Assembly: GCA_013823625.1 (NCBI GenBank)
Contig: PNMM01000001.1
Span: 620,001-684,000, forward strand
Direction: 5' to 3'
Length of the DNA: 64,000 nucleotides
DNA from: Microbacterium sp.
GTDB lineage: Bacteria > Actinomycetota > Actinomycetes > Actinomycetales > Microbacteriaceae
How positions within the stretch are numbered: the first letter of the stretch is position 1; each line of letters starts with the position of its first letter. Below the pieces are notes generated by a model. The model was not told where the DNA came from, searched no databases, and saw only the letters and a list, made by a program, of their open reading frames with translations. The position numbers were made by a program, and so were the translations under genes. Positions 1 through 64,000 of the stretch are shown here, one piece after another.

Positions 1-4219
<4,219 letters not shown>

Positions 4220-4364
4220 AACACCTCTTCTAGAGGAATGAGATTTGTGTTGCTCGCGTCCACTTTGTGGTTCTCGATTTACGGTCGAGAGCTACGCACA
4301 GAATGCATCACTGTGTAAACAGTGCTCATGCATGACTGTCCGTAAACGATTGATAAATCAATAG

Positions 4365-4482
4365 TGTTTCGGCGGCCATAGCGAAGGGGAAACGCCCGGT
4401 TACATTCCGAACCCGGAAGCTAAGACCTTCTGCGCCGATGGTACTGCGAGGGCGACCTCGTGGGAGAGTAGGACACCGCCGG
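4365..4482 (+). rRNA. rrf: 5S ribosomal RNA
   Basis: A 118-base segment begins GTGTTTCGGCGGCCATAGCG. It contains the loop signature CCGAACCCGGAAGCTAAG and ends GGACACCGCCGGACT, so the termini can pair (TTCGGCGG with CCGCCGGA, allowing offsets). It lies about 145 bases after 23S, in the usual 16S-23S-5S order. Exact ends are uncertain by two or three bases. Confidence 0.95.
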
Positions 4483-4495
4483 ACTTCTTTGTGAG

Positions 4496-4521
4496 ATGGC
4501 CACCCAGTAATGGGTGGCCAT
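4496..4521 (+). terminator. Terminator of the rRNA operon
   Basis: A perfect 11-bp stem ATGGCCACCCA / TGGGTGGCCAT encloses the loop GTAA, 14 bases after the 5S gene. Only a short T run follows (TTTCGCG), so it is a GC-strong hairpin of the kind common in actinobacteria. It separates the rRNA operon from the next protein gene. Confidence 0.75.
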
Positions 4522-4562
4522 TTCGCGTTAACGCAGTACTTTTTTCACTACGAGGAGTCACC

Positions 4563-5894
4563 ATGGCTGAACGGCCCGATCGCCCCGCGCGCGACGACCG
4601 CGCACCGCGCAGCGGCGCGCCGAAGCGCGATGGTGCGCCCCGCAGTAGCGGGGCTCCGAAGCGGGACGGTGCGCCTAAGCGAGATGGTGCCCCCCAACGA
4701 GACGGGGCTCCGAAGCGTGATGGTGCACCCCGCAGTGGTGGTGCACCGAAGCGCGATGGTGCAGCCCGCAGTAGCGGTGCCCCCAAGCGAGATGGTGCGC
4801 CGGCGCGCGATGGCGCCGTCCGTCGGGACGGGGCGCCGAAGCGCGATGGTGCTCCGAGCAGCCAGCGCCGGGAAGGTGCGCCGAAGCGTGATGGTGCTTC
4901 GAGCGGCCAGCGCCGTGACGGCGCCGGAACGGGCTACCGCGGTCCGCGCCCTGCCGGTAATGGTCGGCCCGAGCGACCCAACCGTCCGGAGGGTGACAAC
5001 GATCGTCCGCGGCACGATGACCCGGTCATCCCGGAATCAATTACGGGTAGCGAGCTTGACCGCATTGCCCGCAACGAACTCAAGACACTGGCGAAAGAGA
5101 ACGCTGACCGCGTCGCACAGCACTTGGTCATGGCCGGCATGCTCATTGACGAGGATGCACCCCTAGCCCACCGGCACGCGCAGGCTGCCGCTCGTCGTGC
5201 TGGTCGCATCGCGCTGACGCGCGAAACCCTGGCCATCACGGCCTATGCCACGGGTGACTTCGCTCTCGCGTTGCGCGAGTTGCGCACGTACCGGCGCATT
5301 TCGGGCTCGAACGAGCAGTTGCCGCTCATGGTCGACTGTGAGCGCGGGCTGGGTCGACCCGAGAAGGCTCTCGAGCTCGGGCGCTCTGTCGACCGCCGCA
5401 CGTTGAGTGTGCCGACGCGAGTGGAGCTGGCGATTGCCATGTCGGGCGCTCGGCTCGACCTCGGTCAGACGGCCGAAGCATTGATGGAGCTCGAGATTCC
5501 GCAGCTCGACCCCGCGAAGGCGTTCAGCTTTAGCCCGGGACTGTTTGATGCTTATGCGATCGTGCTCGATGAGCTCGGTCGCGTCGATGAGGCCAATGAG
5601 TGGGCTCGTCGGGCAGACGTGGCTGCCGACGCTCTCGAGTCGGCCACCATGGAGCCCGGCGACGAGACGATCGAGATCATCGAGCTTGACGATGACGAAG
5701 TCACTGGTGTCGGCGGCGTCGGTGAGGTCGTGGCCGATGCGGCGTCCGCGCCGAGAGAGTCGGTGTCGAAGGATTCGTTGTCGAATGAGTCAGCGCCCAC
5801 TGAGTCGGCGCCTGCTGAGTCGGCGGCTGCTGACACGACGCCGGCTGAGTCGGCGGGTGAGGCACCCGAGCGAGGCCGCCGTGGCACCGCGTAA
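4563..5894 (+). CDS. TPR-like protein with a basic Gly-Ala-Pro-Lys-Arg-Asp repeat N-terminus
   Basis: A 443-residue protein of unknown function. The start is the ATG after GAGGAGTCACC; an upstream in-frame extension would run through the rRNA terminator and is rejected. Residues about 15-120 are low complexity, about ten copies of a GAPKRDGA-type unit rich in Lys/Arg and predicted disordered. Residues about 150-370 are alpha-helical, with paired helices resembling tetratricopeptide repeats (ALALRELRTYRRIS, PEKALELGRS, GQTAEALMELE). The C-terminus is acidic and Ser/Glu/Ala-rich, with SAPTESAPAESA-like repeats. The polar arrangement (basic repeat tail, helical core, acidic tail) suggests protein or nucleic-acid binding, possibly ribosome-linked given the neighbouring rRNA operon; that role is inference. 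The HAD gene start overlaps its last 14 bases. Confidence 0.85.
   Translation: MAERPDRPARDDRAPRSGAPKRDGAPRSSGAPKRDGAPKRDGAPQRDGAPKRDGAPRSGGAPKRDGAARSSGAPKRDGAPARDGAVRRDGAPKRDGAPSSQRREGAPKRDGASSGQRRDGAGTGYRGPRPAGNGRPERPNRPEGDNDRPRHDDPVIPESITGSELDRIARNELKTLAKENADRVAQHLVMAGMLIDEDAPLAHRHAQAAARRAGRIALTRETLAITAYATGDFALALRELRTYRRISGSNEQLPLMVDCERGLGRPEKALELGRSVDRRTLSVPTRVELAIAMSGARLDLGQTAEALMELEIPQLDPAKAFSFSPGLFDAYAIVLDELGRVDEANEWARRADVAADALESATMEPGDETIEIIELDDDEVTGVGGVGEVVADAASAPRESVSKDSLSNESAPTESAPAESAAADTTPAESAGEAPERGRRGTA
4611..4925 (+). repeat. In-gene tandem repeat encoding GAPKRDGA units
   Basis: About 315 bases of degenerate tandem repeats built from CCGAAGCGCGATGGTGC-like units of roughly 24-30 bases, all inside the TPR-like gene and kept in frame. 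Unit boundaries drift (PRSSGAPKRD, APQRD, APARD variants), as expected for slippage-prone coding repeats under selection for basic, disordered sequence. It is not a CRISPR array: there are no unique spacers of constant length. Confidence 0.85.
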
Positions 5895-6924
5895 GCCCGT
5901 GCCCGCTCCCGCGCCGTCGCCGACGCCCTTGGCGGGGCGGGATGCGCTACTGCTCGATCTCGACGGTGTCGTGTACGCCGGCCCCGGTGCAATCCCGCAC
6001 GCGGTCGAAAGCATTACGCGGGCGGCGCAGTCGCTGCGCGTGGGCTACATCACCAACAACGCGTCGCGCACCGATGAGTCGGTCGCCGAGCACTTGCGCG
6101 GTTTCGGTCTCGCGGTTGAGGCGGGTGACGTCGTCACGAGCCCTCAAGCCGCGGTGCGCATCCTGGCGACCCTCGTCGACCCGGGCGCGCTCATCTTGGT
6201 GGTGGGTGGCGACGGGCTCGTGACCGAGGTGGAGGCCGCGGGCTTTCGCATCACGCGCTCGGCCGACGATCACCCCGCGGCGGTCATCCAGGGCTTCGCC
6301 CCGCACGTCGGCTGGGAGCACCTGGCCGAGGCGTCATTCGCGCTGCACACGGGGATTCCGTGGGTGGCGACGAACACCGACTGGACGATTCCGGTCGCGC
6401 GCGGCATCGCGCCCGGCAACGGCACGCTCGTCTCGGCCGTGCACCTCGCGGTGGGGCGACTGCCGGTGTTCGCCGGCAAGCCGGAGACCGCCATCTTTGA
6501 CGTGGCCAGCGAGCGCTTTGGCGCCACGAATCCGCTCGTTGTGGGCGACCGTCTCGACACCGACATCATGGGCGGCAAGCGCGCCGGGCTCGCGACGGCC
6601 CTCGTGCTCACGGGAATCGATCGAGCCAAGCAAGTGCTCGCGGCGCCCGCGACGATGCAACCCGACTTCATTCTGGGCGACTTGCGCGAACTCTTCGAGC
6701 CGTACCCCGCAGCCGAGATCGACGTGGATGCCGATGGCGTGCGTACGGCTTCGGTGGGGCACGCGGTCGTGCGCATGAAGCAGCATGTTGTGCGAGTCGC
6801 TCGGGCTGGTGCGGATCCACTCGACTTGCTGCGGGCGGGAGCCGCCGTGATTTACGCCTCGGGTCTTCAGATCTATGGTCTCGATGTCGATGAGCAGCTC
6901 ATGCAGCTCGCGGTATCGTCATGA
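5881..6924 (+). CDS. HAD-superfamily IIA (NagD-like) phosphatase
   Basis: A 347-residue hydrolase. The GTG at 5881 lies inside the last codons of the preceding gene and gives a Pro-rich leader followed directly by the core, so it is preferred over longer versions. Motif I is DLDGVVY, with nucleophile Asp26 and acid/base Asp28. Motif II lies in the YITNNAS segment, and motif III/IV is GDRLDTDI near residues 222-229 after the Lys of AGKPE. This is the NagD/4-nitrophenylphosphatase class with a large C2 cap. Substrate is not predictable; phosphoglycolate or nucleotide monophosphates are usual for the family. It is the first gene of a run coupled to tlyA, nadK and recN by stop/start overlaps. Confidence 0.9.
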   Translation: MAPRKPVPAPAPSPTPLAGRDALLLDLDGVVYAGPGAIPHAVESITRAAQSLRVGYITNNASRTDESVAEHLRGFGLAVEAGDVVTSPQAAVRILATLVDPGALILVVGGDGLVTEVEAAGFRITRSADDHPAAVIQGFAPHVGWEHLAEASFALHTGIPWVATNTDWTIPVARGIAPGNGTLVSAVHLAVGRLPVFAGKPETAIFDVASERFGATNPLVVGDRLDTDIMGGKRAGLATALVLTGIDRAKQVLAAPATMQPDFILGDLRELFEPYPAAEIDVDADGVRTASVGHAVVRMKQHVVRVARAGADPLDLLRAGAAVIYASGLQIYGLDVDEQLMQLAVSS

Positions 6925-7094
6925 GCATGACCGACAGTGAGTTCTCGACCGAGCCTGACGAAGCGCTGCTTTCGCGCCTCGCGCTCATCGACGAGCGCCC
7001 GCTCGGTGATCGTGCAGCGGCCTTTCGCCAATTGCACGACGAACTGCGCCAGCAGCTCGAGGCAACCGACGGCGACGCCGGCCGCCCGGCCTAA
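6921..7094 (+). CDS. Small conserved-position protein between HAD and tlyA
   Basis: A 57-residue reading frame begins with the ATG that overlaps the HAD stop (ATGA) and ends in TAATG, which also starts tlyA. Double translational coupling is the main evidence that it is real. The protein is acidic at the start and helical (ALLSRLALIDERPLGDRAA, then FRQLHDELRQQLEA), with no cysteine motif or membrane segment. I recognise no family. Similar tiny genes sit at this place in other actinobacteria, but I recall that only in general terms. Confidence 0.75.
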   Translation: MSMTDSEFSTEPDEALLSRLALIDERPLGDRAAAFRQLHDELRQQLEATDGDAGRPA

Positions 7095-8008
7095 TGACGT
7101 CTGAGCCGAGCGTCGCGCCGGGCGAGGCAGCAGCGCACGAGCGAACGCCGCCGTCGACGCTGCGGCTCGATCTCGCGATCGTGGAGCGCGGGCTCGTGCG
7201 GTCGCGAACCGCGGCTCGTGCGGCGATCGAGGCGGGGCGCGTGACGGTGAACGCGCGCGCGATCGTCAAGCCCGCGCATCCCGTGGCCCCGACCGATGTG
7301 ATCGACGTCGACGGCGACGACCGCTATGTCAGCCGCGCCGCGCTCAAGCTCATTGCCGGCCTCGATGCGGCTGCAGTCGATGTGCGCGGGATGCTCGCGC
7401 TCGATCTCGGAGCCTCGACAGGTGGCTTCACGCAAGTGTTGCTCGAGCGCGGTGCCCGCCAGGTGATCGCGCTCGATGTCGGGCACGGACAGCTCGTGCC
7501 CGAGTTGCGCGCCGACCCGCGGGTCGTGGTGGTGGAGGGCGAGAACGCTCGCGCGCTCACGGCTGAGCGGCTGGCGGTGGTGAGCGGCGTGAGCGAGCAT
7601 CCCGATCTCGTCGTCGCCGACCTCAGTTTCATTTCATTGACGCTCGTGCTGCCGGCGATCGTTGCGACCGTCGGCACCGAGGTGCCGATCGTGCTGCTCA
7701 TCAAGCCGCAGTTCGAGGCGGGCCGGCAGGGCATCCGCGAGGGCATCGTGAAATCGGCCCCGGTGCGCGACGACGCCATCATGGGCGTGTTGTGGGCGGC
7801 GAGTGATCTGGGCCTTCACGCGAGCGCCTTGCTCTCCTCCCCGATCATCGGAAGCGGCGGAAACCACGAGTATCTCGTGGTCTTCGAGCCGGGTGTCGGG
7901 GTGCATCCGACAGAATGGAGAGCGCGAGCGACCGCGCTCGCCAGTGAACCCGTGCGCACTGTGCCGACCAACTGCACCACCGATCGCCCTGAGAAGGGGT
8001 CACCGTGA
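7094..8008 (+). CDS. tlyA: TlyA family rRNA (cytidine-2'-O)-methyltransferase
   Basis: A 304-residue protein with an N-terminal S4 RNA-binding domain (about residues 15-75, with AARAAIEAGRVTVN) and an FtsJ/RrmJ-type methyltransferase domain. The SAM-binding motif DLGASTGGF starts at residue 104, followed by ALDVGHGQL and VADLSFISL. TlyA methylates ribose at C1409 of 16S and C1920 of 23S rRNA in mycobacteria and is needed for capreomycin susceptibility. The start ATG sits in a TAATG overlap, and the stop overlaps nadK by four bases. The last 30 residues are an extra tail. Family assignment is strong; the precise target bases are inferred from homologues. Confidence 0.94.
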   Translation: MTSEPSVAPGEAAAHERTPPSTLRLDLAIVERGLVRSRTAARAAIEAGRVTVNARAIVKPAHPVAPTDVIDVDGDDRYVSRAALKLIAGLDAAAVDVRGMLALDLGASTGGFTQVLLERGARQVIALDVGHGQLVPELRADPRVVVVEGENARALTAERLAVVSGVSEHPDLVVADLSFISLTLVLPAIVATVGTEVPIVLLIKPQFEAGRQGIREGIVKSAPVRDDAIMGVLWAASDLGLHASALLSSPIIGSGGNHEYLVVFEPGVGVHPTEWRARATALASEPVRTVPTNCTTDRPEKGSP

Positions 8009-8925
8009 CCAGCCGCAGCATTCTCGTCGTCGCCCACACGGGGCGCGCCGAGTCGTTGTCCGCCGCCGTTGACGTTGTTCACTTGTTGCGCGCAGCGGGC
8101 GTGACTCCGGTGGTTGACGCCGAGTCGCTCGATGACTTGCGCGAGGCATCCGGCGCGGGCGACCTGCGTGTGCTCGGCTCCGATGTTGAGGTCGGAGAAA
8201 TCGAACTCGTCATCGTGCTCGGGGGCGACGGAACCATCTTGCGTGCAGCCGAGCTCGCGCGCGGGGGTTCGGCGCCATTGCTCGGCATCAATCTGGGGCA
8301 CGTCGGTTTTCTTGCCGAGAGCGAGCGCGATGATTTGGCGTCGGCGGTCGGCCGCGCGCTCGAGCGCGACTATCTCGTCGAAGAGCGCATGACGCTCGCT
8401 GTGCGCGTCAAGCTCGGTAGCGAGGTGATCTACGAGACCTGGGCCCTCAACGAGGCGACGGTTGAGAAGGCGAGTCGCGAACGGATGCTCGAGGTCGTCA
8501 TCGAGGTCGACGGTAGGCCGCTCTCGAGCTTCGGGTGCGACGGCGTCGTGATGTCGACTCCGACGGGTTCGACCGCCTACGCGTTCTCGGCCGGCGGGCC
8601 GATCGTCTGGCCGAGTCTCGATGCCCTCCTTCTCGTGCCGCTGAGCGCTCACGCGCTGTTCGCCCGCCCTCTTGTGGTGGGCCCCAATAGCTCGCTCGCG
8701 GTCGAAGTGCTCGATCGCACGCAGGGTGTGGGTGTGCTGTGGTGCGATGGCCGCCGGGCTGTCGACTTGCCGCGCGGCGCCCGGGTTGTTGCCCGCCGCT
8801 CGCCCACGCCCGTGCGACTGGCGCGACTGCACCCCGGTCCGTTTACCGACCGACTGGTCAATAAGTTTGCTCTGCCCGTGCACGGCTGGCGGGGCCCCAT
8901 CGACGAGGAAGGCCGCGGCGCGTGA
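8005..8925 (+). CDS. nadK: NAD kinase
   Basis: A 306-residue cytosolic enzyme phosphorylating NAD to NADP with ATP or polyphosphate. The signature GGDGT is at residues 73-77, followed by NLGHVGFLAE and the second nucleotide-binding motif TPTGSTAYAFSAGGP. Length and order of motifs are typical. The GTG start overlaps the tlyA stop (GTGA), and its own stop overlaps the recN start in the same way, so tlyA-nadK-recN is almost certainly one transcript. The same trio is common in actinobacteria. Confidence 0.97.
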   Translation: MTSRSILVVAHTGRAESLSAAVDVVHLLRAAGVTPVVDAESLDDLREASGAGDLRVLGSDVEVGEIELVIVLGGDGTILRAAELARGGSAPLLGINLGHVGFLAESERDDLASAVGRALERDYLVEERMTLAVRVKLGSEVIYETWALNEATVEKASRERMLEVVIEVDGRPLSSFGCDGVVMSTPTGSTAYAFSAGGPIVWPSLDALLLVPLSAHALFARPLVVGPNSSLAVEVLDRTQGVGVLWCDGRRAVDLPRGARVVARRSPTPVRLARLHPGPFTDRLVNKFALPVHGWRGPIDEEGRGA

Positions 8926-10619
8926 TCGAAGAGATCTCTATTCGTCATCTCGGCGTCATCGGCGAGGCGCGATTGCCCCTGGGGCCGGGCTTCACGGCGC
9001 TTACGGGTGAAACCGGCGCCGGCAAGACCATGGTCGTGACGGCGCTCGGTCTGCTGCTCGGTGACCGCGCCGACACCGGCGCGATTCGGTCGGGCTCAGG
9101 TCAGGCGCTCGTCGAGGGCCATTGGCACATCGATGAACGCGGGCCCGTGGCCGATCGCGTGCGCGATGCGGGCGGAGACCTCGACGGCGGTGCCCTCATT
9201 CTCAGCCGGTCAATCTCGCAAGAGGGTCGCTCGCGCGCGGTTGTCGGCGGCCGATCGACTCCCGTGGGTGTGCTCAACGAGATCGGTCAACAACTCGTCG
9301 TGGTGCACGGCCAAAGCGACCAGATTCGGCTCAAGTCGGCGACGGCGCAGCGCGAAGCACTCGATCGCTTCGCCGGCCCTGAACTCGCGAGCGTGCTCGG
9401 CGACTACCAAGAGGTGTTCCGCCGCTGGAACGACGCGCAAGCCGAGCTCGACGTGCTGGTCGCTGAGCGCGACCGCCGCGCGCGCGAGGCAGAAGACCTG
9501 CGCCTTGCCATGACCGAGATCGAGTCGGCCGCGCCGCGCCGCGGCGAAGACGTCGAACTGACCGAGCGCGCCGACCGCCTGACCAACATCGAAGATCTGC
9601 GGCTCGCGGCCGCCCAAGCGCACGACCTTATTTCGAGCGAGAGTCTCGATGAGGCCCGGGATGCCCTCTCTCTGCTCGACAGCGCGCGACGCACCATCGA
9701 CCGCGTGTCGGGTCACGACCCCGAGCTCGGCACTATCGCCGAGGCCATCGCGAACGCGGGCTTCGTCGTGGGTGAGCTCGCGACACAGTTGTCGTCATAC
9801 CTCGCCTCGCTCGACAGCGATGGAGGGCGCGAGCTTGAGGCTGTGCAAGAGCGTCGAGCTGAGCTGGCGAACCTCATGCGCAAGTACGGCCCGAGCCTTG
9901 ACGAGGTCATCGACTATCTCGATTCGGGCAGCGGTCGGCTCATGGAACTGGATCACGACACCGACCGCATCGAGTCGTTGCGCGTCGAGGTTGACGCTGA
10001 TCGGGCTCGAGTCATGATGCTCGCCGACCGATTGAGCGATTTGCGGCGCGTGGCGGGCATCCGTCTGTCAGAGCGCGTCACGGGCGAGCTTGCCGCCCTC
10101 GCAATGGGGTCGGCGCGCATCACCGTTGACGTGACGCAGCGCGATGAATACACGGCGAGTGGCCGCGACGCTGTGGCGATCTTGCTGCAGCCGCACCCCG
10201 GTGCCGAGCCGCGACCTCTTGGTCGGGGTGCGTCAGGCGGTGAGCTGTCGCGCGTCATGCTCGCGCTCGAGGTGGTCATCGCGGCGACCGACCCGGTTCC
10301 GACGTTCATCTTCGACGAGGTCGACGCGGGTGTCGGCGGTGCCAGTGCGATCGAGATCGGGCGGCGACTCGCGCGCCTTGCCCAAACGGCGCAGGTCATC
10401 GTCGTCACGCACCTCGCGCAAGTGGCGGCGTTCGCGACGAACCACTTGCGGGTCGTGAAAGACAGCGATGGTGCCGTCACGGCGTCGAGCGTGCAGCAGC
10501 TGCACGGCGACGAACGCATCGCTGAGATGGCGCGCCTGCTCAGCGGCTTGCCTGACAGCGAGTCGGGACTCACGCACGCACGCGAGCTCATTCAAACAGC
10601 GCGCGAACTCGTCGGCTGA
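8922..10619 (+). CDS. recN: DNA repair ATPase RecN
   Basis: A 565-residue SMC-like protein for double-strand break repair. The Walker A motif GETGAGKT is at residues 29-36. The middle part is a long coiled coil (about 160-370) rich in Glu/Arg heptads. The C-terminal half brings the ABC signature (GRGASGGELSRVMLALE), Walker B (FIFDEVDAGVGG) and the switch His of VTHLAQVAAF. It is the last gene of the run and ends 13 bases from the end of the convergent lipoprotein gene. RecN is usually LexA-regulated, but I see no clear SOS box because the gene is inside the operon. Confidence 0.97.
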   Translation: MIEEISIRHLGVIGEARLPLGPGFTALTGETGAGKTMVVTALGLLLGDRADTGAIRSGSGQALVEGHWHIDERGPVADRVRDAGGDLDGGALILSRSISQEGRSRAVVGGRSTPVGVLNEIGQQLVVVHGQSDQIRLKSATAQREALDRFAGPELASVLGDYQEVFRRWNDAQAELDVLVAERDRRAREAEDLRLAMTEIESAAPRRGEDVELTERADRLTNIEDLRLAAAQAHDLISSESLDEARDALSLLDSARRTIDRVSGHDPELGTIAEAIANAGFVVGELATQLSSYLASLDSDGGRELEAVQERRAELANLMRKYGPSLDEVIDYLDSGSGRLMELDHDTDRIESLRVEVDADRARVMMLADRLSDLRRVAGIRLSERVTGELAALAMGSARITVDVTQRDEYTASGRDAVAILLQPHPGAEPRPLGRGASGGELSRVMLALEVVIAATDPVPTFIFDEVDAGVGGASAIEIGRRLARLAQTAQVIVVTHLAQVAAFATNHLRVVKDSDGAVTASSVQQLHGDERIAEMARLLSGLPDSESGLTHARELIQTARELVG

Positions 10620-10631
10620 CGCAGCGGCAGC

Positions 10632-11498
10632 TTACTGAGCGATCGGTACGCGGTACTGCAGGCTCGGAGCCTCACCGAGCTCGATCGTGATCGTGAGAAA
10701 AACGGTGCCGAGGTCGAGCCCTTCCGGAACCCCGAACACGTGAGTCGTCGGCGCGAAGTCCGCGGTGCACGCGCGGGGCGGCAGGGCGCCAAACACGAGC
10801 GCCAGCTCGGTGCTCGAAACGAGGTCGAGCGAGAGCGCGGGTGGCGGACAACTCGAGCTTCCCCAGGTGATCACGCGGAGTGAGGCGCGATCCATGCCCC
10901 AGAAGGCGAGGGGTGCACCTTTCTCGAGGGCGTCCGACGGGATTGTGATGTCGTCGGGGAGACCGGAGAGAGTCTGCACGGCAATCGACGTCGGCTCGGG
11001 CCACGGCCAGAGCTGGGCAGTCGTCTGTATCGATCCCGTTGGTCCGAACGCATCGAGGGCTCGATCAAACGTGGCTGCGTAGGGCCCTTCGCCTTGACCC
11101 CATCCTGCGGGCACGGCGAGAACGTGCGTGTAGGGAGCTAGGTCATCGGTGCATGCTTGCGCGGGCGCTTGGCGCAGGTCGATCGCGACGGTGCTGTCGT
11201 CGATCACGGTGATCGCTGTTGCCACGAGAGGGCATGTTGAGCTTCCGTAGCTCACGACCGTGATGGTCTCGCGGTTGTCATCGAGCCACCCGACGGGCTC
11301 GCCGCGCCAGTTGTTGTCGAACAGCGGCTCGCTGATCGGCGCGTTGCGAGGAAACCCTGGGCCTTCGGATAGCGCGACCGACACCGGTGATCCGGGAAGG
11401 CCAGCGCATCCGGTTGCGCTCAGGGCAACCGCGGCGACGAGCGACCCCACGACGGTGACCCGCACGGCTGCGGGAGCGAAGCGACGATGGCTCGGCAT
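10632..11498 (-). CDS. Putative lipoprotein with a duplicated domain
   Basis: About 288 residues. The chosen ATG gives a short basic n-region (PSHRRFAPAAVR), a hydrophobic stretch (VVGSLVAAVALSAT) and the lipobox-like GC at residue 31, so the mature protein should be lipid-anchored outside the membrane. An ATG 33 bases upstream is possible but lengthens the n-region. The mature part holds two related repeats, each with GSS(S/T)CP, then ACT(D/A)D(L/F)AP, then THV(L/F)(A/G)VP. The paired cysteines in each repeat probably form disulphides. No family is recognised. It is transcribed divergently from pyrG and convergently to recN. Confidence 0.85.
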   Translation of the reverse strand: MPSHRRFAPAAVRVTVVGSLVAAVALSATGCAGLPGSPVSVALSEGPGFPRNAPISEPLFDNNWRGEPVGWLDDNRETITVVSYGSSTCPLVATAITVIDDSTVAIDLRQAPAQACTDDLAPYTHVLAVPAGWGQGEGPYAATFDRALDAFGPTGSIQTTAQLWPWPEPTSIAVQTLSGLPDDITIPSDALEKGAPLAFWGMDRASLRVITWGSSSCPPPALSLDLVSSTELALVFGALPPRACTADFAPTTHVFGVPEGLDLGTVFLTITIELGEAPSLQYRVPIAQ

Positions 11499-11605
11499 CC
11501 GAAAGCCACGTTCGAGGGTGAGGGAGCGCATGGCGCACACTGTACGCTCACGGCGCACCGCGCGTCGAGAACGAGTGGGCGTCACGTCGGATAGCATGAA
11601 ACCCC

Positions 11606-13318
11606 GTGGCGGATACTTCAGACAGGGCATCTTCTGACTCAGGCTCGACCGGGCGGATTACCAAACACATCTTCGTGACCGGAGGTGTCGTCTCGTCTCT
11701 GGGCAAGGGCCTCACCGCCGCCAGTCTCGGCAACCTGCTGACCGCGCGCGGCTTGCGCGTCGTCATGCAGAAGCTCGACCCCTATCTCAACGTCGACCCG
11801 GGAACGATGAACCCGTTCCAGCACGGCGAGGTCTTCGTGACCGATGACGGCGCCGAGACCGACCTCGACATCGGGCACTACGAGCGCTTTCTCGACATCA
11901 ACTTGAACCAGGCCGCCAACGTCACGACGGGCCAGATCTATTCGCAAGTGATCGCGCGCGAGCGCCGCGGCGAGTACCTCGGCGACACCGTGCAGGTGAT
12001 TCCGCATATCACCGACGAGATCAAGCGCCGCATGCGCCTGCAGGCGCAAGACGAACAGCAGCCCGACGTCATCATCACCGAGATCGGTGGCACGGTCGGC
12101 GACATCGAGTCTCAACCGTTTATCGAAGCCGCGCGTCAGGTGCGTCACGAGCTCAGCCGTCGCAACGTGTTTTTCGTGCACGTGAGCCTCGTGCCCTTCA
12201 TGGGTGCGAGCGGCGAGCAGAAGACCAAGCCGACGCAGCACTCGGTCGCCGCGCTGCGCTCGATCGGTATTCAGCCTGATGCCCTCGTGCTGCGCAGTGA
12301 CCGGCCCGTGTCGAGCGCCAACCGCCGCAAGATCGCGCTCATGTGCGACGTCGACGAGGCAGCCGTTGTCAACGCGGTGGATGTTCCCTCGATCTACGAC
12401 ATCCCCTCGATGCTGCACAGCCAGGGCCTCGACAGCTACATCATGGACCAGCTCGACCTGCACGCCGGTGAGGTCAAGTGGGACCGTTGGAAAGACCTGC
12501 TCACGGCCGTGCACGAGCCCAAGCGTGAGGTCACGATCGGCCTCGTGGGCAAGTACATCGACCTGCCCGACGCCTACTTGAGCGTGACCGAGGCCTTGCG
12601 CGCCGGTGGTTTCGCGCACCAGGCCAAGGTGCTCATTCGCTGGATCGCGAGCGACGAGTGCGAGACCCCCGAGGGCGCGGCGAAGAACCTCGCCGATCTC
12701 GACGGCATCTGCGTGCCAGGCGGCTTCGGCGTGCGCGGCATCGAGGGCAAGCTCGGCGCTCTGCGGTTCGCCCGCGAGAACCGCATTCCGGTGTTGGGGC
12801 TGTGCCTCGGCCTGCAGTGCATGGTCATTGAGTACGCGCGCAACGCTGCGGGCTTGCCCACGGCATCCAGCACCGAATTCGACCCCGAGACCGAGTTTCC
12901 GGTCATCGCGACAATGGCCGAGCAAGTCGACATCATCGCCGGGGGAGACCTCGGCGGCACGATGCGCTTGGGCCTCTACGAAGCGGCGCTCGCGCCGGGC
13001 TCGATCGTTGAAGAACTGTATGGCGCGCCCGTCTCGCACGAGCGCCACCGCCACCGCTACGAGGTGAACAACGCTTACCGCGAGCAGATTGCCGCCGCGG
13101 GCCTTGTCTTCTCGGGCACGAGCCCCGATGGTTCGCTCGTCGAATACGTCGAGCTGCCGCGCGAGGTGCACCCGTTCTACGTGGCCACGCAAGCGCACCC
13201 CGAGCTGCGGTCGCGACCGACGAGTGCGCACCCGCTGTTTCGCGGGCTCGTGGATGCAGCGATCGAACGCCAGCGTGCCTCGAAGCTGTTCGACGACGAG
13301 TCGGGGTCGGCCGCGTGA
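11606..13318 (+). CDS. pyrG: CTP synthase
   Basis: A 570-residue amidoligase converting UTP to CTP with glutamine as nitrogen donor, the last step of pyrimidine nucleotide synthesis. The N-terminal synthetase domain opens with [13 protein letters not shown], which includes the ATP P-loop, and continues with [20 protein letters not shown]. The C-terminal class I glutamine amidotransferase domain has the nucleophile Cys in [10 protein letters not shown] and the closing His/Glu of [11 protein letters not shown]. The GTG start gives an N-terminus about 18 residues longer than the E. coli enzyme. The stop overlaps the next gene by four bases. Confidence 0.98.
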
Positions 13319-13908
13319 TCGAGCCGCACGACGTCGACGCCGAAGGGCTCCTGCGTGACGAGGCCCACGCGGTCGAGGTGCTCGACAGCGACGTGGCTTT
13401 TGCCGGAGCGGTATGGGATATTCGCCGCGAACGCTTCGCCTATGGCGACGGCACGCTCACCCGCGAGTTTCTCGAGCACCCCGGTGCTGTCGCCGTGCTT
13501 GCTGTTGATGACGACGATCGTGTGCTGTGCATCCAGCAGTATCGGCACCCTTTGCAAATGCGTAACTGGGAGCTCCCCGCGGGGCTGCTCGACGTCGAGG
13601 GTGAGCCGCCCCTCGAGGCTGCGCAACGCGAGTTGGCCGAAGAGGTCGACCTGGTCGCCGCTGACTGGCAGCCGCTCATCACGATGCACACCTCGCCGGG
13701 TGGCTCAGACGAAGTGATTCATGTTTTTCGCGCCACGGGCCTCTCGGCGGCGCCCGAGGTCTTCGCTCGCGATTCAGAAGAGGCCGACATCGTCGTGCGG
13801 TGGGTCGCACTCGATTCGATCGTGGATGCCGTGCTCGCCGGTCGCGTGCACAATGGCATTTTTCAAGCTGCCGTGCTGGCCGAGCACGCACGACGCACAC
13901 GGGATTGA
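13315..13908 (+). CDS. Nudix hydrolase, ADP-ribose pyrophosphatase type
   Basis: A 197-residue protein whose GTG overlaps the pyrG stop (GTGA). The Nudix box is GLLDVEGE plus [16 protein letters not shown]. The metal-binding REL-x-EE core is intact, while the usual Gly near the end is replaced by Asp (EEVDL). The N-terminal beta domain and the sequence ELPAGLLD are characteristic of ADP-ribose pyrophosphatases, which cleave ADP-ribose to AMP and ribose 5-phosphate. The pyrG-nudix-xerD order is widespread in Gram-positives, which supports this class over a MutT-type enzyme. The substrate is still inferred. Confidence 0.9.
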
Positions 13909-13911
13909 CCC

Positions 13912-14961
13912 GTGACCGAGCGCGAGCGCACGGGCACGGCGCCCGCGCCTGAGCGCGTGCCCGCGGGCTTGGCGCCCGAGCCCGCGCCAGAGCGCGTGCC
14001 GCCAGTGGCACTCGCGCGCGAGGTCGAGCGGTACTTGCGCCACATTGCGCTCGAACGCGGACGCTCGGTCAACACCGTCGCGGCCTACCGACGCGATCTC
14101 GCACGGTATCTCGACCACCTCGTTGACCGCGGCATCCACGAACCGGCGCAGATCGGTGAGGCTGCGGTGTCGGCATTCGTCGCGGCCGTGCGTGAACCGC
14201 GGCCGAGCGCTGATGGCGAGCCGCTTGCGGGAGTGGGCGCCTCGAGTGCCGCGCGCATGCTCTCGAGCGTGCGCGGGTGGCATCGCTTTCTCGCCGAAGA
14301 GGGCATCGTCGCGCGTGATGTCGCGGCGGAGCAACGCCCGCCGAAACAGGCCAAGCGCTTGCCCAAGGCGATCTCGATCGACGAGGTCGAGCGACTGCTC
14401 GACGCGTGCAGCGGTGATGACCCGATCGCGCTGCGCGATCGCGCTCTGCTCGAGCTGCTCTATGCCACGGGTGCGCGCGTGAGTGAGGCGGTTGACCTCG
14501 CCGTCGATGACGTCATTAGCGCGAGTGGGGCGACGGTGGGGGTCGCGGTCGGCGATGCCGTGCGACTTTTCGGCAAGGGCCGCAAGCAGCGCATCGTTCC
14601 GCTCGGGCGCTATGCGCGCGAAGCACTCGAGGCGTACCTCGTGCGGGCGCGGCCCCTGCTCGCGCCCCGTGGTGCGTCGACGCCCGCGCTCTTTCTCGGT
14701 GCCCGTGGCGCTCGGTTGTCACGGCAGAGCGTGTGGCTGATTATTCGGGATACTGCAGCCCGGGCATCCGTCACCGCCGAGCTCTCACCGCACACGCTGC
14801 GGCACTCGTTCGCGACCCACTTGCTCGAGGGCGGAGCCGACGTGCGCGTCGTGCAAGAGCTGCTCGGGCACGCGAGCGTCGCGACAACCCAGCTCTACAC
14901 GCTCGTGACGGCAGATGCCGTGCGTGAGGCCTGGGCAACGGCGCACCCGCGCGCACTGTAG
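13912..14961 (+). CDS. xerD: Tyrosine recombinase XerD
   Basis: A 349-residue site-specific recombinase for chromosome dimer resolution. An unusual Pro/Ala/Glu-rich leader of about 35 residues precedes the core-binding SAM-like domain (VERYLRHIALERGRS). The catalytic domain shows Arg in ATGARVSEAVDL, Lys in GKGRKQRIVP, the HTLRHSFATHLL box, His in LLGHASV and the nucleophile Tyr in TTQLYTLV. There is a short insertion (about 15 residues) before the Lys strand. It lies three bases after the Nudix stop. Its place next to parA-scpAB-type genes argues for the housekeeping recombinase and not a phage integrase. Confidence 0.95.
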   Translation: MTERERTGTAPAPERVPAGLAPEPAPERVPPVALAREVERYLRHIALERGRSVNTVAAYRRDLARYLDHLVDRGIHEPAQIGEAAVSAFVAAVREPRPSADGEPLAGVGASSAARMLSSVRGWHRFLAEEGIVARDVAAEQRPPKQAKRLPKAISIDEVERLLDACSGDDPIALRDRALLELLYATGARVSEAVDLAVDDVISASGATVGVAVGDAVRLFGKGRKQRIVPLGRYAREALEAYLVRARPLLAPRGASTPALFLGARGARLSRQSVWLIIRDTAARASVTAELSPHTLRHSFATHLLEGGADVRVVQELLGHASVATTQLYTLVTADAVREAWATAHPRAL

Positions 14962-14996
14962 CCCGCAGCCCGAGTGGGCCCGGGCACGGGTCGGCG

Positions 14997-16145
14997 CTAC
15001 CCGACGAGCACGCTGAGTTCGCCACTGGCCGCCCACGACACGGTGATCGAGCGACCAAATCGCTCGAACCCCAGGAGAAGGGGCGATCGACTGAAGTCAT
15101 CGACCGTGACACAGTCGCTCTCGGCCTGCACTCCCTCGGTCAGTACCCCGATGCACACCAGCCGATCAGAGCCATCGGGGGGCACCGCGGTGTAGGCGGC
15201 GATCCATTCACCGCCCTCGAGTTGGGCATCAGTCAGCACGGTACCCGGTTCAGCGAGCAGCCGGGCGAGGGGAAATGAGTTGCGCATGTTCTCGATGAGG
15301 AGCCCGGACTGAGCGAGCAAGGGTTGCTCGATGATGTACCACTCATCGAGGTCGCTTGCCGGAGCATCGATGAAGATCGACTCGAATCCTGGATCCATCG
15401 CGAGACGTTGGGCTTCGCTGACGCTGACCTCAATGAGGGCGTCTCCGCGGGGCCCCCACGAGACCTGGTAGGTACCGCCGAGGCCGACGAGCGTCACCTC
15501 AGCGCCCTCCGATTGCACAAGGTCACGGTCGACGCACTGCCAATCGGCAATCTGCACAACCTCGAGACGGCGATCGAACTCTGAGACAGCAAGACACACG
15601 ACATCGCGGTCGGGAGCAACAGGGTTTCCTGTGATCTGCCGATACGCCATGACGGTGCCAAACTCGGCCACGCCGAGCACTCGCGGTCCAACGCTGACGG
15701 TTTGACCCTTGCTTTGGAGCAGGCGAAGCAGATCCCGCTCTTCACTCGTGAATGGCCGGTCGAAGACGTCGAGTGAACCCGGTGGGCCCACACGCAAGAG
15801 CGGCTGTGCGACGAAGACTGCGATGACGAGTGCGGTGACGATCGCAATGGCGACGACCACCCGACTGCGGCCCGACATGCCGCGTGGGCGGGCATCCGTC
15901 TCGCTACCGTCATCGTCGTCATGGCTCGCACTGTTGTCGTCGGCCGCCGGTGCGCTGGCGGAGACAGGAAGGCTGAGCCGGGCCGGGTGCATCTCAGTGG
16001 CAGCGGCTTCGCGAACGAGAGCGGCGCGCCGAGCGAGCTCGCGCAGGGCCGCCTCGGCCAGCTCGCGATCGGTAACGACGCCCTGACGCCCGAACGCCCA
16101 CACCTCGAGTTGCTGCTGGGTGGCGGTTGAGAGATCGTCGCTCAT
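14997..16145 (-). CDS. Single-pass membrane protein with duplicated extracytoplasmic domain
   Basis: A 382-residue protein with no recognised family. Residues 1-90 are cytoplasmic, helical then acidic (ADDNSASHDDDDGSE). Residues about 97-116 (VVVAIAIVTALVIAVFVAQ) form one membrane segment. The outer part contains two weakly similar halves. Each has a (V/L)VC(L/I)xV strand, a second cysteine (WQCVDRD, SDCVTVD) and a closing VSWxxxGxxxxxV strand. This resembles the anti-sigma or sensor layout (cytoplasmic head, one TM, exported domain), but no zinc-finger anti-sigma motif is visible. It is convergent with xerD, 35 bases away. Confidence 0.85.
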   Translation of the reverse strand: MSDDLSTATQQQLEVWAFGRQGVVTDRELAEAALRELARRAALVREAAATEMHPARLSLPVSASAPAADDNSASHDDDDGSETDARPRGMSGRSRVVVAIAIVTALVIAVFVAQPLLRVGPPGSLDVFDRPFTSEERDLLRLLQSKGQTVSVGPRVLGVAEFGTVMAYRQITGNPVAPDRDVVCLAVSEFDRRLEVVQIADWQCVDRDLVQSEGAEVTLVGLGGTYQVSWGPRGDALIEVSVSEAQRLAMDPGFESIFIDAPASDLDEWYIIEQPLLAQSGLLIENMRNSFPLARLLAEPGTVLTDAQLEGGEWIAAYTAVPPDGSDRLVCIGVLTEGVQAESDCVTVDDFSRSPLLLGFERFGRSITVSWAASGELSVLVG

Positions 16146-16191
16146 GCCTCGCAGTCAACCACGTCGACCCGCGAGCCGGTGCGAATGGCCC

Positions 16192-17130
16192 TCAGCGGTA
16201 CGACTCGAGCGTGATTGCAAGAGCCTCATCGATCGGTGTTGCGTGCACACCGAGCTCGGTCGCGATGGCCGAGCTGTCGACGATGAAGTCGGCCTCGAAC
16301 TCGTAGGCCATTTCGACGACCTCGCGAATCGTGCGGTCGCGCAGGCCGAGCAGACGAAAGACCCAGGTCGGTGTGCCGGCAATGCGACCCGTGGTGCCGG
16401 CGAGCCGGAACGCCGTCTGCGCCATCTGGCGCGAGGTCTGCGCATCCGGATCATTGGGTAGGTGCCAGACGCGACCGATCGCCCGCGGGTCGGTGCCGAG
16501 CACCGCGAGTCCCTCGCCAATGTCGGGGATGAAGGTGTACGAGTGCTTCACGTCGGGAGAGCCATAGAGGCGAGCGGTGCCACCGGAGAGCACGCCCTCA
16601 AAAACGAGGTCGCCCATGGGGGAGGCCATGCCGCCACCGGGGCCGTAGTAGTCCGAGGCGCGACCCGTGGTGACGCGCACGCGCCCACTCTCGTGCGCGA
16701 GGCGCAATTGCTCGGCCATCGAGTTGCGTAGACGCCCCTTGCGGGTGTGCGCGGTGAGGGGTGACTGTTCGGTGAGGGGCAGGCCGTTCGGGCGACCGTA
16801 GCCGTAGACGTTCTCCATGCTCACGAGCAGGGCGTCATTCGCCTCGGCGGCGGCGAGTACGCCATTCTGCAGGGCCGGAAAGATCTCGGTCCATTCGTGG
16901 TACTCGGGGTTGAGGCACTGGTAGACGACGGATGCTCCCGCCGCAGCCCCTCGCGCAAACTCGGCGTCGCGCGCATCGCCCGCGAGCACCTCGACCCCGG
17001 TTGGGGCGTCGTCACCCGGAAACCGCCCCGAGCGGTTGACCATGCGCACGCGCAGGTCGCGCCGCAGCAACGCCTGCATGGTGGCGCGGGCGACCGGGCC
17101 GGTGCCGAAGATGACGTGGAGGTCGGTCAT
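16192..17130 (-). CDS. NAD(P)-dependent epimerase/reductase, NmrA-like SDR
   Basis: A 312-residue extended short-chain dehydrogenase-like protein. The ATG at 17130 opens directly into the Rossmann fold (HVIFGTGPVARATM, a GxGxxA-type nucleotide loop) and is chosen over longer in-frame versions that would cross the promoter. Later features are VYQCLNPEYHEW, the segment VYGYGRP replacing the usual YxxxK tyrosine region, and ASDYYGPGG. The substrate is unknown; relatives act on nucleotide sugars or serve as redox sensors. It is divergent from a TetR repressor gene, with two copies of a palindrome between them, so it is very likely that repressor's target. Confidence 0.9.
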   Translation of the reverse strand: MTDLHVIFGTGPVARATMQALLRRDLRVRMVNRSGRFPGDDAPTGVEVLAGDARDAEFARGAAAGASVVYQCLNPEYHEWTEIFPALQNGVLAAAEANDALLVSMENVYGYGRPNGLPLTEQSPLTAHTRKGRLRNSMAEQLRLAHESGRVRVTTGRASDYYGPGGGMASPMGDLVFEGVLSGGTARLYGSPDVKHSYTFIPDIGEGLAVLGTDPRAIGRVWHLPNDPDAQTSRQMAQTAFRLAGTTGRIAGTPTWVFRLLGLRDRTIREVVEMAYEFEADFIVDSSAIATELGVHATPIDEALAITLESYR

Positions 17131-17162
17131 AGGAGAAGCCTTTCGCGGGAAAACTCTGCACG

Positions 17163-17197
17163 CTGTACAGAATCGAAGATGCTCGTTACTGTACAGT
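17163..17197. promoter_or_regulatory. Paired palindromic operator between SDR and TetR genes
   Basis: CTGTACAG occurs twice, at 17163-17170 and 17189-17196, 26 bases apart centre to centre. The second copy extends to the perfect palindrome ACTGTACAGT (17188-17197). The pair sits in the 95-base divergent intergenic region, where a TetR-family repressor would bind. The two copies probably overlap the promoters of the SDR gene and the regulator, giving joint repression and autoregulation. Binding itself is inference. Confidence 0.7.
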
Positions 17198-17225
17198 GTG
17201 AAGTGATCGAGAGCAAGGAGCAGCC

Positions 17226-17888
17226 GTGGCCCCGCCAGGACCAGCACGCCGACTGAGCGAGAGCACCGTGCTCGACGCGGCTTTCGGAGTCGTCGTCGAC
17301 CAGGGTTTCTCGGCGCTGTCGATTCGCCGTGTCGCGGCCGTGCTCGGGGTGAGCCCCAACGCGCTCTACACCTACGTCGCTGATCGTGCCGACCTGTTGC
17401 GCGGCATGGTCGAGCGGGTCATGGCAGCGATCGACCTCGGCCCGCTCGCGAGCACAGCCCACACACCCGCCGAACGCCTCGAGCAGTTCGCCGTCGCCAT
17501 GCGGCGCACTCTGCTCGGGCATCCCGGTGGCGCAGCACTCATCATGTCGGGGCCGATCGATGGCCCGCACTCGCTGCTTCTCAACGAAGCTCTCTTGCGC
17601 ACGTTCGTCGAGGCGGGGAAGTCGCTCTACGACGCCGCGCGCGGGGCCTACGCCCTGCAGGTCTACATTCTGGGCACCGTGATGCTCGAGGCTGCCGACG
17701 GCGGCACGGGCGACCCCGAGCGAGAAGAGACTCTCGCGATCGAGCGCCGGGCCGCGCTCGAGCACGTCGATGCGAGCGGGGTTCCTCTCACCGCCCAAAC
17801 GGCCGACATCGTGGCGCGCTACAACACCACCGAGCAGTTTCGGTGGGGCATCCGTCGCCTCATTGACGGGATGCTCGCCGCAGGCTGA
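17226..17888 (+). CDS. TetR-family transcriptional regulator
   Basis: A 220-residue repressor with the TetR N-terminal helix-turn-helix at about residues 14-55 (DAAFGVVVDQGFSALSIRRV, then VSPNALYTYVADRADLL). The C-terminal part is helical and resembles the TetR_C ligand-binding type, with WGIRRLIDGMLA at the end. The GTG start follows AAGGAGCAGCC, a good ribosome site. It faces the SDR/epimerase gene across a paired CTGTACAG operator. The inducer is unknown. Confidence 0.92.
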   Translation: MAPPGPARRLSESTVLDAAFGVVVDQGFSALSIRRVAAVLGVSPNALYTYVADRADLLRGMVERVMAAIDLGPLASTAHTPAERLEQFAVAMRRTLLGHPGGAALIMSGPIDGPHSLLLNEALLRTFVEAGKSLYDAARGAYALQVYILGTVMLEAADGGTGDPEREETLAIERRAALEHVDASGVPLTAQTADIVARYNTTEQFRWGIRRLIDGMLAAG

Positions 17889-17924
17889 CCGTGACGCCAG
17901 CCGCCCGGTCACTACACTGGGGGC

Positions 17925-18812
17925 ATGAGCGGCGACAACACCAGCGGAGCGGAGCTTGCGGGCTTCTCTGAGCTGATGGCGGGCCCGACGGGCCGCCCGT
18001 TGCGCGAGTTTGCCGAACCGCCCGTGCTCACAAGCCACGGCCCCGCCCGCATCATCGCGCTCTGCAACCAAAAGGGTGGCGTCGGCAAGACGACGACAAC
18101 CATCAGTCTGGGTGCGGCGCTCGCCGACTATGGCCGCAAGGTGCTCGTCATCGACTTCGACCCGCAAGGCGCGCTGTCGGCCGGCCTGGGCATGCACAGC
18201 CACGATGTTCCGACGGTCTACGACTTGCTGCTCGGCCGCGAGACCGATGCGCGCAAAGCCGTGCAAGCGACGGCGACCAAGAACCTCTACTTGATTCCGG
18301 CGAACATTGACTTGAGTGCCGCCGAAGTGCACCTCGTGAATGAGGTCGCCCGCGAGCACATCCTGGCGCGCGTGCTCAAGCCCATCGTTGACGACTACGA
18401 CGTCATTCTCATCGACTGCCAGCCGAGCTTGGGGCTGCTGACCGTCAACGCCTTGACCGCGGCGCACGGCGTGCTGATTCCGCTCGAGTGCGAGTACTTC
18501 GCTCTGCGTGGTGTGGCCTTGCTCGTCGAGACGATCGACAAGGTGCGAGACCGCCTCAACCCGGCCGTGCAGCTCGACGGCATTCTCGCCACGATGTACG
18601 ACGCCCGCACCCTGCACAGCCGCGAGGTGCTCGAGCGCGTCGTCGAAGTCTTCTCCGACAAGGTGCTCGAGACGGTGATTGGTCGCACGGTGAAGTTTCC
18701 GGATGCCTCGGTCGCCGGCGCACCCATCACGAGCTTCGCCCCCGAATCTCCGGCGGCCGGTGCCTATCGCCAATTGGCTCGAGAGCTGATCGCGCGTGGC
18801 CAGGTCGCCTGA
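17925..18812 (+). CDS. parA: ParA/Soj chromosome partitioning ATPase
   Basis: A 295-residue P-loop ATPase. A 40-residue leader precedes the deviant Walker A KGGVGKTTT (from Lys50, invariant Lys55). Walker A' follows as VIDFDPQGALSAGLG and Walker B as VILIDCQPSLGLLTVNAL. ParA binds DNA non-specifically and drives segregation with ParB. No parB lies next to it here; instead it overlaps scpA by 17 bases. It may therefore be the paralogue that travels with scpAB in actinobacteria and not the origin-proximal Soj. Confidence 0.94.
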   Translation: MSGDNTSGAELAGFSELMAGPTGRPLREFAEPPVLTSHGPARIIALCNQKGGVGKTTTTISLGAALADYGRKVLVIDFDPQGALSAGLGMHSHDVPTVYDLLLGRETDARKAVQATATKNLYLIPANIDLSAAEVHLVNEVAREHILARVLKPIVDDYDVILIDCQPSLGLLTVNALTAAHGVLIPLECEYFALRGVALLVETIDKVRDRLNPAVQLDGILATMYDARTLHSREVLERVVEVFSDKVLETVIGRTVKFPDASVAGAPITSFAPESPAAGAYRQLARELIARGQVA

Positions 18813-19689
18813 GCCGGAGGCGGGTTCGGCGGCATCGAGCGGGTCGGCGGCGGTCGCGCGGGGGGCCACCACCGCAACGATCGAGCCGGATGCCCCGGCC
18901 GCGGGCTTTCACGTCACGCTCGACGATTTCGACGGTCCGTTCGACCTGCTGCTGAGCCTCATCACCAAGCGCGAGCTCGACATCACCGAGGTGAGCTTGA
19001 GCGTGGTGACCGACGAGTTCTTGTCGTACTTGCGCGCGATGGAACACAACGGCTCGACCGATGCTCTCGACCAGGCGAGCGAGTTTCTCGTCGTCGCCGT
19101 AACGCTGCTCGATCTGAAGATCGCGAGCCTGCTGCCGCAAGGCGAACTCGTTGACGCGGAAGACGTGGCGCTGCTCGAAGCGCGTGACCTTCTCTTTGCA
19201 CGACTGCTGCAGTACCGCGCCTTCAAAGAGGTCTCGGCGTGGTTCGCCCGCAGCATGGCCGAAGAAGCCGAGCGTCACGTGCGCTCAGTGCGCCTCGAAG
19301 ACCAGTACCGCGAGACGACGCCCGAGCTCAAATGGACGCTCAGTGCCGACGACTTCGCGGCCCTCGCGCTGCTCGCGCTCACCCCGCGCGAGATTCCCGT
19401 GGTCGGGCTTGACCACTTGCACGCTCCGCTCGTGTCGATTCGCGAGCAAGCCGCCCACGTGGTCGCGATGCTGCGCCAGGGCGAACCCGTGACGTTTCGG
19501 CAACTCATCGCGGGCGCCGAAGGCAAGGGTGTCATCGTTGCGCGCTTTCTCGCCCTGCTCGAGCTGTACCGCAACGCGGCCGTCGGCTTTGAGCAGCTCG
19601 AACCGCTCGGCGAACTCACCGTGCGCTGGACAGCCGAGAACTGGAGCGATGAAAACCTCGTGAACCTCGGAAACGACTATGGGCAGTGA
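18796..19689 (+). CDS. scpA: Segregation and condensation protein A
   Basis: A 297-residue kleisin, the subunit that bridges SMC heads in the SMC-ScpA-ScpB condensin. After an Ala/Ser-rich leader of about 35 residues comes the canonical FDGPFDLLLSLI and then KRELDITEVSLSVVTDEFL. The C-terminal winged-helix segment ends in RWTAENW. The GTG start lies within the end of parA, and the stop overlaps the scpB start by 11 bases. Coupled synthesis with scpB fits the fixed stoichiometry of the complex. Confidence 0.95.
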   Translation: MARSPEPEAGSAASSGSAAVARGATTATIEPDAPAAGFHVTLDDFDGPFDLLLSLITKRELDITEVSLSVVTDEFLSYLRAMEHNGSTDALDQASEFLVVAVTLLDLKIASLLPQGELVDAEDVALLEARDLLFARLLQYRAFKEVSAWFARSMAEEAERHVRSVRLEDQYRETTPELKWTLSADDFAALALLALTPREIPVVGLDHLHAPLVSIREQAAHVVAMLRQGEPVTFRQLIAGAEGKGVIVARFLALLELYRNAAVGFEQLEPLGELTVRWTAENWSDENLVNLGNDYGQ

Positions 19690-20386
19690 GAGCGCGATGA
19701 GCGACGAACAGATGACGGATGCGGAGCTCGCGTCGAGCGGCGCCTCGGCCATGAGCGACGCCGAGCAAGGCAGCGCGGAGCCCGGCGACGCGGAAGCTGG
19801 CGGTGCCGAGGCGCCCGCGGCGGGCATCCCGGACCACATCGATGTGGCGCGCGCGCTCGAAGCGATTCTCATGGTCGTCGACGAGCCGCAGAGCGTCGTC
19901 GGTCTCGCGAGTGCTGTGGGTCGACCCGTGAAGGCCGTGCGCGCGGCGATCGCCGAACTCGTTGCCGACTACGACGGGGCTGCGGGCGGGCCGCGTCGCG
20001 GATTTGAGTTGCGCGAAGTCGGGGGAGGCTGGCGCATCTACGTGCGTAGCGAACTCGATGCGGTGGTGCGCGACTTTGTGCACACGCAGAATCCGTCGAA
20101 GCTCTCGCAAGCGGCGCTCGAGACTCTCGCCGTGATCGCCTACAAGCAGCCCATCAGTCGCGGGGCGATCGCGTCGATTCGCGCGGTCAATGTCGACTCG
20201 GTTGTGCGCACGCTGCTCGGTCGTGGTCTCATTACCGAGGCGTTCACCGACAGTGAGACGGGCGCGATTCACTACGAGACCACCGATCTGCTTCTCGTGC
20301 AGTTGGGCATCAACTCGCTCGATGAGTTGCCCAAGATTTCCCCGTTGCTCGATGACGGCAGCGAAGGGTTTGACGATGTCCGATAG
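19679..20386 (+). CDS. scpB: Segregation and condensation protein B
   Basis: A 235-residue partner of ScpA with two winged-helix domains. The first is at about residues 60-135 (ARALEAILMVVDEPQSVVGL). The second contains the family hallmark LSQAALETLAVIAYKQPISRGAIASIRAVN, where runs such as AVIAYKQPI are almost invariant. The first 55 residues are an acidic, Ala/Ser-rich leader. An ATG six codons downstream (MSDEQ) is an alternative start. The stop overlaps the rluB start by 11 bases. Confidence 0.94.
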   Translation: MGSESAMSDEQMTDAELASSGASAMSDAEQGSAEPGDAEAGGAEAPAAGIPDHIDVARALEAILMVVDEPQSVVGLASAVGRPVKAVRAAIAELVADYDGAAGGPRRGFELREVGGGWRIYVRSELDAVVRDFVHTQNPSKLSQAALETLAVIAYKQPISRGAIASIRAVNVDSVVRTLLGRGLITEAFTDSETGAIHYETTDLLLVQLGINSLDELPKISPLLDDGSEGFDDVR

Positions 20387-21257
20387 AGCAGGTGCTGACA
20401 AGCGTCGCGACCGCGACCTCGTGCCCGATGTCGTCATCGACTGGTCGGGCCCCGACAGCTCGAGCAACCAGCGTGCGGGCGATTCCCTCACGAGCGAGCG
20501 ACTGCAGAAGGTGCTCGCGGCGGCGGGCGTCGCGAGCCGGCGCGTGTGCGAAAACCTGATCGTGGCCGGGCGAGTCTCGGTCAACGGAAAGGTCGTCACC
20601 GAGCTCGGCTCGCGGGTTGAGCCGGCGACCGACCAGGTGGCGGTCGACGGCGTTGCCGTGCAACTCGACACCACCAAGCGCTACATCATGCTCAACAAGC
20701 CCACAGGTGTCGTCAGTTCGATGGCCGACGAGAACGGGCGCCGCGACTTGCGCGAGTTCACGCGCGAGTACGACGAACGACTCTTCAACGTCGGCCGTCT
20801 CGACGGCGAGACGAGCGGGCTGCTCTTGCTCACCAACGACGGCCCGCTCGCCAACGTGCTCGCGCACCCGCGCTATGGAGTCGAGAAGACCTACATCGCC
20901 AAAGTCACCGGCTCGGTGCAGGCCCCCACCCTGCGCAAGCTCAAAGAGGGCATCGAGCTCGACGATGGCCCCATCGCGGTCGACAGCGTGCGCGTGCTCG
21001 GAGCGCCGAGCCAGGGACACTCGATGGTCGAACTCACGCTGCACTCGGGCCGCAATCGCATTGTGCGCCGCATGATGGCTGCGGTTGGGCATCCGGTTGT
21101 TGAGCTCGTTCGTCGGCAGTTCGGACCCCTGCACCTCGGTACGCTCGCCTCGGGTCAGACCCGTGAGCTGACGGATGCCGAACGCGGCGCCCTGCTCACG
21201 ATCGCCCGTCAGCACGAGCACGCCGGCCCCGCCACCGACGAGGGAGCCGACTCATGA
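20376..21257 (+). CDS. rluB: 23S rRNA pseudouridine synthase RluB-type
   Basis: A 293-residue enzyme. The ATG at 20376 overlaps the end of scpB and is preferred over a longer frame that runs through scpB. Residues about 40-90 form the S4 RNA-binding domain (RLQKVLAAAGVASRRVCENLI). The RsuA/RluB catalytic domain follows, with the active-site Asp in GRLDGETSGLLLLTNDG and the closing GRNRIVRRMM motif. E. coli RluB makes pseudouridine 2605 in 23S. The scpA-scpB-rluB cluster is conserved in Gram-positives. Confidence 0.94.
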   Translation: MSDRAGADKRRDRDLVPDVVIDWSGPDSSSNQRAGDSLTSERLQKVLAAAGVASRRVCENLIVAGRVSVNGKVVTELGSRVEPATDQVAVDGVAVQLDTTKRYIMLNKPTGVVSSMADENGRRDLREFTREYDERLFNVGRLDGETSGLLLLTNDGPLANVLAHPRYGVEKTYIAKVTGSVQAPTLRKLKEGIELDDGPIAVDSVRVLGAPSQGHSMVELTLHSGRNRIVRRMMAAVGHPVVELVRRQFGPLHLGTLASGQTRELTDAERGALLTIARQHEHAGPATDEGADS

Positions 21258-22342
21258 CCGATCGCCGCCTCACCGAGCAAGTGCACATTATTGGTGCCGG
21301 GCTCCTCGGCACGAGCATCGCTCTCGCTCTCACCGAGAAGGGCGTCGACGTGACGCTCGCCGATGCATCGCCCACGGCCGTGCGGCTCGCGGTGGATTAC
21401 GGCGCGGGTCGCGCTCCGCGCGCCGACGACCGACCCGGCCTCGTGGTGGTTGCCGTACCGCCGGATGTCACGGCGGCGACCGTCGCGCAGGCTCTGGCCG
21501 AGCATCCCGAGGCCATTGTCACGGACGTTGCGAGTGTTAAGGGCAGCGTGCTCGCCGAACTGCACGAACTGGGTGCTGACGTGAGCCGCTACCTCGGCAC
21601 GCACCCCATGGCGGGGCGTGAGCGCGGCGGACCGATCTCGGCACGTGCCGACCTGTTTCTCGGTCGGCCGTGGGTGCTCGCGGGCCACGAGGGCATCAGC
21701 TACCGGCGCGCGGGCGCGATCGAGGATCTCATTCTCGACGTGGGCGCCGTGCCGATCGAGATGACCGTGGACGAGCACGATCGCTCGGTCGCGATGATCA
21801 GCCATGTTCCGCAGCTCGTCGCGAGCGCGATGGCGGCGCGGCTGCGCACGGCGTCGAACGGTGCTGTGGGTCTGGCGGGTCAGGGTGTGCGCGATGTCAC
21901 GCGCATCGCCGCGAGCGACCCTGGACTGTGGGTGCAGATTCTGTCGGCCAACGCCGAACCTGTTGCCGAGATTCTGCGCGGAGTGCGCGATGACGTGGAT
22001 GCTCTGCTCACAGCCCTCGCTGACCCCGAAGCCCCCGGCTCGCGTCGTGCCCTCGCCGACCTCATCGCGGCAGGCAACGCGGGAGTCGCGCGGATTCCGG
22101 GCAAGCACGGTGACGACCGTCGCTTCGCTCAACTTGTTGTGATGATCGATGACACGCCCGGCCAGCTCGCGCGGTTGCTCACCGAGATCGGTGAGCTCGG
22201 CATCAACATGGAAGACCTGCGGCTCGAGCACTCGCCGGGTGCCCCGGTGGGCTTCGCCGAAGTCTCGGTGTTGCCCGAAGTTGAACAACGACTGATCGAC
22301 GAGCTCTCGGTGCGCGGGTGGCGCATCGCGGGCGCGAGCTGA
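21254..22342 (+). CDS. tyrA: Prephenate dehydrogenase
   Basis: A 362-residue enzyme converting prephenate to 4-hydroxyphenylpyruvate for tyrosine synthesis. The N-terminal Rossmann fold carries HIIGAGLLGTSIALAL, and GTHPMAGRERGGP is the substrate-site His region. The middle is the helical dimerisation domain. A C-terminal ACT domain (VVMIDDTPGQLARLLTEIGE onward) suggests feedback control by an aromatic amino acid, probably tyrosine. The ATG overlaps the rluB stop (ATGA). Confidence 0.94.
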   Translation: MTDRRLTEQVHIIGAGLLGTSIALALTEKGVDVTLADASPTAVRLAVDYGAGRAPRADDRPGLVVVAVPPDVTAATVAQALAEHPEAIVTDVASVKGSVLAELHELGADVSRYLGTHPMAGRERGGPISARADLFLGRPWVLAGHEGISYRRAGAIEDLILDVGAVPIEMTVDEHDRSVAMISHVPQLVASAMAARLRTASNGAVGLAGQGVRDVTRIAASDPGLWVQILSANAEPVAEILRGVRDDVDALLTALADPEAPGSRRALADLIAAGNAGVARIPGKHGDDRRFAQLVVMIDDTPGQLARLLTEIGELGINMEDLRLEHSPGAPVGFAEVSVLPEVEQRLIDELSVRGWRIAGAS

Positions 22343-22405
22343 GCATCCGGCCCGCACACCCGACGCCGACCCGCCCGACCCCGCCTCACCCCTGAAAGGA
22401 CCCCC

Positions 22406-23068
22406 ATGAGTGACACGATCGTGGCCGTCGACGGCCCGGCCGGTAGTGGCAAGTCGAGTGTGAGTCGTGAGGCGGCGCGCCGGCTCGGTTTCGCCTACCT
22501 CGACACCGGAGCCGCGTATCGGGCGCTCGCGTGGCACTGCCTCGATGAGGGCGTGGACGTTGAAGATGCCGCGGCCGTCGCCGAGCGCGTCGCCGACTTT
22601 GACTTGAGCGTCGGCATGCAGCCCGATCACTACTTCGTGCGTGTGGGCGGCGAAGACATCACGCCTGACATTCGCGAGCCGCGCGTGACGGCCGTCGTGA
22701 GTGCCGTCGCACGCGTGCCCGAGGTGCGCGCGGGGCTCACGGCGCTCTTCCGTTCACTCGTCGCCGCGGCGTCTGAGCCGGGCGTCATTGTCGAGGGTCG
22801 CGACATCACGACGGTCGTGGCCCCGGATGCTGCGGTGCGCGTTCTGCTGACCGCCAGCCCAGAGGCTAGACTGGCCAGAAGGTCGGCGGAGCTGAGCGCC
22901 GTGTCGACCGAGGCGACCGCGCAGCAGCTGGCCTCGCGGGATGCCCAAGATTCCCGCGTGGTCGACTTCATGAACGCCGCCGAGGGAGTCACAACTCTCG
23001 ACTCCACCGAACTCGACTTCGAGCACACGGTGCAGGCGCTCATCGACATTGTGCGCGCGGGGGCCTGA
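22406..23068 (+). CDS. cmk: Cytidylate kinase
   Basis: A 220-residue nucleoside monophosphate kinase phosphorylating CMP and dCMP. The P-loop GPAGSGKS is at residues 10-17. [14 protein letters not shown] is the CMP-binding segment, and [14 protein letters not shown] plus the lid region with Arg-rich ARLARRSAE follow. The ATG follows a GAAAGGA ribosome site 7 bases upstream. The gene stands 63 bases behind tyrA and 62 ahead of der, a combination (cmk-der) seen in many actinobacteria. Confidence 0.95.
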
Positions 23069-23093
23069 CAACCAGGTTCTCGTGCGAAACACA

Positions 23094-23111
23094 CGCCGCC
23101 TGCGGGCGGCG
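23094..23111 (+). other. GC-rich hairpin in the cmk-der gap
   Basis: The sequence CGCCGCC-TGCG-GGCGGCG gives a perfect 7-bp stem with a four-base loop, 20 bases before the der start codon and just upstream of its GGGAGGA ribosome site. No T run follows, so termination is doubtful. It could tune der translation or protect the mRNA. Confidence 0.35.
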
Positions 23112-23130
23112 GAACAAGTGGGAGGATCCC

Positions 23131-24774
23131 ATGACCGAGAACCCTGTTAACCCTGAACACGAGTCTGCCGACGCCGACGCCGCCGACACTTTTGTCGCCG
23201 ACGCCGCTGCGCGCGACGAAGTGCGAGATGCCACGCGGAACACCGCGCGCGACGCATCCGCATCAGAGACCGACGCCGAGTTCGCGAACGCTGAGGCGGC
23301 CGAAGCTGTTGCCGCGCGACTCGCCGAACTCGATGATGACCTCGCCGCCAAGCGCGCCGACGCTCTCATTGCTGGCCTTGCTGCGTACGACCTCGACGAC
23401 GACGACCTCGAACTGCTCGAAGGTGCTGAGCTCGGCGAAGACGGCATCATCTCGATGCCGGCCCTGCCGGTGCTCGCGATCGTCGGTCGGCCCAACGTCG
23501 GCAAGAGCGCGCTCGTCAACCGCATTATTGGTCGCCGTGAGGCCGTGGTCGAAGACACTCCCGGTGTGACGCGCGACCGCGTGATGTACAAGGCCGAGTG
23601 GAACGACCGCAAGTTCACGCTCGTCGACACCGGAGGCTGGGAGCCCGATGCTTCGGGCATCAACGCCTCGGTTGCGGCACAGGCCGAGGTCGCTGTCGAT
23701 CTGGCGGATGCTGTGCTCTTCGTCGTCGACGCCATGACCGGCCCGACCGCGACGGACGAGTTCGTCGTCAAGATGCTGCGGCGCTCGAAGAAGCCCGTCA
23801 TTCTCGCCGGCAACAAGGTGGATGACGCGCGCCAAGAACCCGAAGCTGCAGCCCTGTGGGGTCTCGGCCTGGGTCAGCCCTGGCCCGTGTCGGCTCTGCA
23901 CGGTCGTGGTGTTGCTGACTTGCTCGATCATGTGCTCACGGTGCTGCCCGAGGTGTCAGCGGTGGCGAAGCAAGAGTTTGGTGGTCCGCGTCGTGTTGCG
24001 CTGCTCGGTCGACCGAACGTGGGCAAGTCGAGCCTGCTCAACAAGGCTGCTCGCGAAGAGCGTGTTGTCGTCAATGAGATGGCGGGCACGACGCGTGATC
24101 CGATCGACGAGCAAATCGAGCTCGGCGGCAAGGTCTGGCGCTTTGTCGACACGGCCGGTATTCGTCGGCGCGTGCACCTCCAGCAGGGTGCGGACTTCTA
24201 CGCATCACTGCGGACGGCGGCTGCGCTCGAAAAGGCCGAGGTCGCGGTTGTTCTCATCGATGTGACCGAGCCGCTCAGCGAGCAAGACGTGCGCATCATC
24301 GACCTCGTACTCGAGTCGGGTCGTGCTCTTGTGCTCGCGTTCAACAAGTGGGATCTGCTCGATGACGAGCGTCGTCGTTACCTCGAACGCGAGATTGAAC
24401 AAGATCTGCACCACGTGGCGTGGGCGCCGCGCGTCAATATCTCGGCGCGCACGGGTCGTCACCTCGAGAAGCTGGTTCCGGCGCTCGAGGTCGCTCTTGA
24501 GTCGTGGGATACCCGTATCGCTACCGGAAAACTCAACGCGTTCGTCGCCGAGCTGACGGCTGCGCATCCGCACCCCGTTCGTGGAGGCAAGCAGCCGCGC
24601 ATCTTGTTTGCGACGCAGGCCTCGACGCGCCCGCCGACGTTCGTGCTCTTCACGACCGGATTTCTCGACCCGCAGTACCGACGCTTCATCACGCGTCGCC
24701 TGCGCGAGGTCTGGGGTTTCGAGGGCACGCCCATCCAGGTCAATATGCGAGTCAGGGAAAAGAGGCAGCGCTAG
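23131..24774 (+). CDS. der: Ribosome biogenesis GTPase Der (EngA) with acidic leader
   Basis: A 547-residue tandem GTPase needed for 50S maturation. The first G domain has GRPNVGKS at 119-126, then [13 protein letters not shown] and NKVD. The second has GRPNVGKS at 293-300, then [15 protein letters not shown] and NKWD. The C-terminal KH-like domain ends in [10 protein letters not shown]. About 110 extra N-terminal residues are acidic and Ala-rich, probably disordered; such extensions occur in actinobacterial Der. The final codons and stop lie inside the first unit of a tandem palindromic repeat that continues downstream. Confidence 0.96.
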
Positions 24775-24950
24775 CGCGCTGCCAGCAGAGGCCATTTCTG
24801 GCCTCTGCCCTGACTCGCCGGGCCCCGTCTCGGGGCCCGGGCGGGGAAAGGGCAGCACAAGTTCTGCCGGCGAAGGCCATTTCTGGCCTTCGCCCCGAAC
24901 ACGCCGGGCCCCGTCTCAGGGCCCGGGCAGGAGAACGGGCAGCGCTAGCG
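24764..24950 (+). repeat. Tandem 86-bp palindromic repeat after der
   Basis: Two consecutive units of about 86 bases and the start of a third. Each unit contains GGCAGCGCTAGCG or a variant (at 24764, 24850 and 24937), then a 9-bp hairpin with loop TTTC, then a GC hairpin of the CCGGGCCCCG type. Hairpins are at 24786-24807, 24818-24840, 24871-24892 and 24904-24926. Stems differ between copies in a compensated way (CAGAGGCCA/TGGCCTCTG against CGAAGGCCA/TGGCCTTCG), so base pairing is conserved. The first unit overlaps the der stop codon. It may act as a strong terminator or as a REP-like element. Confidence 0.85.
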
Positions 24951-25002
24951 GCGACCTGCGCTCCTGGCGCTCACCACCCTCTGCCCGTGCCAGGATCGAA
25001 CA

Positions 25003-25716
25003 GTGACTCCACAGCAACCGTTGGACACCACCGCTCCTGTTGTCAACCGCTTTGACTCGACCGCGGCCTGGCGCGCGGTCGACGACTACTTCGCGACCCT
25101 CATCGACGAAGACGCGGCGCTCGTCGCGGCGCGCGAGTCAGGCGCCCGAACGACGATGCCGAACGCGGAGGTTTCCGCCAGTCAGGGTGCCCTCCTGGCG
25201 CTACTCGCGCGGGCTGCCGGAGCGCGCCGTATCCTCGAGTTCGGCACCTTAGCGGGCTACTCGACGATCTGGCTTGCCCGGGCGGCCGGACCCGAGGGCC
25301 GCGTGGTCACGTTCGAACTCGACGAGGGCAACGCCGAAATCGCGCGCGAGAATCTCGTGGCCGCAGGGGTGGCCGATCGTGTCGAGGTGATCGTTGGCCC
25401 CGCCGCCGACGGCGCCCGTGGTCTCGTCGCCGACGCGGTCGACCCTTTCGACCTCGTGTTCATCGATGCGGACAAGCCGAGTAACCCCGAGTACCTGGCG
25501 GCATCCTTGCACCTCACGCATTCCGGCTCGCTCATTGTGATCGACAACGTCGTGCGTGATGGCGCGGTCGTGCACGCCGACAGCGACGATCCGCGGGTTC
25601 AGGGCGTTCGGGCAGTGGTGGCCGACATTGCGGCGGATGCCCGGCTCGACGCGACCGCGATCCAGACCGTCGGCATCAAGGGGTGGGACGGCCTCGTCAT
25701 CGCGCGTCGTCGCTGA
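25003..25716 (+). CDS. O-methyltransferase, class I SAM-dependent (Methyltransf_3 type)
   Basis: A 237-residue protein of the catechol/caffeoyl-CoA O-methyltransferase-like family. Visible motifs are ILEFGTLAGYSTIWLARA (SAM motif I), VVTFELDEGNAEIARENL (acidic motif post-I), FDLVFIDADKPSNPEYL (metal-binding Asp/Asn segment) and LIVIDNVVRDGAV. The residues follow the usual divalent-metal-dependent pattern. The physiological acceptor is unknown. The GTG start is the first in frame, and the gene follows the tandem palindromic repeat without a clear SD. Confidence 0.92.
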   Translation: MTPQQPLDTTAPVVNRFDSTAAWRAVDDYFATLIDEDAALVAARESGARTTMPNAEVSASQGALLALLARAAGARRILEFGTLAGYSTIWLARAAGPEGRVVTFELDEGNAEIARENLVAAGVADRVEVIVGPAADGARGLVADAVDPFDLVFIDADKPSNPEYLAASLHLTHSGSLIVIDNVVRDGAVVHADSDDPRVQGVRAVVADIAADARLDATAIQTVGIKGWDGLVIARRR

Positions 25717-25752
25717 GGCTGGCACCGCGCTCCAGGTGCGCGGAGCTGAGAG

Positions 25753-26502
25753 TCAGATCCGCCGCGCCGCCGAGAACTCAGTGACGACTCCCGGATGCCC
25801 GAGCGGCGTCGCGAGCACCGAGTCGGGTGTGCGCGCGGCCAGGTCAGGAAACCCTGCGGCCGCGAGCAACTGGTCGTCGAGGTGGAGTAACTCGGCGTCG
25901 ACGAGGGTCCACGGCTCGTGCGTGTTGCGCGCGTAGAGGGTGCGCCCGAGGTGGCGCTCGTGGAATCCCCATCGTGCGGTGAGAAAACGGCTGAGCTCGG
26001 TGTCGACCGCGGTCGTTCCGGGCCGTGCATGGATGTGCGTGCTCGGGCGGGAGCCGGTGCGGCGGCGCGAGCGGTATTCGAGCGTTCCGTCGGCGATGTG
26101 CTGTTCGGCGCGCATCCACTGATACGGAAGTCCGAAAAGGGCACGGGCAGCGAGTACCGACGGCAACTGCTCGGCGTCGAGCGATCGGAACACGACGCCA
26201 CGGCGACCGGCGTCATCGATCGAGTAGGTGCGCACGTTGATCTCGATGAACGTTCCGAGTCCCGGCACGGGAGGCAGCGGCAAAAACGCGTGGTCGCTCA
26301 GCACGAAAGGGATGAGCCCGACCCATGCGTCGCCGTTCGAATCGACATCGGGGCGGGTACCCGGCGGCATGAAGGGAGCAACGACCTCGGGCGCGACGCG
26401 CCAGTGCAGGAAGACGAAGTCGCTCCAGCGCTGACGGATGACCGCGCGGCCCGGCAGTGGGGGAGCGTGGGGGTCGAGCGCGTCGGGGCCAGCAAAGAGC
26501 AT
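25753..26502 (-). CDS. DUF2071 (YqjF-like) protein
   Basis: A 249-residue protein. The ATG at 26502 follows GATGGGAGC and removes an upstream stretch antisense to the neighbouring Nudix gene. Family features include WSDFVFLHWRVAPEVVAPFMPPG at the start, VGLIPFVLSDHAFL, the EINVRTYSIDD(AGRRG)VVFRSLDAE core and ALFGLPY. The family is related to acetoacetate-decarboxylase-like folds, and its function is not established. It is divergent from the Nudix gene at 26536 (33-base gap) and convergent with the methyltransferase. Confidence 0.88.
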   Translation of the reverse strand: MLFAGPDALDPHAPPLPGRAVIRQRWSDFVFLHWRVAPEVVAPFMPPGTRPDVDSNGDAWVGLIPFVLSDHAFLPLPPVPGLGTFIEINVRTYSIDDAGRRGVVFRSLDAEQLPSVLAARALFGLPYQWMRAEQHIADGTLEYRSRRRTGSRPSTHIHARPGTTAVDTELSRFLTARWGFHERHLGRTLYARNTHEPWTLVDAELLHLDDQLLAAAGFPDLAARTPDSVLATPLGHPGVVTEFSAARRI

Positions 26503-26535
26503 GCTCCCATCATCCTCGCTTAGCCTGGATTCACC

Positions 26536-27042
26536 ATGTCGCACGATCCGCTTTCGAGCACGCCGCCGCCCCTGCCCACGGGTGCCGCGCGTGATCCGGG
26601 CGATGCCTGGGTCGAGGGACCGAACGGCCAGCGGTACTGGGGGCGCTTCGGGGCAGCGGGTTTGCTCGCGTGGCATCCCGAAGCGGGTATCTTGCTGCAG
26701 CATCGTGCGGTGTGGTCGCACCACGGAGGCACGTGGGGACTACCAGGCGGAGCCCGCAAGCAGGGCGAATCGGCCGTCGACGCGGCTGTGCGCGAAGCGG
26801 GAGAAGAGGCGGGTGTGCCGGCCGATGCCGTCGAACCGCTCTTTGAGAGCCTCTTCGACCTCGGCTTTTGGTCATACACGACCGTCGCCGTACGGGTTGT
26901 GCGCTTCTTCGCGCCGATCGTTGCTGACGCCGAAAGTGTGGCACTGCGGTGGGTCGCGATCAGCGACGTGGATGCCCTACCGCTGCACCCCGGATTCGCA
27001 GCGAGCTGGCCGGCACTGCGTGCGCAGTTGCCCGAGCGCTAG
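26536..27042 (+). CDS. Nudix hydrolase
   Basis: A 168-residue protein. The Nudix box is complete: GGARKQGESAVDAAVREAGE followed by EAGV, with the metal-binding REAGEE core. A strand with HHGGTWGLPGGA precedes it. The RYWGRFGAAGLLAW segment at the start and the Pro-rich leader are typical of actinobacterial 8-oxo-dGTP-type Nudix proteins of unknown substrate. The stop overlaps the end of the convergent antiporter gene by four bases. Confidence 0.9.
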   Translation: MSHDPLSSTPPPLPTGAARDPGDAWVEGPNGQRYWGRFGAAGLLAWHPEAGILLQHRAVWSHHGGTWGLPGGARKQGESAVDAAVREAGEEAGVPADAVEPLFESLFDLGFWSYTTVAVRVVRFFAPIVADAESVALRWVAISDVDALPLHPGFAASWPALRAQLPER

Positions 27043-28721
27043 TCGTCGTCGCGCTCGGCGGCCTCGAGGCGCTTGAGCGCTTCCATCGCATCGTCGGCCG
27101 CCTCGCGGAACGGGTGCAACACGGTTGACACGGTTCCGTCGATCAGTGCCTGCCGGTAGAGGTGCGCCTGGCCGTCGGTGTGCACGGTGACAGCGATGGG
27201 GCACGTCGCGCCGGCGCGCCGCAACGCTGCGGCGAGCACGAGGTTGGTGTCGACATCCGGCACCGTCGTGATGATGAAACGGGCGTCATGCACGGGCAGG
27301 GTTTCGGGAAACTCCGGGCTGCGGGCATCGCCGAACACGACGTCGACGCGATCGGCGAGCTCAGCATCCTGAAGCCGCACCTCGGCGAATGGGTCCCACT
27401 CGACGAGCAGCACGCGGCATCCTTCACCGACGAGTTCGCGAATGAGTTGACTGCCGAAGCGGCCATGCCCGAACACGATGGCGTCGTAGCGTTGCTCGTC
27501 GCTCGCGGGTGCCGTGCGTGGAGTGCGACGTTGAAGGCGCGAGAGCAGGGGCTCGAGTCGGGTGGCGAATCGCTCGGAGTAGGGGATCAGATAACTCGAC
27601 CCCGCGATCGTGATGAGGGCGACGAGAGTCACGAGACCGACGATGTCGTCATCGACGAGCCCAATGTCTCGTGTGAGAGCGATGAGGATGAGGCTGAACT
27701 CGCTGATCTGAGCAATCGCGAGACCCGCGAGAAAGCCGACGCGGGCCGGGTAGCCCATGAGGCTCATGATGCCGATCATGATGATGGGGGTGCCGACGAG
27801 CACGAAGATCGACAGCGCGATCGCGAGGGGCACTTGAGCGCCGATAGCGGCGAAGTCGAGTTCGGCACCGAGCACAATGAAGAAGAACAGCAGCAAGAAG
27901 TCGCGCAGACCGCTCAGTGAGGCGTGCACTTGTTCGCGATAGCGGGTGGATGCGAGGGCGAAACCCGCGAGAAACGCTCCGACTTCGATCGAGAACCCGA
28001 GCACGTCGGTGAGGGCGGCGACGCCGATGGCCCACGCGACGCTCCACACGATGAGCAGTTCTTGGCTCGTGGCGACGCGGTCGAGCAGCCATGGCAGCAC
28101 CCAGCGCATCGCGACGCCGATGCCGACCAAGAGTCCGCCACCGCCCAACAGGATGCGCAGCGCTTCAGCGCCCAGATCGAACGAGGCGCCATCGGCCGCG
28201 CCCGTGCCGATGCTCGTGAGAACGATCATGACGATGATGACGACGACGTCTTGCACGATCAGCAGACCGAGGGCGACCCGGCCGTGCAGTTGATCGAGTT
28301 GGCGATGGTCGGTGAGCAGCTTGACGACGATGATCGTCGACGAGAACGTGATCGCGACGCCGACGACGGCGGCGGCCACGAGGTCGAGCCCGAAGAGCAG
28401 GGAGATGCCGAAGCCGACGATGGCCATGATGACGATTTGGCCGAGCCCGGTGGCGAGCGCGACGGGGCCGACCGAGCGCACGAGATTGACGTCGAGCTTG
28501 AGGCCGACCAAGAACAGCAGAATCGCGATGCCGATTTCGGCGAAGAGTTCGAGGGCTTCGGCTTCGTGCACCCAGTCGAGGGCGCTCGGGCCGACGACGA
28601 TTCCGACGACGATGAACGCGATGATCAGCGGTTGGCGAGCGCGGTGGGCGAGAAACGCGACGGTGGCCGCGAGCGCGAGAATCAGCGCCGTGATGCCGAA
28701 GGTGTCGAGCTCGAGCGCCAT
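27039..28721 (-). CDS. CPA2-family cation:proton antiporter with TrkA-N domain
   Basis: A 560-residue membrane protein related to KefB/KefC and YbaL. About twelve hydrophobic segments fill residues 1-385, including the conserved DxxLFxVGLKLD-like stretch FAEIGIAILLFLVGLKLDVN and the FLAGFAL segment. A soluble RCK/TrkA-N domain follows at about 415-530, with the dinucleotide motif IVFGHGRFGSQLIRELV and acidic VEWDP. It probably exchanges K+ or Na+ for H+ under control of NAD(H) or glutathione adducts; the exact ion is not predictable. Convergent with the Nudix gene. Confidence 0.92.
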   Translation of the reverse strand: MALELDTFGITALILALAATVAFLAHRARQPLIIAFIVVGIVVGPSALDWVHEAEALELFAEIGIAILLFLVGLKLDVNLVRSVGPVALATGLGQIVIMAIVGFGISLLFGLDLVAAAVVGVAITFSSTIIVVKLLTDHRQLDQLHGRVALGLLIVQDVVVIIVMIVLTSIGTGAADGASFDLGAEALRILLGGGGLLVGIGVAMRWVLPWLLDRVATSQELLIVWSVAWAIGVAALTDVLGFSIEVGAFLAGFALASTRYREQVHASLSGLRDFLLLFFFIVLGAELDFAAIGAQVPLAIALSIFVLVGTPIIMIGIMSLMGYPARVGFLAGLAIAQISEFSLILIALTRDIGLVDDDIVGLVTLVALITIAGSSYLIPYSERFATRLEPLLSRLQRRTPRTAPASDEQRYDAIVFGHGRFGSQLIRELVGEGCRVLLVEWDPFAEVRLQDAELADRVDVVFGDARSPEFPETLPVHDARFIITTVPDVDTNLVLAAALRRAGATCPIAVTVHTDGQAHLYRQALIDGTVSTVLHPFREAADDAMEALKRLEAAERDDD

Positions 28722-28754
28722 AGCTTCACGTTAGCGGTCAGTGTGGGCAGGTGG

Positions 28755-29177
28755 TCAGCGCAACAAGTCGAGCATGCGCTCGGTCACGAGGGGGGCGATC
28801 GCGAGGTCGCCGAACTCGTGCGGATGCACCCACCGCAGCTCGTCGATCTCGGCACCCGCGACCGGGGCTCCGGTCGACTCGCTGATCGCGGCGCGGAAGA
28901 CTTCGGCTTCGACGAGCATGCCGGCTTCATTGGCGGCGGGTGCCGTGAAGGTGCCGAGTGGCTCAAGGGCTGCGGGGGAGAGCGTGAGTCCCAGCTCCTC
29001 GTGAAGTTCGCGCGCGAGGGTCTGGGCACCGGACTCGCCGGGTTCGTACTTGCCACCGGGCTGCATGAACACGCTCGTGCCGCGCTTGCGCACGAGCAAC
29101 AGGCGCCCGGCGCTGTCAACGATGAGCGCCGCCGCCACCCGGATGACGTGTGATTGAATCGCCGCGCCGTCGCTCAC
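28755..29177 (-). CDS. Nudix hydrolase (MutT-like)
   Basis: A 140-residue protein. The Nudix box is GGKYEPGESGAQTLARELHE followed by ELGL, with the intact REL-x-EE metal site, preceded by GTSVFMQP. The GTG start immediately abuts the stop of pcp (TAA then GTG), so pcp and this gene are translationally linked. Substrate unknown; the short MutT-like form suggests a nucleoside triphosphate or a CoA/sugar nucleotide. Confidence 0.9.
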   Translation of the reverse strand: MSDGAAIQSHVIRVAAALIVDSAGRLLLVRKRGTSVFMQPGGKYEPGESGAQTLARELHEELGLTLSPAALEPLGTFTAPAANEAGMLVEAEVFRAAISESTGAPVAGAEIDELRWVHPHEFGDLAIAPLVTERMLDLLR

Positions 29178-29831
29178 TTAGTGGGTGCTCCCGCCGAGGT
29201 GGGCCACGTCGTCGCGCATTGACAGGGTCGTAGTGATCGCGATGCGGATGCCGCGCTCGAGCTCATCAAGCGTGAACTGCGGGCTGCCGCCCAACTGGGG
29301 TGTGGCGGGCACGTGGATGAATCCGGCTCTCAACCCTGGACGTGCGGCCGCGAGCCCCATGAGTTGATAGAAGACGTGGTTGCAGACGTAACTGCCCGCG
29401 GTGAGGGAGATGTCGCTGGGAATGCCTGCAGCATCCAGGGCATGGGCGATCGCCTTGACGGGCAGGCCGGTGAATCGCGCGGCTGGTCCGCCGTGTTCGA
29501 TCTCAGCGTCGCGGGGTTGGTCGCCGTCGTTGTCGGCGATGGGGGCGTCGGCGAGGTTGATGGCGACGCGTTCGGGAGTGATGGCGTGGCGTGATTCGGC
29601 TAGGCCGAGGGCGATGACGATGTCGGGGTTGTGGGCCTCGATCGCAGCAGCAAGTAGGCCTGCGGCGCGATCGAATGACACGGGTAACACCTCGCCGACG
29701 ATGCGGCAATCGGGATGCCCGAGCTCGATCAGTCGTCGCACAAGCTCGCCGCTCGGGTTGACGGGTGCTCCGGCGAAGGGTTCGAACCCGGTGACGAGCA
29801 CGACCGGCTCGTGATCAGCGCGAGCGTTCAT
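29178..29831 (-). CDS. pcp: Pyroglutamyl-peptidase I
   Basis: A 217-residue cysteine peptidase that removes N-terminal pyroglutamate. It opens with VVLVTGFEPFAGAPVNPS, the family start. The catalytic triad is visible as Glu in PERVAINLADA, Cys in GSYVCNHVFYQLM and His in GFIHVPATPQ. Length matches the family (about 215 residues). It is cytosolic and lies upstream of a Nudix gene in the same direction without a gap. Confidence 0.95.
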   Translation of the reverse strand: MNARADHEPVVLVTGFEPFAGAPVNPSGELVRRLIELGHPDCRIVGEVLPVSFDRAAGLLAAAIEAHNPDIVIALGLAESRHAITPERVAINLADAPIADNDGDQPRDAEIEHGGPAARFTGLPVKAIAHALDAAGIPSDISLTAGSYVCNHVFYQLMGLAAARPGLRAGFIHVPATPQLGGSPQFTLDELERGIRIAITTTLSMRDDVAHLGGSTH

Positions 29832-29903
29832 GTGCTCAGCCTGTCACGAGCGCGCGGGCTCATGCGCGCACGCGCACGCGCTCACTCACCCGCGCGCCCT
29901 CGC

Positions 29904-31469
29904 TCACGCGCGCAGCGCGTCGCCGAGCGCCCGACTTCGTGTCGGCATCTCTCGCACTGCACCGCTCGGGTGATCGGGCGGCACGAGCAGGTACCGCGGC
30001 CCGTCGCGCCGAATCTCCCACCCGTTGTTGTGCGCGAGGAGGTGATGATGTCGGCACAGCAGGATTCCGTCGGCGACATCGGTGCGTCCGCCATCGCGCT
30101 GCCAGTGGTCGATGTGGTGTGCTTCGCACCAGGATGGTGGTCGTTCGCAGCCGGGCCAGCGGCATCCGCCATCGCGTGCTGCGAGGGCGATGCGTTGGGC
30201 GCGGCTGAAGAGACGGCGTTCGCGGCCCAGGTTGAGTGGTTGGCCGGCGTTCTCGGCAGAGCCGTCGACCGTCAGGACAACAGTGCCCGCGCTGCACGCA
30301 ACGCGCTCGACGGTGGCGATCGAGATCGCGTCGGTCTGGCCTTCGAAGAACCCGCGACCCTGCCGCGCATCGAGGGCCGTGCCCGCGACGACAACGCGCA
30401 CCCCAATCGGACCATCGCCGAGCAACTGGGAGGTGTCAGCGGCGACCCCGTGCCGGAGCAGCTCGGCGAACGTGTCGCTCGCACGCTGCTCGGGAGTGCG
30501 ATCATCATCGACCGCGCCGGCCGCCGAATCAGGCTCGTCGTCGAAGCTCGGCAGCGTGCGCTTCGGCGAGGTGACGCGGTCGTAGACGTCGCTCACGATC
30601 GCGAAGGTTTCGGGGTCGAGAACCCAGTGCGCGTATCCCATGCCGTCGGGGCGACGCCCCAGTCGGAACGAGCGTTGCGCGCGGCGCGACTCCTCACGCT
30701 CGGGCAGACCGAGCAGGTCGAGGTCGTCGCGCATGGCTCGCGCTTCGCGCCCAGCGCGGTCGGCATCAAGCCCCGCAACGCGAGCGAGTAGCTGTTCGGC
30801 CGCCGCATCGAGCATCTCGGCCGTGAGCGCGGGGGAGGGGGTGCCGAGCCCGAGACGCACGGCATCGGCCACGGCCACACTGACGCGCCCGTCCAGGACC
30901 GCGGCACCGATCGCCGGCGATGCATCAGCGGCCCCCGCAAGCGTGCTGGTCGATGCGCCGCCGCCGTCGAACTCGCCCGACGACACCGCGCTCGCCATTG
31001 CTATGCCAACGCGCACGGCTGTGCGGGCGTCAGCGGCGCGGGTGCCTGTGGTGACGCGCACGAGTTCATCGGCCGTGCGGTGTCCGGTGCGTTGTGCGAG
31101 CCCATCGGAGCCGAGCTCGACGGCCGAGCGCCGAGCGATCTCGCCAGACAGGAGAGACACGTGCAGTTGAGCAAGGCGTACTTCGTCGGAGGCCACACGC
31201 GTGAGCTCGAGCAACGCGTCGTCGCCGAGGGAACGATAGAGGGTGAGGTCGCGGGGAACGTTGGCAAGGGCATCGACCGCAGCGGTCATCGCGTCGGCAA
31301 CGCACGGCGCTGCAGATTCGTGGGAGGGCGGCGCGATCGCCGGGGATGCCGACACGGGTGCAGGGGAGAGTGGCACCGTGCGGTCGGCAACGCCGGGCGC
31401 AGTGACGTCAGCAACGTGGGGCGCAGCGACGTCATGCACGCCGGGCGCAGAAGCCAGCATCGTCGTCAT
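29904..31469 (-). CDS. DUF222 / HNH endonuclease domain protein (13E12-repeat type)
   Basis: A 521-residue protein of the family highly amplified in actinobacteria. An Ala-rich leader of about 60 residues is followed by the helical DUF222 domain (about 85-390, with LTRVASDEVRLAQLHV and GRRPDGMGYAHWVLDPE). The C-terminal HNH nuclease domain contains RDGGCRWPGCERPPSWCEAH, then HIDHWQRDGG and LLCRHHHLLAHNNGW, with cysteine pairs for zinc and the catalytic His. The ATG follows GAGAGGGGGTGCATC. The family is suspected to be mobile or regulatory, but its cellular role is unknown. Confidence 0.93.
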   Translation of the reverse strand: MTTMLASAPGVHDVAAPHVADVTAPGVADRTVPLSPAPVSASPAIAPPSHESAAPCVADAMTAAVDALANVPRDLTLYRSLGDDALLELTRVASDEVRLAQLHVSLLSGEIARRSAVELGSDGLAQRTGHRTADELVRVTTGTRAADARTAVRVGIAMASAVSSGEFDGGGASTSTLAGAADASPAIGAAVLDGRVSVAVADAVRLGLGTPSPALTAEMLDAAAEQLLARVAGLDADRAGREARAMRDDLDLLGLPEREESRRAQRSFRLGRRPDGMGYAHWVLDPETFAIVSDVYDRVTSPKRTLPSFDDEPDSAAGAVDDDRTPEQRASDTFAELLRHGVAADTSQLLGDGPIGVRVVVAGTALDARQGRGFFEGQTDAISIATVERVACSAGTVVLTVDGSAENAGQPLNLGRERRLFSRAQRIALAARDGGCRWPGCERPPSWCEAHHIDHWQRDGGRTDVADGILLCRHHHLLAHNNGWEIRRDGPRYLLVPPDHPSGAVREMPTRSRALGDALRA

Positions 31470-31657
31470 GATGCACCCCCTCTCGTTAGCACCTGCGGTT
31501 CAGTGATTCGAACATACATTCGACTACCGACACTGGGGCGCGGTATCCACAGGGAGGTTGCGCGCGCGATCGCGAGCCGCCAGTAAACCGGCGAGGCCAG
31601 CGCTACCGACCCCCTCGCGCAACCCCACCACCCCACCCCGGGGTGCACAATGGCACG

Positions 31658-33196
31658 ATGACCACCCCGGCATCCAGCACCCCGCCAACCCTCACCCCGC
31701 GCCGCACCCGCATCGTGCTGCTCGTCGTGAGCCTCTCGCTCATGACCGTGGTGTCGGCGGTGAGTGGTCTCAACGTGGCCCTGCCGAGCCTCGCGCGCGC
31801 GACCGGCGCGAGCCAGACCGAGCTGACCTGGATCGTGGATGCCTACACCGTCATCTTCGCGGGCCTCCTCTTGGCCTCGGGTGCCATCGGCGACCGGCTG
31901 GGGCGCAAGGGCATCTTGCTCGTGGGCCTCGCGATCTTCGGCTCCGCTGCCGCGGCCGCCGCGTTCGTCGAAACGCCCGAGGCCCTCATCGCCCTGCGCG
32001 CGGTCATGGGAATCGGCGCGGCCGCGATCATGCCGACGACGCTCTCGGTGATCACGACGACGTTTCCTGAGAGCGAGCGCGGCAAAGCCGTGGGCGTGTG
32101 GGTCGGCGTGGCCGGCGGTGGCGCTGCGATCGGCGTGTTTGCCGCGGCTGTGCTGCTGCAGTGGTTCGAGTGGCCGTCGTTCTTCTGGCTCAACGTGAGC
32201 CTTGCGGCCGTCGGGTTTGTGGGCACGGCGTTGGTGGTTCCGAAGGGGCGAGACGAGCATCCACCCCGCTTCGATGGTTTCGGCGCGGTGCTGAGCCTGC
32301 TGGCCGTCGGCGGAATCGTCTTTGGCATCATCGAGATTCCGGAACGCGGAATCGACGACCCGCTCGCGATCGGCGTGCTCGCCGCGGGCCTTGCGGCGCT
32401 CTTGGCGTTCGTCGCGTGGGAGTGGCGCTCGCCCGCACCGCTGCTTGACCCGCGCCTGTTCGCCGTGCGCGGCTTCGGCATGGGCAGCCTCTCGCTCTCA
32501 GTGCAGTTCTTCGCGGCGTTTGGCTTTTTCTTCGCCGCGCTGCAATACCTGCAGTTCGTGGCCGGACTGAGCCCGCTGTGGGCCGCGGCGTGTCTGCTGC
32601 CGATGCCGTTCATCCTGATTCCGCTCGCGCGGTTCTCGCCGCGGCTGGCCGAACGCTTCGGATACCGCCGCGTTGCCCCCGTAGGCCTCGTGCTCATCGC
32701 CACGGCGTTCGTCGTGTTCTCGCAGCTCGAGGTCGAACTCAACTACGCCGTCTTCGGCACGGGCATCGTGCTCTTCGCCATCGGCATGGCCCTCTCAGGA
32801 GCGCCCTCGACGACGGCCATCACGCAATCGCTGCCCGCGGGCAAGCAAGGCGTCGCCTCGGCCGTCAACGACACCGCGCGCGAGTTCGGTAGCGCGCTCG
32901 GCATCGCCGTGCTCGGCAGTGTGCTCACGCAGACCTACAAGGCGGGGGTTCAGGATGCGATCGCGGGCCTCCCGCCCGCGATCGGCTCGGCCGTTGAATC
33001 ATCGATCGCCTTCACTCAATCTGACCGAGTCGCCGAGTTCGGAGCCGCCGCCCAGCCCGTCATCGACGCCGCCAAGCAAGCGTTTCTCGACGGTGTGACG
33101 AGCGCGCTGCTCGTCGCGGCCGTCGTGCTCGTGATCACCGCGGCGATCACGGCGACATTCGGGCCGAAGCGCGCGTCAGCGCTTCCCGGCGCCTGA
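31658..33196 (+). CDS. MFS transporter, DHA2 (EmrB/QacA) drug exporter family
   Basis: A 512-residue protein with about 14 hydrophobic segments. The ATG at 31658 (MTTPASS) is preferred to a GTG five codons upstream. Family motifs include LNVALPSLARATGASQTELTW in TM1-2, the loop motif GDRLGRKG (motif A), GAAAIMPTTLSVITTTFP and the motif C-like GVWVGVAGGGAAIG. It should export drugs or organic cations with proton antiport; the substrate is unknown. No dedicated regulator is adjacent. The 3' end overlaps the convergent small membrane gene by 21 bases. Confidence 0.93.
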   Translation: MTTPASSTPPTLTPRRTRIVLLVVSLSLMTVVSAVSGLNVALPSLARATGASQTELTWIVDAYTVIFAGLLLASGAIGDRLGRKGILLVGLAIFGSAAAAAAFVETPEALIALRAVMGIGAAAIMPTTLSVITTTFPESERGKAVGVWVGVAGGGAAIGVFAAAVLLQWFEWPSFFWLNVSLAAVGFVGTALVVPKGRDEHPPRFDGFGAVLSLLAVGGIVFGIIEIPERGIDDPLAIGVLAAGLAALLAFVAWEWRSPAPLLDPRLFAVRGFGMGSLSLSVQFFAAFGFFFAALQYLQFVAGLSPLWAAACLLPMPFILIPLARFSPRLAERFGYRRVAPVGLVLIATAFVVFSQLEVELNYAVFGTGIVLFAIGMALSGAPSTTAITQSLPAGKQGVASAVNDTAREFGSALGIAVLGSVLTQTYKAGVQDAIAGLPPAIGSAVESSIAFTQSDRVAEFGAAAQPVIDAAKQAFLDGVTSALLVAAVVLVITAAITATFGPKRASALPGA

Positions 33197-33499
33197 GTCT
33201 GCGCCGGGGCCTGAGGCTGCGTCGCCGTCGACCGCGGGCTCGGCATCGATCGCGGGCGTCGCCTCAGGCTTCGCCCCGACCGTGCCCGCGAGCGAGTAAA
33301 ACACCACGCCGACTCCCAAGAACGTGATGCCGAGCGCAATGTTGTCGGGCATCACGATCGTGAACACCACGCCCACCGCAAAGAACGTGATGCCCGTCGC
33401 CATCCATGCCCCGCGCGCGGCGGAGTTGCCGTTCGCCTGCTCCTGCTCCTCGGCACTCGGCTCACTGGCCTCGGGCGTCGTGTCGTCGTTCTTCTCCAC
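33176..33499 (-). CDS. Small two-helix membrane protein
   Basis: About 107 residues from a GTG at 33499 (VEKNDDTTPEAS), with no strong ribosome site. The N-terminal 30 residues are acidic/polar. Residues about 32-72 contain two hydrophobic helices (GAWMATGITFFAVGVVFTIV and ALGITFLGVGVVFYSLAG) with similar sequence, suggesting a duplicated helix. The tail is Ala/Asp/Pro-rich. No family is recognised. The coding end overlaps that of the MFS gene on the other strand. Confidence 0.7.
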   Translation of the reverse strand: MEKNDDTTPEASEPSAEEQEQANGNSAARGAWMATGITFFAVGVVFTIVMPDNIALGITFLGVGVVFYSLAGTVGAKPEATPAIDAEPAVDGDAASGPGADSGAGKR

Positions 33500-33628
33500 G
33501 CGCCCAGAGTAATCGCGATCCTCACCCGCCAACACCGTCGCCGACGGATGCCCAGCCCCACCCTTCCGGTGCACGACCCACCCCGCCTTTCGCGCTAGAC
33601 TCTCTCTTCGTGCCCACGGGCACAGCCA

Positions 33629-33702
<74 letters not shown>

Positions 33703-33704
33703 CA

Positions 33705-33745
33705 AAATGAAAAAGAGGGAGCCAAAGGCTCCCTCTTTTTCATTT
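33705..33745 (+). terminator. Strong terminator after tRNA-Pro
   Basis: A perfect 19-bp inverted repeat AAATGAAAAAGAGGGAGCC / GGCTCCCTCTTTTTCATTT with a three-base loop. The A-rich left and T-rich right ends make it a bidirectional intrinsic terminator, so it also shields the tRNA from transcription entering from the toxin-antitoxin operon on the other strand. Confidence 0.9.
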
Positions 33746-33764
33746 GCCCGGGCGTGCGACGTTG

Positions 33765-33890
33765 CACCTGCGAGCAGGTGGGCCCACGCCGCGCGAGGGG
33801 CTCCAAGCGTTGCGTAGCAACGTTTGGGGGAGCCGGTGGGGACAAATCAAACCTGCCAGGCGGAACCGGCGCCGAGCACCGCTCGGCGCC
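33765..33890. repeat. Cluster of three hairpins between tRNA-Pro and the PIN toxin gene
   Basis: Three separate inverted repeats fill the 155-base gap. They are CACCTG/CAGGTG at 33765-33780, an 11-bp arm pair CCAAGCGTTGC/GCAACGTTTGG with one G-U pair at 33803-33827, and the perfect 10-bp GGCGCCGAGC/GCTCGGCGCC at 33868-33890. The last one lies 10 bases beyond the toxin stop codon and could terminate that operon. Together they resemble a small non-coding palindromic element; I cannot tell whether it occurs elsewhere in the genome. Confidence 0.6.
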
Positions 33891-33900
33891 GCGAGCAGTG

Positions 33901-34485
33901 CTACGACCGCAAATACTCCCGCATCGTGCAAACCGCCTCGACCATCGCATACCGCCCCTCGAGAACCTCCAGCACGCCGTCGCGTGTCAACTGCGGCCCC
34001 AACCTCCCCGATCGGTCCACGATCTCATCCACTGCGGCGATGGCCCCACGAGGGCTGAGATCGACAGCGTTGCGGGCGAACGCTGCTGCACTCAGTACGT
34101 CGATCCCGGATGGCACGAGCTCTGCAGGAAAGTGCCGCAGGTTCTCGGTGACGATCACGTCGGCGCCGCCAACCACGGCGGCCGCAACGACGTGTTCGTC
34201 GTCGGGGTCAGGCAAGCCAAACGTCCCGTCCAGAACTTCCCAACCCTGAACGATCGAGTCGCCGAAGTGTTGACGCATCTGCGCGATGAGCCCCCGGGCG
34301 CGTTCCTGAGCCACAGTCTCTTCGACTCTGCGCTTCACGAGCTTGCGTGCCTCGTGGTACTCGAGTTCTTCAAGAATCGCCTCGCTCCACACAGCTCGGT
34401 ATGCTCCCTGGATGTGCAGCGAAAGCAAGAAGTCGCGCTGCACGCCCGGCCACAGCACGCTGGTATCGAGAAGTGCGACGGGCAT
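33901..34485 (-). CDS. PIN-domain toxin-like ribonuclease
   Basis: A 194-residue PIN-domain protein. The N-terminal acidic residue of the metal site is in ALLDTSVLWPG (Asp7). Later acidic residues are in ILEELE, in LPDPDDEHVVAAAVVGGADV and in VTENLRHFP. That arrangement matches PIN_3/VapC-like nucleases that cut RNA. At 194 residues it is longer than classic VapC (about 130), with a C-terminal helical extension. It lies 12 bases behind a DNA-binding antitoxin gene, which supports a type II toxin-antitoxin pair of the HTH-PIN kind. Confidence 0.88.
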   Translation of the reverse strand: MPVALLDTSVLWPGVQRDFLLSLHIQGAYRAVWSEAILEELEYHEARKLVKRRVEETVAQERARGLIAQMRQHFGDSIVQGWEVLDGTFGLPDPDDEHVVAAAVVGGADVIVTENLRHFPAELVPSGIDVLSAAAFARNAVDLSPRGAIAAVDEIVDRSGRLGPQLTRDGVLEVLEGRYAMVEAVCTMREYLRS

Positions 34486-34497
34486 CCGCAGAGGATG

Positions 34498-35016
34498 TCA
34501 GAGTGCGGCCCGAGCCCGCCGCTGTTCTCCCACGATCCGTCGCGCTTCACGCAGATCAGCAAGCAACTCGTCGATCGGTGCATCATCGTCGCCATCGATT
34601 CGCATCACTTCGAGCGCCGCGTACTGCTCTTCGTGACGCATCTTCTGAAACTCGAGAACGTCGTGCAAAGAGATTCGCCGATGCGAGTTGACCTTGGTGA
34701 ATGAGATGCGGCCTTCATCGAGAAACTTGATCAGTGTGGGGCGGCTAACACCCAGCAGGTCGGCAGCCTGGGTTGTCGTGAGGGTTCTCGCTCGCGGTGC
34801 GATGGTGATGACCAGACCGTCACGCATGGCCGCGGTTACCTGGGCCAAGAGCTGCGACACTTCTTCCGGAAGCTCGACGCTGGCATCGCCGCTGGGCTCG
34901 GAAAGCACAAAGCGTGGCCGTGCCGAGCCGTGCGCGGCCATAAAGTCATGCACCCGCCCAATCTGCTCACGAGGGCCCGGCTCGAACGAGATGGTGCCCA
35001 GATTGTCTGCCGACAT
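34498..35016 (-). CDS. HTH (excisionase-type) antitoxin of the PIN pair
   Basis: A 172-residue protein. Of the two close ATGs, 35016 is preferred because AAAGGGG then lies six bases upstream; the ATG at 35022 would have no spacing. A helix-turn-helix of the MerR/excisionase type is at about 80-125, with TLTTTQAADLLGVSRPTLIK and then RRISLHDVLEFQKM. The acidic, Arg-rich C-terminus (DDDAPIDELLADLREARRIV) probably wraps the toxin. It precedes the PIN gene in one operon, as in known HTH/PIN modules, and should repress its own promoter. Confidence 0.85.
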   Translation of the reverse strand: MSADNLGTISFEPGPREQIGRVHDFMAAHGSARPRFVLSEPSGDASVELPEEVSQLLAQVTAAMRDGLVITIAPRARTLTTTQAADLLGVSRPTLIKFLDEGRISFTKVNSHRRISLHDVLEFQKMRHEEQYAALEVMRIDGDDDAPIDELLADLREARRIVGEQRRARAAL

Positions 35017-35040
35017 TGCCATCCCCTTTCTCTCTAACGC

Positions 35041-35072
35041 AATAATCGCATACTTTTGCGTTTTTTGCATTT
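35041..35072 (-). promoter_or_regulatory. Probable promoter/operator of the toxin-antitoxin operon
   Basis: An AT-rich stretch just upstream of the antitoxin start stands out in otherwise GC-rich DNA. It contains the inverted repeat CGCA-TACTTT-TGCG (35047-35060) and further TGCA/TGCG repeats in the T run next to it. Autorepression by the HTH antitoxin would act here. No -10/-35 pair is certain. Confidence 0.35.
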
Positions 35073-35200
35073 AGACGAACGCGGGCCGACCTCATCTGGT
35101 TCAGGAATCTTCGCCGAACTTTTCCCGCACTCCTGTCCTCCCTCTACCCCTCCATCCGTCGCACTGGTGTAATCACCCTCAACGAAAGGATGTGCATCCG

Positions 35201-35557
35201 GTGCGCTACATGATCGTCATCAACACCAACGCTGCTGCTGAGGCGCAGTGGGTCGACGCCGAACGCGACGCGCTCTACGCCTCGCACGACGCGATCATCG
35301 CCGAGCTCGTCGCCAAGAACGAGTTCGTCGACTCCAACGAGCTCGACGTCGAGAACGTCACCGTCATCGGCACCTACCAGGGAAAGCCCGTCGCCATGCG
35401 CGGCCCCTTCACCGAGGGCACCGAGTACGTCGGCGGCTACTACATCGTCGATGTCGCGAGCCACGAGCGCGCCGTCGAGATCGCGGGCCAGTTCATCGAG
35501 GGCAAGCACTCGACCATCGAAGTGCGCAAACTGATCCACGAAACGGAAGGCAACTGA
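35201..35557 (+). CDS. YCII-related (DGPF) protein, first of a pair
   Basis: A 118-residue protein starting at GTG (M-R-Y-M-I-V-I), about ten bases after GAAAGGA. A GTG nine bases upstream would be too close to that site. The YCII ferredoxin-like fold is recognisable by the strand MIVI, the helix with AERDALYASHD and the motif MRGPFTEGTEYVGGYYIVDV, the DGPF/xGPFxE signature. Such proteins typically precede an ECF-type sigma factor gene, and here that gene survives only in fragments. Biochemical function is unknown. Confidence 0.88.
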   Translation: MRYMIVINTNAAAEAQWVDAERDALYASHDAIIAELVAKNEFVDSNELDVENVTVIGTYQGKPVAMRGPFTEGTEYVGGYYIVDVASHERAVEIAGQFIEGKHSTIEVRKLIHETEGN

Positions 35558-35560
35558 CTC

Positions 35561-35902
35561 ATGCGCTACCTCCTCATCATGGTGAGCGACCCCGCTGCCC
35601 CCGAGTACATCCCCGAAGAAGACAACATCGGCGAGTGGATCGACGAGCTCGAGCGCCGCGGAGCCGCCGTCGTCGGCGACCGTCTGCGCCCGCCCTCCGA
35701 CGCCACGACGGTGACGGTGCGCGACGGAAAGACGATCCTCACCGACGGCCCCTTCACCGAAACGAAAGAGTGGATCGCCGGCTTCGACGTCATCGAGGTC
35801 GACAATCTTGATGAGGCGATCGAGCTCGCGGCCGCGCATCCGATGGCCCGTTTCGGTCGCGTCGAGGTGCGCCCGGCCTGGCCCCTCGAATTCACCGACT
35901 AG
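35561..35902 (+). CDS. YCII-related (DGPF) protein, second of a pair
   Basis: A 113-residue paralogue of the preceding gene, three bases downstream and surely co-transcribed. It has MRYLLIMV at the start, then ILTDGPFTETKEWIAGFDVIEVDNLDEAIELAAAHP, a textbook DGPF motif. The end EVRPAWPL is family-typical. In actinobacteria a tandem of YCII genes followed by a sigma factor gene of the SigJ/DUF6596 kind is common. Downstream here stands an unrelated lipoprotein gene and then sigma debris. Confidence 0.9.
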   Translation: MRYLLIMVSDPAAPEYIPEEDNIGEWIDELERRGAAVVGDRLRPPSDATTVTVRDGKTILTDGPFTETKEWIAGFDVIEVDNLDEAIELAAAHPMARFGRVEVRPAWPLEFTD

Positions 35903-36020
35903 CCGAAGAAGACATCAGCCGACGGATGACCGCTCTGCGGAGTGCGCGTCGCAGTTGTGCCCGCAGAAGTGAAAGACCCTAGAGTTGGATTAACCTCACC
36001 GCCTTTGAAAGGGGCCGATC

Positions 36021-36659
36021 ATGGTGCGTCGGGCCGCATCCGTTCTCGCGCTCGTCACGGTGCTCGCCCTGGCTGCGTGCGCGGGCCCCGCCCAGTCAGA
36101 CGGTGATGCTCTCATGCCTTCGCCGACACAGAGCGTCGACCCCGAGAGTGTCGAGACCGACGAACCCTCGGCCGAGCCGAGCTCTGCGGTTGACCCGGCG
36201 TCGGGGGGCGAGACCGATGGGGCGGGTGAAGTAGAGCCCGAGCCGAGCATCCCGACCATCAATGCGGCCGACCTCGTGACCGTTGCCAACAGCGCCGCCT
36301 TCGCCACCCTCATGAGTGTGAGCGACTCGTGCAGCCCCAGCATCGAGACTTTCGCGCGCGACTTTCGCGGAGAACCACTGCAGTTCAACGGCACCATCGC
36401 CGCGTTCGACTCGAGCTCGGTGAGCTCTAGCCACATGAGCATCCAGGTTCGTGCGGGTGACCAGGGCGTTGCGTCGCCGCCCGGCCCCGTCTTTCAGTTT
36501 CGAGACGTGAAGGTTTCTGACATTGGGCTTTCGGGTTCGTCTATCCCCGGCATGCTCAACGTGGGCGACAACGTCATCGTGACTGCCTACGTGATCTCGT
36601 TCGACACCAGCAAGTGCTTCTTGCTTCTCGACCCCGTCACAACGGTGATTCGGCCGTGA
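36021..36659 (+). CDS. Lipoprotein with DUF4839-like domain
   Basis: A 212-residue lipoprotein. The signal peptide VRRAASVLALVTVLALAAC ends in a perfect lipobox (LAAC, Cys20). A Ser/Pro/Glu-rich linker of about 55 residues follows. The C-terminal 125 residues show the pattern VANSAAFATLMS...CSPSIETFARDFRGEPLQFNG and FQFRDVKVSDIGLSG, which I match from memory to DUF4839. The function is unknown. The ATG follows GAAAGGGG with good spacing. It stands between the YCII pair and a rearranged zone. Confidence 0.82.
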   Translation: MVRRAASVLALVTVLALAACAGPAQSDGDALMPSPTQSVDPESVETDEPSAEPSSAVDPASGGETDGAGEVEPEPSIPTINAADLVTVANSAAFATLMSVSDSCSPSIETFARDFRGEPLQFNGTIAAFDSSSVSSSHMSIQVRAGDQGVASPPGPVFQFRDVKVSDIGLSGSSIPGMLNVGDNVIVTAYVISFDTSKCFLLLDPVTTVIRP

Positions 36660-36683
36660 TTCGCTAGACGCATCCTCACCTCC

Positions 36684-36781
36684 GACTGCCGTGCTTGCCC
36701 CATGGCCCAGTCCCGAGACCTCATTGCCGTGCTCGTCGACGCCGACAACGTGTCGCACTCGAGAATGGGCGCGGTGCTGAC
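36684..36781 (+). repeat. Duplicated 5' end of the NYN gene, copy 1 (truncated)
   Basis: These 98 bases are nearly identical to 37728-37825 (offset exactly 1044), with differences only in the first 18 bases. They contain the NYN start codon at 36702 and its first 26 codons, then break off into sigma-factor sequence. The intact copy continues as the NYN gene. It is a scar of recombination or of a duplicative insertion. Confidence 0.92.
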
Positions 36782-37048
36782 GCCGAGCACGCCACGGCCC
36801 CCACCGCCGCCGACACCAACGTCGCCCGCATCGCCACCCTCTACGCCCACCTGAGCGAGGTAGCCCCGTCGCCCATCGTCGACCTCAACCGAGCGATCGC
36901 CGTGGCGTTTTCTGAGGGCCCGGATGCTGGCCTCGCCCTCATCGACACCCTCCACCTCGACGCGCACCTGGGGGAGTACCACATGCTGCACGCCACGCGC
37001 GCCGACCTGCTGCGCCGCATCGACGAAGCCGGACTCCCGGTCTCCTAA
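36782..37048 (+). pseudogene. ECF sigma factor fragment (C-terminal domain), fused to NYN debris
   Basis: In the frame opened by the duplicated NYN segment lies about 80 residues of the C-terminal helical domain of a SigJ/DUF6596-type sigma factor. The key stretches are IATLYAHLSEVAPSPIVDLN, RAIAVAFSEGPDAGLALID and LGEYHMLHATRADLLRRIDEAG. The sigma-2 and sigma-4 regions are missing completely, and the frame stops just where the family continues with its last helix. That last helix appears 600 bases further on. This is the expected partner of the YCII pair at 35201-35902. Confidence 0.85.
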
Positions 37049-37587
37049 CCTGCTGACTTAACCACCGGGTCTGAAATACCCAACTCGTTGCGCGCTGCCT
37101 CGTAGAACGCCTCTCGAGCCTTTTGAGCAGAGTCGTACAGTCGATCAGCTTCTTCACGCGTAGCCTCCACGCTACCGATGGCCCAGAGGTGGAACGTCCA
37201 TGAGATTTCATGCCACTTTCGTGCTGCTGCCACGATCTCAGGGCCTCCAATCATCATCAGAGACTCCAAGCGCTCACTTCTGTTGATCTCATCCTGAGCA
37301 AGCAACGGAAGTCCGTCTTCTCGCGAAATCGGAGTGAGCGATGGGCTTAGCCCGAGGCTGCCAAGAATGCTCCGCGACCGGATGATGGCCATCTTCACGC
37401 TGGCTGCGTACTCCGTATAGACGAGAAGTTTCCGCTCATCCCAGCGAGTCTTTTGTTCGCGTTTCCAACGAGCTTGCTCTACTCCCCGACTGGCAAGAAA
37501 CGTGCCGATAGCGCCGACTGCGACCGCAAGAATGGTGATGATGCCTTGCAGAGACTCTTCAATCGTGTCCATGCGCTCAACATACAT
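37045..37587 (-). CDS. Membrane-anchored hypothetical protein inserted in the sigma remnant
   Basis: About 180 residues. The ATG at 37587 is chosen; 37572 is an alternative, and the frame is open to 37650. One N-terminal membrane helix (LQGIITILAVAVGAIGTFLA, about residues 14-33) is followed by a basic/aromatic cytoplasmic helical domain rich in Arg, Glu and Trp (ARWKREQKTRWDERKLLVYT, KWHEISWTFHLWAIG). The layout resembles small membrane-anchored proteins carried by accessory islands. No family is recognised. Base composition is lower in G+C than its neighbours. It sits exactly between two pieces of one sigma factor C-terminus. Confidence 0.75.
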   Translation of the reverse strand: MYVERMDTIEESLQGIITILAVAVGAIGTFLASRGVEQARWKREQKTRWDERKLLVYTEYAASVKMAIIRSRSILGSLGLSPSLTPISREDGLPLLAQDEINRSERLESLMMIGGPEIVAAARKWHEISWTFHLWAIGSVEATREEADRLYDSAQKAREAFYEAARNELGISDPVVKSAG

Positions 37588-37650
37588 GAGGACTTTTCCG
37601 CGGATGCTCCGCCGCGCCATCGGCGGGCCCTCTAGATCGCTCCCTCTCAC

Positions 37651-37719
37651 CCGGAGCGGTGCTTCCTCCAGCGCCGCATCGAAGAAGCTGCCGCCTACAT
37701 CAGAAAGAAACTCGACTAA
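37651..37719 (+). pseudogene. Terminal fragment of the ECF sigma factor
   Basis: Twenty-two codons ending in TAA read PERCFLQRRI-EEAAAYIRKKLD, matching the last helix of SigJ/DUF6596-type sigma factors (consensus ERRFLERRLAE). It would continue the fragment that ends at 37048. The two pieces are separated by the 0.6-kb segment that encodes the membrane-anchored protein on the opposite strand. No start codon or promoter of its own. Confidence 0.75.
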
Positions 37720-37727
37720 CCGGCTGT

Positions 37728-37825
37728 GACTGCCATGCTTGTGCCATGGCCCAGTCCCGAGACCTCATTGCCGTGCTCGTCGACGCCGACAACGTGTCGC
37801 ACTCGAGAATGGGCGCGGTGCTGAC
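37728..37825 (+). repeat. Duplicated 5' end of the NYN gene, copy 2 (intact gene)
   Basis: The second copy of the 98-base repeat described at 36684-36781. Here it is the authentic beginning of the NYN gene, including 18 bases upstream of its ATG. Confidence 0.9.
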
Positions 37826-38480
37826 CGAGGTGGCGCGCTTCGGCACGGCATCCGTCAAGCGGGTTTATGGCGACTGGACCAAGCCGGCCCTCAGCAGCTG
37901 GAAGCCCGTGGCGAGCGAGCACGTCATCCAGCCGATTCAGCAGTTCGCCAACACGGTGGGCAAGAACGCCACCGACAGTGCGCTCATCATCGACGCCATG
38001 GACCTGCTCTACACGAGCCGATTCGACGCGTTCTGCATCGTGTCTTCCGACAGCGACTTCACCCGCCTCGCCTCGCGCATTCGCGAAGAGGGCGTGGCCG
38101 TATATGGCTTCGGTGAGCGCAAGACTCCCGAGGCGTTCAGAAACGCGTGTGACAGGTTCATCTACCTCGACGTGCTGGACGAGCCGACGACGGATGCGGC
38201 AACCGCAGCTCGCCCGCGCGTCACTCCGGCGAAACTCCGCGGCGACTCGAAGCTCATTGGCGGCCTTCGGTCAAGCGTGTCAACCGCCTCGGCCGACGAC
38301 GGCTGGGCCCCACTTTCAGCAGTGGGCTCGCTCATGCGCAAGCAACAACCTGACTTTGACCCGCGCAACTGGGGCTATGCGAAGTTCTCTGAGCTGGTGA
38401 ACGCTACCGACCTGTTCGTGCTCGAAGCGATCCCGTCGGGCGGCATGCGGGTGCAGCACAAGCGCAGGGCCGGCGAATAG
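37746..38480 (+). CDS. NYN-domain ribonuclease-like protein with LOTUS/OST-HTH domain
   Basis: A 244-residue protein. The N-terminal NYN (PIN-like) domain covers residues 5-140. Acidic metal-site residues are seen in VLVDADN (Asp13, Asp15), in ALIIDAMDLLY and in VSSDSDFTRLA, followed by GFGERKTPEAF and FIYLD. The C-terminal 85 residues form an OST-HTH/LOTUS-type winged helix (WAPLSAVGSLMRKQQPDFDP, RNWGYAKFSELVNA) that binds RNA. This NYN-LOTUS pairing (COG0749-independent, Lab/limkain-like) is common in bacteria. It probably acts in RNA turnover; the target is unknown. A truncated copy of its 5' end lies 1044 bases upstream. Confidence 0.92.
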   Translation: MAQSRDLIAVLVDADNVSHSRMGAVLTEVARFGTASVKRVYGDWTKPALSSWKPVASEHVIQPIQQFANTVGKNATDSALIIDAMDLLYTSRFDAFCIVSSDSDFTRLASRIREEGVAVYGFGERKTPEAFRNACDRFIYLDVLDEPTTDAATAARPRVTPAKLRGDSKLIGGLRSSVSTASADDGWAPLSAVGSLMRKQQPDFDPRNWGYAKFSELVNATDLFVLEAIPSGGMRVQHKRRAGE

Positions 38481-38492
38481 CGTTCGCCTCAA

Positions 38493-38957
38493 TCAGGTGT
38501 CGTACCCGTAGCCGTCCCACGGCTCTGAAAACGCAATGCCGTTGCCAGGGTGCAGCTCGACTCGCTCGTATCCGTCCTCGTTGAGGTAGACGAAGCCAAA
38601 CGTGATGCCTTCCCACTCGGCGGCAAAGGGCGCGACCGAGATCGGAGTCAACTCGATGCCGCCCAGTTCGCTCAGCAGCGTTTCGACCATGTCTTCGTCT
38701 GACGCGACGCCCTGGCCTGGCGGGGAGACCGACTCGCGGCTAACGTCGCGCACCTCGAGGCGCTCAAACTCACCCTGGGCGTTCCACACGAATGCGGCCG
38801 CGAAGAACCGCATCTGTCGCACGCCCACGACCTCAAAGAGCTCACTCGTCGCGAACACCTGCAGCCCATCGGGCGTCACCCCCACGTGCTCGGTGTGATA
38901 GTCGTCCGGAACAATCTGAATGCGCTCGGGCCCACCGGCGCTCATCTCCACCACCAT
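38493..38957 (-). CDS. Hypothetical soluble protein
   Basis: A 154-residue acidic protein with predicted alternating strands (VGVRQMRFFAAAFVWNAQGE, FERLEVRDVSRES, GITFGFVYLNEDGYERVELH). It has no signal peptide, membrane segment or recognised motif. The pattern resembles immunity-type or small enzyme-inhibitor folds, but that is a guess. It is convergent with the NYN gene, 12 bases away, and its upstream side borders a sigma-factor remnant. Confidence 0.65.
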   Translation of the reverse strand: MVVEMSAGGPERIQIVPDDYHTEHVGVTPDGLQVFATSELFEVVGVRQMRFFAAAFVWNAQGEFERLEVRDVSRESVSPPGQGVASDEDMVETLLSELGGIELTPISVAPFAAEWEGITFGFVYLNEDGYERVELHPGNGIAFSEPWDGYGYDT

Positions 38958-39000
38958 GCGGCGAGTCTAGTGAGACTCTCTCGACCTTGGCCATGGTGTC

Positions 39001-39113
39001 GATGCGGATGCTCGCCTTGCCCTCATCCACACCCTCCACCTCGGCGCGCACCTGGGGGAGTGACACCTGCTGCACGCCACCCGCGCCGACCTGCGCGGCA
39101 GCTTCGGTCAACC
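39001..39113 (+). pseudogene. Second ECF sigma factor remnant
   Basis: About 95 bases from 39005 match 36921-37014 of the first sigma fragment with roughly 85% identity by eye. The translated remnant is DARLALIHTLHLGAHLGE, a TGA stop, then HLLHATRADLRG. It therefore has an in-frame stop and lacks both ends. It shows that the sigma gene was duplicated before or during the rearrangement and that one copy has decayed further. Confidence 0.8.
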
Positions 39114-39231
39114 GTTGAATTCTCTGCGCATTGAACTCTGCGAAGTTTCGCTGCCGACAAGCAAGTTCGCGACGAATCGCGTCGGGTTTCGCCACTCCAA
39201 GAAGGCGGACGGTTGGCGGTAGCGTCGGTGC

Positions 39232-39918
39232 ATGCCTCGTCAGATGCGTGACCCCGCCTTCAGAAAGGCACAGCACGACCAGCTCCATGAGCCACACATC
39301 GCTCCGATCACTGCGTACGTCGAGCAATTGCGGGCCGATAGTGGGCGCTGGTTGCCTTACGTCGCGCCCCTTCACGGCGGCATAAACGCAAGGCTCTTGA
39401 CCGTGCTTAGGGATCCTGGCCCCAAAGTCCATGAAGTTGGTGGATCAGGCATGCTTTGTGTCGAGAATGATGACCAGACTGCGGAATCGAAGTATTCGCT
39501 CATGCAACAGGCGGGTCTAGCGCCCTCCGACTTCACTCCGTGGAACGCCTATCCCTGGTACATCAACAGTGCGCCAACGCCCGCACAGATCGCTGAAGCC
39601 GCACCGACCCTAGTCGGTCTGATCAATCTCATGCCAGACCTCCAGGCCGTCCTCCTTCACGGGATTCACGCCGCTGACGCATGGCGAGTCGCCCTTTCCA
39701 GCCAATCCGCGCTCCGTGCGCGCAGGCTAGAAGTGTTCGAGACGTATCACCCAAGCAACCAGGCGTTGCGCACGAACGTCCCTGGCGAACGCGAGCGGCG
39801 CAAGCAGCACCGAATCGACACGTGGATCGAGGCCGGAGATTGGCTTCGGGCGGCGGATTCCGCCCGACAGGGTGCACCGGCTGTCAGAGGTCCAGGTCAC
39901 ACTGTTGCGCATGGCTAG
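39232..39918 (+). CDS. Uracil-DNA glycosylase-superfamily-like protein
   Basis: A 228-residue protein that I match to the uracil-DNA glycosylase-like family. The cues are VLRDPGPKVHEVGGSGMLCV, then ENDDQTAESKYSLMQQAG, and the WNAYPWYINSAPTPAQI segment that would form the active-site pocket. A later HGIHAADAWRVAL segment and FETYHPSNQAL take the position of the HP(S/A) motif. Similar proteins are carried in accessory and defence regions, where they may act on modified bases; their activity is largely untested. The stop overlaps the start of a small membrane protein gene. Confidence 0.78.
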   Translation: MPRQMRDPAFRKAQHDQLHEPHIAPITAYVEQLRADSGRWLPYVAPLHGGINARLLTVLRDPGPKVHEVGGSGMLCVENDDQTAESKYSLMQQAGLAPSDFTPWNAYPWYINSAPTPAQIAEAAPTLVGLINLMPDLQAVLLHGIHAADAWRVALSSQSALRARRLEVFETYHPSNQALRTNVPGERERRKQHRIDTWIEAGDWLRAADSARQGAPAVRGPGHTVAHG

Positions 39919-40426
39919 ATGGCTCGGTTCAGTCTTTGCGGCATTCCTGCTTGTGTTGATACCTCAGGGTGCCGCGGCAATGTTCGGCGACCGCATTGTC
40001 GCCCAGTTGCCTTCTGGGTCGGAGGTCGCGACTTTTTTCAACTTCTTGATCGCTTGGCAGTTGACGCCCGACGCTGCAATCTCTTACGTTGCGGCATTTT
40101 TCGGGGTGGTTATGGCTTTGGCGGTGCACTTTCGCTTGCTGTCGCGCGGTGCGTCCGTTCTGGTCGTGGTGTGCTTCAGCACAGGGGTGTGGCTCGCGTT
40201 GACGTATCGCTGGAGCAATCCGATGCCCGTCTCGACCTTCTGGGCTGATCCAGCATTATGGATCATGCTTGCAGGGCTGCTCACTCCTTTCGTGCTGTGG
40301 GGTGCGCATCGTGCTCTCGCCCCGACCCTCCAGAAGTGGCTAGATGCGCTAGCGGAGCGTTTCCTCGACGGCAGAACCCAGCTTGCAGAACCCCTTGACG
40401 AGCAGGCCGAGACGATCCGCAACTGA
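39911..40426 (+). CDS. Four-helix membrane protein coupled to the UDG-like gene
   Basis: A 171-residue protein whose ATG overlaps the end of the preceding gene by eight bases. Hydrophobic segments occur at about 5-27 (LGSVFAAFLLVLIPQGAAA), 55-80 (ISYVAAFFGVVMALAVHF), 83-101 (GASVLVVVCFSTGVWLALTY) and 115-135 (PALWIMLAGLLTPFVLWGA). A charged helical tail of about 35 residues follows. No family is recognised. Its coupling to a putative DNA-acting enzyme recalls effector/sensor pairs with membrane effectors, which is only an inference. Confidence 0.75.
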   Translation: MARWLGSVFAAFLLVLIPQGAAAMFGDRIVAQLPSGSEVATFFNFLIAWQLTPDAAISYVAAFFGVVMALAVHFRLLSRGASVLVVVCFSTGVWLALTYRWSNPMPVSTFWADPALWIMLAGLLTPFVLWGAHRALAPTLQKWLDALAERFLDGRTQLAEPLDEQAETIRN

Positions 40427-40441
40427 AAAAATGCGCGATAG

Positions 40442-41236
40442 CTACTGAGCCAATTGTTGCCTTTGCGCTGGCCAGTAGCCCTCAAGAAACTTCCGATACA
40501 TGACCTGGTTTGGAAAGACGTCGCGCACGTGTGTGCCGACAACATGCTCGAGTTCGATCGCCTCTGCACCGTTGAAGCCCCAACGCTTCTGCCCTGCATC
40601 CCGTTCCATCTGCGACGGAAACCAGTCGTCGATCCGGTACGCACCTCGCACGACCCCGAAAGCGATGCCAAGGCAGTAGAGCGCCCGAGTCCGCACTTCC
40701 GCCCCGACCTTCCAATGCCCGCGGGTGTTGTCGTAGATCTGCTTCGGGTTCATGTCGGCCCGCCACCCGCGTTGCATCTTGACCATGATCACTGGCTGCG
40801 CGATCGTTGGGCACGGCGCGGCACCGTATCGCGCCACGACGGCGGGTAGCGCCGCCAGTCCGAGACGGCCGGAGTCGTGCCCCTTGACCAGGTTCGTCAA
40901 AGAATGCCCGTCGGCCCGAAACGCGTCGATGACAGCCTGTTCGACAGCAAGCGACTCCGCCTCATTGAGCTCGGTCCGCAAGAACAACAGGTCTACCTGG
41001 TGGCCGCTCCCTTCGATCTCATTGATCGTGCGAAGCTTCGCGCGCTCGGAGCTTGGGCCCTTCCCCGCCTCGATCACGTGCGAGTTGATTCGCGCGCCCT
41101 TGCCCTTGCCCACGTAGAAAACTCGGCCGTCGCGTGGGTCGCGCAGTGCATAGACGTAGAACCGAAGCCTCTCTGCAACTTCGTGCGGAATCTGCATTGA
41201 CCGGGCAGCTTCGCCCCGCGCCGCTGAACTGACCAT
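40442..41236 (-). CDS. GIY-YIG-like nuclease domain protein (LEM-3 type)
   Basis: About 264 residues. The ATG at 41236 forms a TGATG stop/start with the upstream gene and is chosen for that reason; MQIPHEVAE at 41197 is an alternative. The N-terminal domain reads RFYVYALRDPRDGRVFYVGK then GKGARINSH, the GIY-YIG pattern of LEM-3-like nucleases, with a Glu in the later helix (LNEAESLAVEQAVID). The C-terminal half (WRADMNPKQIYDNTRGHWKV onward) is a conserved-looking basic domain likely to bind nucleic acid. It is divergent from the restriction-modification operon. Confidence 0.8.
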   Translation of the reverse strand: MVSSAARGEAARSMQIPHEVAERLRFYVYALRDPRDGRVFYVGKGKGARINSHVIEAGKGPSSERAKLRTINEIEGSGHQVDLLFLRTELNEAESLAVEQAVIDAFRADGHSLTNLVKGHDSGRLGLAALPAVVARYGAAPCPTIAQPVIMVKMQRGWRADMNPKQIYDNTRGHWKVGAEVRTRALYCLGIAFGVVRGAYRIDDWFPSQMERDAGQKRWGFNGAEAIELEHVVGTHVRDVFPNQVMYRKFLEGYWPAQRQQLAQ

Positions 41237-41508
41237 CAATTCCCGGAGAGGCCAAGATCGTGGTGGGCCCGGGCGGCGGCGAGTTCAATATGGGCGGCGA
41301 CTGCAGAGGCGAATGCTTGAACGAGCCAGCCCCCGACCAGTAGCCCCAATCCGGCACCGACGAACCCCCAGTCCGGTCCTCCCACGTCCCGGGCAAAGCC
41401 AGCGACAAAGAATGCGAGTGCCCCGAGGATGGTAAGGATCAAGTAGACGACCCCAGCTATCGAGAGCCTGTCTGCAGTCTTGATCGACTTGTCAATGTGT
41501 TGGTTCAT
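41236..41508 (-). CDS. Small membrane protein upstream of the GIY-YIG gene
   Basis: A 90-residue protein. The ATG at 41508 follows AGAGGGGTTGGAC. Two hydrophobic helices (LSIAGVVYLILTILGALAFFVAG and WGFVGAGLGLLVGGWLVQAFA) span the membrane, and the C-terminal helix is amphipathic. The stop overlaps the next start by one base (TGATG). No family is recognised. The pair reads away from hsdM, sharing a 133-base divergent control region with it. Confidence 0.75.
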   Translation of the reverse strand: MNQHIDKSIKTADRLSIAGVVYLILTILGALAFFVAGFARDVGGPDWGFVGAGLGLLVGGWLVQAFASAVAAHIELAAARAHHDLGLSGN

Positions 41509-41591
41509 GTCCAACCCCTCTACTCAATTGTGGGTGTGATGGCGGTTTGGGTAAGTGTGCCGCAATGCTCCGACTGAGAGGAGTCAGACCT

Positions 41592-41607
41592 GGTGAGTAG
41601 GCTCACC
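41592..41607. promoter_or_regulatory. Palindrome in the hsdM / small-operon divergent region
   Basis: GGTGAG-TAGG-CTCACC is a perfect 6-bp inverted repeat 35 bases upstream of hsdM. It is suitable as an operator or a promoter-proximal hairpin. No regulator gene is adjacent, so the binder is unknown. The hsdM ribosome site is ACAGGAG at 41621-41627, about 14 bases before the ATG, a longer spacing than usual. Confidence 0.4.
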
Positions 41608-41641
41608 TCAGACGTCCAATCAACAGGAGCCCTCCTCACCG

Positions 41642-43621
41642 ATGAGCCAGCAGAGCACACCAACCCCCAACCTCTCCGCGTTCATCTGGAGCATCGCAAA
41701 CCTCCTCCGCGGCACCTACAAGCAGGCTGACTACGGCAAGGTCATCCTCCCGTTCACCGTCCTGCGCAGACTCGACGCCGTCCTCGAGCCCACCAAGCAA
41801 GCAGTCCTCGACGAGGCCGCGAAGCTCGCCAACAGCCCCGCCGCCGAGCACGTGCTCCCGACGAAGGCGAAGGCCGACTTCTACAACACCAGCCGCTACA
41901 CCCTCGCGACCATTGCCAACGACCCCGCCAACGTCAAGGCCAACCTCAACGACTACATCAACGGATTCAGCGCAAACGTGCGCGACATCTTCGACCGCTA
42001 CAAGTTCGCCGAGCAGCTCGCCACCCTCGATGAGAACGACCTGCTCTACCTCGTGCTGCAGAAGTTCGCCGAGGTCGACTTGCACCCCGACCGTGTCGAC
42101 AACACGCAGATGGGCTCGATCTTCGAAGAGCTGATCCGCAAGTTCGCGGAGGCCAGCAACGAGACCGCGGGTGAGCACTTCACCCCGCGCGAGGTGGTGA
42201 GGCTGATGGTGAGCCTGCTGTTCACCGAGCATCCCGATGACGACCCCAAGAAGTCGCTCACTGTGCCCGGCGCCGTACGCACCGTCTACGACCCGACGGC
42301 CGGCACCGGCGGCATGCTGAGCGTCAGCGACGAGTACGTGCGCGAGCACTTCCCGCAAGCGAAACTCAGACTGCACGGCCAAGAGCTCAACGCCGAGTCC
42401 TTCGCCATCGCGAAAGCCGACATGGTCATCAAGGGTCAGGCGATCGGCGACATGATCTGGGGCGACACCCTCACCAACGACGGCCACATCGGCAAGACCT
42501 TCGACTTCGGAATCGCGAACCCGCCGTTCGGTGTCGAGTGGAAGAAGCAGCAAAAGCACGTCACCGACGAGCACAACCAGCGAGGCTTCGACGGCCGCTT
42601 CGGCCCCGGCCTGCCGAGGGTCTCCGACGGCTCCCTTCTCTTCCTCCTTCACCTGGTCAGCAAGATGCGCCCCAAGCGTGACGGCGGCGGCCGCGTCGGC
42701 ATCGTGCTCAACGGCAGCCCGCTCTTCACGGGCGGCGCCGGCTCCGGCGAATCGAACATCCGCAAGTACCTGTTCGAGAACGACCTGGTCGATGCGATCA
42801 TCGGCCTGCCGACCGACCTGTTCTACAACACGGGCATCGCCACCTACATCTGGATTCTCGACAACGACAAGCCCGCCAGCCGCCGCGGCCGCGTGCAGCT
42901 CATCGACGCGACCGCGCAGTGGGTGAAGATGCGCAAGTCGCTGGGCAGCAAGCGCCGCGAGATCAGCCCCGAGCAGATCGCCGACATCGTGCGCACCTAC
43001 GGCGAGAACGTCGAGAGCGAGACGAGCAAGATCTTCCGCACCACCGACTTCGGATACACCACCATCACCGTCGAGCGCCCTCTGCAACTGAACTGGGCTT
43101 TCACCGGCGAGCGTCTGTCGCTGGCCCTCGCCGCGAAGCCGCTGGCCGCGCTGAGCGACGAGGCGCGGGCATCGATCGAGCGACTCGCCGAGTCGTCACC
43201 GATCGAGCAGTCGACGGATGCTGATGCCTTCGCCCGCCGCCTCAAACAGCTGTTCGCGGGGGAGTCGGTGAAACTGACCGCGCCCCAGTTGAAGGCGTTG
43301 CTCTCCGGCCTCAGCGAGCGGGACGACACGGCCCCCGTCATCCGCGACACCAAAGGCAATCCGTTGCCTGACACCGACCTGCGCGACACCGAGAACGTGC
43401 CGTTGTCAGAAGACGTCGACGACTACACCGCCCGCGAGATCGCCCCGCACCTCGAGCGCTTCTGGGTCGACCGCAGCAAAGACAAGGTCGGATACGAGAT
43501 TCCCTTCACCCGCCACTTCTACCGGTACGTTCCACCGCGGTCGCTCGACGAGATCGACGCCGACCTCAACAAGCTCATCGCGGAGATCTCTGTCCTTCTT
43601 TCCGAAGTTGAGAAGCGATGA
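41642..43621 (+). CDS. hsdM: Type I restriction-modification DNA methyltransferase subunit
   Basis: A 659-residue N6-adenine methyltransferase. The N-terminal HsdM_N helical domain starts LSAFIWSIANLLRGTYKQAD. SAM motif I is YDPTAGTGGML (216-226) and the catalytic motif IV is NPPFG (293-297). The segment GEHFTPREVVRLMVSLL is characteristic of this type I class. About 150 extra C-terminal residues are helical and likely contact HsdS. The stop overlaps the hsdS start (ATGA). M2S alone methylates, and with HsdR it restricts. Confidence 0.97.
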   Translation: MSQQSTPTPNLSAFIWSIANLLRGTYKQADYGKVILPFTVLRRLDAVLEPTKQAVLDEAAKLANSPAAEHVLPTKAKADFYNTSRYTLATIANDPANVKANLNDYINGFSANVRDIFDRYKFAEQLATLDENDLLYLVLQKFAEVDLHPDRVDNTQMGSIFEELIRKFAEASNETAGEHFTPREVVRLMVSLLFTEHPDDDPKKSLTVPGAVRTVYDPTAGTGGMLSVSDEYVREHFPQAKLRLHGQELNAESFAIAKADMVIKGQAIGDMIWGDTLTNDGHIGKTFDFGIANPPFGVEWKKQQKHVTDEHNQRGFDGRFGPGLPRVSDGSLLFLLHLVSKMRPKRDGGGRVGIVLNGSPLFTGGAGSGESNIRKYLFENDLVDAIIGLPTDLFYNTGIATYIWILDNDKPASRRGRVQLIDATAQWVKMRKSLGSKRREISPEQIADIVRTYGENVESETSKIFRTTDFGYTTITVERPLQLNWAFTGERLSLALAAKPLAALSDEARASIERLAESSPIEQSTDADAFARRLKQLFAGESVKLTAPQLKALLSGLSERDDTAPVIRDTKGNPLPDTDLRDTENVPLSEDVDDYTAREIAPHLERFWVDRSKDKVGYEIPFTRHFYRYVPPRSLDEIDADLNKLIAEISVLLSEVEKR

Positions 43622-44910
43622 AGGTCGACTCCTGGGGTAATCAGCTCGCTAGAGACTGGCGCGTGAGCCGCCTCGCCAGGTACGCGCGAATCTTCGCGGG
43701 TGGCACGCCTGACCGCGAGAATCCCGACTATTGGACTGATGGAGATATTCCTTGGGTGAATTCTGGCTCAGTGAATCAATTCGACATCGTCGAGCCATCC
43801 GAATTGATTACGCAAGCGGCCATGGCGGGAAGTGCCGCCAGGTGGGTGCCAAGAGATGCTCTGCTGGTTGCGCTTGCTGGTCAAGGCAAGACAAAAGGCA
43901 TGGCCGCTCAGCTTCGCATTCGGGCCACCTGCAATCAGTCGATGGCTGCGATCGTTACGGACGATCGGCTTCACGCTCGGTTCTTGCTTTGGTGGTTGAC
44001 CTCGAATTACTCCAATCTTCGCAAGATGGGCGGAGGCGACCTTCGCGACGGTCTAAATCTGCAGCACATCGCCTCGATACCAGTCCCTCTGCCCGCTGTG
44101 GATGAGCAGCGGCGAATCGCGGAGTTCCTCGACCGCGAGACGGCCCAGATCGACGAGTTGATCGCCAAGCAGGAGCGGCTCATCTCCACCCTCTCCGAGC
44201 GCTCCGCGGCTTTCCGTTTCCACCTCACGACCGGAGGTCTTGAGGAACGCCCGCGATCTATAGCCAGCAGTTCACCGTGGTTCCCAGATCTGCCTGAAGA
44301 TTGGGTCATGGCACCCGTGAAGTACCACGCGAGAACCGGTGCGGGAGCGGGCTTCCCGCCCGACGCGCAAGGACTTCTTGACGAGAAGTACCCGTTCCTC
44401 AAGGTCAACGCTTTGAGCAAAGCCGACGATGATGGCGTGATTCGGTGGCAGGAGGACACAGTCTCCCTTGAGATGGCTTCCAAGCTGGGTGCCAAGATCT
44501 ATCCGGCCGGGTCCTGCATCATTGCGAAAATCGGTGCGGCACTGTTAATGGGTCGAGTGAGGCAGTTGTCGGCACCGAGTTGTGTCGACAACAACGTGAT
44601 GGCTCTCATTCCGCAAGGCTCAACGAGCCCAAGATTCCTGTACTACGCCCTGCAGAACCTGCGGCCTGACTGGCTTGTGAATCCCGGAGCCGTTCCGTCC
44701 ACAAGCGAGGGGGCTGTCGGTCGTGTGCGACTTCCCTTCCCTCCAGAAGCTGAACAGATCGCTATAGCCAAGGCCCTCGACGTGTACATGCGAAAAGTGA
44801 TGGCGACCGAGCGAAAGCTTGAAGCAGCTCTGACGGTTCTCCGCGAGCGACGCCAGGCTCTCATCAGTGCGGCCGTGACGGGGCAGATTGACGTGGGAGG
44901 AGCATCCTGA
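43618..44910 (+). CDS. hsdS: Type I restriction-modification specificity subunit
   Basis: A 430-residue protein with two target-recognition domains. TRD1 (about 1-155) has IFAGGTPDRENPDYWTDGDI and PWVNSGSVNQ. The central conserved helix region is PLPAVDEQRRIAEFLDRETA then QIDELIAKQERLI. TRD2 (about 215-370) is followed by the second conserved repeat PPEAEQIAIAKALDVYMRKV and the RRQALISAAVTGQIDV end. The TRDs determine a bipartite recognition sequence that cannot be read from the sequence. TRD1 and the second half are visibly lower in G+C than hsdM, as expected for swapped specificity cassettes. Confidence 0.96.
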   Translation: MKVDSWGNQLARDWRVSRLARYARIFAGGTPDRENPDYWTDGDIPWVNSGSVNQFDIVEPSELITQAAMAGSAARWVPRDALLVALAGQGKTKGMAAQLRIRATCNQSMAAIVTDDRLHARFLLWWLTSNYSNLRKMGGGDLRDGLNLQHIASIPVPLPAVDEQRRIAEFLDRETAQIDELIAKQERLISTLSERSAAFRFHLTTGGLEERPRSIASSSPWFPDLPEDWVMAPVKYHARTGAGAGFPPDAQGLLDEKYPFLKVNALSKADDDGVIRWQEDTVSLEMASKLGAKIYPAGSCIIAKIGAALLMGRVRQLSAPSCVDNNVMALIPQGSTSPRFLYYALQNLRPDWLVNPGAVPSTSEGAVGRVRLPFPPEAEQIAIAKALDVYMRKVMATERKLEAALTVLRERRQALISAAVTGQIDVGGAS

Positions 44911-45767
44911 TGAATGCAACGAAGCGACCGCAGACGATTCAGATCTTCTTGCCGACCGGTGACCCGAATGGGATTCGGCAGGCGGAGATCACGACGCGGT
45001 CCGTGCGGGTGTTCGACGTTCCGCGCAGCGAGCTGAAGCTGTTCACCGAGACGCCTGAGTCGTCGCAGCCCGGGCTCTACTTCTTACTGTCGGACGAGAA
45101 CGGCGACGGTGAGCCGGAGGTGTACATCGGCGAGTCAGACAGCCTGCGCGACCGGCTGAAGAACCACGACTCGAAGCGCACGTGGGATCGCGTGGTGGCG
45201 GCGGTGTCGACATCGAACAGCTGGACCAAGGTGCACGTGCAGTACATGGAGCGCCAGGCGATCTCGCTCGCGAAGGCGGCGGGTGCGCGGCAGCTGGGCA
45301 ACTCGGCGGCCGGCTACACCTCGCACGTCCCGGCGCCGCTCGTGGCTGACTGCGAGGAGTACCTGGAGACGATTCGGGTGCTGGTGTCGACGTTGGGCTT
45401 CTCGTTCATGGAGGTGCCGGCCTCGAAGGAACAAATTGCCGACGCCGAGATTCTCAGCATCTCGGGAACAGAGATGACGGCAACGGGAATCTACTCGAGT
45501 GCTGGCCTGACGGTTTTCGCTGGTTCGCAGGCTGCATTAGTTCGGAAGTCGGAGATCTATCCGCAGATCGAGGCGCGGCAGAGTCGGTTGGTCGAGGCGG
45601 GCGTGCTTGTTGAAAAGGACGGGCACTTCGTCTTCACGCAAGACCATGTATTCAAGACCCCTTCGGGCGCGGCGGACGTCATCTTCGGCCTGAACGCGAA
45701 TGGCTGGGTCAAGTGGCGCACGGCGGATGGGCGCACCCTCGACGAGTTGCTGCGAGCACCCAGCTGA
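44910..45767 (+). CDS. GIY-YIG nuclease protein with DUF4357, inside the R-M operon
   Basis: A 285-residue protein coupled to hsdS by TGATG and a GGGAGGAG ribosome site. Residues about 45-110 form a GIY-YIG-like domain (GLYFLLSDENGDGEPEVYIG then ESDSLRDRL). The last 55 residues are DUF4357-like (GAADVIFGLNANGWVKWRTA then DGRTLDELLR). Proteins of this architecture are frequent accessory genes of type I systems. Whether it adds a nuclease activity, trims modified DNA or regulates restriction is not known. Confidence 0.9.
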   Translation: MNATKRPQTIQIFLPTGDPNGIRQAEITTRSVRVFDVPRSELKLFTETPESSQPGLYFLLSDENGDGEPEVYIGESDSLRDRLKNHDSKRTWDRVVAAVSTSNSWTKVHVQYMERQAISLAKAAGARQLGNSAAGYTSHVPAPLVADCEEYLETIRVLVSTLGFSFMEVPASKEQIADAEILSISGTEMTATGIYSSAGLTVFAGSQAALVRKSEIYPQIEARQSRLVEAGVLVEKDGHFVFTQDHVFKTPSGAADVIFGLNANGWVKWRTADGRTLDELLRAPS

Positions 45768-45966
45768 CTTGTCCTGCGACTCGTTGAGTCGCGGCATGAG
45801 CATCTCTGAAATGGGTTAGCTGCCAGACAACTCTTGAATGGCGCTATTTGCGGCGGGATCCGGTCGGTGAAGTTTCACGATGTCTACCGTGAGTGTCGCT
45901 CGTTCTCGCTACGCTCGCTAGGGAGGTGCAATGCCGCGGCCGGTGCGGCGACACTGAAGGAGCAAC

Positions 45967-48900
45967 GTGGCGATTCACAACGAGAACCCGTTCGAGCGGG
46001 AGATCTGCGAGCACCTCGCTGCGAACGGGTGGCTGTATTCGCCGACCGACCACGAACCCGACGCCGTCTACGACCGCAAGCGGGCTCTGGTTCCTGACGA
46101 TGTGTTTGCGTGGCTTGAAGCCACGCAGCCCGACATGCTCTCCAAGGCCGTGAAGCCCGCGACCGCCGAGCGTGACCGCGAGGCACTGCTCGACCGGCTC
46201 GTGAAGTCGCTCGACGCGCCATTCGAAGCCTCCGGTGGGCAACAAGGCGGAACCCTGGCTGTGCTGCGCCGGGGCTTCACGAGCGTGCCAAACACCTTCC
46301 AGATGGCACAGTTCAAGCCCGCCGACGACCTCAACGCCACGACGAACGCGGCCTACGCCGCAATGCGCTTGCGCGTGATGCGGCAGGTTCACTATTCAGA
46401 GAAGAACCAGAAGTCGATTGACCTCGTGCTGTTCGTCAATGGGTTGCCCGTTGCCACGATCGAGCTCAAGACTGACTTCACGCAGAGCGTGCAACACGCG
46501 ATCGAGCAATACAAGAGCGACCGTGACCCGAAGGGCGAGCCGCTGCTCGGGTTCGGGCGGCGCGCGTTGGTGCACTTTGCGGTCTCGAACCGCGAGGTTC
46601 ACATGGCGACGAAGCTTGAGGGAGCATCCACTCGCTTCTTGCCCTTCAACCAGGGCAACGACGGGCGCGCCGGCAACCCGCTCAACCCCGACGGATCGTC
46701 GACGTCGTACCTGTGGGAGCGCGTGCTGCAGCGGGATGCGTGGCTCAACATCATCGGGCGCTTCATGCACCTGCAGGTGTCGAAGGTTATCGACCCTGTC
46801 ACGGGCTCGGTGGACAAGCGTGAGAACCTGCTGTTCCCGCGCTACCACCAGTGGGAATCGGTGACGCAGCTCATCGAGGCCGCGCGCACCGAGGGACCGG
46901 GGCACAAGTACCTCATTCAGCACTCGGCCGGTTCGGGCAAGACCAATTCGATCGCCTGGACGGCGCATCAGCTCTCGACACTGCATCGACCCGACGGGTC
47001 GAAGGCGTTCGGCTCGGTGATCGTTGTGACAGACCGCACCGTGCTTGACACCCAGCTGCAAGACGCGATCAAGCAGATCGATGCGAAGAGCGGCGTGGTC
47101 GTGGCGATCGATGGCGCGGCATCGGGCTCGAAGTCAGAGAAGCTTGCGGTTGCATTGCAGGCGAAGGCGCCGATCATCGTCGTCACGATTCAGACGTTTG
47201 GCTTCGTCGCCGAGAAGCTCGGCGCACTGCCCGACATGTCGTTCGCGATCATCGCCGACGAGGCGCACTCGTCACAGACCGGCACGACGGCGAACAAGGT
47301 CAAGCAGGTGCTGTCGCCCGACGACGCTGCCGATCTCGACGACGGGGGAGAGGTCTCGATCGAGAGCCTGCTCGCCCTGCAGATGGAAGCCCGCGCCAAC
47401 GCGACCAACATCTCGTACTTCGCCTACACAGCCACGCCGAAGGCGAAGACGCTCGAGCTTTTCGGCCGCAAGAACGCCGACGGGCTGCCGGCGCCCTTCC
47501 ACCTCTACACGATGCAGCAGGCCATCGAAGAGCGCTTCATTCTTGACGTGCTGCAGAACTACACCCCGTACAAGGTCGCGTTCAAGCTCGCGCACGAGGG
47601 TCAGGAGTACGACGCGGATGCCCCGCTCGTCGATCGCTCGGCCGCGGTCAAGCAGCTCATGAACTGGGTGAAGCTGCACGAGTTCAACATCAGCCAAAAG
47701 GTGCGCATCATCGTTGAGCACTACCGCTCGAACGTCGCCTGGCGACTTGACGGCAAGGCGAAGGCGATGGTCGTCACCGGATCGCGCAAAGAGGCCGTGC
47801 GCTACAAGCTCGCCTTCGATGCCTACGTGACTGAGATGGGCTACACCGACGTGCGCGCGCTCGTGGCGTTCAGCGGCGAGGTCGACGACCCCGAGTCGGG
47901 GCCCGAGCGCTTCACCGAAACGACGATGAACCCACGGCTCAAGGGCCGCTCTCTCGCGAAGGCGTTCGAGACCGACGAGTTTCAGGTCATGCTCGTCGCC
48001 AATAAGTTTCAGACCGGGTTCGACCAGCCTCTTCTCGTCGCGATGTACGTCGACAAGAAGCTGTCGGGTGTCACCGCAGTGCAGACCCTGTCGCGACTCA
48101 ACCGCATCGCGACGGGCAAAGACTTCACGTGTGTGCTCGACTTCGTCAACGACCCCGAAGTCATTCGCGAATCGTTCGAGCCTTACTTCCGCGATGCTCG
48201 CTTGAGTGACGTGAGCGACCCCAACTTTGTCGTCGACCTGCGCGGAAAGCTCGACGCATATGGCATCTGGGAGTGGCACGAGGTCGAAGCAGCCACCCGC
48301 GCGCAGCTGGAGTCGACGAAGACGGGCAAGGGCAACAACGCTTACTTCTCGGCTATCGAGCCGGGGCGTAGTCGGTTCGTCACTCGGCTCACCACCGCAC
48401 TTGCTGATCACGACGCTGCAGAGGCCGAGAAGCTCTACCTCTTCCGCTCAGACCTCACGTCGTTCGTCAATGCCTACGACTTTCTGTCGCAGGTCATCAA
48501 CTTCGAAAACACCGACCTCGAGAAGCTCAGCATCTACGCGCGAGGCCTCGCTCGCCTCATCCGTGAGGAAAACCTGCGCGTACCGATCGACCTTTCTGGA
48601 GTCGAGCTCGTCAGTTACTCCATCAAGAAGCTTCCGGATGCTGACCTCGGCCTCGACGGAGGCGCCGAGATCGACCCGCCCGCCACCGGCACAAAGCCTC
48701 CCCGCGACCCCGAACTCGTGCGGCTCGAGGAGGCAGTGGAGCAACTGAACCAGCTCTTCGACTCGCCCGACCTCACGGCTGCCGACATGGTGGGCGTAAT
48801 CACCCACGTGAAGGGCAAGGTCGCCGAGAACGAGAAGATTCAGGTTCAGCGCGTTGCCAACTCTGAGAAGCAGTTCCTCGCCAGTCCCGACCTTGCCACG

Positions 48901-49038
48901 GCCGTCGTCACCGCCATCGTGGCTGTGCGTGAGAACAACGCCACCATGGCTGACGAACTCTTCGGCGACGAGCAGAAGTTGGCGCAGTTCGTCTCTGTGA
49001 TTGGGAAGTTGCTCTACCGCGGAGGTGAGGCCGCGTGA
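45967..49038 (+). CDS. hsdR: Type I restriction endonuclease subunit
   Basis: A 1023-residue motor-nuclease. The nuclease core is Asp152 in SIDLVLFVNGLPVATIELK with Glu166 and Lys168 (D...ExK), followed by the QxxxY-like helix AIEQYKSD. Walker A is HSAGSGKT (Lys325) and motif II is DEAH (431-434), then helicase motifs SYFAYTATPKAKTLELF and VANKFQTGFDQPLLVAM. The C-terminal helical domain binds the methylase. The GTG follows GAAGGAGCAAC. A 199-base gap before it holds only a short hairpin (CGACTCGTTGAGTCG), so hsdR may have its own promoter. Confidence 0.96.
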   Translation: MAIHNENPFEREICEHLAANGWLYSPTDHEPDAVYDRKRALVPDDVFAWLEATQPDMLSKAVKPATAERDREALLDRLVKSLDAPFEASGGQQGGTLAVLRRGFTSVPNTFQMAQFKPADDLNATTNAAYAAMRLRVMRQVHYSEKNQKSIDLVLFVNGLPVATIELKTDFTQSVQHAIEQYKSDRDPKGEPLLGFGRRALVHFAVSNREVHMATKLEGASTRFLPFNQGNDGRAGNPLNPDGSSTSYLWERVLQRDAWLNIIGRFMHLQVSKVIDPVTGSVDKRENLLFPRYHQWESVTQLIEAARTEGPGHKYLIQHSAGSGKTNSIAWTAHQLSTLHRPDGSKAFGSVIVVTDRTVLDTQLQDAIKQIDAKSGVVVAIDGAASGSKSEKLAVALQAKAPIIVVTIQTFGFVAEKLGALPDMSFAIIADEAHSSQTGTTANKVKQVLSPDDAADLDDGGEVSIESLLALQMEARANATNISYFAYTATPKAKTLELFGRKNADGLPAPFHLYTMQQAIEERFILDVLQNYTPYKVAFKLAHEGQEYDADAPLVDRSAAVKQLMNWVKLHEFNISQKVRIIVEHYRSNVAWRLDGKAKAMVVTGSRKEAVRYKLAFDAYVTEMGYTDVRALVAFSGEVDDPESGPERFTETTMNPRLKGRSLAKAFETDEFQVMLVANKFQTGFDQPLLVAMYVDKKLSGVTAVQTLSRLNRIATGKDFTCVLDFVNDPEVIRESFEPYFRDARLSDVSDPNFVVDLRGKLDAYGIWEWHEVEAATRAQLESTKTGKGNNAYFSAIEPGRSRFVTRLTTALADHDAAEAEKLYLFRSDLTSFVNAYDFLSQVINFENTDLEKLSIYARGLARLIREENLRVPIDLSGVELVSYSIKKLPDADLGLDGGAEIDPPATGTKPPRDPELVRLEEAVEQLNQLFDSPDLTAADMVGVITHVKGKVAENEKIQVQRVANSEKQFLASPDLATAVVTAIVAVRENNATMADELFGDEQKLAQFVSVIGKLLYRGGEAA

Positions 49039-49273
49039 CAGAGCGGCAACACCCTGGTCGTGGCACCAGCTCACCCATCCTGAGACAAGGTGGGCATCCC
49101 TAGACATCGCCTTCGCAAATGTGCTGGGCTCGCGTTGCTTGAGTGGCGCTCAGGAGATGAGGCGTGCAATGATGCATTCTCACGAAAAGTCCACTGACCT
49201 TGGTGGACCGAGGGGTGCATCGTTGTTCTCAGTGTCCTGTTGACCAGTAACCCCGGAAAGTGGAGGTTCGTGA

Positions 49274-50665
49274 ATGAAGCAACTGACGCTCGAAGCGGAA
49301 GCTACGCGGGAACAACTTAGGGGATTACATGAGCTAATCCTTGACGAAGTTGAAGGGGTTGCTCTCAGCCTTGAGGCGCCGTCGAAGTACTCTGGGGTTC
49401 AGGAACTTCAGTACACCGCCCTGCTTCAAGCTGTCATTACTTGGTCAAGCAAGGGAAGCGCCCCCAAACTGCTTCTGGACCCAGATTGGGTTGATGATCC
49501 GAAGCGTCTGATGCTTGAGTCGGATCTGCATCTTGTTGCACTCACGGTTGCCGAGTATGTCAACGATGTGCACCGCTCGAATCTCGGAGAAGTATTCGAA
49601 GAAGCATTGAACCACTGTCTTCAAGCGCGGAACGCAATCGTTCAGCTTTCGCCAGAGCCGGGTGTTCGATCAATCGTGCTGGCGAGTCACCTGACGAAGT
49701 ACTCAATTAGCCCCGATCTGCATGTCATCAGCGGATTGGAGCCTGTGATCGACGAAAACTGCAGAACGCTCTATCACGACATCTGGCGATCGTCTGATGA
49801 CTCTCGTTCGCTTCGGAAAGCCGTTCTCGCTAACGATGAAATCGAGATGCCGCTTGGAGACGAACGGCCAAGTCATGTCACTCGACTCAAGTGGCCGAGG
49901 GCCCATCCACTTTCAGTTCAGGAAGAGCCGTTTGTGCCTCTCATCGCAAGAGCGGTAAGGCCAAGGGGTTATGCCAGGGATGTTTATCGCAGACGCCTCA
50001 CTTATCCGGAAATGGCACTTAGTGGGTTAGGTTCAGTCCTCTTTGAAATAGTTCAGAACACTCAATGGCACGCACTCGGGCCGGGAAGATCTGCCTCTAT
50101 TCGTGGTTGCCGAGTTATACGTTTCAAGGAGGAGACATACTCGGCGGAAAGCATCGAAAATATAGCGTCGTCAAATGTCCTCAAGGACTATCTTCGAAGT
50201 ACGTTAGCTGTGCCCGAGCAGTATGAGATGGGCAAGGCAGACGGAGTCACGGTCGCAGTCGTTTCAGTGATCGACCATGGAATTGGGCTAGCTGCTTCCG
50301 CCGCCAAGGCCCTTAACGAGAATTCACCGGGTTCTGAGGACGAAGAAATCGGCTACCTCATGAAAGCCTTGAATAGACAGTTCAAGGTTTCGAGCCGGCC
50401 ACTAGGGAACATCGGGCTTCCTCTAGTGCAACAACTTTTGACGAATCTCGACGGGTTCATGTCGATAAGGACAGGCCGGACGGAGATTTCAAGGGACTTC
50501 ATCAAGACCCGCCTCGAGCTTAAGGATATCGCGGAGAGCGGGTCTCGACCAATGAGGTTTGTTGAATGGGTTCCCCCAAGCCTTAACGAGTTCTCTGTGG
50601 GTGATCGCGCCGGAGCAGCGGTGACATTCATGATGCCAGTCGAATACTCAATGGAGCGGAATTGA
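49274..50665 (+). CDS. GHKL-type (histidine-kinase-like) ATPase, first gene of a putative two-gene system
   Basis: A 463-residue protein. The ATG follows GTGGAGG with good spacing. Residues 1-235 form an unrecognised helical domain. A Bergerat-fold ATPase follows: N-box LFEIVQNTQWHA (256-267), G1 box VIDHGIGLA (332-340, DxGxG-like), G2 box RPLGNIGLPLVQQ (375-387) and a closing strand GAAVTFMMPV. There is no dimerisation/phospho-His domain, so it is more like MutL/MORC/Hsp90-class ATPases than a sensor kinase. The stop overlaps the next start (TTGA). The DNA is clearly less G+C-rich than the flanking core genes. Function is unknown; a defence role is inferred from context. Confidence 0.85.
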   Translation: MKQLTLEAEATREQLRGLHELILDEVEGVALSLEAPSKYSGVQELQYTALLQAVITWSSKGSAPKLLLDPDWVDDPKRLMLESDLHLVALTVAEYVNDVHRSNLGEVFEEALNHCLQARNAIVQLSPEPGVRSIVLASHLTKYSISPDLHVISGLEPVIDENCRTLYHDIWRSSDDSRSLRKAVLANDEIEMPLGDERPSHVTRLKWPRAHPLSVQEEPFVPLIARAVRPRGYARDVYRRRLTYPEMALSGLGSVLFEIVQNTQWHALGPGRSASIRGCRVIRFKEETYSAESIENIASSNVLKDYLRSTLAVPEQYEMGKADGVTVAVVSVIDHGIGLAASAAKALNENSPGSEDEEIGYLMKALNRQFKVSSRPLGNIGLPLVQQLLTNLDGFMSIRTGRTEISRDFIKTRLELKDIAESGSRPMRFVEWVPPSLNEFSVGDRAGAAVTFMMPVEYSMERN

Positions 50666-53097
50666 GCACTGTTTCTTATGTTGACGAGGAATGTTTCGTT
50701 TTCGTCTCTGACATCACGCAACTCAACGGCCTGGAGCGGTCGGTTGCGCTCTACTGGGCGTATCGCAACATTGACGCTCAGAGTTTCCTAGCTGTCGTCG
50801 ACCGAACTGTAGCTGCTCGGCTGGAGGTCTCCGAGATTTGGGTTGTCGTTCCGATGGACATGCTCGAACAAGTGCGCGCAATAACGCAGAGCATCGAGTA
50901 TGTGATGCAGGCAGAGAGATTTGATCAATGCTTTAGGTTCTTCCTGGTGAATGAGCAAGGGCACTGGGTTGAGGTCGAAGAGCTCAGAAGCGGACCAGAT
51001 GTAACCCCATTCATGGACGGGCACCGACAGTTTTTGGCTGCCGATGGCCTTCGGCAGGCATTCCGTGACACCGCCGGACTAGCTTTCGCGGGCGCGGGAT
51101 TTCATTTTCGGCACCCCAATGGCTCCCACTCGCTTGGCTTCCTTCGTGGCTCGCAGGCAGTGGCCCGTTCTCAACATGCTTACTTTGCGGCCATGGCTTT
51201 ATTGTCAGTCATAAAGATTCCCAAATCTGCGTGGTTCTGGTGTGACACTGCAGGTATCTCTACTGTTGTTTATGCCCTTGACGACCTGTGTCGTCGATTC
51301 GGGCGTCCATTCGCTTTCCGAATTGACAGCTTTTCCGGGTACGACGGCCTTGACGGAATTCGTGGCTCTAGGGCATCAATCGTTGTTCTAATATCAAGCA
51401 CTATGTCAGGGGGTCTTGGGTCTTTGGCTCTGAAAGAACTGGACCTTCCATCCTCGCGCTTGGTGAACCTGTTCGCATTGCGTGAAGAACCGTTCGACGA
51501 AAGATCTGGACTCGTACTCTGCGACCTGACTAACAGAGATAAAGCTCCGCTGCCGTCCATCAGAGACGCCCGAATTGTTCCTCCTCCGCGTTTTTCCACT
51601 TTGGGAGTCGATGTCTGCAAGTACTGTGACGATGGTGTTGGACTGATTGAGCTCGAAGGAGAAGGCTTCTTTCCGCGCGCGCAGCAATTGAGCCTGCGCA
51701 TGCTCGTTCGTAATGACCGTCCGTGGAGCGAAGAAAAGGGCCCCAGACCTATAGGCGGCTTTGATGGCGACGAATACTTCACATCCTTCTATGGCCTCGA
51801 TGCAATTGTTCCCGCTTTTTCTCAGGTAGCCCACGACACAACCTTGGAGTTTTCGCACCTCCTGGACGGTGCCAAGTCGTCTGCGCCCATAGCTTCAGCA
51901 ATCGCCGCCGATATTGAGAAACTCAAAGAGGGCCGTACCTTCAAGGTCGTGGTCGGGATGGCCGATGAACAGTCGAAGTCACTTGCGCGCTTCGCGGCTT
52001 CTCGATTGGGTCGAGACCTCAAGGCCTACGCGGGTGGACGAGTCTGGACTGACGCGCCACTCCCAGCGGAGTCTTCACTTGACGAGGTACTCGAACACTT
52101 TCCGGAGTCGACTGACGCAATGCTCTGCGCAGCGGCAATCTCTTCGGGGCGAGTTCTGCTGGCTGAAAGCAGAAAGTTCCGGGCCCATCCAAACCTGAAG
52201 TGGAGCTACCTCATTGGCGCGGTACACCCGGAATCTCCGCAAGCATGGGATGTCTTTTGCCGAACCCTCGGCGTGCAAAGCCATAGCGTGAACGCAACCC
52301 TTCGGGCCACGTGGATGCTTACGCGCGAGCCTCGGCCCGTGGGCGTCCCCAACGCTTGGGGCATGGAGTCGACCTTCTTGCGATGGCTTGCCTTACAGGA
52401 AACGTGGGGCGTCGGTGGCACACCCTTCGAACTCTCGGATCGTGAGCGAAAGGCGATCGAGGCGCGGCTGGAGTACCTGGGGACTGGGCCGATGGTCGGG
52501 CTGATGGCTTCTCCTACCGGAAGCCCGATTCCTACCCTTAGTCCGATGTTTGCACTCTGGCCGTTCGAGTGGAGCAAGCATGAGAGGACTACCAACCCCG
52601 ACGATCAGCCGACGGAGGCTGAGGTGTACGCGACAATCGCGCACTTAATGACTGAGTCGCGTCGTGTCCGAGTCGACATGAGTGGCGGCGGGTTCTGGAT
52701 GCGTCGGCACGAAAGCGCGTTGAACCCGGCTGTTTTCGATCGACTAAACGACCCGATAGTCCAAGCATGTATTTTGCGAGCCGCGCGCGAGGGCGAGCTT
52801 GATTACAGAAGCGATCCATCGGCGAGTAGAGCGATGGCTGGAGTGCTTCTTCACGCGTTCGAAGAAGTTGATCGCCCAGGAGGCGCAGCGAGCTACGAGT
52901 TTGCTCTCGCTCTCGCTATCGGAGCGACAAATCCCAAGTACGGCGGATTGCGACTCACAGACAACGACGTTTTTGCGACCCTTCGTCACGCGAATGAAAG
53001 ACGAGCAGGCAGAGAGTGGCCCTCGTTGCTCAGCGCAATGTTGGGCTTCATTGATTGGAAGCTGCAAAGGGCCAATAGTTCTGTTCGTATCGCTTAG
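50662..53097 (+). CDS. Large protein with two phosphoribosyltransferase-like motifs, partner of the GHKL ATPase
   Basis: An 811-residue protein started by TTG in a TTGA overlap with GGAG upstream. Residues about 190-260 look like a phosphoribosyltransferase fold: WFWCDTAGISTVVYALDDLC, then the PRPP-loop-like VVLISSTMSGGLGSLALK (241-258), where the usual acidic pair is missing. A CxxC knuckle (CKYC, 319-322) follows. A second similar loop is at about 486-505 (DAMLCAAAISSGRVLLAES). The C-terminal 250 residues are helical. I recognise no named family. It may bind PRPP or a nucleotide as sensor or effector; that is inference. Confidence 0.82.
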   Translation: MSTVSYVDEECFVFVSDITQLNGLERSVALYWAYRNIDAQSFLAVVDRTVAARLEVSEIWVVVPMDMLEQVRAITQSIEYVMQAERFDQCFRFFLVNEQGHWVEVEELRSGPDVTPFMDGHRQFLAADGLRQAFRDTAGLAFAGAGFHFRHPNGSHSLGFLRGSQAVARSQHAYFAAMALLSVIKIPKSAWFWCDTAGISTVVYALDDLCRRFGRPFAFRIDSFSGYDGLDGIRGSRASIVVLISSTMSGGLGSLALKELDLPSSRLVNLFALREEPFDERSGLVLCDLTNRDKAPLPSIRDARIVPPPRFSTLGVDVCKYCDDGVGLIELEGEGFFPRAQQLSLRMLVRNDRPWSEEKGPRPIGGFDGDEYFTSFYGLDAIVPAFSQVAHDTTLEFSHLLDGAKSSAPIASAIAADIEKLKEGRTFKVVVGMADEQSKSLARFAASRLGRDLKAYAGGRVWTDAPLPAESSLDEVLEHFPESTDAMLCAAAISSGRVLLAESRKFRAHPNLKWSYLIGAVHPESPQAWDVFCRTLGVQSHSVNATLRATWMLTREPRPVGVPNAWGMESTFLRWLALQETWGVGGTPFELSDRERKAIEARLEYLGTGPMVGLMASPTGSPIPTLSPMFALWPFEWSKHERTTNPDDQPTEAEVYATIAHLMTESRRVRVDMSGGGFWMRRHESALNPAVFDRLNDPIVQACILRAAREGELDYRSDPSASRAMAGVLLHAFEEVDRPGGAASYEFALALAIGATNPKYGGLRLTDNDVFATLRHANERRAGREWPSLLSAMLGFIDWKLQRANSSVRIA

Positions 53098-53255
53098 CGC
53101 GTTGCACACACTGCTCGGCGAGATCGACGCCGCGATGCTCGCGAGCTGGATGATGCAGATCACCTCGCGGCCGGGGTTGGGCGGCGCGCGGCGGTAGGCA
53201 CTCCGCGCGGCGTGCGCGCAGCATCCGGAATCCGCCAGCGCACTAGAGTCGCCGC

Positions 53256-53537
53256 ATGGCCGCCGACCCCACCGACCACTGGACGCCCGTGGGCGTCGTG
53301 TTCGAGAACCACCCCATCGAGATTGACGGGGTGAACCCGTGGGAGCAGTCGTGGCGGTCGACCAACGAGATTGCTGATGTGCGGCATCCGGCGTACCCCA
53401 CCCAGGTGCACGACGTGTCGGTGTATGTCATGACGGTCGACGGCCGCGACATTCTGTTCGCGGCGGGTGAGCTCTCGAACGGGGTGTGGGGCTTCTATCG
53501 CCCGTGGCCCGCGCGGTCAGAGCCCCGCTCAGCGTGA
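53256..53537 (+). CDS. Small conserved-looking hypothetical protein
   Basis: A 93-residue soluble protein rich in Trp and His (DHWTPVGVVFENHPIEIDGV, VNPWEQSWRSTNEIADVRHP). It has beta-rich C-terminal sequence (DVSVYVMTVDGRDILFAAGE). No cysteine motif or membrane segment. No family recognised. G+C is high, so it belongs to the core side of the boundary that lies between 53100 and 53250. Its end overlaps the convergent LysR-domain gene by nine bases. Confidence 0.75.
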   Translation: MAADPTDHWTPVGVVFENHPIEIDGVNPWEQSWRSTNEIADVRHPAYPTQVHDVSVYVMTVDGRDILFAAGELSNGVWGFYRPWPARSEPRSA

Positions 53538-54095
53538 GCTGTTCGCCGTGCGGCCCCGCACGATGCCGATGAACTCGTCGACCAGCGGATGCGCGCCCGC
53601 CGTCGGCCACACGAGCGAGATGCTCGACTCGACCCCGTCGGTCAGCGGACGTGCCACCACGTCTTTGCGCGAGTGGGCGCGGGCCACCGACTGGGGCATG
53701 ACGGCGATTCCGACGTTGGCGGCGACGAGTTCGACGGCGTCGGATCCGCTGCCGCCGTGCAGATCAACCGTGAGCATGACGAGGTCGTCGAGCCCGCCCA
53801 GCTCGACGAGGCTCACGCTTTCGAGGCCGGCCACGAGGGACGCTTTGGGGGCGAGCACGACGGGTGCTTCGCGATAGAGCGGGATGGCGTGCCAGGTCTC
53901 GTCTGCACTGACGTTGCGCAGCAGCGCCATGTGGGCGGTGCCGTCCGTGAGGGCCGCGAGCGCAGCATCCTGATTCATCGGAAGCATGTCGAGACGGCCG
54001 CGAGTGCGACGATCGCGCCAGACGCGCTGCCACTTGCCCGGAGTCACGCCGGGCCCGAAAGCCACGCGCAGGGGGTCGGGGTACGGAGCGGCCAT
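53529..54095 (-). CDS. LysR-type substrate-binding domain protein lacking the HTH
   Basis: A 188-residue protein that corresponds only to the effector domain of LysR regulators. The visible stretches are PLRVAFGPGVTPGKWQRVW, ALAALTDGTAHMALLRNV, ETWHAIPLYREAPVVLAPK and AVELVAANVGIAVMPQSVAR. No helix-turn-helix precedes it; the upstream 56 bases are the divergent promoter region with the DUF5997 gene. This stand-alone form next to DUF5997 recurs in Microbacteriaceae as far as I recall. The pair could work together, with the DUF5997 protein as DNA-binding partner, but that is inference. Confidence 0.85.
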   Translation of the reverse strand: MAAPYPDPLRVAFGPGVTPGKWQRVWRDRRTRGRLDMLPMNQDAALAALTDGTAHMALLRNVSADETWHAIPLYREAPVVLAPKASLVAGLESVSLVELGGLDDLVMLTVDLHGGSGSDAVELVAANVGIAVMPQSVARAHSRKDVVARPLTDGVESSISLVWPTAGAHPLVDEFIGIVRGRTANSSR

Positions 54096-54151
54096 GGGCT
54101 CAGGCTATCGGCGCGCGGCCCGACGCCGGTCGACCGCGTACGCTCGACACC

Positions 54152-54616
54152 ATGACCGATGCACCGCGTGAAGACAATCGCCAGCAGCCGAAGCCCAAGA
54201 AGGAGCAGCTGCTGAGCCCCGCGACGGCGGCCAAGAAGCTCAACCTCTACCTGCCGGCGACGCCCGCAGAGTTTCAGGCGACGCCCATCTCGCGCACCGC
54301 GCTGCAGGCCCTCAGCGACAGCCCGCCCGAGTGGCTCGCGACGCTGCGCCGCGAAGGCCCGCACCCGCGCGATGAGGTCTCGCGTCGCTTGGGCGTCTCG
54401 AACTCGGCGCTCGCCCGCGCCGGAGTGAGCGACCACATGACCACCGCCGAGATCCGCGCGCTGCTCGACGACCGGCCCGAGTGGCTCGTGGCCGAGCGCG
54501 AGAAGCACGCGCCGGGCACGGGCATTGTTCCGGGCACGGCGATTGGCGAGCGGCCGGCGCGGGTTGAGCCCGTCGTATCGGCGGATGACGACGACGACAC
54601 TGACGAGTACGTCTGA
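54152..54616 (+). CDS. DUF5997 family protein
   Basis: A 154-residue protein. The Lys-rich start (PKPKKEQLLSPATAAKKLNL) and YLPATPAEFQ, then RREGPHPRDEVSRRLGVSNS, which looks like a helix-turn-helix, match the actinobacterial DUF5997 family. The acidic end (ADDDDDTDEY) overlaps the next gene by 32 bases. Divergent from the LysR effector-domain gene. DNA binding is suggested by the basic helical part, not proven. Confidence 0.85.
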   Translation: MTDAPREDNRQQPKPKKEQLLSPATAAKKLNLYLPATPAEFQATPISRTALQALSDSPPEWLATLRREGPHPRDEVSRRLGVSNSALARAGVSDHMTTAEIRALLDDRPEWLVAEREKHAPGTGIVPGTAIGERPARVEPVVSADDDDDTDEYV

Positions 54617-55178
54617 GCTGACCGTGGCCCCGGCGTCTGAGGTGCACGTCGCGTTCGTGCGCAACGTCAATCTCGGCCAGCGCGGTCACCCGAGCGCCGA
54701 CGATCTGCTGAGCGCGTTCGCGGCGGCCGGAGCCCCCGACGCGCTGAGCTTTCAGAGCAACGGCACGATCGTGTTCACGGCCCGCGCCGCCGAGGCTGAG
54801 TCTCTGGCTCAGGATGCCGTCGCCGCGCTTGCGCGCGCCGCCGGTCACGAGCGCGAGGTATTCACGGCATCCCTCGCGTCTCTGCGGCCCCTCGTCGACG
54901 AGCACGGATCGGCCATCGATACCCACCGCCGCGAACTCACCCTGCACGGCGGCCCCGCGCTCGAGGCCGACTCCGTCGCCCTGCTGGAGGGCGAGCGCCG
55001 CGCGCACTGCACGGTGCTTGACTCCGCACCCGGATGGGTTGTGACGCTCAACCTGCGCGATCGGCAGAGCAACGGCACGCCCCTCGTCGAGCACGCGCTG
55101 GGCATCCCGGCCACATCACGCGGGCTGCCGACGCTTGTGCGGTTGTTCGAGAAGGTTGAGGCGGGGCTGCTCGCCTGA
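54585..55178 (+). CDS. DUF1697-like protein
   Basis: About 197 residues from the ATG at 54585, which overlaps the end of DUF5997. A downstream GTG at the strand VHVAFVRNVNLGQRGHPS is possible. The DUF1697 pattern is visible: a first strand VAFVRNVNLG, then a helix with LLSAFAAAGAPDALSFQSNG, GTIVFTA and the closing NGTPLVEHALGIPATSRGLP TLVRL segment with TSRGLPT in place of the usual TTRNWNT. Biochemical function is unknown. Confidence 0.85.
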   Translation: MTTTTLTSTSELTVAPASEVHVAFVRNVNLGQRGHPSADDLLSAFAAAGAPDALSFQSNGTIVFTARAAEAESLAQDAVAALARAAGHEREVFTASLASLRPLVDEHGSAIDTHRRELTLHGGPALEADSVALLEGERRAHCTVLDSAPGWVVTLNLRDRQSNGTPLVEHALGIPATSRGLPTLVRLFEKVEAGLLA

Positions 55179-55229
55179 CGGGGTCGGATGCGCGCTGGCC
55201 AGGCGCGACGCGGACGACGCCGGCGCTGT

Positions 55230-55628
55230 CTAGTTCCAGGCGGCGTTCATCACGTCGACATCTCGCAGATCGCTGGTTCGGCGGGCCGACTCACGCGCGC
55301 TCTCGGCACCAACGCCCACTGGTGCCTGAGGTGAGAGTGTCAGGGTCATCGATAGCGCTCGAGCGAGACGCAGGACGGTTTCGAGAGTGGGATTCGAGAG
55401 ACCGTTCTCGATGCGACTGATCTCTGACTGTTGCAAACCGGTCAGTTCTGCGAGCGCAGGTTGGGTCAAGGCGAGCGACCGCCGTGCCGTGCGAACCTGC
55501 ATGCCGAGCGCTGCGCGATCGTCGAGCTCGTGCTGAAACACTGTCGACGCCGCGGCGAAGACCTGACGCGCTTCGTCCGTCCAGGTCTCGCGAGCGCGAG
55601 CGGAGAGTTCACTAAACGAGCGAGTCAT
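55230..55628 (-). CDS. higA: XRE/HigA-type antitoxin
   Basis: A 132-residue DNA-binding protein. The ATG at 55628 is preferred since GGGAGG lies six bases upstream; a longer frame has no such site. The helix-turn-helix is at about 48-95 (RTARRSLALTQPALAELTGL, then QQSEISRIENGLSNPTLETV). The toxin gene should precede it, and its C-terminal part does, 45 bases upstream, but truncated. The antitoxin thus seems to have outlived its toxin, or now acts on another one. It would regulate its own promoter. Confidence 0.88.
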   Translation of the reverse strand: MTRSFSELSARARETWTDEARQVFAAASTVFQHELDDRAALGMQVRTARRSLALTQPALAELTGLQQSEISRIENGLSNPTLETVLRLARALSMTLTLSPQAPVGVGAESARESARRTSDLRDVDVMNAAWN

Positions 55629-55672
55629 CGTTGCGCCTCCCGTGCTGACTATGTGCTTTCGTACATATCTTC

Positions 55673-55948
55673 TCACGACTTTGTGTCATTCCGATGAGCG
55701 ATTCTCCATCGCTGCAACGCTCGTCGAGCCCGCGCGATTTCTTTCTGCTGGCGCCGAGGCGACGGGTCGCGCCCTTTGTCGTAACCCTGGAACAGCACGA
55801 TGATCTTGTTGCCGTGGAACGTGCAGAAGATGCGCATGCTGAGGCGTCGGCCCGTGTCGCCCACGAGCGGAGATGTTGTGCCGGCCATCGACATAATCGC
55901 GTCGAGTGACCGTTGGATGCGGAACTCGTAGAGGCCCGCCCCAAGGGC
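55673..55948 (-). pseudogene. HigB-like toxin, 5'-truncated
   Basis: An open frame of about 91 codons reads GLYEFRIQRSLDAIMSMAG, later MRIFCTFHGNKIIVLFQGYD and KEIARARRALQRWR. That is the C-terminal two thirds of a Gp49/HigB-type ribosome-dependent RNase. The frame begins right after the TAA of the upstream membrane-protein gene and has no start codon before LYEFRI. About 50-60 N-terminal residues of the family are missing. A restart at internal ATGs (55894) would give a 73-residue fragment lacking the first strands. I judge the toxin inactive. Confidence 0.8.
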
Positions 55949-56893
55949 TTAGTCTTCCCCAGCGGCGCGCGGCCGCGCCCACACCACGAGCAACCCCGGC
56001 AGCACCGCGGCGAGCCCCACGAGCCCGAACACGACGCTCGCCGCAAGGCTCGCGCTCGCGGTTGCTCCCGCGAGAGGCAGCAGCGCGGCGGCGGCGCCCT
56101 CGCGCAACCCCCAGCCGCTGATCGTGATGGGCACGAGCATCGTGAGCAGAATGAGCGGCACGAGCGTCACGACCGCGGCGAACGAGAGGCTGAGGCCCAC
56201 CGCGGCTGCCGACGCCCAGAACGCAATGAGGATGCACGCCGTCGTTCCCGCGCTGAGGGCCACTTGAGCAACCACGACTCGGCGACCCACGAGAGCAATC
56301 GCCGCCGTGCGCGACAACTCGGCCATGCGCGGGCCGACGCTCCCGGGCAGCCAGCGGGCAGCGAGCAACACTCCGACCACGGCGAGCGAGGCGAGGGTGA
56401 TGGTGGCGGCGAGGCCGAGCATCCACCCCGGCCATTCGAGGCCACCGGGAGCAAGGGCCGTCACCGTCACGGCGATCGTCATCGTCGCGAGCAACGCCAC
56501 TTGGCCCGCGAATCGCTCGACGACCACGGCTTGCGCGGCGACGGTGAGGCCCGCTTGCTCGCGACTGCGCACGGCGCGGCCCGCATCGCCGACGACTCCG
56601 CCGGGCACGGTCGAGTTGACGAGCTGCGCGAGGTAGTACTCGCGCAAGGCGTGCCAGCGTCCGAGCGGCAGGCCGAGCGCGTCTGCCGTGAGTCGCCAGC
56701 GCTCGGCGGCGAGCACGGTGTGCAGGGTGAGGGCCGCGAGCGCCACGACGAGCCACCACGGGTTGACGCTCAGCAGCACCTCGAGCGCGTCGCGCCCGTC
56801 GGCCACTTGCCACAGCAGCACGAGCAGGCCGACCGTCACGAGTGCTTGCGCGCTGACGATGAGCGCGCGGCGCCCTAGGCCTTGCGTCGCCAC
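55949..56893 (-). CDS. Flippase-like / lysylphosphatidylglycerol synthase transmembrane-region protein
   Basis: About 314 residues with roughly eight membrane helices. The GTG at 56893 overlaps the end of the upstream gene by 19 bases and gives a basic start (ATQGLGRR) before TM1. Family cues are AAERWRLTADALGLPLGRW, the LAQLVNSTVPGGVVGDAGRA motif (usually NxxLPGxxGG), VVVERFAGQ and ISGWGLREGAAAALL. Such UPF0104 proteins move or modify polyprenyl or phospholipids. It follows a CDP-alcohol phosphatidyltransferase, which supports lipid metabolism. Its stop is immediately followed by toxin debris. Confidence 0.87.
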   Translation of the reverse strand: MATQGLGRRALIVSAQALVTVGLLVLLWQVADGRDALEVLLSVNPWWLVVALAALTLHTVLAAERWRLTADALGLPLGRWHALREYYLAQLVNSTVPGGVVGDAGRAVRSREQAGLTVAAQAVVVERFAGQVALLATMTIAVTVTALAPGGLEWPGWMLGLAATITLASLAVVGVLLAARWLPGSVGPRMAELSRTAAIALVGRRVVVAQVALSAGTTACILIAFWASAAAVGLSLSFAAVVTLVPLILLTMLVPITISGWGLREGAAAALLPLAGATASASLAASVVFGLVGLAAVLPGLLVVWARPRAAGED

Positions 56894-57618
56894 AGCCACA
56901 CGATGTCGCGGCCGAACGACCAGCCGAGTGCGCCGAGCACGCCGAGCGTGGGGGCGATGGCGAGCACGTGCGGCAGCCCGGGAAGCTGCAGCACGATGAG
57001 CGTGATCATCTGAATGACCGCGACGACCTTGCCGCTGTAGCGCGAGGGCAGCGGGTCGTACAGCCACGGCCAGATGGCGCCGGCCACCCAAAACAGGTAG
57101 CGCGGCAGGCCGAGCAGTAGCACGATCCAGGGCGCGCCTCCCACGACAACCGCGAGCGCGGCGAGCACGAGCGCGAAGACCGAGTCGACCTCCATGTCGA
57201 AGCTTCCGCCGACGGCCGACGACAGCCCTTGCCGCCGCGCCAACCAGCCGTCAACGCCGTCGAGGCTCAGCGAGATCGTGGCGATCGCAATGATCGCCAC
57301 AGGCGCGGGGGATACCCCGACCAGCGGAATCACGAGCGACGACACGAGCGCCAACCGCAACAGCGTCACGGCATTGGCATAGCCCAGGCGCGCGTGCGGG
57401 TGCCGCCGGTGCAATCGCCACGCGGCGACGGATGCTCCCAGCGCGTACACCGCAACCCCCACCGCAATCGCCGCAACCCCGGCGCTCGCGAACAACAGGC
57501 CGCCCAACGTGGCAACCAGCACGGCCCCCACCACCGCCAGCACGGCGAAGCGCCGCACGGGCGGGTCAGTCGGGCGCAGCGGAAAGACGCGCCAGACGGT
57601 GGGGGAGGCGGTGGTCAT
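56875..57618 (-). CDS. CDP-alcohol phosphatidyltransferase family protein
   Basis: A 247-residue membrane enzyme. The ATG at 57618 lies two bases after the msrA stop. The catalytic signature D-G-x2-A-R-x8-G-x3-D-x3-D is complete in LDGVDGWLARRQGLSSAVGG then SFDMEVD. About six membrane helices surround it. The family transfers a phosphatidyl or related group from CDP-diacylglycerol to an alcohol; which alcohol (glycerol-P, inositol-P or other) cannot be told. It is followed and overlapped by a flippase-like gene in the same direction. Confidence 0.92.
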   Translation of the reverse strand: MTTASPTVWRVFPLRPTDPPVRRFAVLAVVGAVLVATLGGLLFASAGVAAIAVGVAVYALGASVAAWRLHRRHPHARLGYANAVTLLRLALVSSLVIPLVGVSPAPVAIIAIATISLSLDGVDGWLARRQGLSSAVGGSFDMEVDSVFALVLAALAVVVGGAPWIVLLLGLPRYLFWVAGAIWPWLYDPLPSRYSGKVVAVIQMITLIVLQLPGLPHVLAIAPTLGVLGALGWSFGRDIVWLWRRKA

Positions 57619-57620
57619 GC

Positions 57621-58175
57621 CTAGCCTGCGGCGACCTCGTCGCGCTTCGGCAGCACCCATCCCGCACGCGGGAAGTGGCAGGTGTAGCCGTTGGGGTACT
57701 TCACGAGGTAGTCCTGGTGCTCTTCTTCGGCGTGCCAGAACGGCGCCTCGGGTTCGATGGTCGTGACCGCAGCGCCGGGCCACAGACCCGAGGCGTCGAC
57801 GTCGGCGATCGTCTCGCGCGCGACGGCCTCTTGCTCGGGGCTGAGCGGAAAGATCGCCGAGCGGTAGCTCGAGCCGATGTCGTTGCCCTGACGGTTGAGC
57901 GTCGAGGGATCGTGAATCTGGAAGAAGAACGCGAGCACATCGCGGTAGCTCGTGACCGTGGGGTCGAAGACGATCTCGACCGCCTCGGCGTGCCCCGGGT
58001 GGTTGCGGTAGGTCGCGTGCGCGTTCGAGCCGCCCGTGTAGCCCACGCGCGTGCTGATGATGCCGGGTTGGCGACGGATGAGGTCTTGCATGCCCCAGAA
58101 GCAGCCGCCCGCGAGCACGGCGGTTTCGGTGCCAGGAGTGCGCGTGATGGCGCCGCTGTCTGAAGAGGTGGTCAT
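57621..58175 (-). CDS. msrA: Peptide methionine (S)-S-oxide reductase
   Basis: A 184-residue enzyme repairing Met-S-sulfoxide in proteins. The catalytic Cys is in [32 protein letters not shown] and AVEIVFDP follow, then the EEHQDYL tail typical of the family. Resolving cysteines at the C-terminus of other MsrA proteins are absent; the end has [10 protein letters not shown], whose Cys may serve. Its ATG overlaps the msrB stop by four bases. Confidence 0.96.
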
Positions 58176-58627
58176 GATGCGTCCTTCGTGAAGAGGGGGA
58201 GGTAGTCGCCGTACCCTTCGGCCTCGAGCTGGTCGACGGGGATGAATCGCAGCGCGGCCGAGTTCATGCAGTATCTCAGTCCGCCGCGATCGCGGGGTCC
58301 GTCGTCGAAAACGTGGCCGAGGTGGCTATCAGCGGCGGATGACCGCACTTCGGTGCGCGTCATGAACAACATGCGGTCGGTCTTGGTCGTGACGGCCGCG
58401 GGGTCAATGGGCTTCGTAAAGCTCGGCCATCCCGTGCCGCTGTCGTATTTGTCGGTCGACGAAAACAGGGGCTGCCCCGAGACGATGTCGACGTAGAGGC
58501 CGGCGGCCTTGTTGTCGAAGTACTCGTTGCGAAACGCCGGCTCGGTGCCGTCGTTTTGGGTGACACTGCGTTGCATCGGCGTGAGGCGCGCAATGGCCTC
58601 GGGGGTGGCGCGGTACTCGGTGGTCAT
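58172..58627 (-). CDS. msrB: Peptide methionine (R)-S-oxide reductase
   Basis: A 151-residue enzyme acting on Met-R-sulfoxide. The fingerprint is complete: [46 protein letters not shown] and the catalytic [11 protein letters not shown]. The zinc-binding CxxC pairs found in many MsrB proteins are missing, so this is the zinc-free form. The ATG follows GAGGAGAACCC. msrB-msrA form an operon, possibly continuing into the phosphatidyltransferase. The 100 bases upstream hold the presumed promoter, with no motif I can assign. Confidence 0.96.
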
Positions 58628-58729
58628 GGGTTCTCCTCAAGCGACGGCGCTGGATGCGGCGTCACCTAGTGGAACAGCCTTGCGTGCGAATCGGTTCCCG
58701 TGAGGCTGAAAGCCGGCTGGGAGTTCGGG

Positions 58730-59644
58730 CTAGACCGCGGGCGTCGGCTGCGTCTCGGTCGAGGGTTCGGCGGCGGCCGGCGCCTTCTTGTCGGGCAGCG
58801 TCACGAGCCAACAGCCAATGAGAATGAGCGCGAAGCCGAGGCCCGTGTAGACGGTCACGGCCTCACCGAGCACGAGAGCGCCCGCCACGACCGCGACGGC
58901 GGGGTTGACGTAGGTGATCGCCGTCATGCGTACGGGGCCGATTTCGGCGATGAGCGCGAACATCAGCAAGAACGCCACGGCGCTGCACACGATCGCGAGC
59001 ACGAACACCGAGGTGATGACGGGCGGCGACGGAACCTCGGTGGGCCAGCCTCCGGTGATCGCGACAATAGGAAGGTAGATGAGACCCGAAATCGTGAGCG
59101 CGAGGGCCATGATGCCGAGGCCCGGGAGGTCGTGCATCCACTTCGACAAAATCGCGGGGCCGATGGCGTAGCCCACGACGGCAACGCCAATGAGCGCGAC
59201 GGCCCCGAGGTCGCCGCCGCCGAGGTCGAGGCCGACAACCGCGGCAACACCCGCCGTGCCCGTCATGAGGCCGAGCACCGTGAGCGCCGTCACGCGGTGG
59301 CGACGGCCCATCACGAACGCCACGCCGATGGCCACGAGGGGGATGCTCGCGAGCAGCAACCCGGTCGTCGAGCTCGGCAGCGTCTTCTCGGCGGCGTTGA
59401 GGGCATACCAGGGCATCACGATCTCGAAGATCGAGAAGGCGAGCAGAGGCTTCCAGCGGCGCAGCACCGGGGCGAGGGCCCGCTGACGAGCCGCGATTGG
59501 CAGCAGCAGCGCCGCCGCGATGGCGCAGCGGGCGAGCACGAGAAACTCGGGAGTGAGCTCTTCGACCGCGATCTTGATGAACAGATACGGGATGCCCCAG
59601 ATAAGGCCGAGCGCGACGAACAGGTACAGGCCGCGACGAGTCAT
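58730..59644 (-). CDS. EamA/DMT-family transporter
   Basis: A 304-residue protein with ten predicted membrane helices in two EamA repeats. Cues are LYLFVALGLIWGIPYLFIKI at the start, ELTPEFLVLARCAIAAALLL, MPWYALNAAEKTLPSSTTGL and, in the second repeat, ITYVNPAVAVVAGALVLGEA with the GEAVTVYTGLGFALILIG ending. Members export amino acids, metabolites or drugs; the substrate is unknown. It is transcribed away from the HNH gene across a 68-base gap. Confidence 0.93.
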   Translation of the reverse strand: MTRRGLYLFVALGLIWGIPYLFIKIAVEELTPEFLVLARCAIAAALLLPIAARQRALAPVLRRWKPLLAFSIFEIVMPWYALNAAEKTLPSSTTGLLLASIPLVAIGVAFVMGRRHRVTALTVLGLMTGTAGVAAVVGLDLGGGDLGAVALIGVAVVGYAIGPAILSKWMHDLPGLGIMALALTISGLIYLPIVAITGGWPTEVPSPPVITSVFVLAIVCSAVAFLLMFALIAEIGPVRMTAITYVNPAVAVVAGALVLGEAVTVYTGLGFALILIGCWLVTLPDKKAPAAAEPSTETQPTPAV

Positions 59645-59712
59645 TAGTCAATCATTGCGCAGGCTCGGCGTGCTCAGCGTCGCGCACGTGAGCACGGGCG
59701 TAGCCTGACGCC

Positions 59713-60075
59713 GTGCCGCACCCGAACTCTCGCCAAGCGAAGGCTGCTCGGCGCCGTCGGCGTCGCGTGGCGGCCGCCGACAACGACCTCACGCCCGAGC
59801 AGTGGGCCACGATTCAGACGCTGTGGGGCGGCTGCGCCTATTGCGGTGCGACTGACCGCCCGCTGCAGCGCGACTGCGTGCAACCCATCGCGCGGGGCGG
59901 GCGCTACACGCTCGAGAACGTTGTGCCCGCGTGCGGCTCGTGCAACGCGAGCAAGAGCAATGACGAAGTCACGAGCTGGATGCGTCGCACCCGCCGCGAC
60001 GAGCGCCAGTTTCTCGAGCGCCTCGTCGGGGTGCGCGCTGCGCTCGGAACGAGTGACGTCAGCGCACCGGAATGA
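59713..60075 (+). CDS. HNH endonuclease domain protein
   Basis: A 120-residue protein from a GTG. A strongly basic leader ([18 protein letters not shown]) precedes the HNH domain: CAYCGATDRPLQRDCVQPIA, then RGGRYTLENVVPACGSCNAS KSN. The two CxxC pairs bind zinc, and the usual catalytic His-Asn dyad is partly altered: DCVQPIARGG stands where DHIVPxSRGG is usual, so the first catalytic His is replaced by Cys. Activity is therefore uncertain. The 3' end overlaps vapC on the other strand by 17 bases. Confidence 0.87.
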   Translation: MPHPNSRQAKAARRRRRRVAAADNDLTPEQWATIQTLWGGCAYCGATDRPLQRDCVQPIARGGRYTLENVVPACGSCNASKSNDEVTSWMRRTRRDERQFLERLVGVRAALGTSDVSAPE

Positions 60076-60421
60076 CCCCGTCGCGCCCGAACCACTCGCG
60101 GTCGGCGCTCAACACCGGCAGCTGCAGGCGCCCGGCGAGGGCGAGGCAGAGTCGGTCGGCGAGCGAGAGGGTGGTGCCGGGCATCCACATCGCTGCGGCG
60201 GCCTCGGCGTCATCAACGGTTACGGTCGCGAGTTGCAGCGGGTGGCTCAAGAGCAGGGCTCGCGCGACCTCCCATGCGTCAGCACGGCGCAGTTTTTGCG
60301 CCACCTCTGACCAGTTCGCGGCGCTCATGACGGCACCGCCGGCGAGCGACTCGCGAACGAGATCAGCGCCCGGCTCGCCCTGCAGATAGGCGAGCACGGC
60401 CGATGAGTCGACGACGATCAC
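60059..60421 (-). CDS. vapC: VapC-type PIN toxin
   Basis: A 120-residue PIN ribonuclease. The acidic site residues are Asp5 in MIVVDSSAVLAYLQGEP, a Glu in AANWSEVAQKL, Asp in LSLADRLCLALA and the final SADREW. Length and order match VapC. The GTG start overlaps the vapB stop (GTGA). VapC toxins cut specific tRNAs or the sarcin-ricin loop; the target here is not known. Confidence 0.92.
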   Translation of the reverse strand: MIVVDSSAVLAYLQGEPGADLVRESLAGGAVMSAANWSEVAQKLRRADAWEVARALLLSHPLQLATVTVDDAEAAAAMWMPGTTLSLADRLCLALAGRLQLPVLSADREWFGRDGVIPVR

Positions 60422-60663
60422 GAGGAGGCGACGCGGCCGGCCTCGAGTCGCCGGTCGTTTAGCAACTCGGCGAGAAGATCGTGCCCAGCGAGTCGCGCGC
60501 GCACGAGTCGCTCGACCGCGCCCTGGTCGGCCAGCAGCACGCCAAGCTCAGTGTCGAGAGCGACGAGGGTTGACCCTTCGACCCAGGCGTGGCGGGCACG
60601 GATGCTCGCCGGCACGACAACGCGCCCCTTGTTTCCCACCTGAACAGCAAGAGTGTCACTCAT
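60418..60663 (-). CDS. vapB: VapB-type AbrB/SpoVT antitoxin
   Basis: An 81-residue antitoxin. The AbrB-like swapped-hairpin DNA-binding domain is in LAVQVGNKGRVVVPASIRAR and VEGSTLVAL. The C-terminal helix (AVERLVRARLAGHDLLAELL then NDRRLEAGR) wraps the toxin. It precedes vapC with a four-base overlap, the normal order. Autoregulation by the complex is expected at its own promoter, upstream of 60663. Confidence 0.92.
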   Translation of the reverse strand: MSDTLAVQVGNKGRVVVPASIRARHAWVEGSTLVALDTELGVLLADQGAVERLVRARLAGHDLLAELLNDRRLEAGRVASS

Positions 60664-60735
60664 GACCCAAGAGTACCACTGAGAGTTCGTCTTCGCCCAG
60701 CCCGAGCGCCCGGGGTAATGAGTTAGCGTGATCGC

Positions 60736-61575
60736 GTGCGCCGTTTTCTGCCTCCCCTCTTGATCACCCTCGCCCTCGTCGGATTGTTCGCCGGCGTTGG
60801 AGCATTCGTGCTGGGTGGTGAGTTCACCGACGAGATCGACTCCTACAACGACCGCGTCACCGACTATGTGCTCGATGAGGTGGAGTTCGACGAAGACTTC
60901 GGCGAGGTTGTCGTCTACGACGTGCTCGAGGATGGTTCGCTCGAGCCCGCACCCGAGGGCGTCACCGCCGACGTGTGGGACCTCTGGATTCGCCTCATCG
61001 GCCCCGACGCTGCCGCCACGTCAATCAGCCAGTTTCGCGCGGGGGACTCAGACACGAGCGACACCCTTGCCTACGTCTATCAAGACACGAACCCGCAGTT
61101 CTTTACGCTCGCCGTGAACCTCGCGACGGCCGACGACGAGCAGCTCATGGTGGCCACGCTCGTGCATGAATATGCCCACGTGTTTTCGTTTGGGCCCGAT
61201 GAGTTCGACCGCAAGGCCGAGTCGTGCGAGACCTTCGAGACGATTGAGGGCTGCGCCGAGCCCACCTCATACCTGTACGCCTTCTACGACGCGTTTTGGG
61301 CTGACTACACCGATCGCCCCGACCTCGAAAACGTTGACCCCGACATCGCGTGGGAGTTCTACCTGGCTCACGAAGAAGACTTCGTGAGCGACTACGCGGC
61401 GACCAACCTCGGCGAAGACTTCGCCGAGAGCTTTATGACCTTTGTCATCGAAGAAGACTGGTCACCCGACACTCCCACGGGCGCGAAGCTCGAGTTCTTC
61501 ATGCAGTACCCCGAACTCGTTGACTTGCGTGAGCAGATGCGTGCTGGCGCCGCCGAAGAACTCGGGTTGACATAG
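60736..61575 (+). CDS. Exported HExxH protein, probable zinc metallopeptidase
   Basis: A 279-residue protein. An uncleaved or type I signal (RRFLPPLLITLALVGLFAGVGA) directs it outward. HEYAH at 144-148 is an HExxH zinc motif in ATLVHEYAHVFSFGPDEFD, and LGEDFAESFMTFV (E227 or E231) can supply the third ligand as in gluzincins. A Cys pair (SCETFETIEGC) may form a disulphide loop. The protein is very acidic. It resembles actinobacterial putative zinc-binding metallopeptidases with unknown substrate. It stands divergent from vapBC. Confidence 0.85.
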   Translation: MRRFLPPLLITLALVGLFAGVGAFVLGGEFTDEIDSYNDRVTDYVLDEVEFDEDFGEVVVYDVLEDGSLEPAPEGVTADVWDLWIRLIGPDAAATSISQFRAGDSDTSDTLAYVYQDTNPQFFTLAVNLATADDEQLMVATLVHEYAHVFSFGPDEFDRKAESCETFETIEGCAEPTSYLYAFYDAFWADYTDRPDLENVDPDIAWEFYLAHEEDFVSDYAATNLGEDFAESFMTFVIEEDWSPDTPTGAKLEFFMQYPELVDLREQMRAGAAEELGLT

Positions 61576-61595
61576 CGCTATAAAGTGCTATAGCG
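61576..61595 (+). promoter_or_regulatory. Inverted repeat CGCTATA / TATAGCG behind the metallopeptidase gene
   Basis: A perfect 7-bp inverted repeat with a six-base spacer begins at the base after the stop codon, followed by GTTTGG-like sequence. It is AT-rich for this genome. It could end the peptidase transcript or serve as operator for the STAS gene 94 bases downstream. I cannot decide between these. Confidence 0.45.
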
Positions 61596-61688
61596 TTTGG
61601 TGAAGCGGTTGATCGACCGCCTCACCCGAACGCGGCACCCCCGGCCGCCTTGACCACGCGGCCCCGGCCGCGTTTCCCAGGAGTCACC

Positions 61689-62033
61689 ATGCAGGTAAGT
61701 GTCACCACCGAACCGGGCTTCGTCACGGTCATCATTGCGGGCCGGTTCGACGCCCACGGCATCGAGCGGTTCGACCGCGAGGTCGTTGATCTCATCGACG
61801 CTCAGCACGCCAACGTCATCATCGACCTTGCTGAGGTCGAGTTCATGGATTCGAGCGCCCTCGCTGGCCTCGTGCGCGCTCTCAAGGCCACGGTCGCCCA
61901 CCACGGTTCGGTCACCCTCGTCGCCGTGAGCGACGCTGCCCGCATCATTCTCGAGCTCACGCGTCTCGACGCTGTCTTCACGACGGCCGCCTCGATGACG
62001 GATGCTCGTGCCAACGTACTGACGGCTGCCTGA
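61689..62033 (+). CDS. STAS-domain anti-sigma factor antagonist (RsbV-like)
   Basis: A 114-residue protein. The ATG follows CAGGAGTCACC; longer frames have no ribosome site. The STAS fold ends its second strand in NVIIDLAEVEFMDSSALAGL, where Asp54-Ser55-Ser56 is the phosphorylation site region. By partner switching, the unphosphorylated form binds the kinase encoded two genes downstream and frees its target. The PP2C phosphatase three bases downstream should dephosphorylate it. Confidence 0.93.
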   Translation: MQVSVTTEPGFVTVIIAGRFDAHGIERFDREVVDLIDAQHANVIIDLAEVEFMDSSALAGLVRALKATVAHHGSVTLVAVSDAARIILELTRLDAVFTTAASMTDARANVLTAA

Positions 62034-62036
62034 GCC

Positions 62037-62846
62037 ATGACCGCCATCGTCGAGGGGCCGGCCACGTTGCGCAGCGCGTGGGCCGACCTGCTGCCGTCGC
62101 GCATGAGCACGAGTGTGCCCGCGCGCGACGTGACGCACGCCGCCCGCGTGCAGCGCGCCCTCTCGACGACTGACCGCCTCACCGTGGGGTCGCTCAGCGC
62201 GGCCTCGCACGCCCGCGGCCTCGACGGCGCGAGCGGAGACCTCGTCGACCTCATCGAAGCCGACGGGCGCCTCGTCGCCGTGCTCGGCGACGTGGCGGGT
62301 CACGGGGCTGCCGCATCGCTCATTGCTGCTGTGTTGCTCTCGAGCGTGCAGCACCATGTCGCGCACCTGGGCCCCAACCCCGGTGTGTTGCTGTCGGCTG
62401 TCGACTCCTCGGTGAGCGCCATGCTTGAGCGCGCCGCTGCGATCGTGACTCTTGCGGTCGTCGTGATCGACCCGGTTGCACACACCCTGCGCATCTCGTC
62501 AGCGGGCCACCACCCGGTCATGCTCGCCACCTCCGATTCCGTGCGTCGCCTTGGCCCCACGTGCCCCCCGATCGGAGCGCTCTCCGCGTGCTCGAGCGAG
62601 CTCACGGTCGACTTCGAGCCCGGCTCGGCGTTGCTCATGACGAGTGACGGCATCACCGAGCAACCCGATGCTCACGACGCCGAGTTCGGCCTCGAGCGGC
62701 TCGCCGCGCTGGCCGATGAGGCTCGCCGACGCACCCCCGTTGCAGCTCTCGCTCGCGTTCTGCACGAGGTCGACGAGCACGCCGCTGGCACGGCGCCGTT
62801 CGACGACCGCGCTGTCCTCGTGGTGAGAGCGGGGATGGCACCATGA
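62037..62846 (+). CDS. PP2C-type (SpoIIE) serine phosphatase
   Basis: A 269-residue phosphatase. SpoIIE/RsbU-type metal-site motifs are SGDLVDLIEADGRL, VLGDVAGHGAAASLIAAVLL, ISSAGHHPVMLA, LLMTSDGITEQ and the final DDRAVLVVRAG. There is no N-terminal sensor such as PAS, GAF or receiver; residues 1-60 are short and helical. Signal input must come from another protein. The stop overlaps the kinase start by four bases (ATGA). Confidence 0.93.
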   Translation: MTAIVEGPATLRSAWADLLPSRMSTSVPARDVTHAARVQRALSTTDRLTVGSLSAASHARGLDGASGDLVDLIEADGRLVAVLGDVAGHGAAASLIAAVLLSSVQHHVAHLGPNPGVLLSAVDSSVSAMLERAAAIVTLAVVVIDPVAHTLRISSAGHHPVMLATSDSVRRLGPTCPPIGALSACSSELTVDFEPGSALLMTSDGITEQPDAHDAEFGLERLAALADEARRRTPVAALARVLHEVDEHAAGTAPFDDRAVLVVRAGMAP

Positions 62847-63256
62847 GAACCCACGACTACCTCATCGACGGCGGGCTCGACTTCTCGTACCTCGACGAGC
62901 GCCTCACCACGTTGCTCTCGCGCTCGGCGCCCTGGCTGAACGGCGACGACGCGCGCCGCGCGCGCTTGGGGCTGCACGAGCTGCTCGTGAACATCCGTCG
63001 CCACGCCTACAACGGCGCGATCGGTCCGATCAGCGTCGGGATGACCGCCTCACCCGGCGGCGTCACCGTCATGGTCACCGACTGGGGTTCGGGGCTGCCC
63101 GAAGTGCAGCGTCGCGTTCTGCCCACCATGTCTGACCAGGGTGGCTATGGCCTCGGCATCATCGACCGCGTCTTCAGTGAAGTCGAGTACCGCCGCGCCT
63201 CGGGGCGCAACGAGTGGGTGCTCGCCGTTCACGCCGCGGATGTGACGACGCGGTGA
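62843..63256 (+). CDS. Anti-sigma-type serine kinase (RsbW-like, GHKL)
   Basis: A 137-residue HATPase_c protein. The N-box is HELLVNIRRHAY (Glu46, Asn50), the G1 box TDWGSGLP (Asp80-Gly84) and the G2 box GGYGLGIIDRV (100-110). It should phosphorylate the STAS protein and bind either a sigma factor or another output. No sigma gene is visible here; the next gene encodes a membrane protein, coupled by a GTGA overlap, so the switch may control something else. Confidence 0.92.
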   Translation: MRTHDYLIDGGLDFSYLDERLTTLLSRSAPWLNGDDARRARLGLHELLVNIRRHAYNGAIGPISVGMTASPGGVTVMVTDWGSGLPEVQRRVLPTMSDQGGYGLGIIDRVFSEVEYRRASGRNEWVLAVHAADVTTR

Positions 63257-64000
63257 CCTCTCTCGCCCTCGCGCAGCCCTCGGCCGCGCGTGCCGCTGGC
63301 GTGCGCGCCGAGCAGGCTCGCGCCGCTGAGTTGCGGGTCGCCCGCCGCATCGTGCACGTCGTCAGCGCCGTGTACTTTCTCGTGGCGTTCGTGGTCTTTC
63401 GCGAGGTGCTCTTCGCTATTCCTGCCGTCTTGCGCGGTGAGTCGGTCATCGTGGGCGACGAACTCGTTCCGTTCTTCAACGTCAACAGTCAGTTGCTCGA
63501 GCAAGCGGCCGGCGAGTTCAACCAGCTCACCAACGGCTACGAGTTTCGCGTTCGCTACTCGTTTCTGACGACATGGCTGCGGCACTACCAAGTGCTTCCT
63601 TTTGCGATCTTGCTTGTGATTCCGGCGATCGTCATCGCGGCCTACCGCACGGTCGTGTGGTTCATCACCGATGTCTTCCGCACGCTGTCGCCGGTCACGG
63701 TTGCCCTCGCGACGGCTCTGCCCGTCGGCCTGATCTACGCGATCATGATCTACGCCAAGGTCACGCACTTCTACACGCTCGCGCTGGGCCTCGCGATGGT
63801 CACCATCTCGGTGCTGCTCATGATGCACTCGCTGCTCTTCTCGACGAAGGGCTGGGTGCGTCGCGCGGTCATTTCCTCGGTCGTCACGCTGCTCAACCCG
63901 GCCGTGCACTACCTCGTGCTCTTCGTCGTCTTCATCTTTGTCGCGGGTGTGACGCTCATGCTCGGTGAGCTCGCCGCGTGGATTCGTTCGGGTGGCCCCC
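63253..64000 (+). CDS. Multi-pass membrane protein, 3' end outside window
   Basis: An open frame from a GTG overlapping the kinase stop runs without interruption to the window end (249 codons). Residues about 30-60 (RIVHVVSAVYFLVAFVVFRE, VLFAIPAV) form a first helix. A periplasmic loop (GESVIVGDELVPFFNVNSQL) follows, with further helices at about 115-137, 150-172, 178-198 and 218-245. No family is recognised; the arrangement suggests 6 or more helices. Translational coupling to the kinase suggests that the partner-switching proteins act on, or are expressed with, an envelope or export process. Confidence 0.85.
   Translation, partial: MTSLALAQPSAARAAGVRAEQARAAELRVARRIVHVVSAVYFLVAFVVFREVLFAIPAVLRGESVIVGDELVPFFNVNSQLLEQAAGEFNQLTNGYEFRVRYSFLTTWLRHYQVLPFAILLVIPAIVIAAYRTVVWFITDVFRTLSPVTVALATALPVGLIYAIMIYAKVTHFYTLALGLAMVTISVLLMMHSLLFSTKGWVRRAVISSVVTLLNPAVHYLVLFVVFIFVAGVTLMLGELAAWIRSGGP

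Follow-up and report, generated by a model that had tools for sequence, protein, structure and literature searches.

The window, which is the whole stretch of 64,000 nucleotides of Microbacterium sp. that was analysed, contains two overlapping genes (A and B). Judged by their profile matches, they are a member of PDC-M65, a catalogued phage-defence candidate. We read A+B as one horizontally acquired conflict module, likely anti-phage, in which A would be an ATP switch and B an effector that acts on nucleotides. The probability that we assign to this reading is about 0.42. A defence role of A+B is likely in itself, and the pair is probably a mobile, anti-viral module. The order of action in the original prediction, where the ATPase senses and the phosphoribosyltransferase (PRTase)-like protein acts, is plausible.

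The original prediction had regarded the pair as a new defence system. PADLOC-DB v2.0.0 already lists it as PDC-M65, so A+B is not new in the strict sense. Window A matches only PDC-M65A (4.8e-15), window B matches only PDC-M65B (1.7e-46), and the two genes are adjacent. The best PADLOC matches of the further pairs are also PDC-M65A and PDC-M65B (5/5). The pair of one relative (L060) gave values of 4.3e-136 and 1.7e-264, compared with the values above for the divergent window members. The catalogue gives a name only. A literature search, which left subscription papers and preprints largely outside, found no paper naming PDC-M65 and no system with a GHKL and PRTase pairing or logic. The only paper found with both GHKL and PRTase in its accessible text has them in separate contexts (PMC7824862).

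The gene pair and its relatives

The two genes are located as follows.

49274..50665, + strand, gene A, GHKL ATPase (PDC-M65A), 463 aa, PADLOC match 4.8e-15
50662..53097, + strand, gene B, two-lobed PRTase-like protein (PDC-M65B), 811 aa, TTG start, PADLOC match 1.7e-46

The coordinates, the frames, and the overlap of 4 nt (TTGA) agree with the two overlapping genes that had been described. Ribosome sites rich in purines precede both genes, with GGAGG located 7 nt upstream of the ATG of A and GGAG 5 nt upstream of the TTG of B. The number of promoter-like and terminator-like sites around A+B did not exceed that of shuffled sequences. Both frames are real genes rather than chance frames, because 463 and 811 codons are open and homologues are found in six phyla according to the titles of their database records, some of which are metagenome bins. 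The claim of a lower G+C content also held. The pair has 55.0% G+C against 67.4% and 67.8% on either side, and none of 178 sliding 3.8-kb windows of the core falls below 65.8%.

The relatives were identified by scanning contigs with the alignment of B, which returned 134 relatives, and the best 80 of the 134 were kept. The scan of genome contigs with a single B sequence returned no match. The loci were found through one signature of B, which makes the sample narrower, and A played no part in finding them. In 84 of the 88 loci of relatives, A immediately precedes B, which bears out the claim of a coupled pair. A and B overlap in 61 of these 84 pairs, by exactly 4 nt in 32. The distance matrices of A and B are correlated with r = 0.95 over 74 pairs, and 500 shuffles gave 0.09 at most.

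The family is distributed among Pseudomonadota and Bacteroidota. B was found in the window genome only, both among 26 genomes of the window's genus and in the search of 396 genomes of its phylum with the PADLOC model. The DNA of the Pantoea pair had no match in E. coli genomes, and B of Pseudoalteromonas had none in phage records. Eight proteins were compared with PHROGs. There, phrog_3364 (unknown function) matches A of one relative (L049) at 1.3e-8 and A of L060 weakly (0.0079), and phrog_2358 matches B of L060 weakly (0.0081). Window A and window B had no match in PHROGs.

Domain architecture of A and B

The domains and motifs of A and B are listed below.

50006..50650, + strand, GHKL (Bergerat) ATPase domain of A, residues about 245-459
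50045..50059, + strand, N-box of A, E258..N262, identical in 73/73 relatives
50273..50287, + strand, G1-box of A, D334-x-G336-x-G338, identical in 73/73 relatives
50408..50419, + strand, G2-box of A, N379-I-G381-L382, where only the window copy has Asn instead of the first Gly
51067..51531, + strand, first PRTase-like domain of B, residues about 136-290, proposed from topology and a weak internal repeat only
51388..51411, + strand, loop 1 of B, LISSTMSG (243-250), S245 invariant, no acids
51616..51627, + strand, CxxC of B, C319 and C322, both Cys in 68/79
51727..52326, + strand, predicted second PRTase-fold domain of B, residues about 356-555
52126..52149, + strand, loop 2 of B, CAAAISSG (489-496), catalytic acid pair absent
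52741..52779, + strand, C-terminal signature of B, R694-x-N-D-(G/P)-x-(I/V)-Q-A-x-x-x-R706, where conservation in the family is highest

A is a GHKL ATPase according to its predicted structure, which exhibits the GHKL/Bergerat fold and has SpoIIAB as its best structural match. SpoIIAB is an ATP-dependent switch. The GHKL boxes that had been claimed for A were recovered, as E258, N262, D334, G336, G338, and G381-L382 are present in all 73 aligned relatives. E258 lies four residues before N262, and we take it to be the catalytic Glu. The first Gly of the G2-box is also present in 73/73 relatives, whereas the window copy has Asn379. The lack of a kinase phospho-acceptor, also claimed before, was borne out by Pfam, where window A matched no HisKA-type domain and the 14 families to which 74 A members had matches included none. 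No other effector domain was found in A by Pfam, and neither window A nor window B matched any Pfam model. A STAS identity was considered for the N-terminal domain of A and for the lobes of B, and profile comparison did not support it in either protein.

The PRTase fold of the middle (second) lobe of B is clear in the predicted structure, which has the type I phosphoribosyltransferase fold and matches the pyrimidine-type (OPRT) fold. Lobe 1 exhibits a PRTase-like predicted strand order, and the comparison of lobe 1 with lobe 2 by hhalign gave an E value of 0.0087 at a probability of only 4.6%. The predicted PRTase fold in B thus stood for the domain of the second loop by structure, but for the first domain on topology and this weak internal repeat. 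The structure predictions as a whole agree with the GHKL fold expected for A and with a PRTase fold for the second lobe of B. Profile-profile comparison went the other way, since the lobes of B had no significant match among 28 real PRTases from 12 genomes (best probability 3.5%), and the PRTase assignment of B is therefore one of structure prediction. Only one of 873 Foldseek matches of B reached E <= 0.001, and in this match the structures superpose poorly. Pfam over 55 B members returned scattered single matches, with Pribosyltran once at E 0.063, which was not counted. The search of PDB sequences with A and B returned no match for single proteins and only chance-level matches for profiles.

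The original prediction had described two PRPP-loop-like motifs in B. Both loops exist and are conserved among relatives (residues 241-253 and 489-500), but the likeness is topological only, because the acid pair that defines the PRPP motif is present in 0/79 B proteins in loop 1 and in 0/79 in loop 2. Since the pair is missing from both loops throughout, ordinary PRPP chemistry is unlikely for B on the evidence of its sequence, and the proposed action on PRPP is weakened. Loop 1 is rich in serine, with S245 in 79/79 and S249 in 77/79 B proteins. The CxxC knuckle was recovered at C319 and C322. In the C-terminal signature, R694, N696, D697, Q701, A702, and R706 are present in 78/78 relatives.

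The window copy is diverged and may be altered. In the tree, no end branch is longer than its own (2.19), and it deviates at near-universal residues in A (V329 for E, A365 for C) and in B (P698 for G, A742 for E). The other actinobacterial member (L086) has P698, G226, and A365 in common with it, which suggests a lineage variant.

Genomic context and possible functions

The surroundings of A+B in the window are as follows.

41642..49038, + strand, type I R-M operon with hsdM, hsdS, a DUF4357/GIY-YIG-like gene, and hsdR, which is context outside the module
33704..53218, no strand, variable island flanked by tRNA-Pro and by core genes, containing A+B

The pair is thus located where it had been placed, with hsdM, hsdS, and hsdR upstream and the right flank starting from about 53219. 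A direct repeat of the tRNA-Pro 3' end was looked for in the window and not found, and we therefore claim no att site. Pfam found no reverse transcriptase among the 18 window genes near A+B on both sides. HsdR and/or HsdM are present in 14 of the 88 loci. In a subset of 50 genomes, HsdR is present in 6 loci, whereas the density of PF18766 matches (90 in 248.3 Mb) gives an expectation of 0.39. Among the single neighbours are Qat genes, TIR genes, recombinases, AAA_21/AAA_15, and Schlafen, and the pair occurs on plasmids and in variable islands. The neighbours of the homologues agree with the earlier proposal in that defence or mobile genes are often near, though many adjoining genes are non-defence (e.g., malate:quinone oxidoreductase, glycine dehydrogenase, and diguanylate cyclases). 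In six Rhizobiales loci of a single clade, thyX adjoins A+B, and thyA was also present in 4/4 searched genomes carrying thyX beside A+B.

In the reading that we prefer, A would be an ATP-dependent switch that resembles the SpoIIAB/histidine-kinase branch and has an alpha/beta N-terminal domain of its own. B would be the effector, in which two PRTase-like lobes stand between an N-terminal domain and a helical C-terminal domain carrying the invariant RxNDGxxQAxxxR. The lobes retain a phosphate-loop-like turn and lack the PRPP acid pair. Translational coupling would let A and B be made together and form a complex, in which the ATP state of A may silence B. Infection would change the nucleotide state or the partner of A and free B. 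The freed B may then bind and alter or hydrolyse a nucleotide or phosphoribosyl compound, with the pyrimidine/thymidylate pool favoured as the substrate, and the growth of phage and cell would stop in an abortive outcome. A more specific version is rather doubtful. It proposes that the doubled acid-less PRTase fold is a GHKL-gated guard of the nucleotide pool or an unconventional hydrolase directed at pyrimidine/thymidylate, and that the extra FAD-dependent thymidylate synthase of Rhizobiales serves as self-protection or bypass.

The order of action could be reversed, which we consider unlikely. B would sense a nucleotide through its acid-less lobes in the manner of PRTase-fold regulators, and the gain or loss of this ligand would switch A. 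As a SpoIIAB-like kinase/ATPase, A would then act on a cell target or on the serine-rich loop of B. The loss of the acid pair from both lobes is expected for ligand sensing, PyrR (a PRTase-fold regulator) is among the structural matches of B, the best structural match of A is an anti-sigma factor, and the two serines of loop 1 are conserved as described above. However, profile comparison found no STAS domain or phospho-acceptor in A or B, A has no other effector domain in Pfam, and conservation in B peaks in the C-terminal signature and not in the loops. It is rather unlikely that A+B is a toxin-antitoxin or addiction module that stabilises islands and plasmids without being dedicated to anti-phage defence, with A as the antitoxin. 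The coupling of the two genes and their occurrence on plasmids and in variable islands are consistent with such a module, as are the toxin-antitoxin precedents among DprA-PRTase systems in the accessible text of PMC9122126, but a large ATPase with conserved catalytic boxes is superfluous for a simple antitoxin, and the surroundings of A+B are enriched in type I R-M genes.

It is improbable that the window copy is what remains of a decaying PDC-M65 module. Its long branch, the loss of the first Gly of the G2-box (N379), and the four substitutions named above point to decay. Both long frames are nevertheless open with the start/stop overlap and ribosome sites intact, N262, D334, G381, R694, N696, D697, Q701, and R706 are retained, and the residues in common with L086 argue for a lineage variant. 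A nucleotide-metabolism or regulatory operon with no conflict role is very improbable. The OPRT fold match of B, thyX beside A+B in one clade, and the housekeeping neighbours at many loci are consistent with it, but the patchy distribution, with the window genome alone among the genus and phylum genomes carrying B, argues against it, as do the plasmid and island locations and the defence neighbours.

Comparison with known systems

A candidate that our search met only as a catalogue number now acquires an anatomy, which comprises a putative GHKL switch, an acid-less PRTase-like protein, a dominant C-terminal signature, and a link to thymidylate synthase. If our reading is true, it would add a mechanism that acts on the nucleotide pool and is gated in a new way, and any result would reach widely because the family is distributed across Pseudomonadota and Bacteroidota. 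The analysis also corrects an easy error, in which PRTase-like loops are taken for PRPP chemistry.

SpoIIAB is the closest protein to A by structure, and A differs from histidine kinases in lacking a HisKA-type phospho-acceptor. PADLOC contains models for DprA-PRTase families, and neither the window proteins nor the further pairs matched them. The accessible text of PMC9122126 reports DprA-PRTase systems (ShosTA and kin) as a PRTase-domain effector with a partner in a toxin-antitoxin or defence role, and these are likewise two genes of which one has a PRTase domain. The partner there is DprA, whereas A has a predicted GHKL fold and was not identified as DprA. Type III retrons also have a PRTase-type effector in defence, according to the accessible text of PMC12548924, whereas no reverse transcriptase was identified for A+B and B is two-lobed and acid-less. 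In the Shedu variant VcSduA, an N-terminal GHKL ATPase has been proposed to control the effector in phage defence, which is the control proposed here for A+B (PMC12137116, accessible text). As described there, VcSduA is a single protein with a PD-(D/E)xK nuclease, whereas A+B comprises two proteins and a predicted PRTase fold.

The gene pair and its catalogued relatives

The two genes of the pair, A (GHKL ATPase) and B (two-lobed PRTase-like protein), are located in the window as follows.

49274-50665: gene A, ATG start, 463 aa
50662-53097: gene B, TTG start, 811 aa

Both frames lie where the original prediction had placed them and share the TTGA overlap that it described, and ribosome sites are present upstream of both starts. 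The reported R-M operon is also present, with hsdM, hsdS, and hsdR preceding A. The low G+C content was likewise borne out, as the pair has 55.0% compared with 67.4% and 67.8% in the core parts of the window, and none of the 178 sliding core windows of 3.8 kb falls below 65.8%. The pair is real and mobile.

Neither protein of the window pair has any match among Pfam, NCBIfam, and PDB sequences. At E-values up to 1, the sole PADLOC-DB match of A is PDC-M65A (4.8e-15) and that of B is PDC-M65B (1.7e-46). Both models are also matched by five further pairs from Rhizobium, Pseudomonas, Microbacterium, Pseudoalteromonas, and one Chitinophagaceae bin (1.9e-23 to 1.7e-264), and the only extra PADLOC-DB matches among these are weak (DrmD, 0.00096; Csx23, 0.0071). 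These matches make the window pair, judged on sequence, a divergent member of a named, catalogued, and uncharacterised two-gene phage-defence candidate. The system had been called a candidate new one, and novelty in the strict sense must be withdrawn because PADLOC-DB already contains models that match it. The name PDC-M65 was not found in the literature searched.

Coupling and distribution of A and B

The loci of relatives were located via B, and A played no part in the search. Seven plasmid records match window B and 11 match Pseudoalteromonas B. An alignment scan identified 134 B relatives in species genomes, of which the best 80 were kept, and one viral contig with a B relative was added to them. 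According to record titles, the 80 loci belong to Pseudomonadota (41), Bacteroidota (33), and four other phyla (one each), with two unassigned.

The original prediction would have failed had the genes never occurred as a pair; 84 of the 88 loci have an A frame immediately upstream of B. Three of the other four start at a contig edge and the fourth (L088) has an N-truncated B. The genes overlap in 61 of the 84 pairs, by 4 nt in 32 of them, and A is broken into two frames in two loci (L023 and L036). The distance matrices of A and B correlate with r = 0.95 for 74 pairs, where the maximum in 500 shuffles is 0.09. A and B travel as one unit.

In Spirosoma (L004), A and B are separated by a short frame of its own (L004:9549-9965), which stands in for the N-terminal ~135 residues of B, as if this domain were detachable or frameshifted. 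Maribacter aquimaris carries the pair twice, on different contigs (L056 and L057). The pair also occurs on a contig filed as viral in IMG/VR (L091:1222-4681), so phage or prophage may move it.

The variable island and the neighbourhoods of the pair

The pair lies in a variable island, whose other features are listed below.

33629-53218: tRNA-Pro (GGG), ending at 33703, and variable island
33901-35070, reverse strand: PIN-domain gene with helix-turn-helix partner, toxin-antitoxin-like, common to congener G493
37659-38480: NYN nuclease fused with OST-HTH/LOTUS domain, an RNA-directed architecture
39232-39918: weak match to uracil-DNA glycosylase superfamily (2e-6)
40442-41239, reverse strand: LEM-3-like GIY-YIG protein, directly before the R-M operon
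44910-45767: DUF4357 gene with weak GIY-YIG signal, between hsdS and hsdR in the R-M operon

The right-hand core sequence starts again at about 53219. A STAS-domain gene is found outside the island, 8.5 kb to the right (61650-62033); proteins with this domain partner SpoIIAB-type kinases.

Within the genus, B was found in the window's own genome only (1 of 26). The PADLOC model match in the phylum was likewise confined to this genome (1 of 396), in a sample that did not reveal L086, the relative from Microbacterium. In the 12 congeners with both ends readable on one contig, tRNA-Pro and the right flank are about 9.6 to 48 kb apart. The stretch was compared, whole or in part, in nine congeners, and two of them (G491 and G492) have other type I R-M genes there, with HsdM identities of 26% and 29%. 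Given this variable length and these other R-M genes, the site of the pair is variable and harbours defence genes in several species. The window itself showed no att repeat. Second copies of the tRNA-Pro 3' half occur further along the stretch in two congeners (G398:C54:2698-2756 and G488:C1:1197768-1197817), as attachment-site duplications would.

Across the 88 loci, type I R-M genes are present in 14 (HsdR in 13, HsdM in 10, counted with locus-derived models; L072 and L080 are near-copies). For 50 of the genomes, PF18766 has 90 matches in 248.3 Mb, and six HsdR loci (L017, L037, L063, L073, L077, and L087, two scoring only 73 bits) were observed against 0.39 expected in the 1.07 Mb of the 50 loci, a rough comparison since the two counts were made with different models. 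The immediate neighbours comprise 140 genes of at least 100 aa, with seven of the 88 loci excluded as near-copies or contig ends. The families listed among them include HsdR (4), HsdS (4), ThyX (3), recombinases, AAA_21/AAA_15, and Schlafen. Qat adjoins the pair of a P. aeruginosa plasmid, TIR genes lie near a Rhizobium pair, and a Pantoea pair has a metabolic setting. Housekeeping genes are also immediate neighbours.

In Rhizobiales, thyX is beside the pair in six of eight loci. It is directly upstream in the same direction in five Rhizobium/Mesorhizobium loci (L006, L010, L011, L013, and L016) and directly downstream in Bosea (L014); L012, which starts at a contig edge, and L018 are without it. 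All four thyX-locus genomes searched also have thyA, and the pair-adjacent thyX is their only thyX, bar one weak partial match. One thyX plasmid has dgt on the other side of the pair. Four thyX loci form one clade with L015, itself without thyX, in a tree that omits two thyX plasmid relatives. The thyX link is a hint and no family rule.

Conserved residues and possible functions

In the PRPP motif of PRTases, an acid pair directly precedes the phosphate-binding turn, and the 28 genuine PRTases chosen by a motif filter carry ED or DD at these positions. Window B has I244-S245 in loop 1 and A490-A491 in loop 2, the phosphate-loop-like turns of its two lobes, and acids are absent from the expected pair positions of both loops in all 79 B proteins. 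The motifs had been described as PRPP-loop-like, a likeness that, given the missing acid pair, extends to topology only. Ordinary phosphoribosyl transfer by B is hence unlikely, and B more probably binds a ligand or performs other chemistry. Loop 1 is rich in serine (S245 in 79 of 79, S249 in 77 of 79), and the best-conserved stretch of B, RxNDGxxQAxxxR (residues 694-706), lies away from the loops.

The window copy is the longest end branch of the tree. N379 replaces the first Gly of the G2-box, a conserved box of the ATPase domain of A. In B, P698 and A742 take the place of a near-universal G and E. L086, the relative from Microbacterium, has P698, G226, and A365 in common with the window copy and keeps the G2-box Gly. 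On this basis, the window copy may represent a variant of its lineage or have decayed in part.

The pair is probably defensive. Most likely, A would act as an ATP-gated switch and B as a nucleotide-directed effector that would be freed on infection. In rival readings, B could be the sensor, the pair could be an addiction module, or the window copy could have decayed. The switch and effector reading is reasonable in light of known systems, as published work offers precedent for PRTase-domain effectors (PMC9122126; PMC12548924) and proposes a GHKL ATPase as the controller of a defence effector (PMC12137116).
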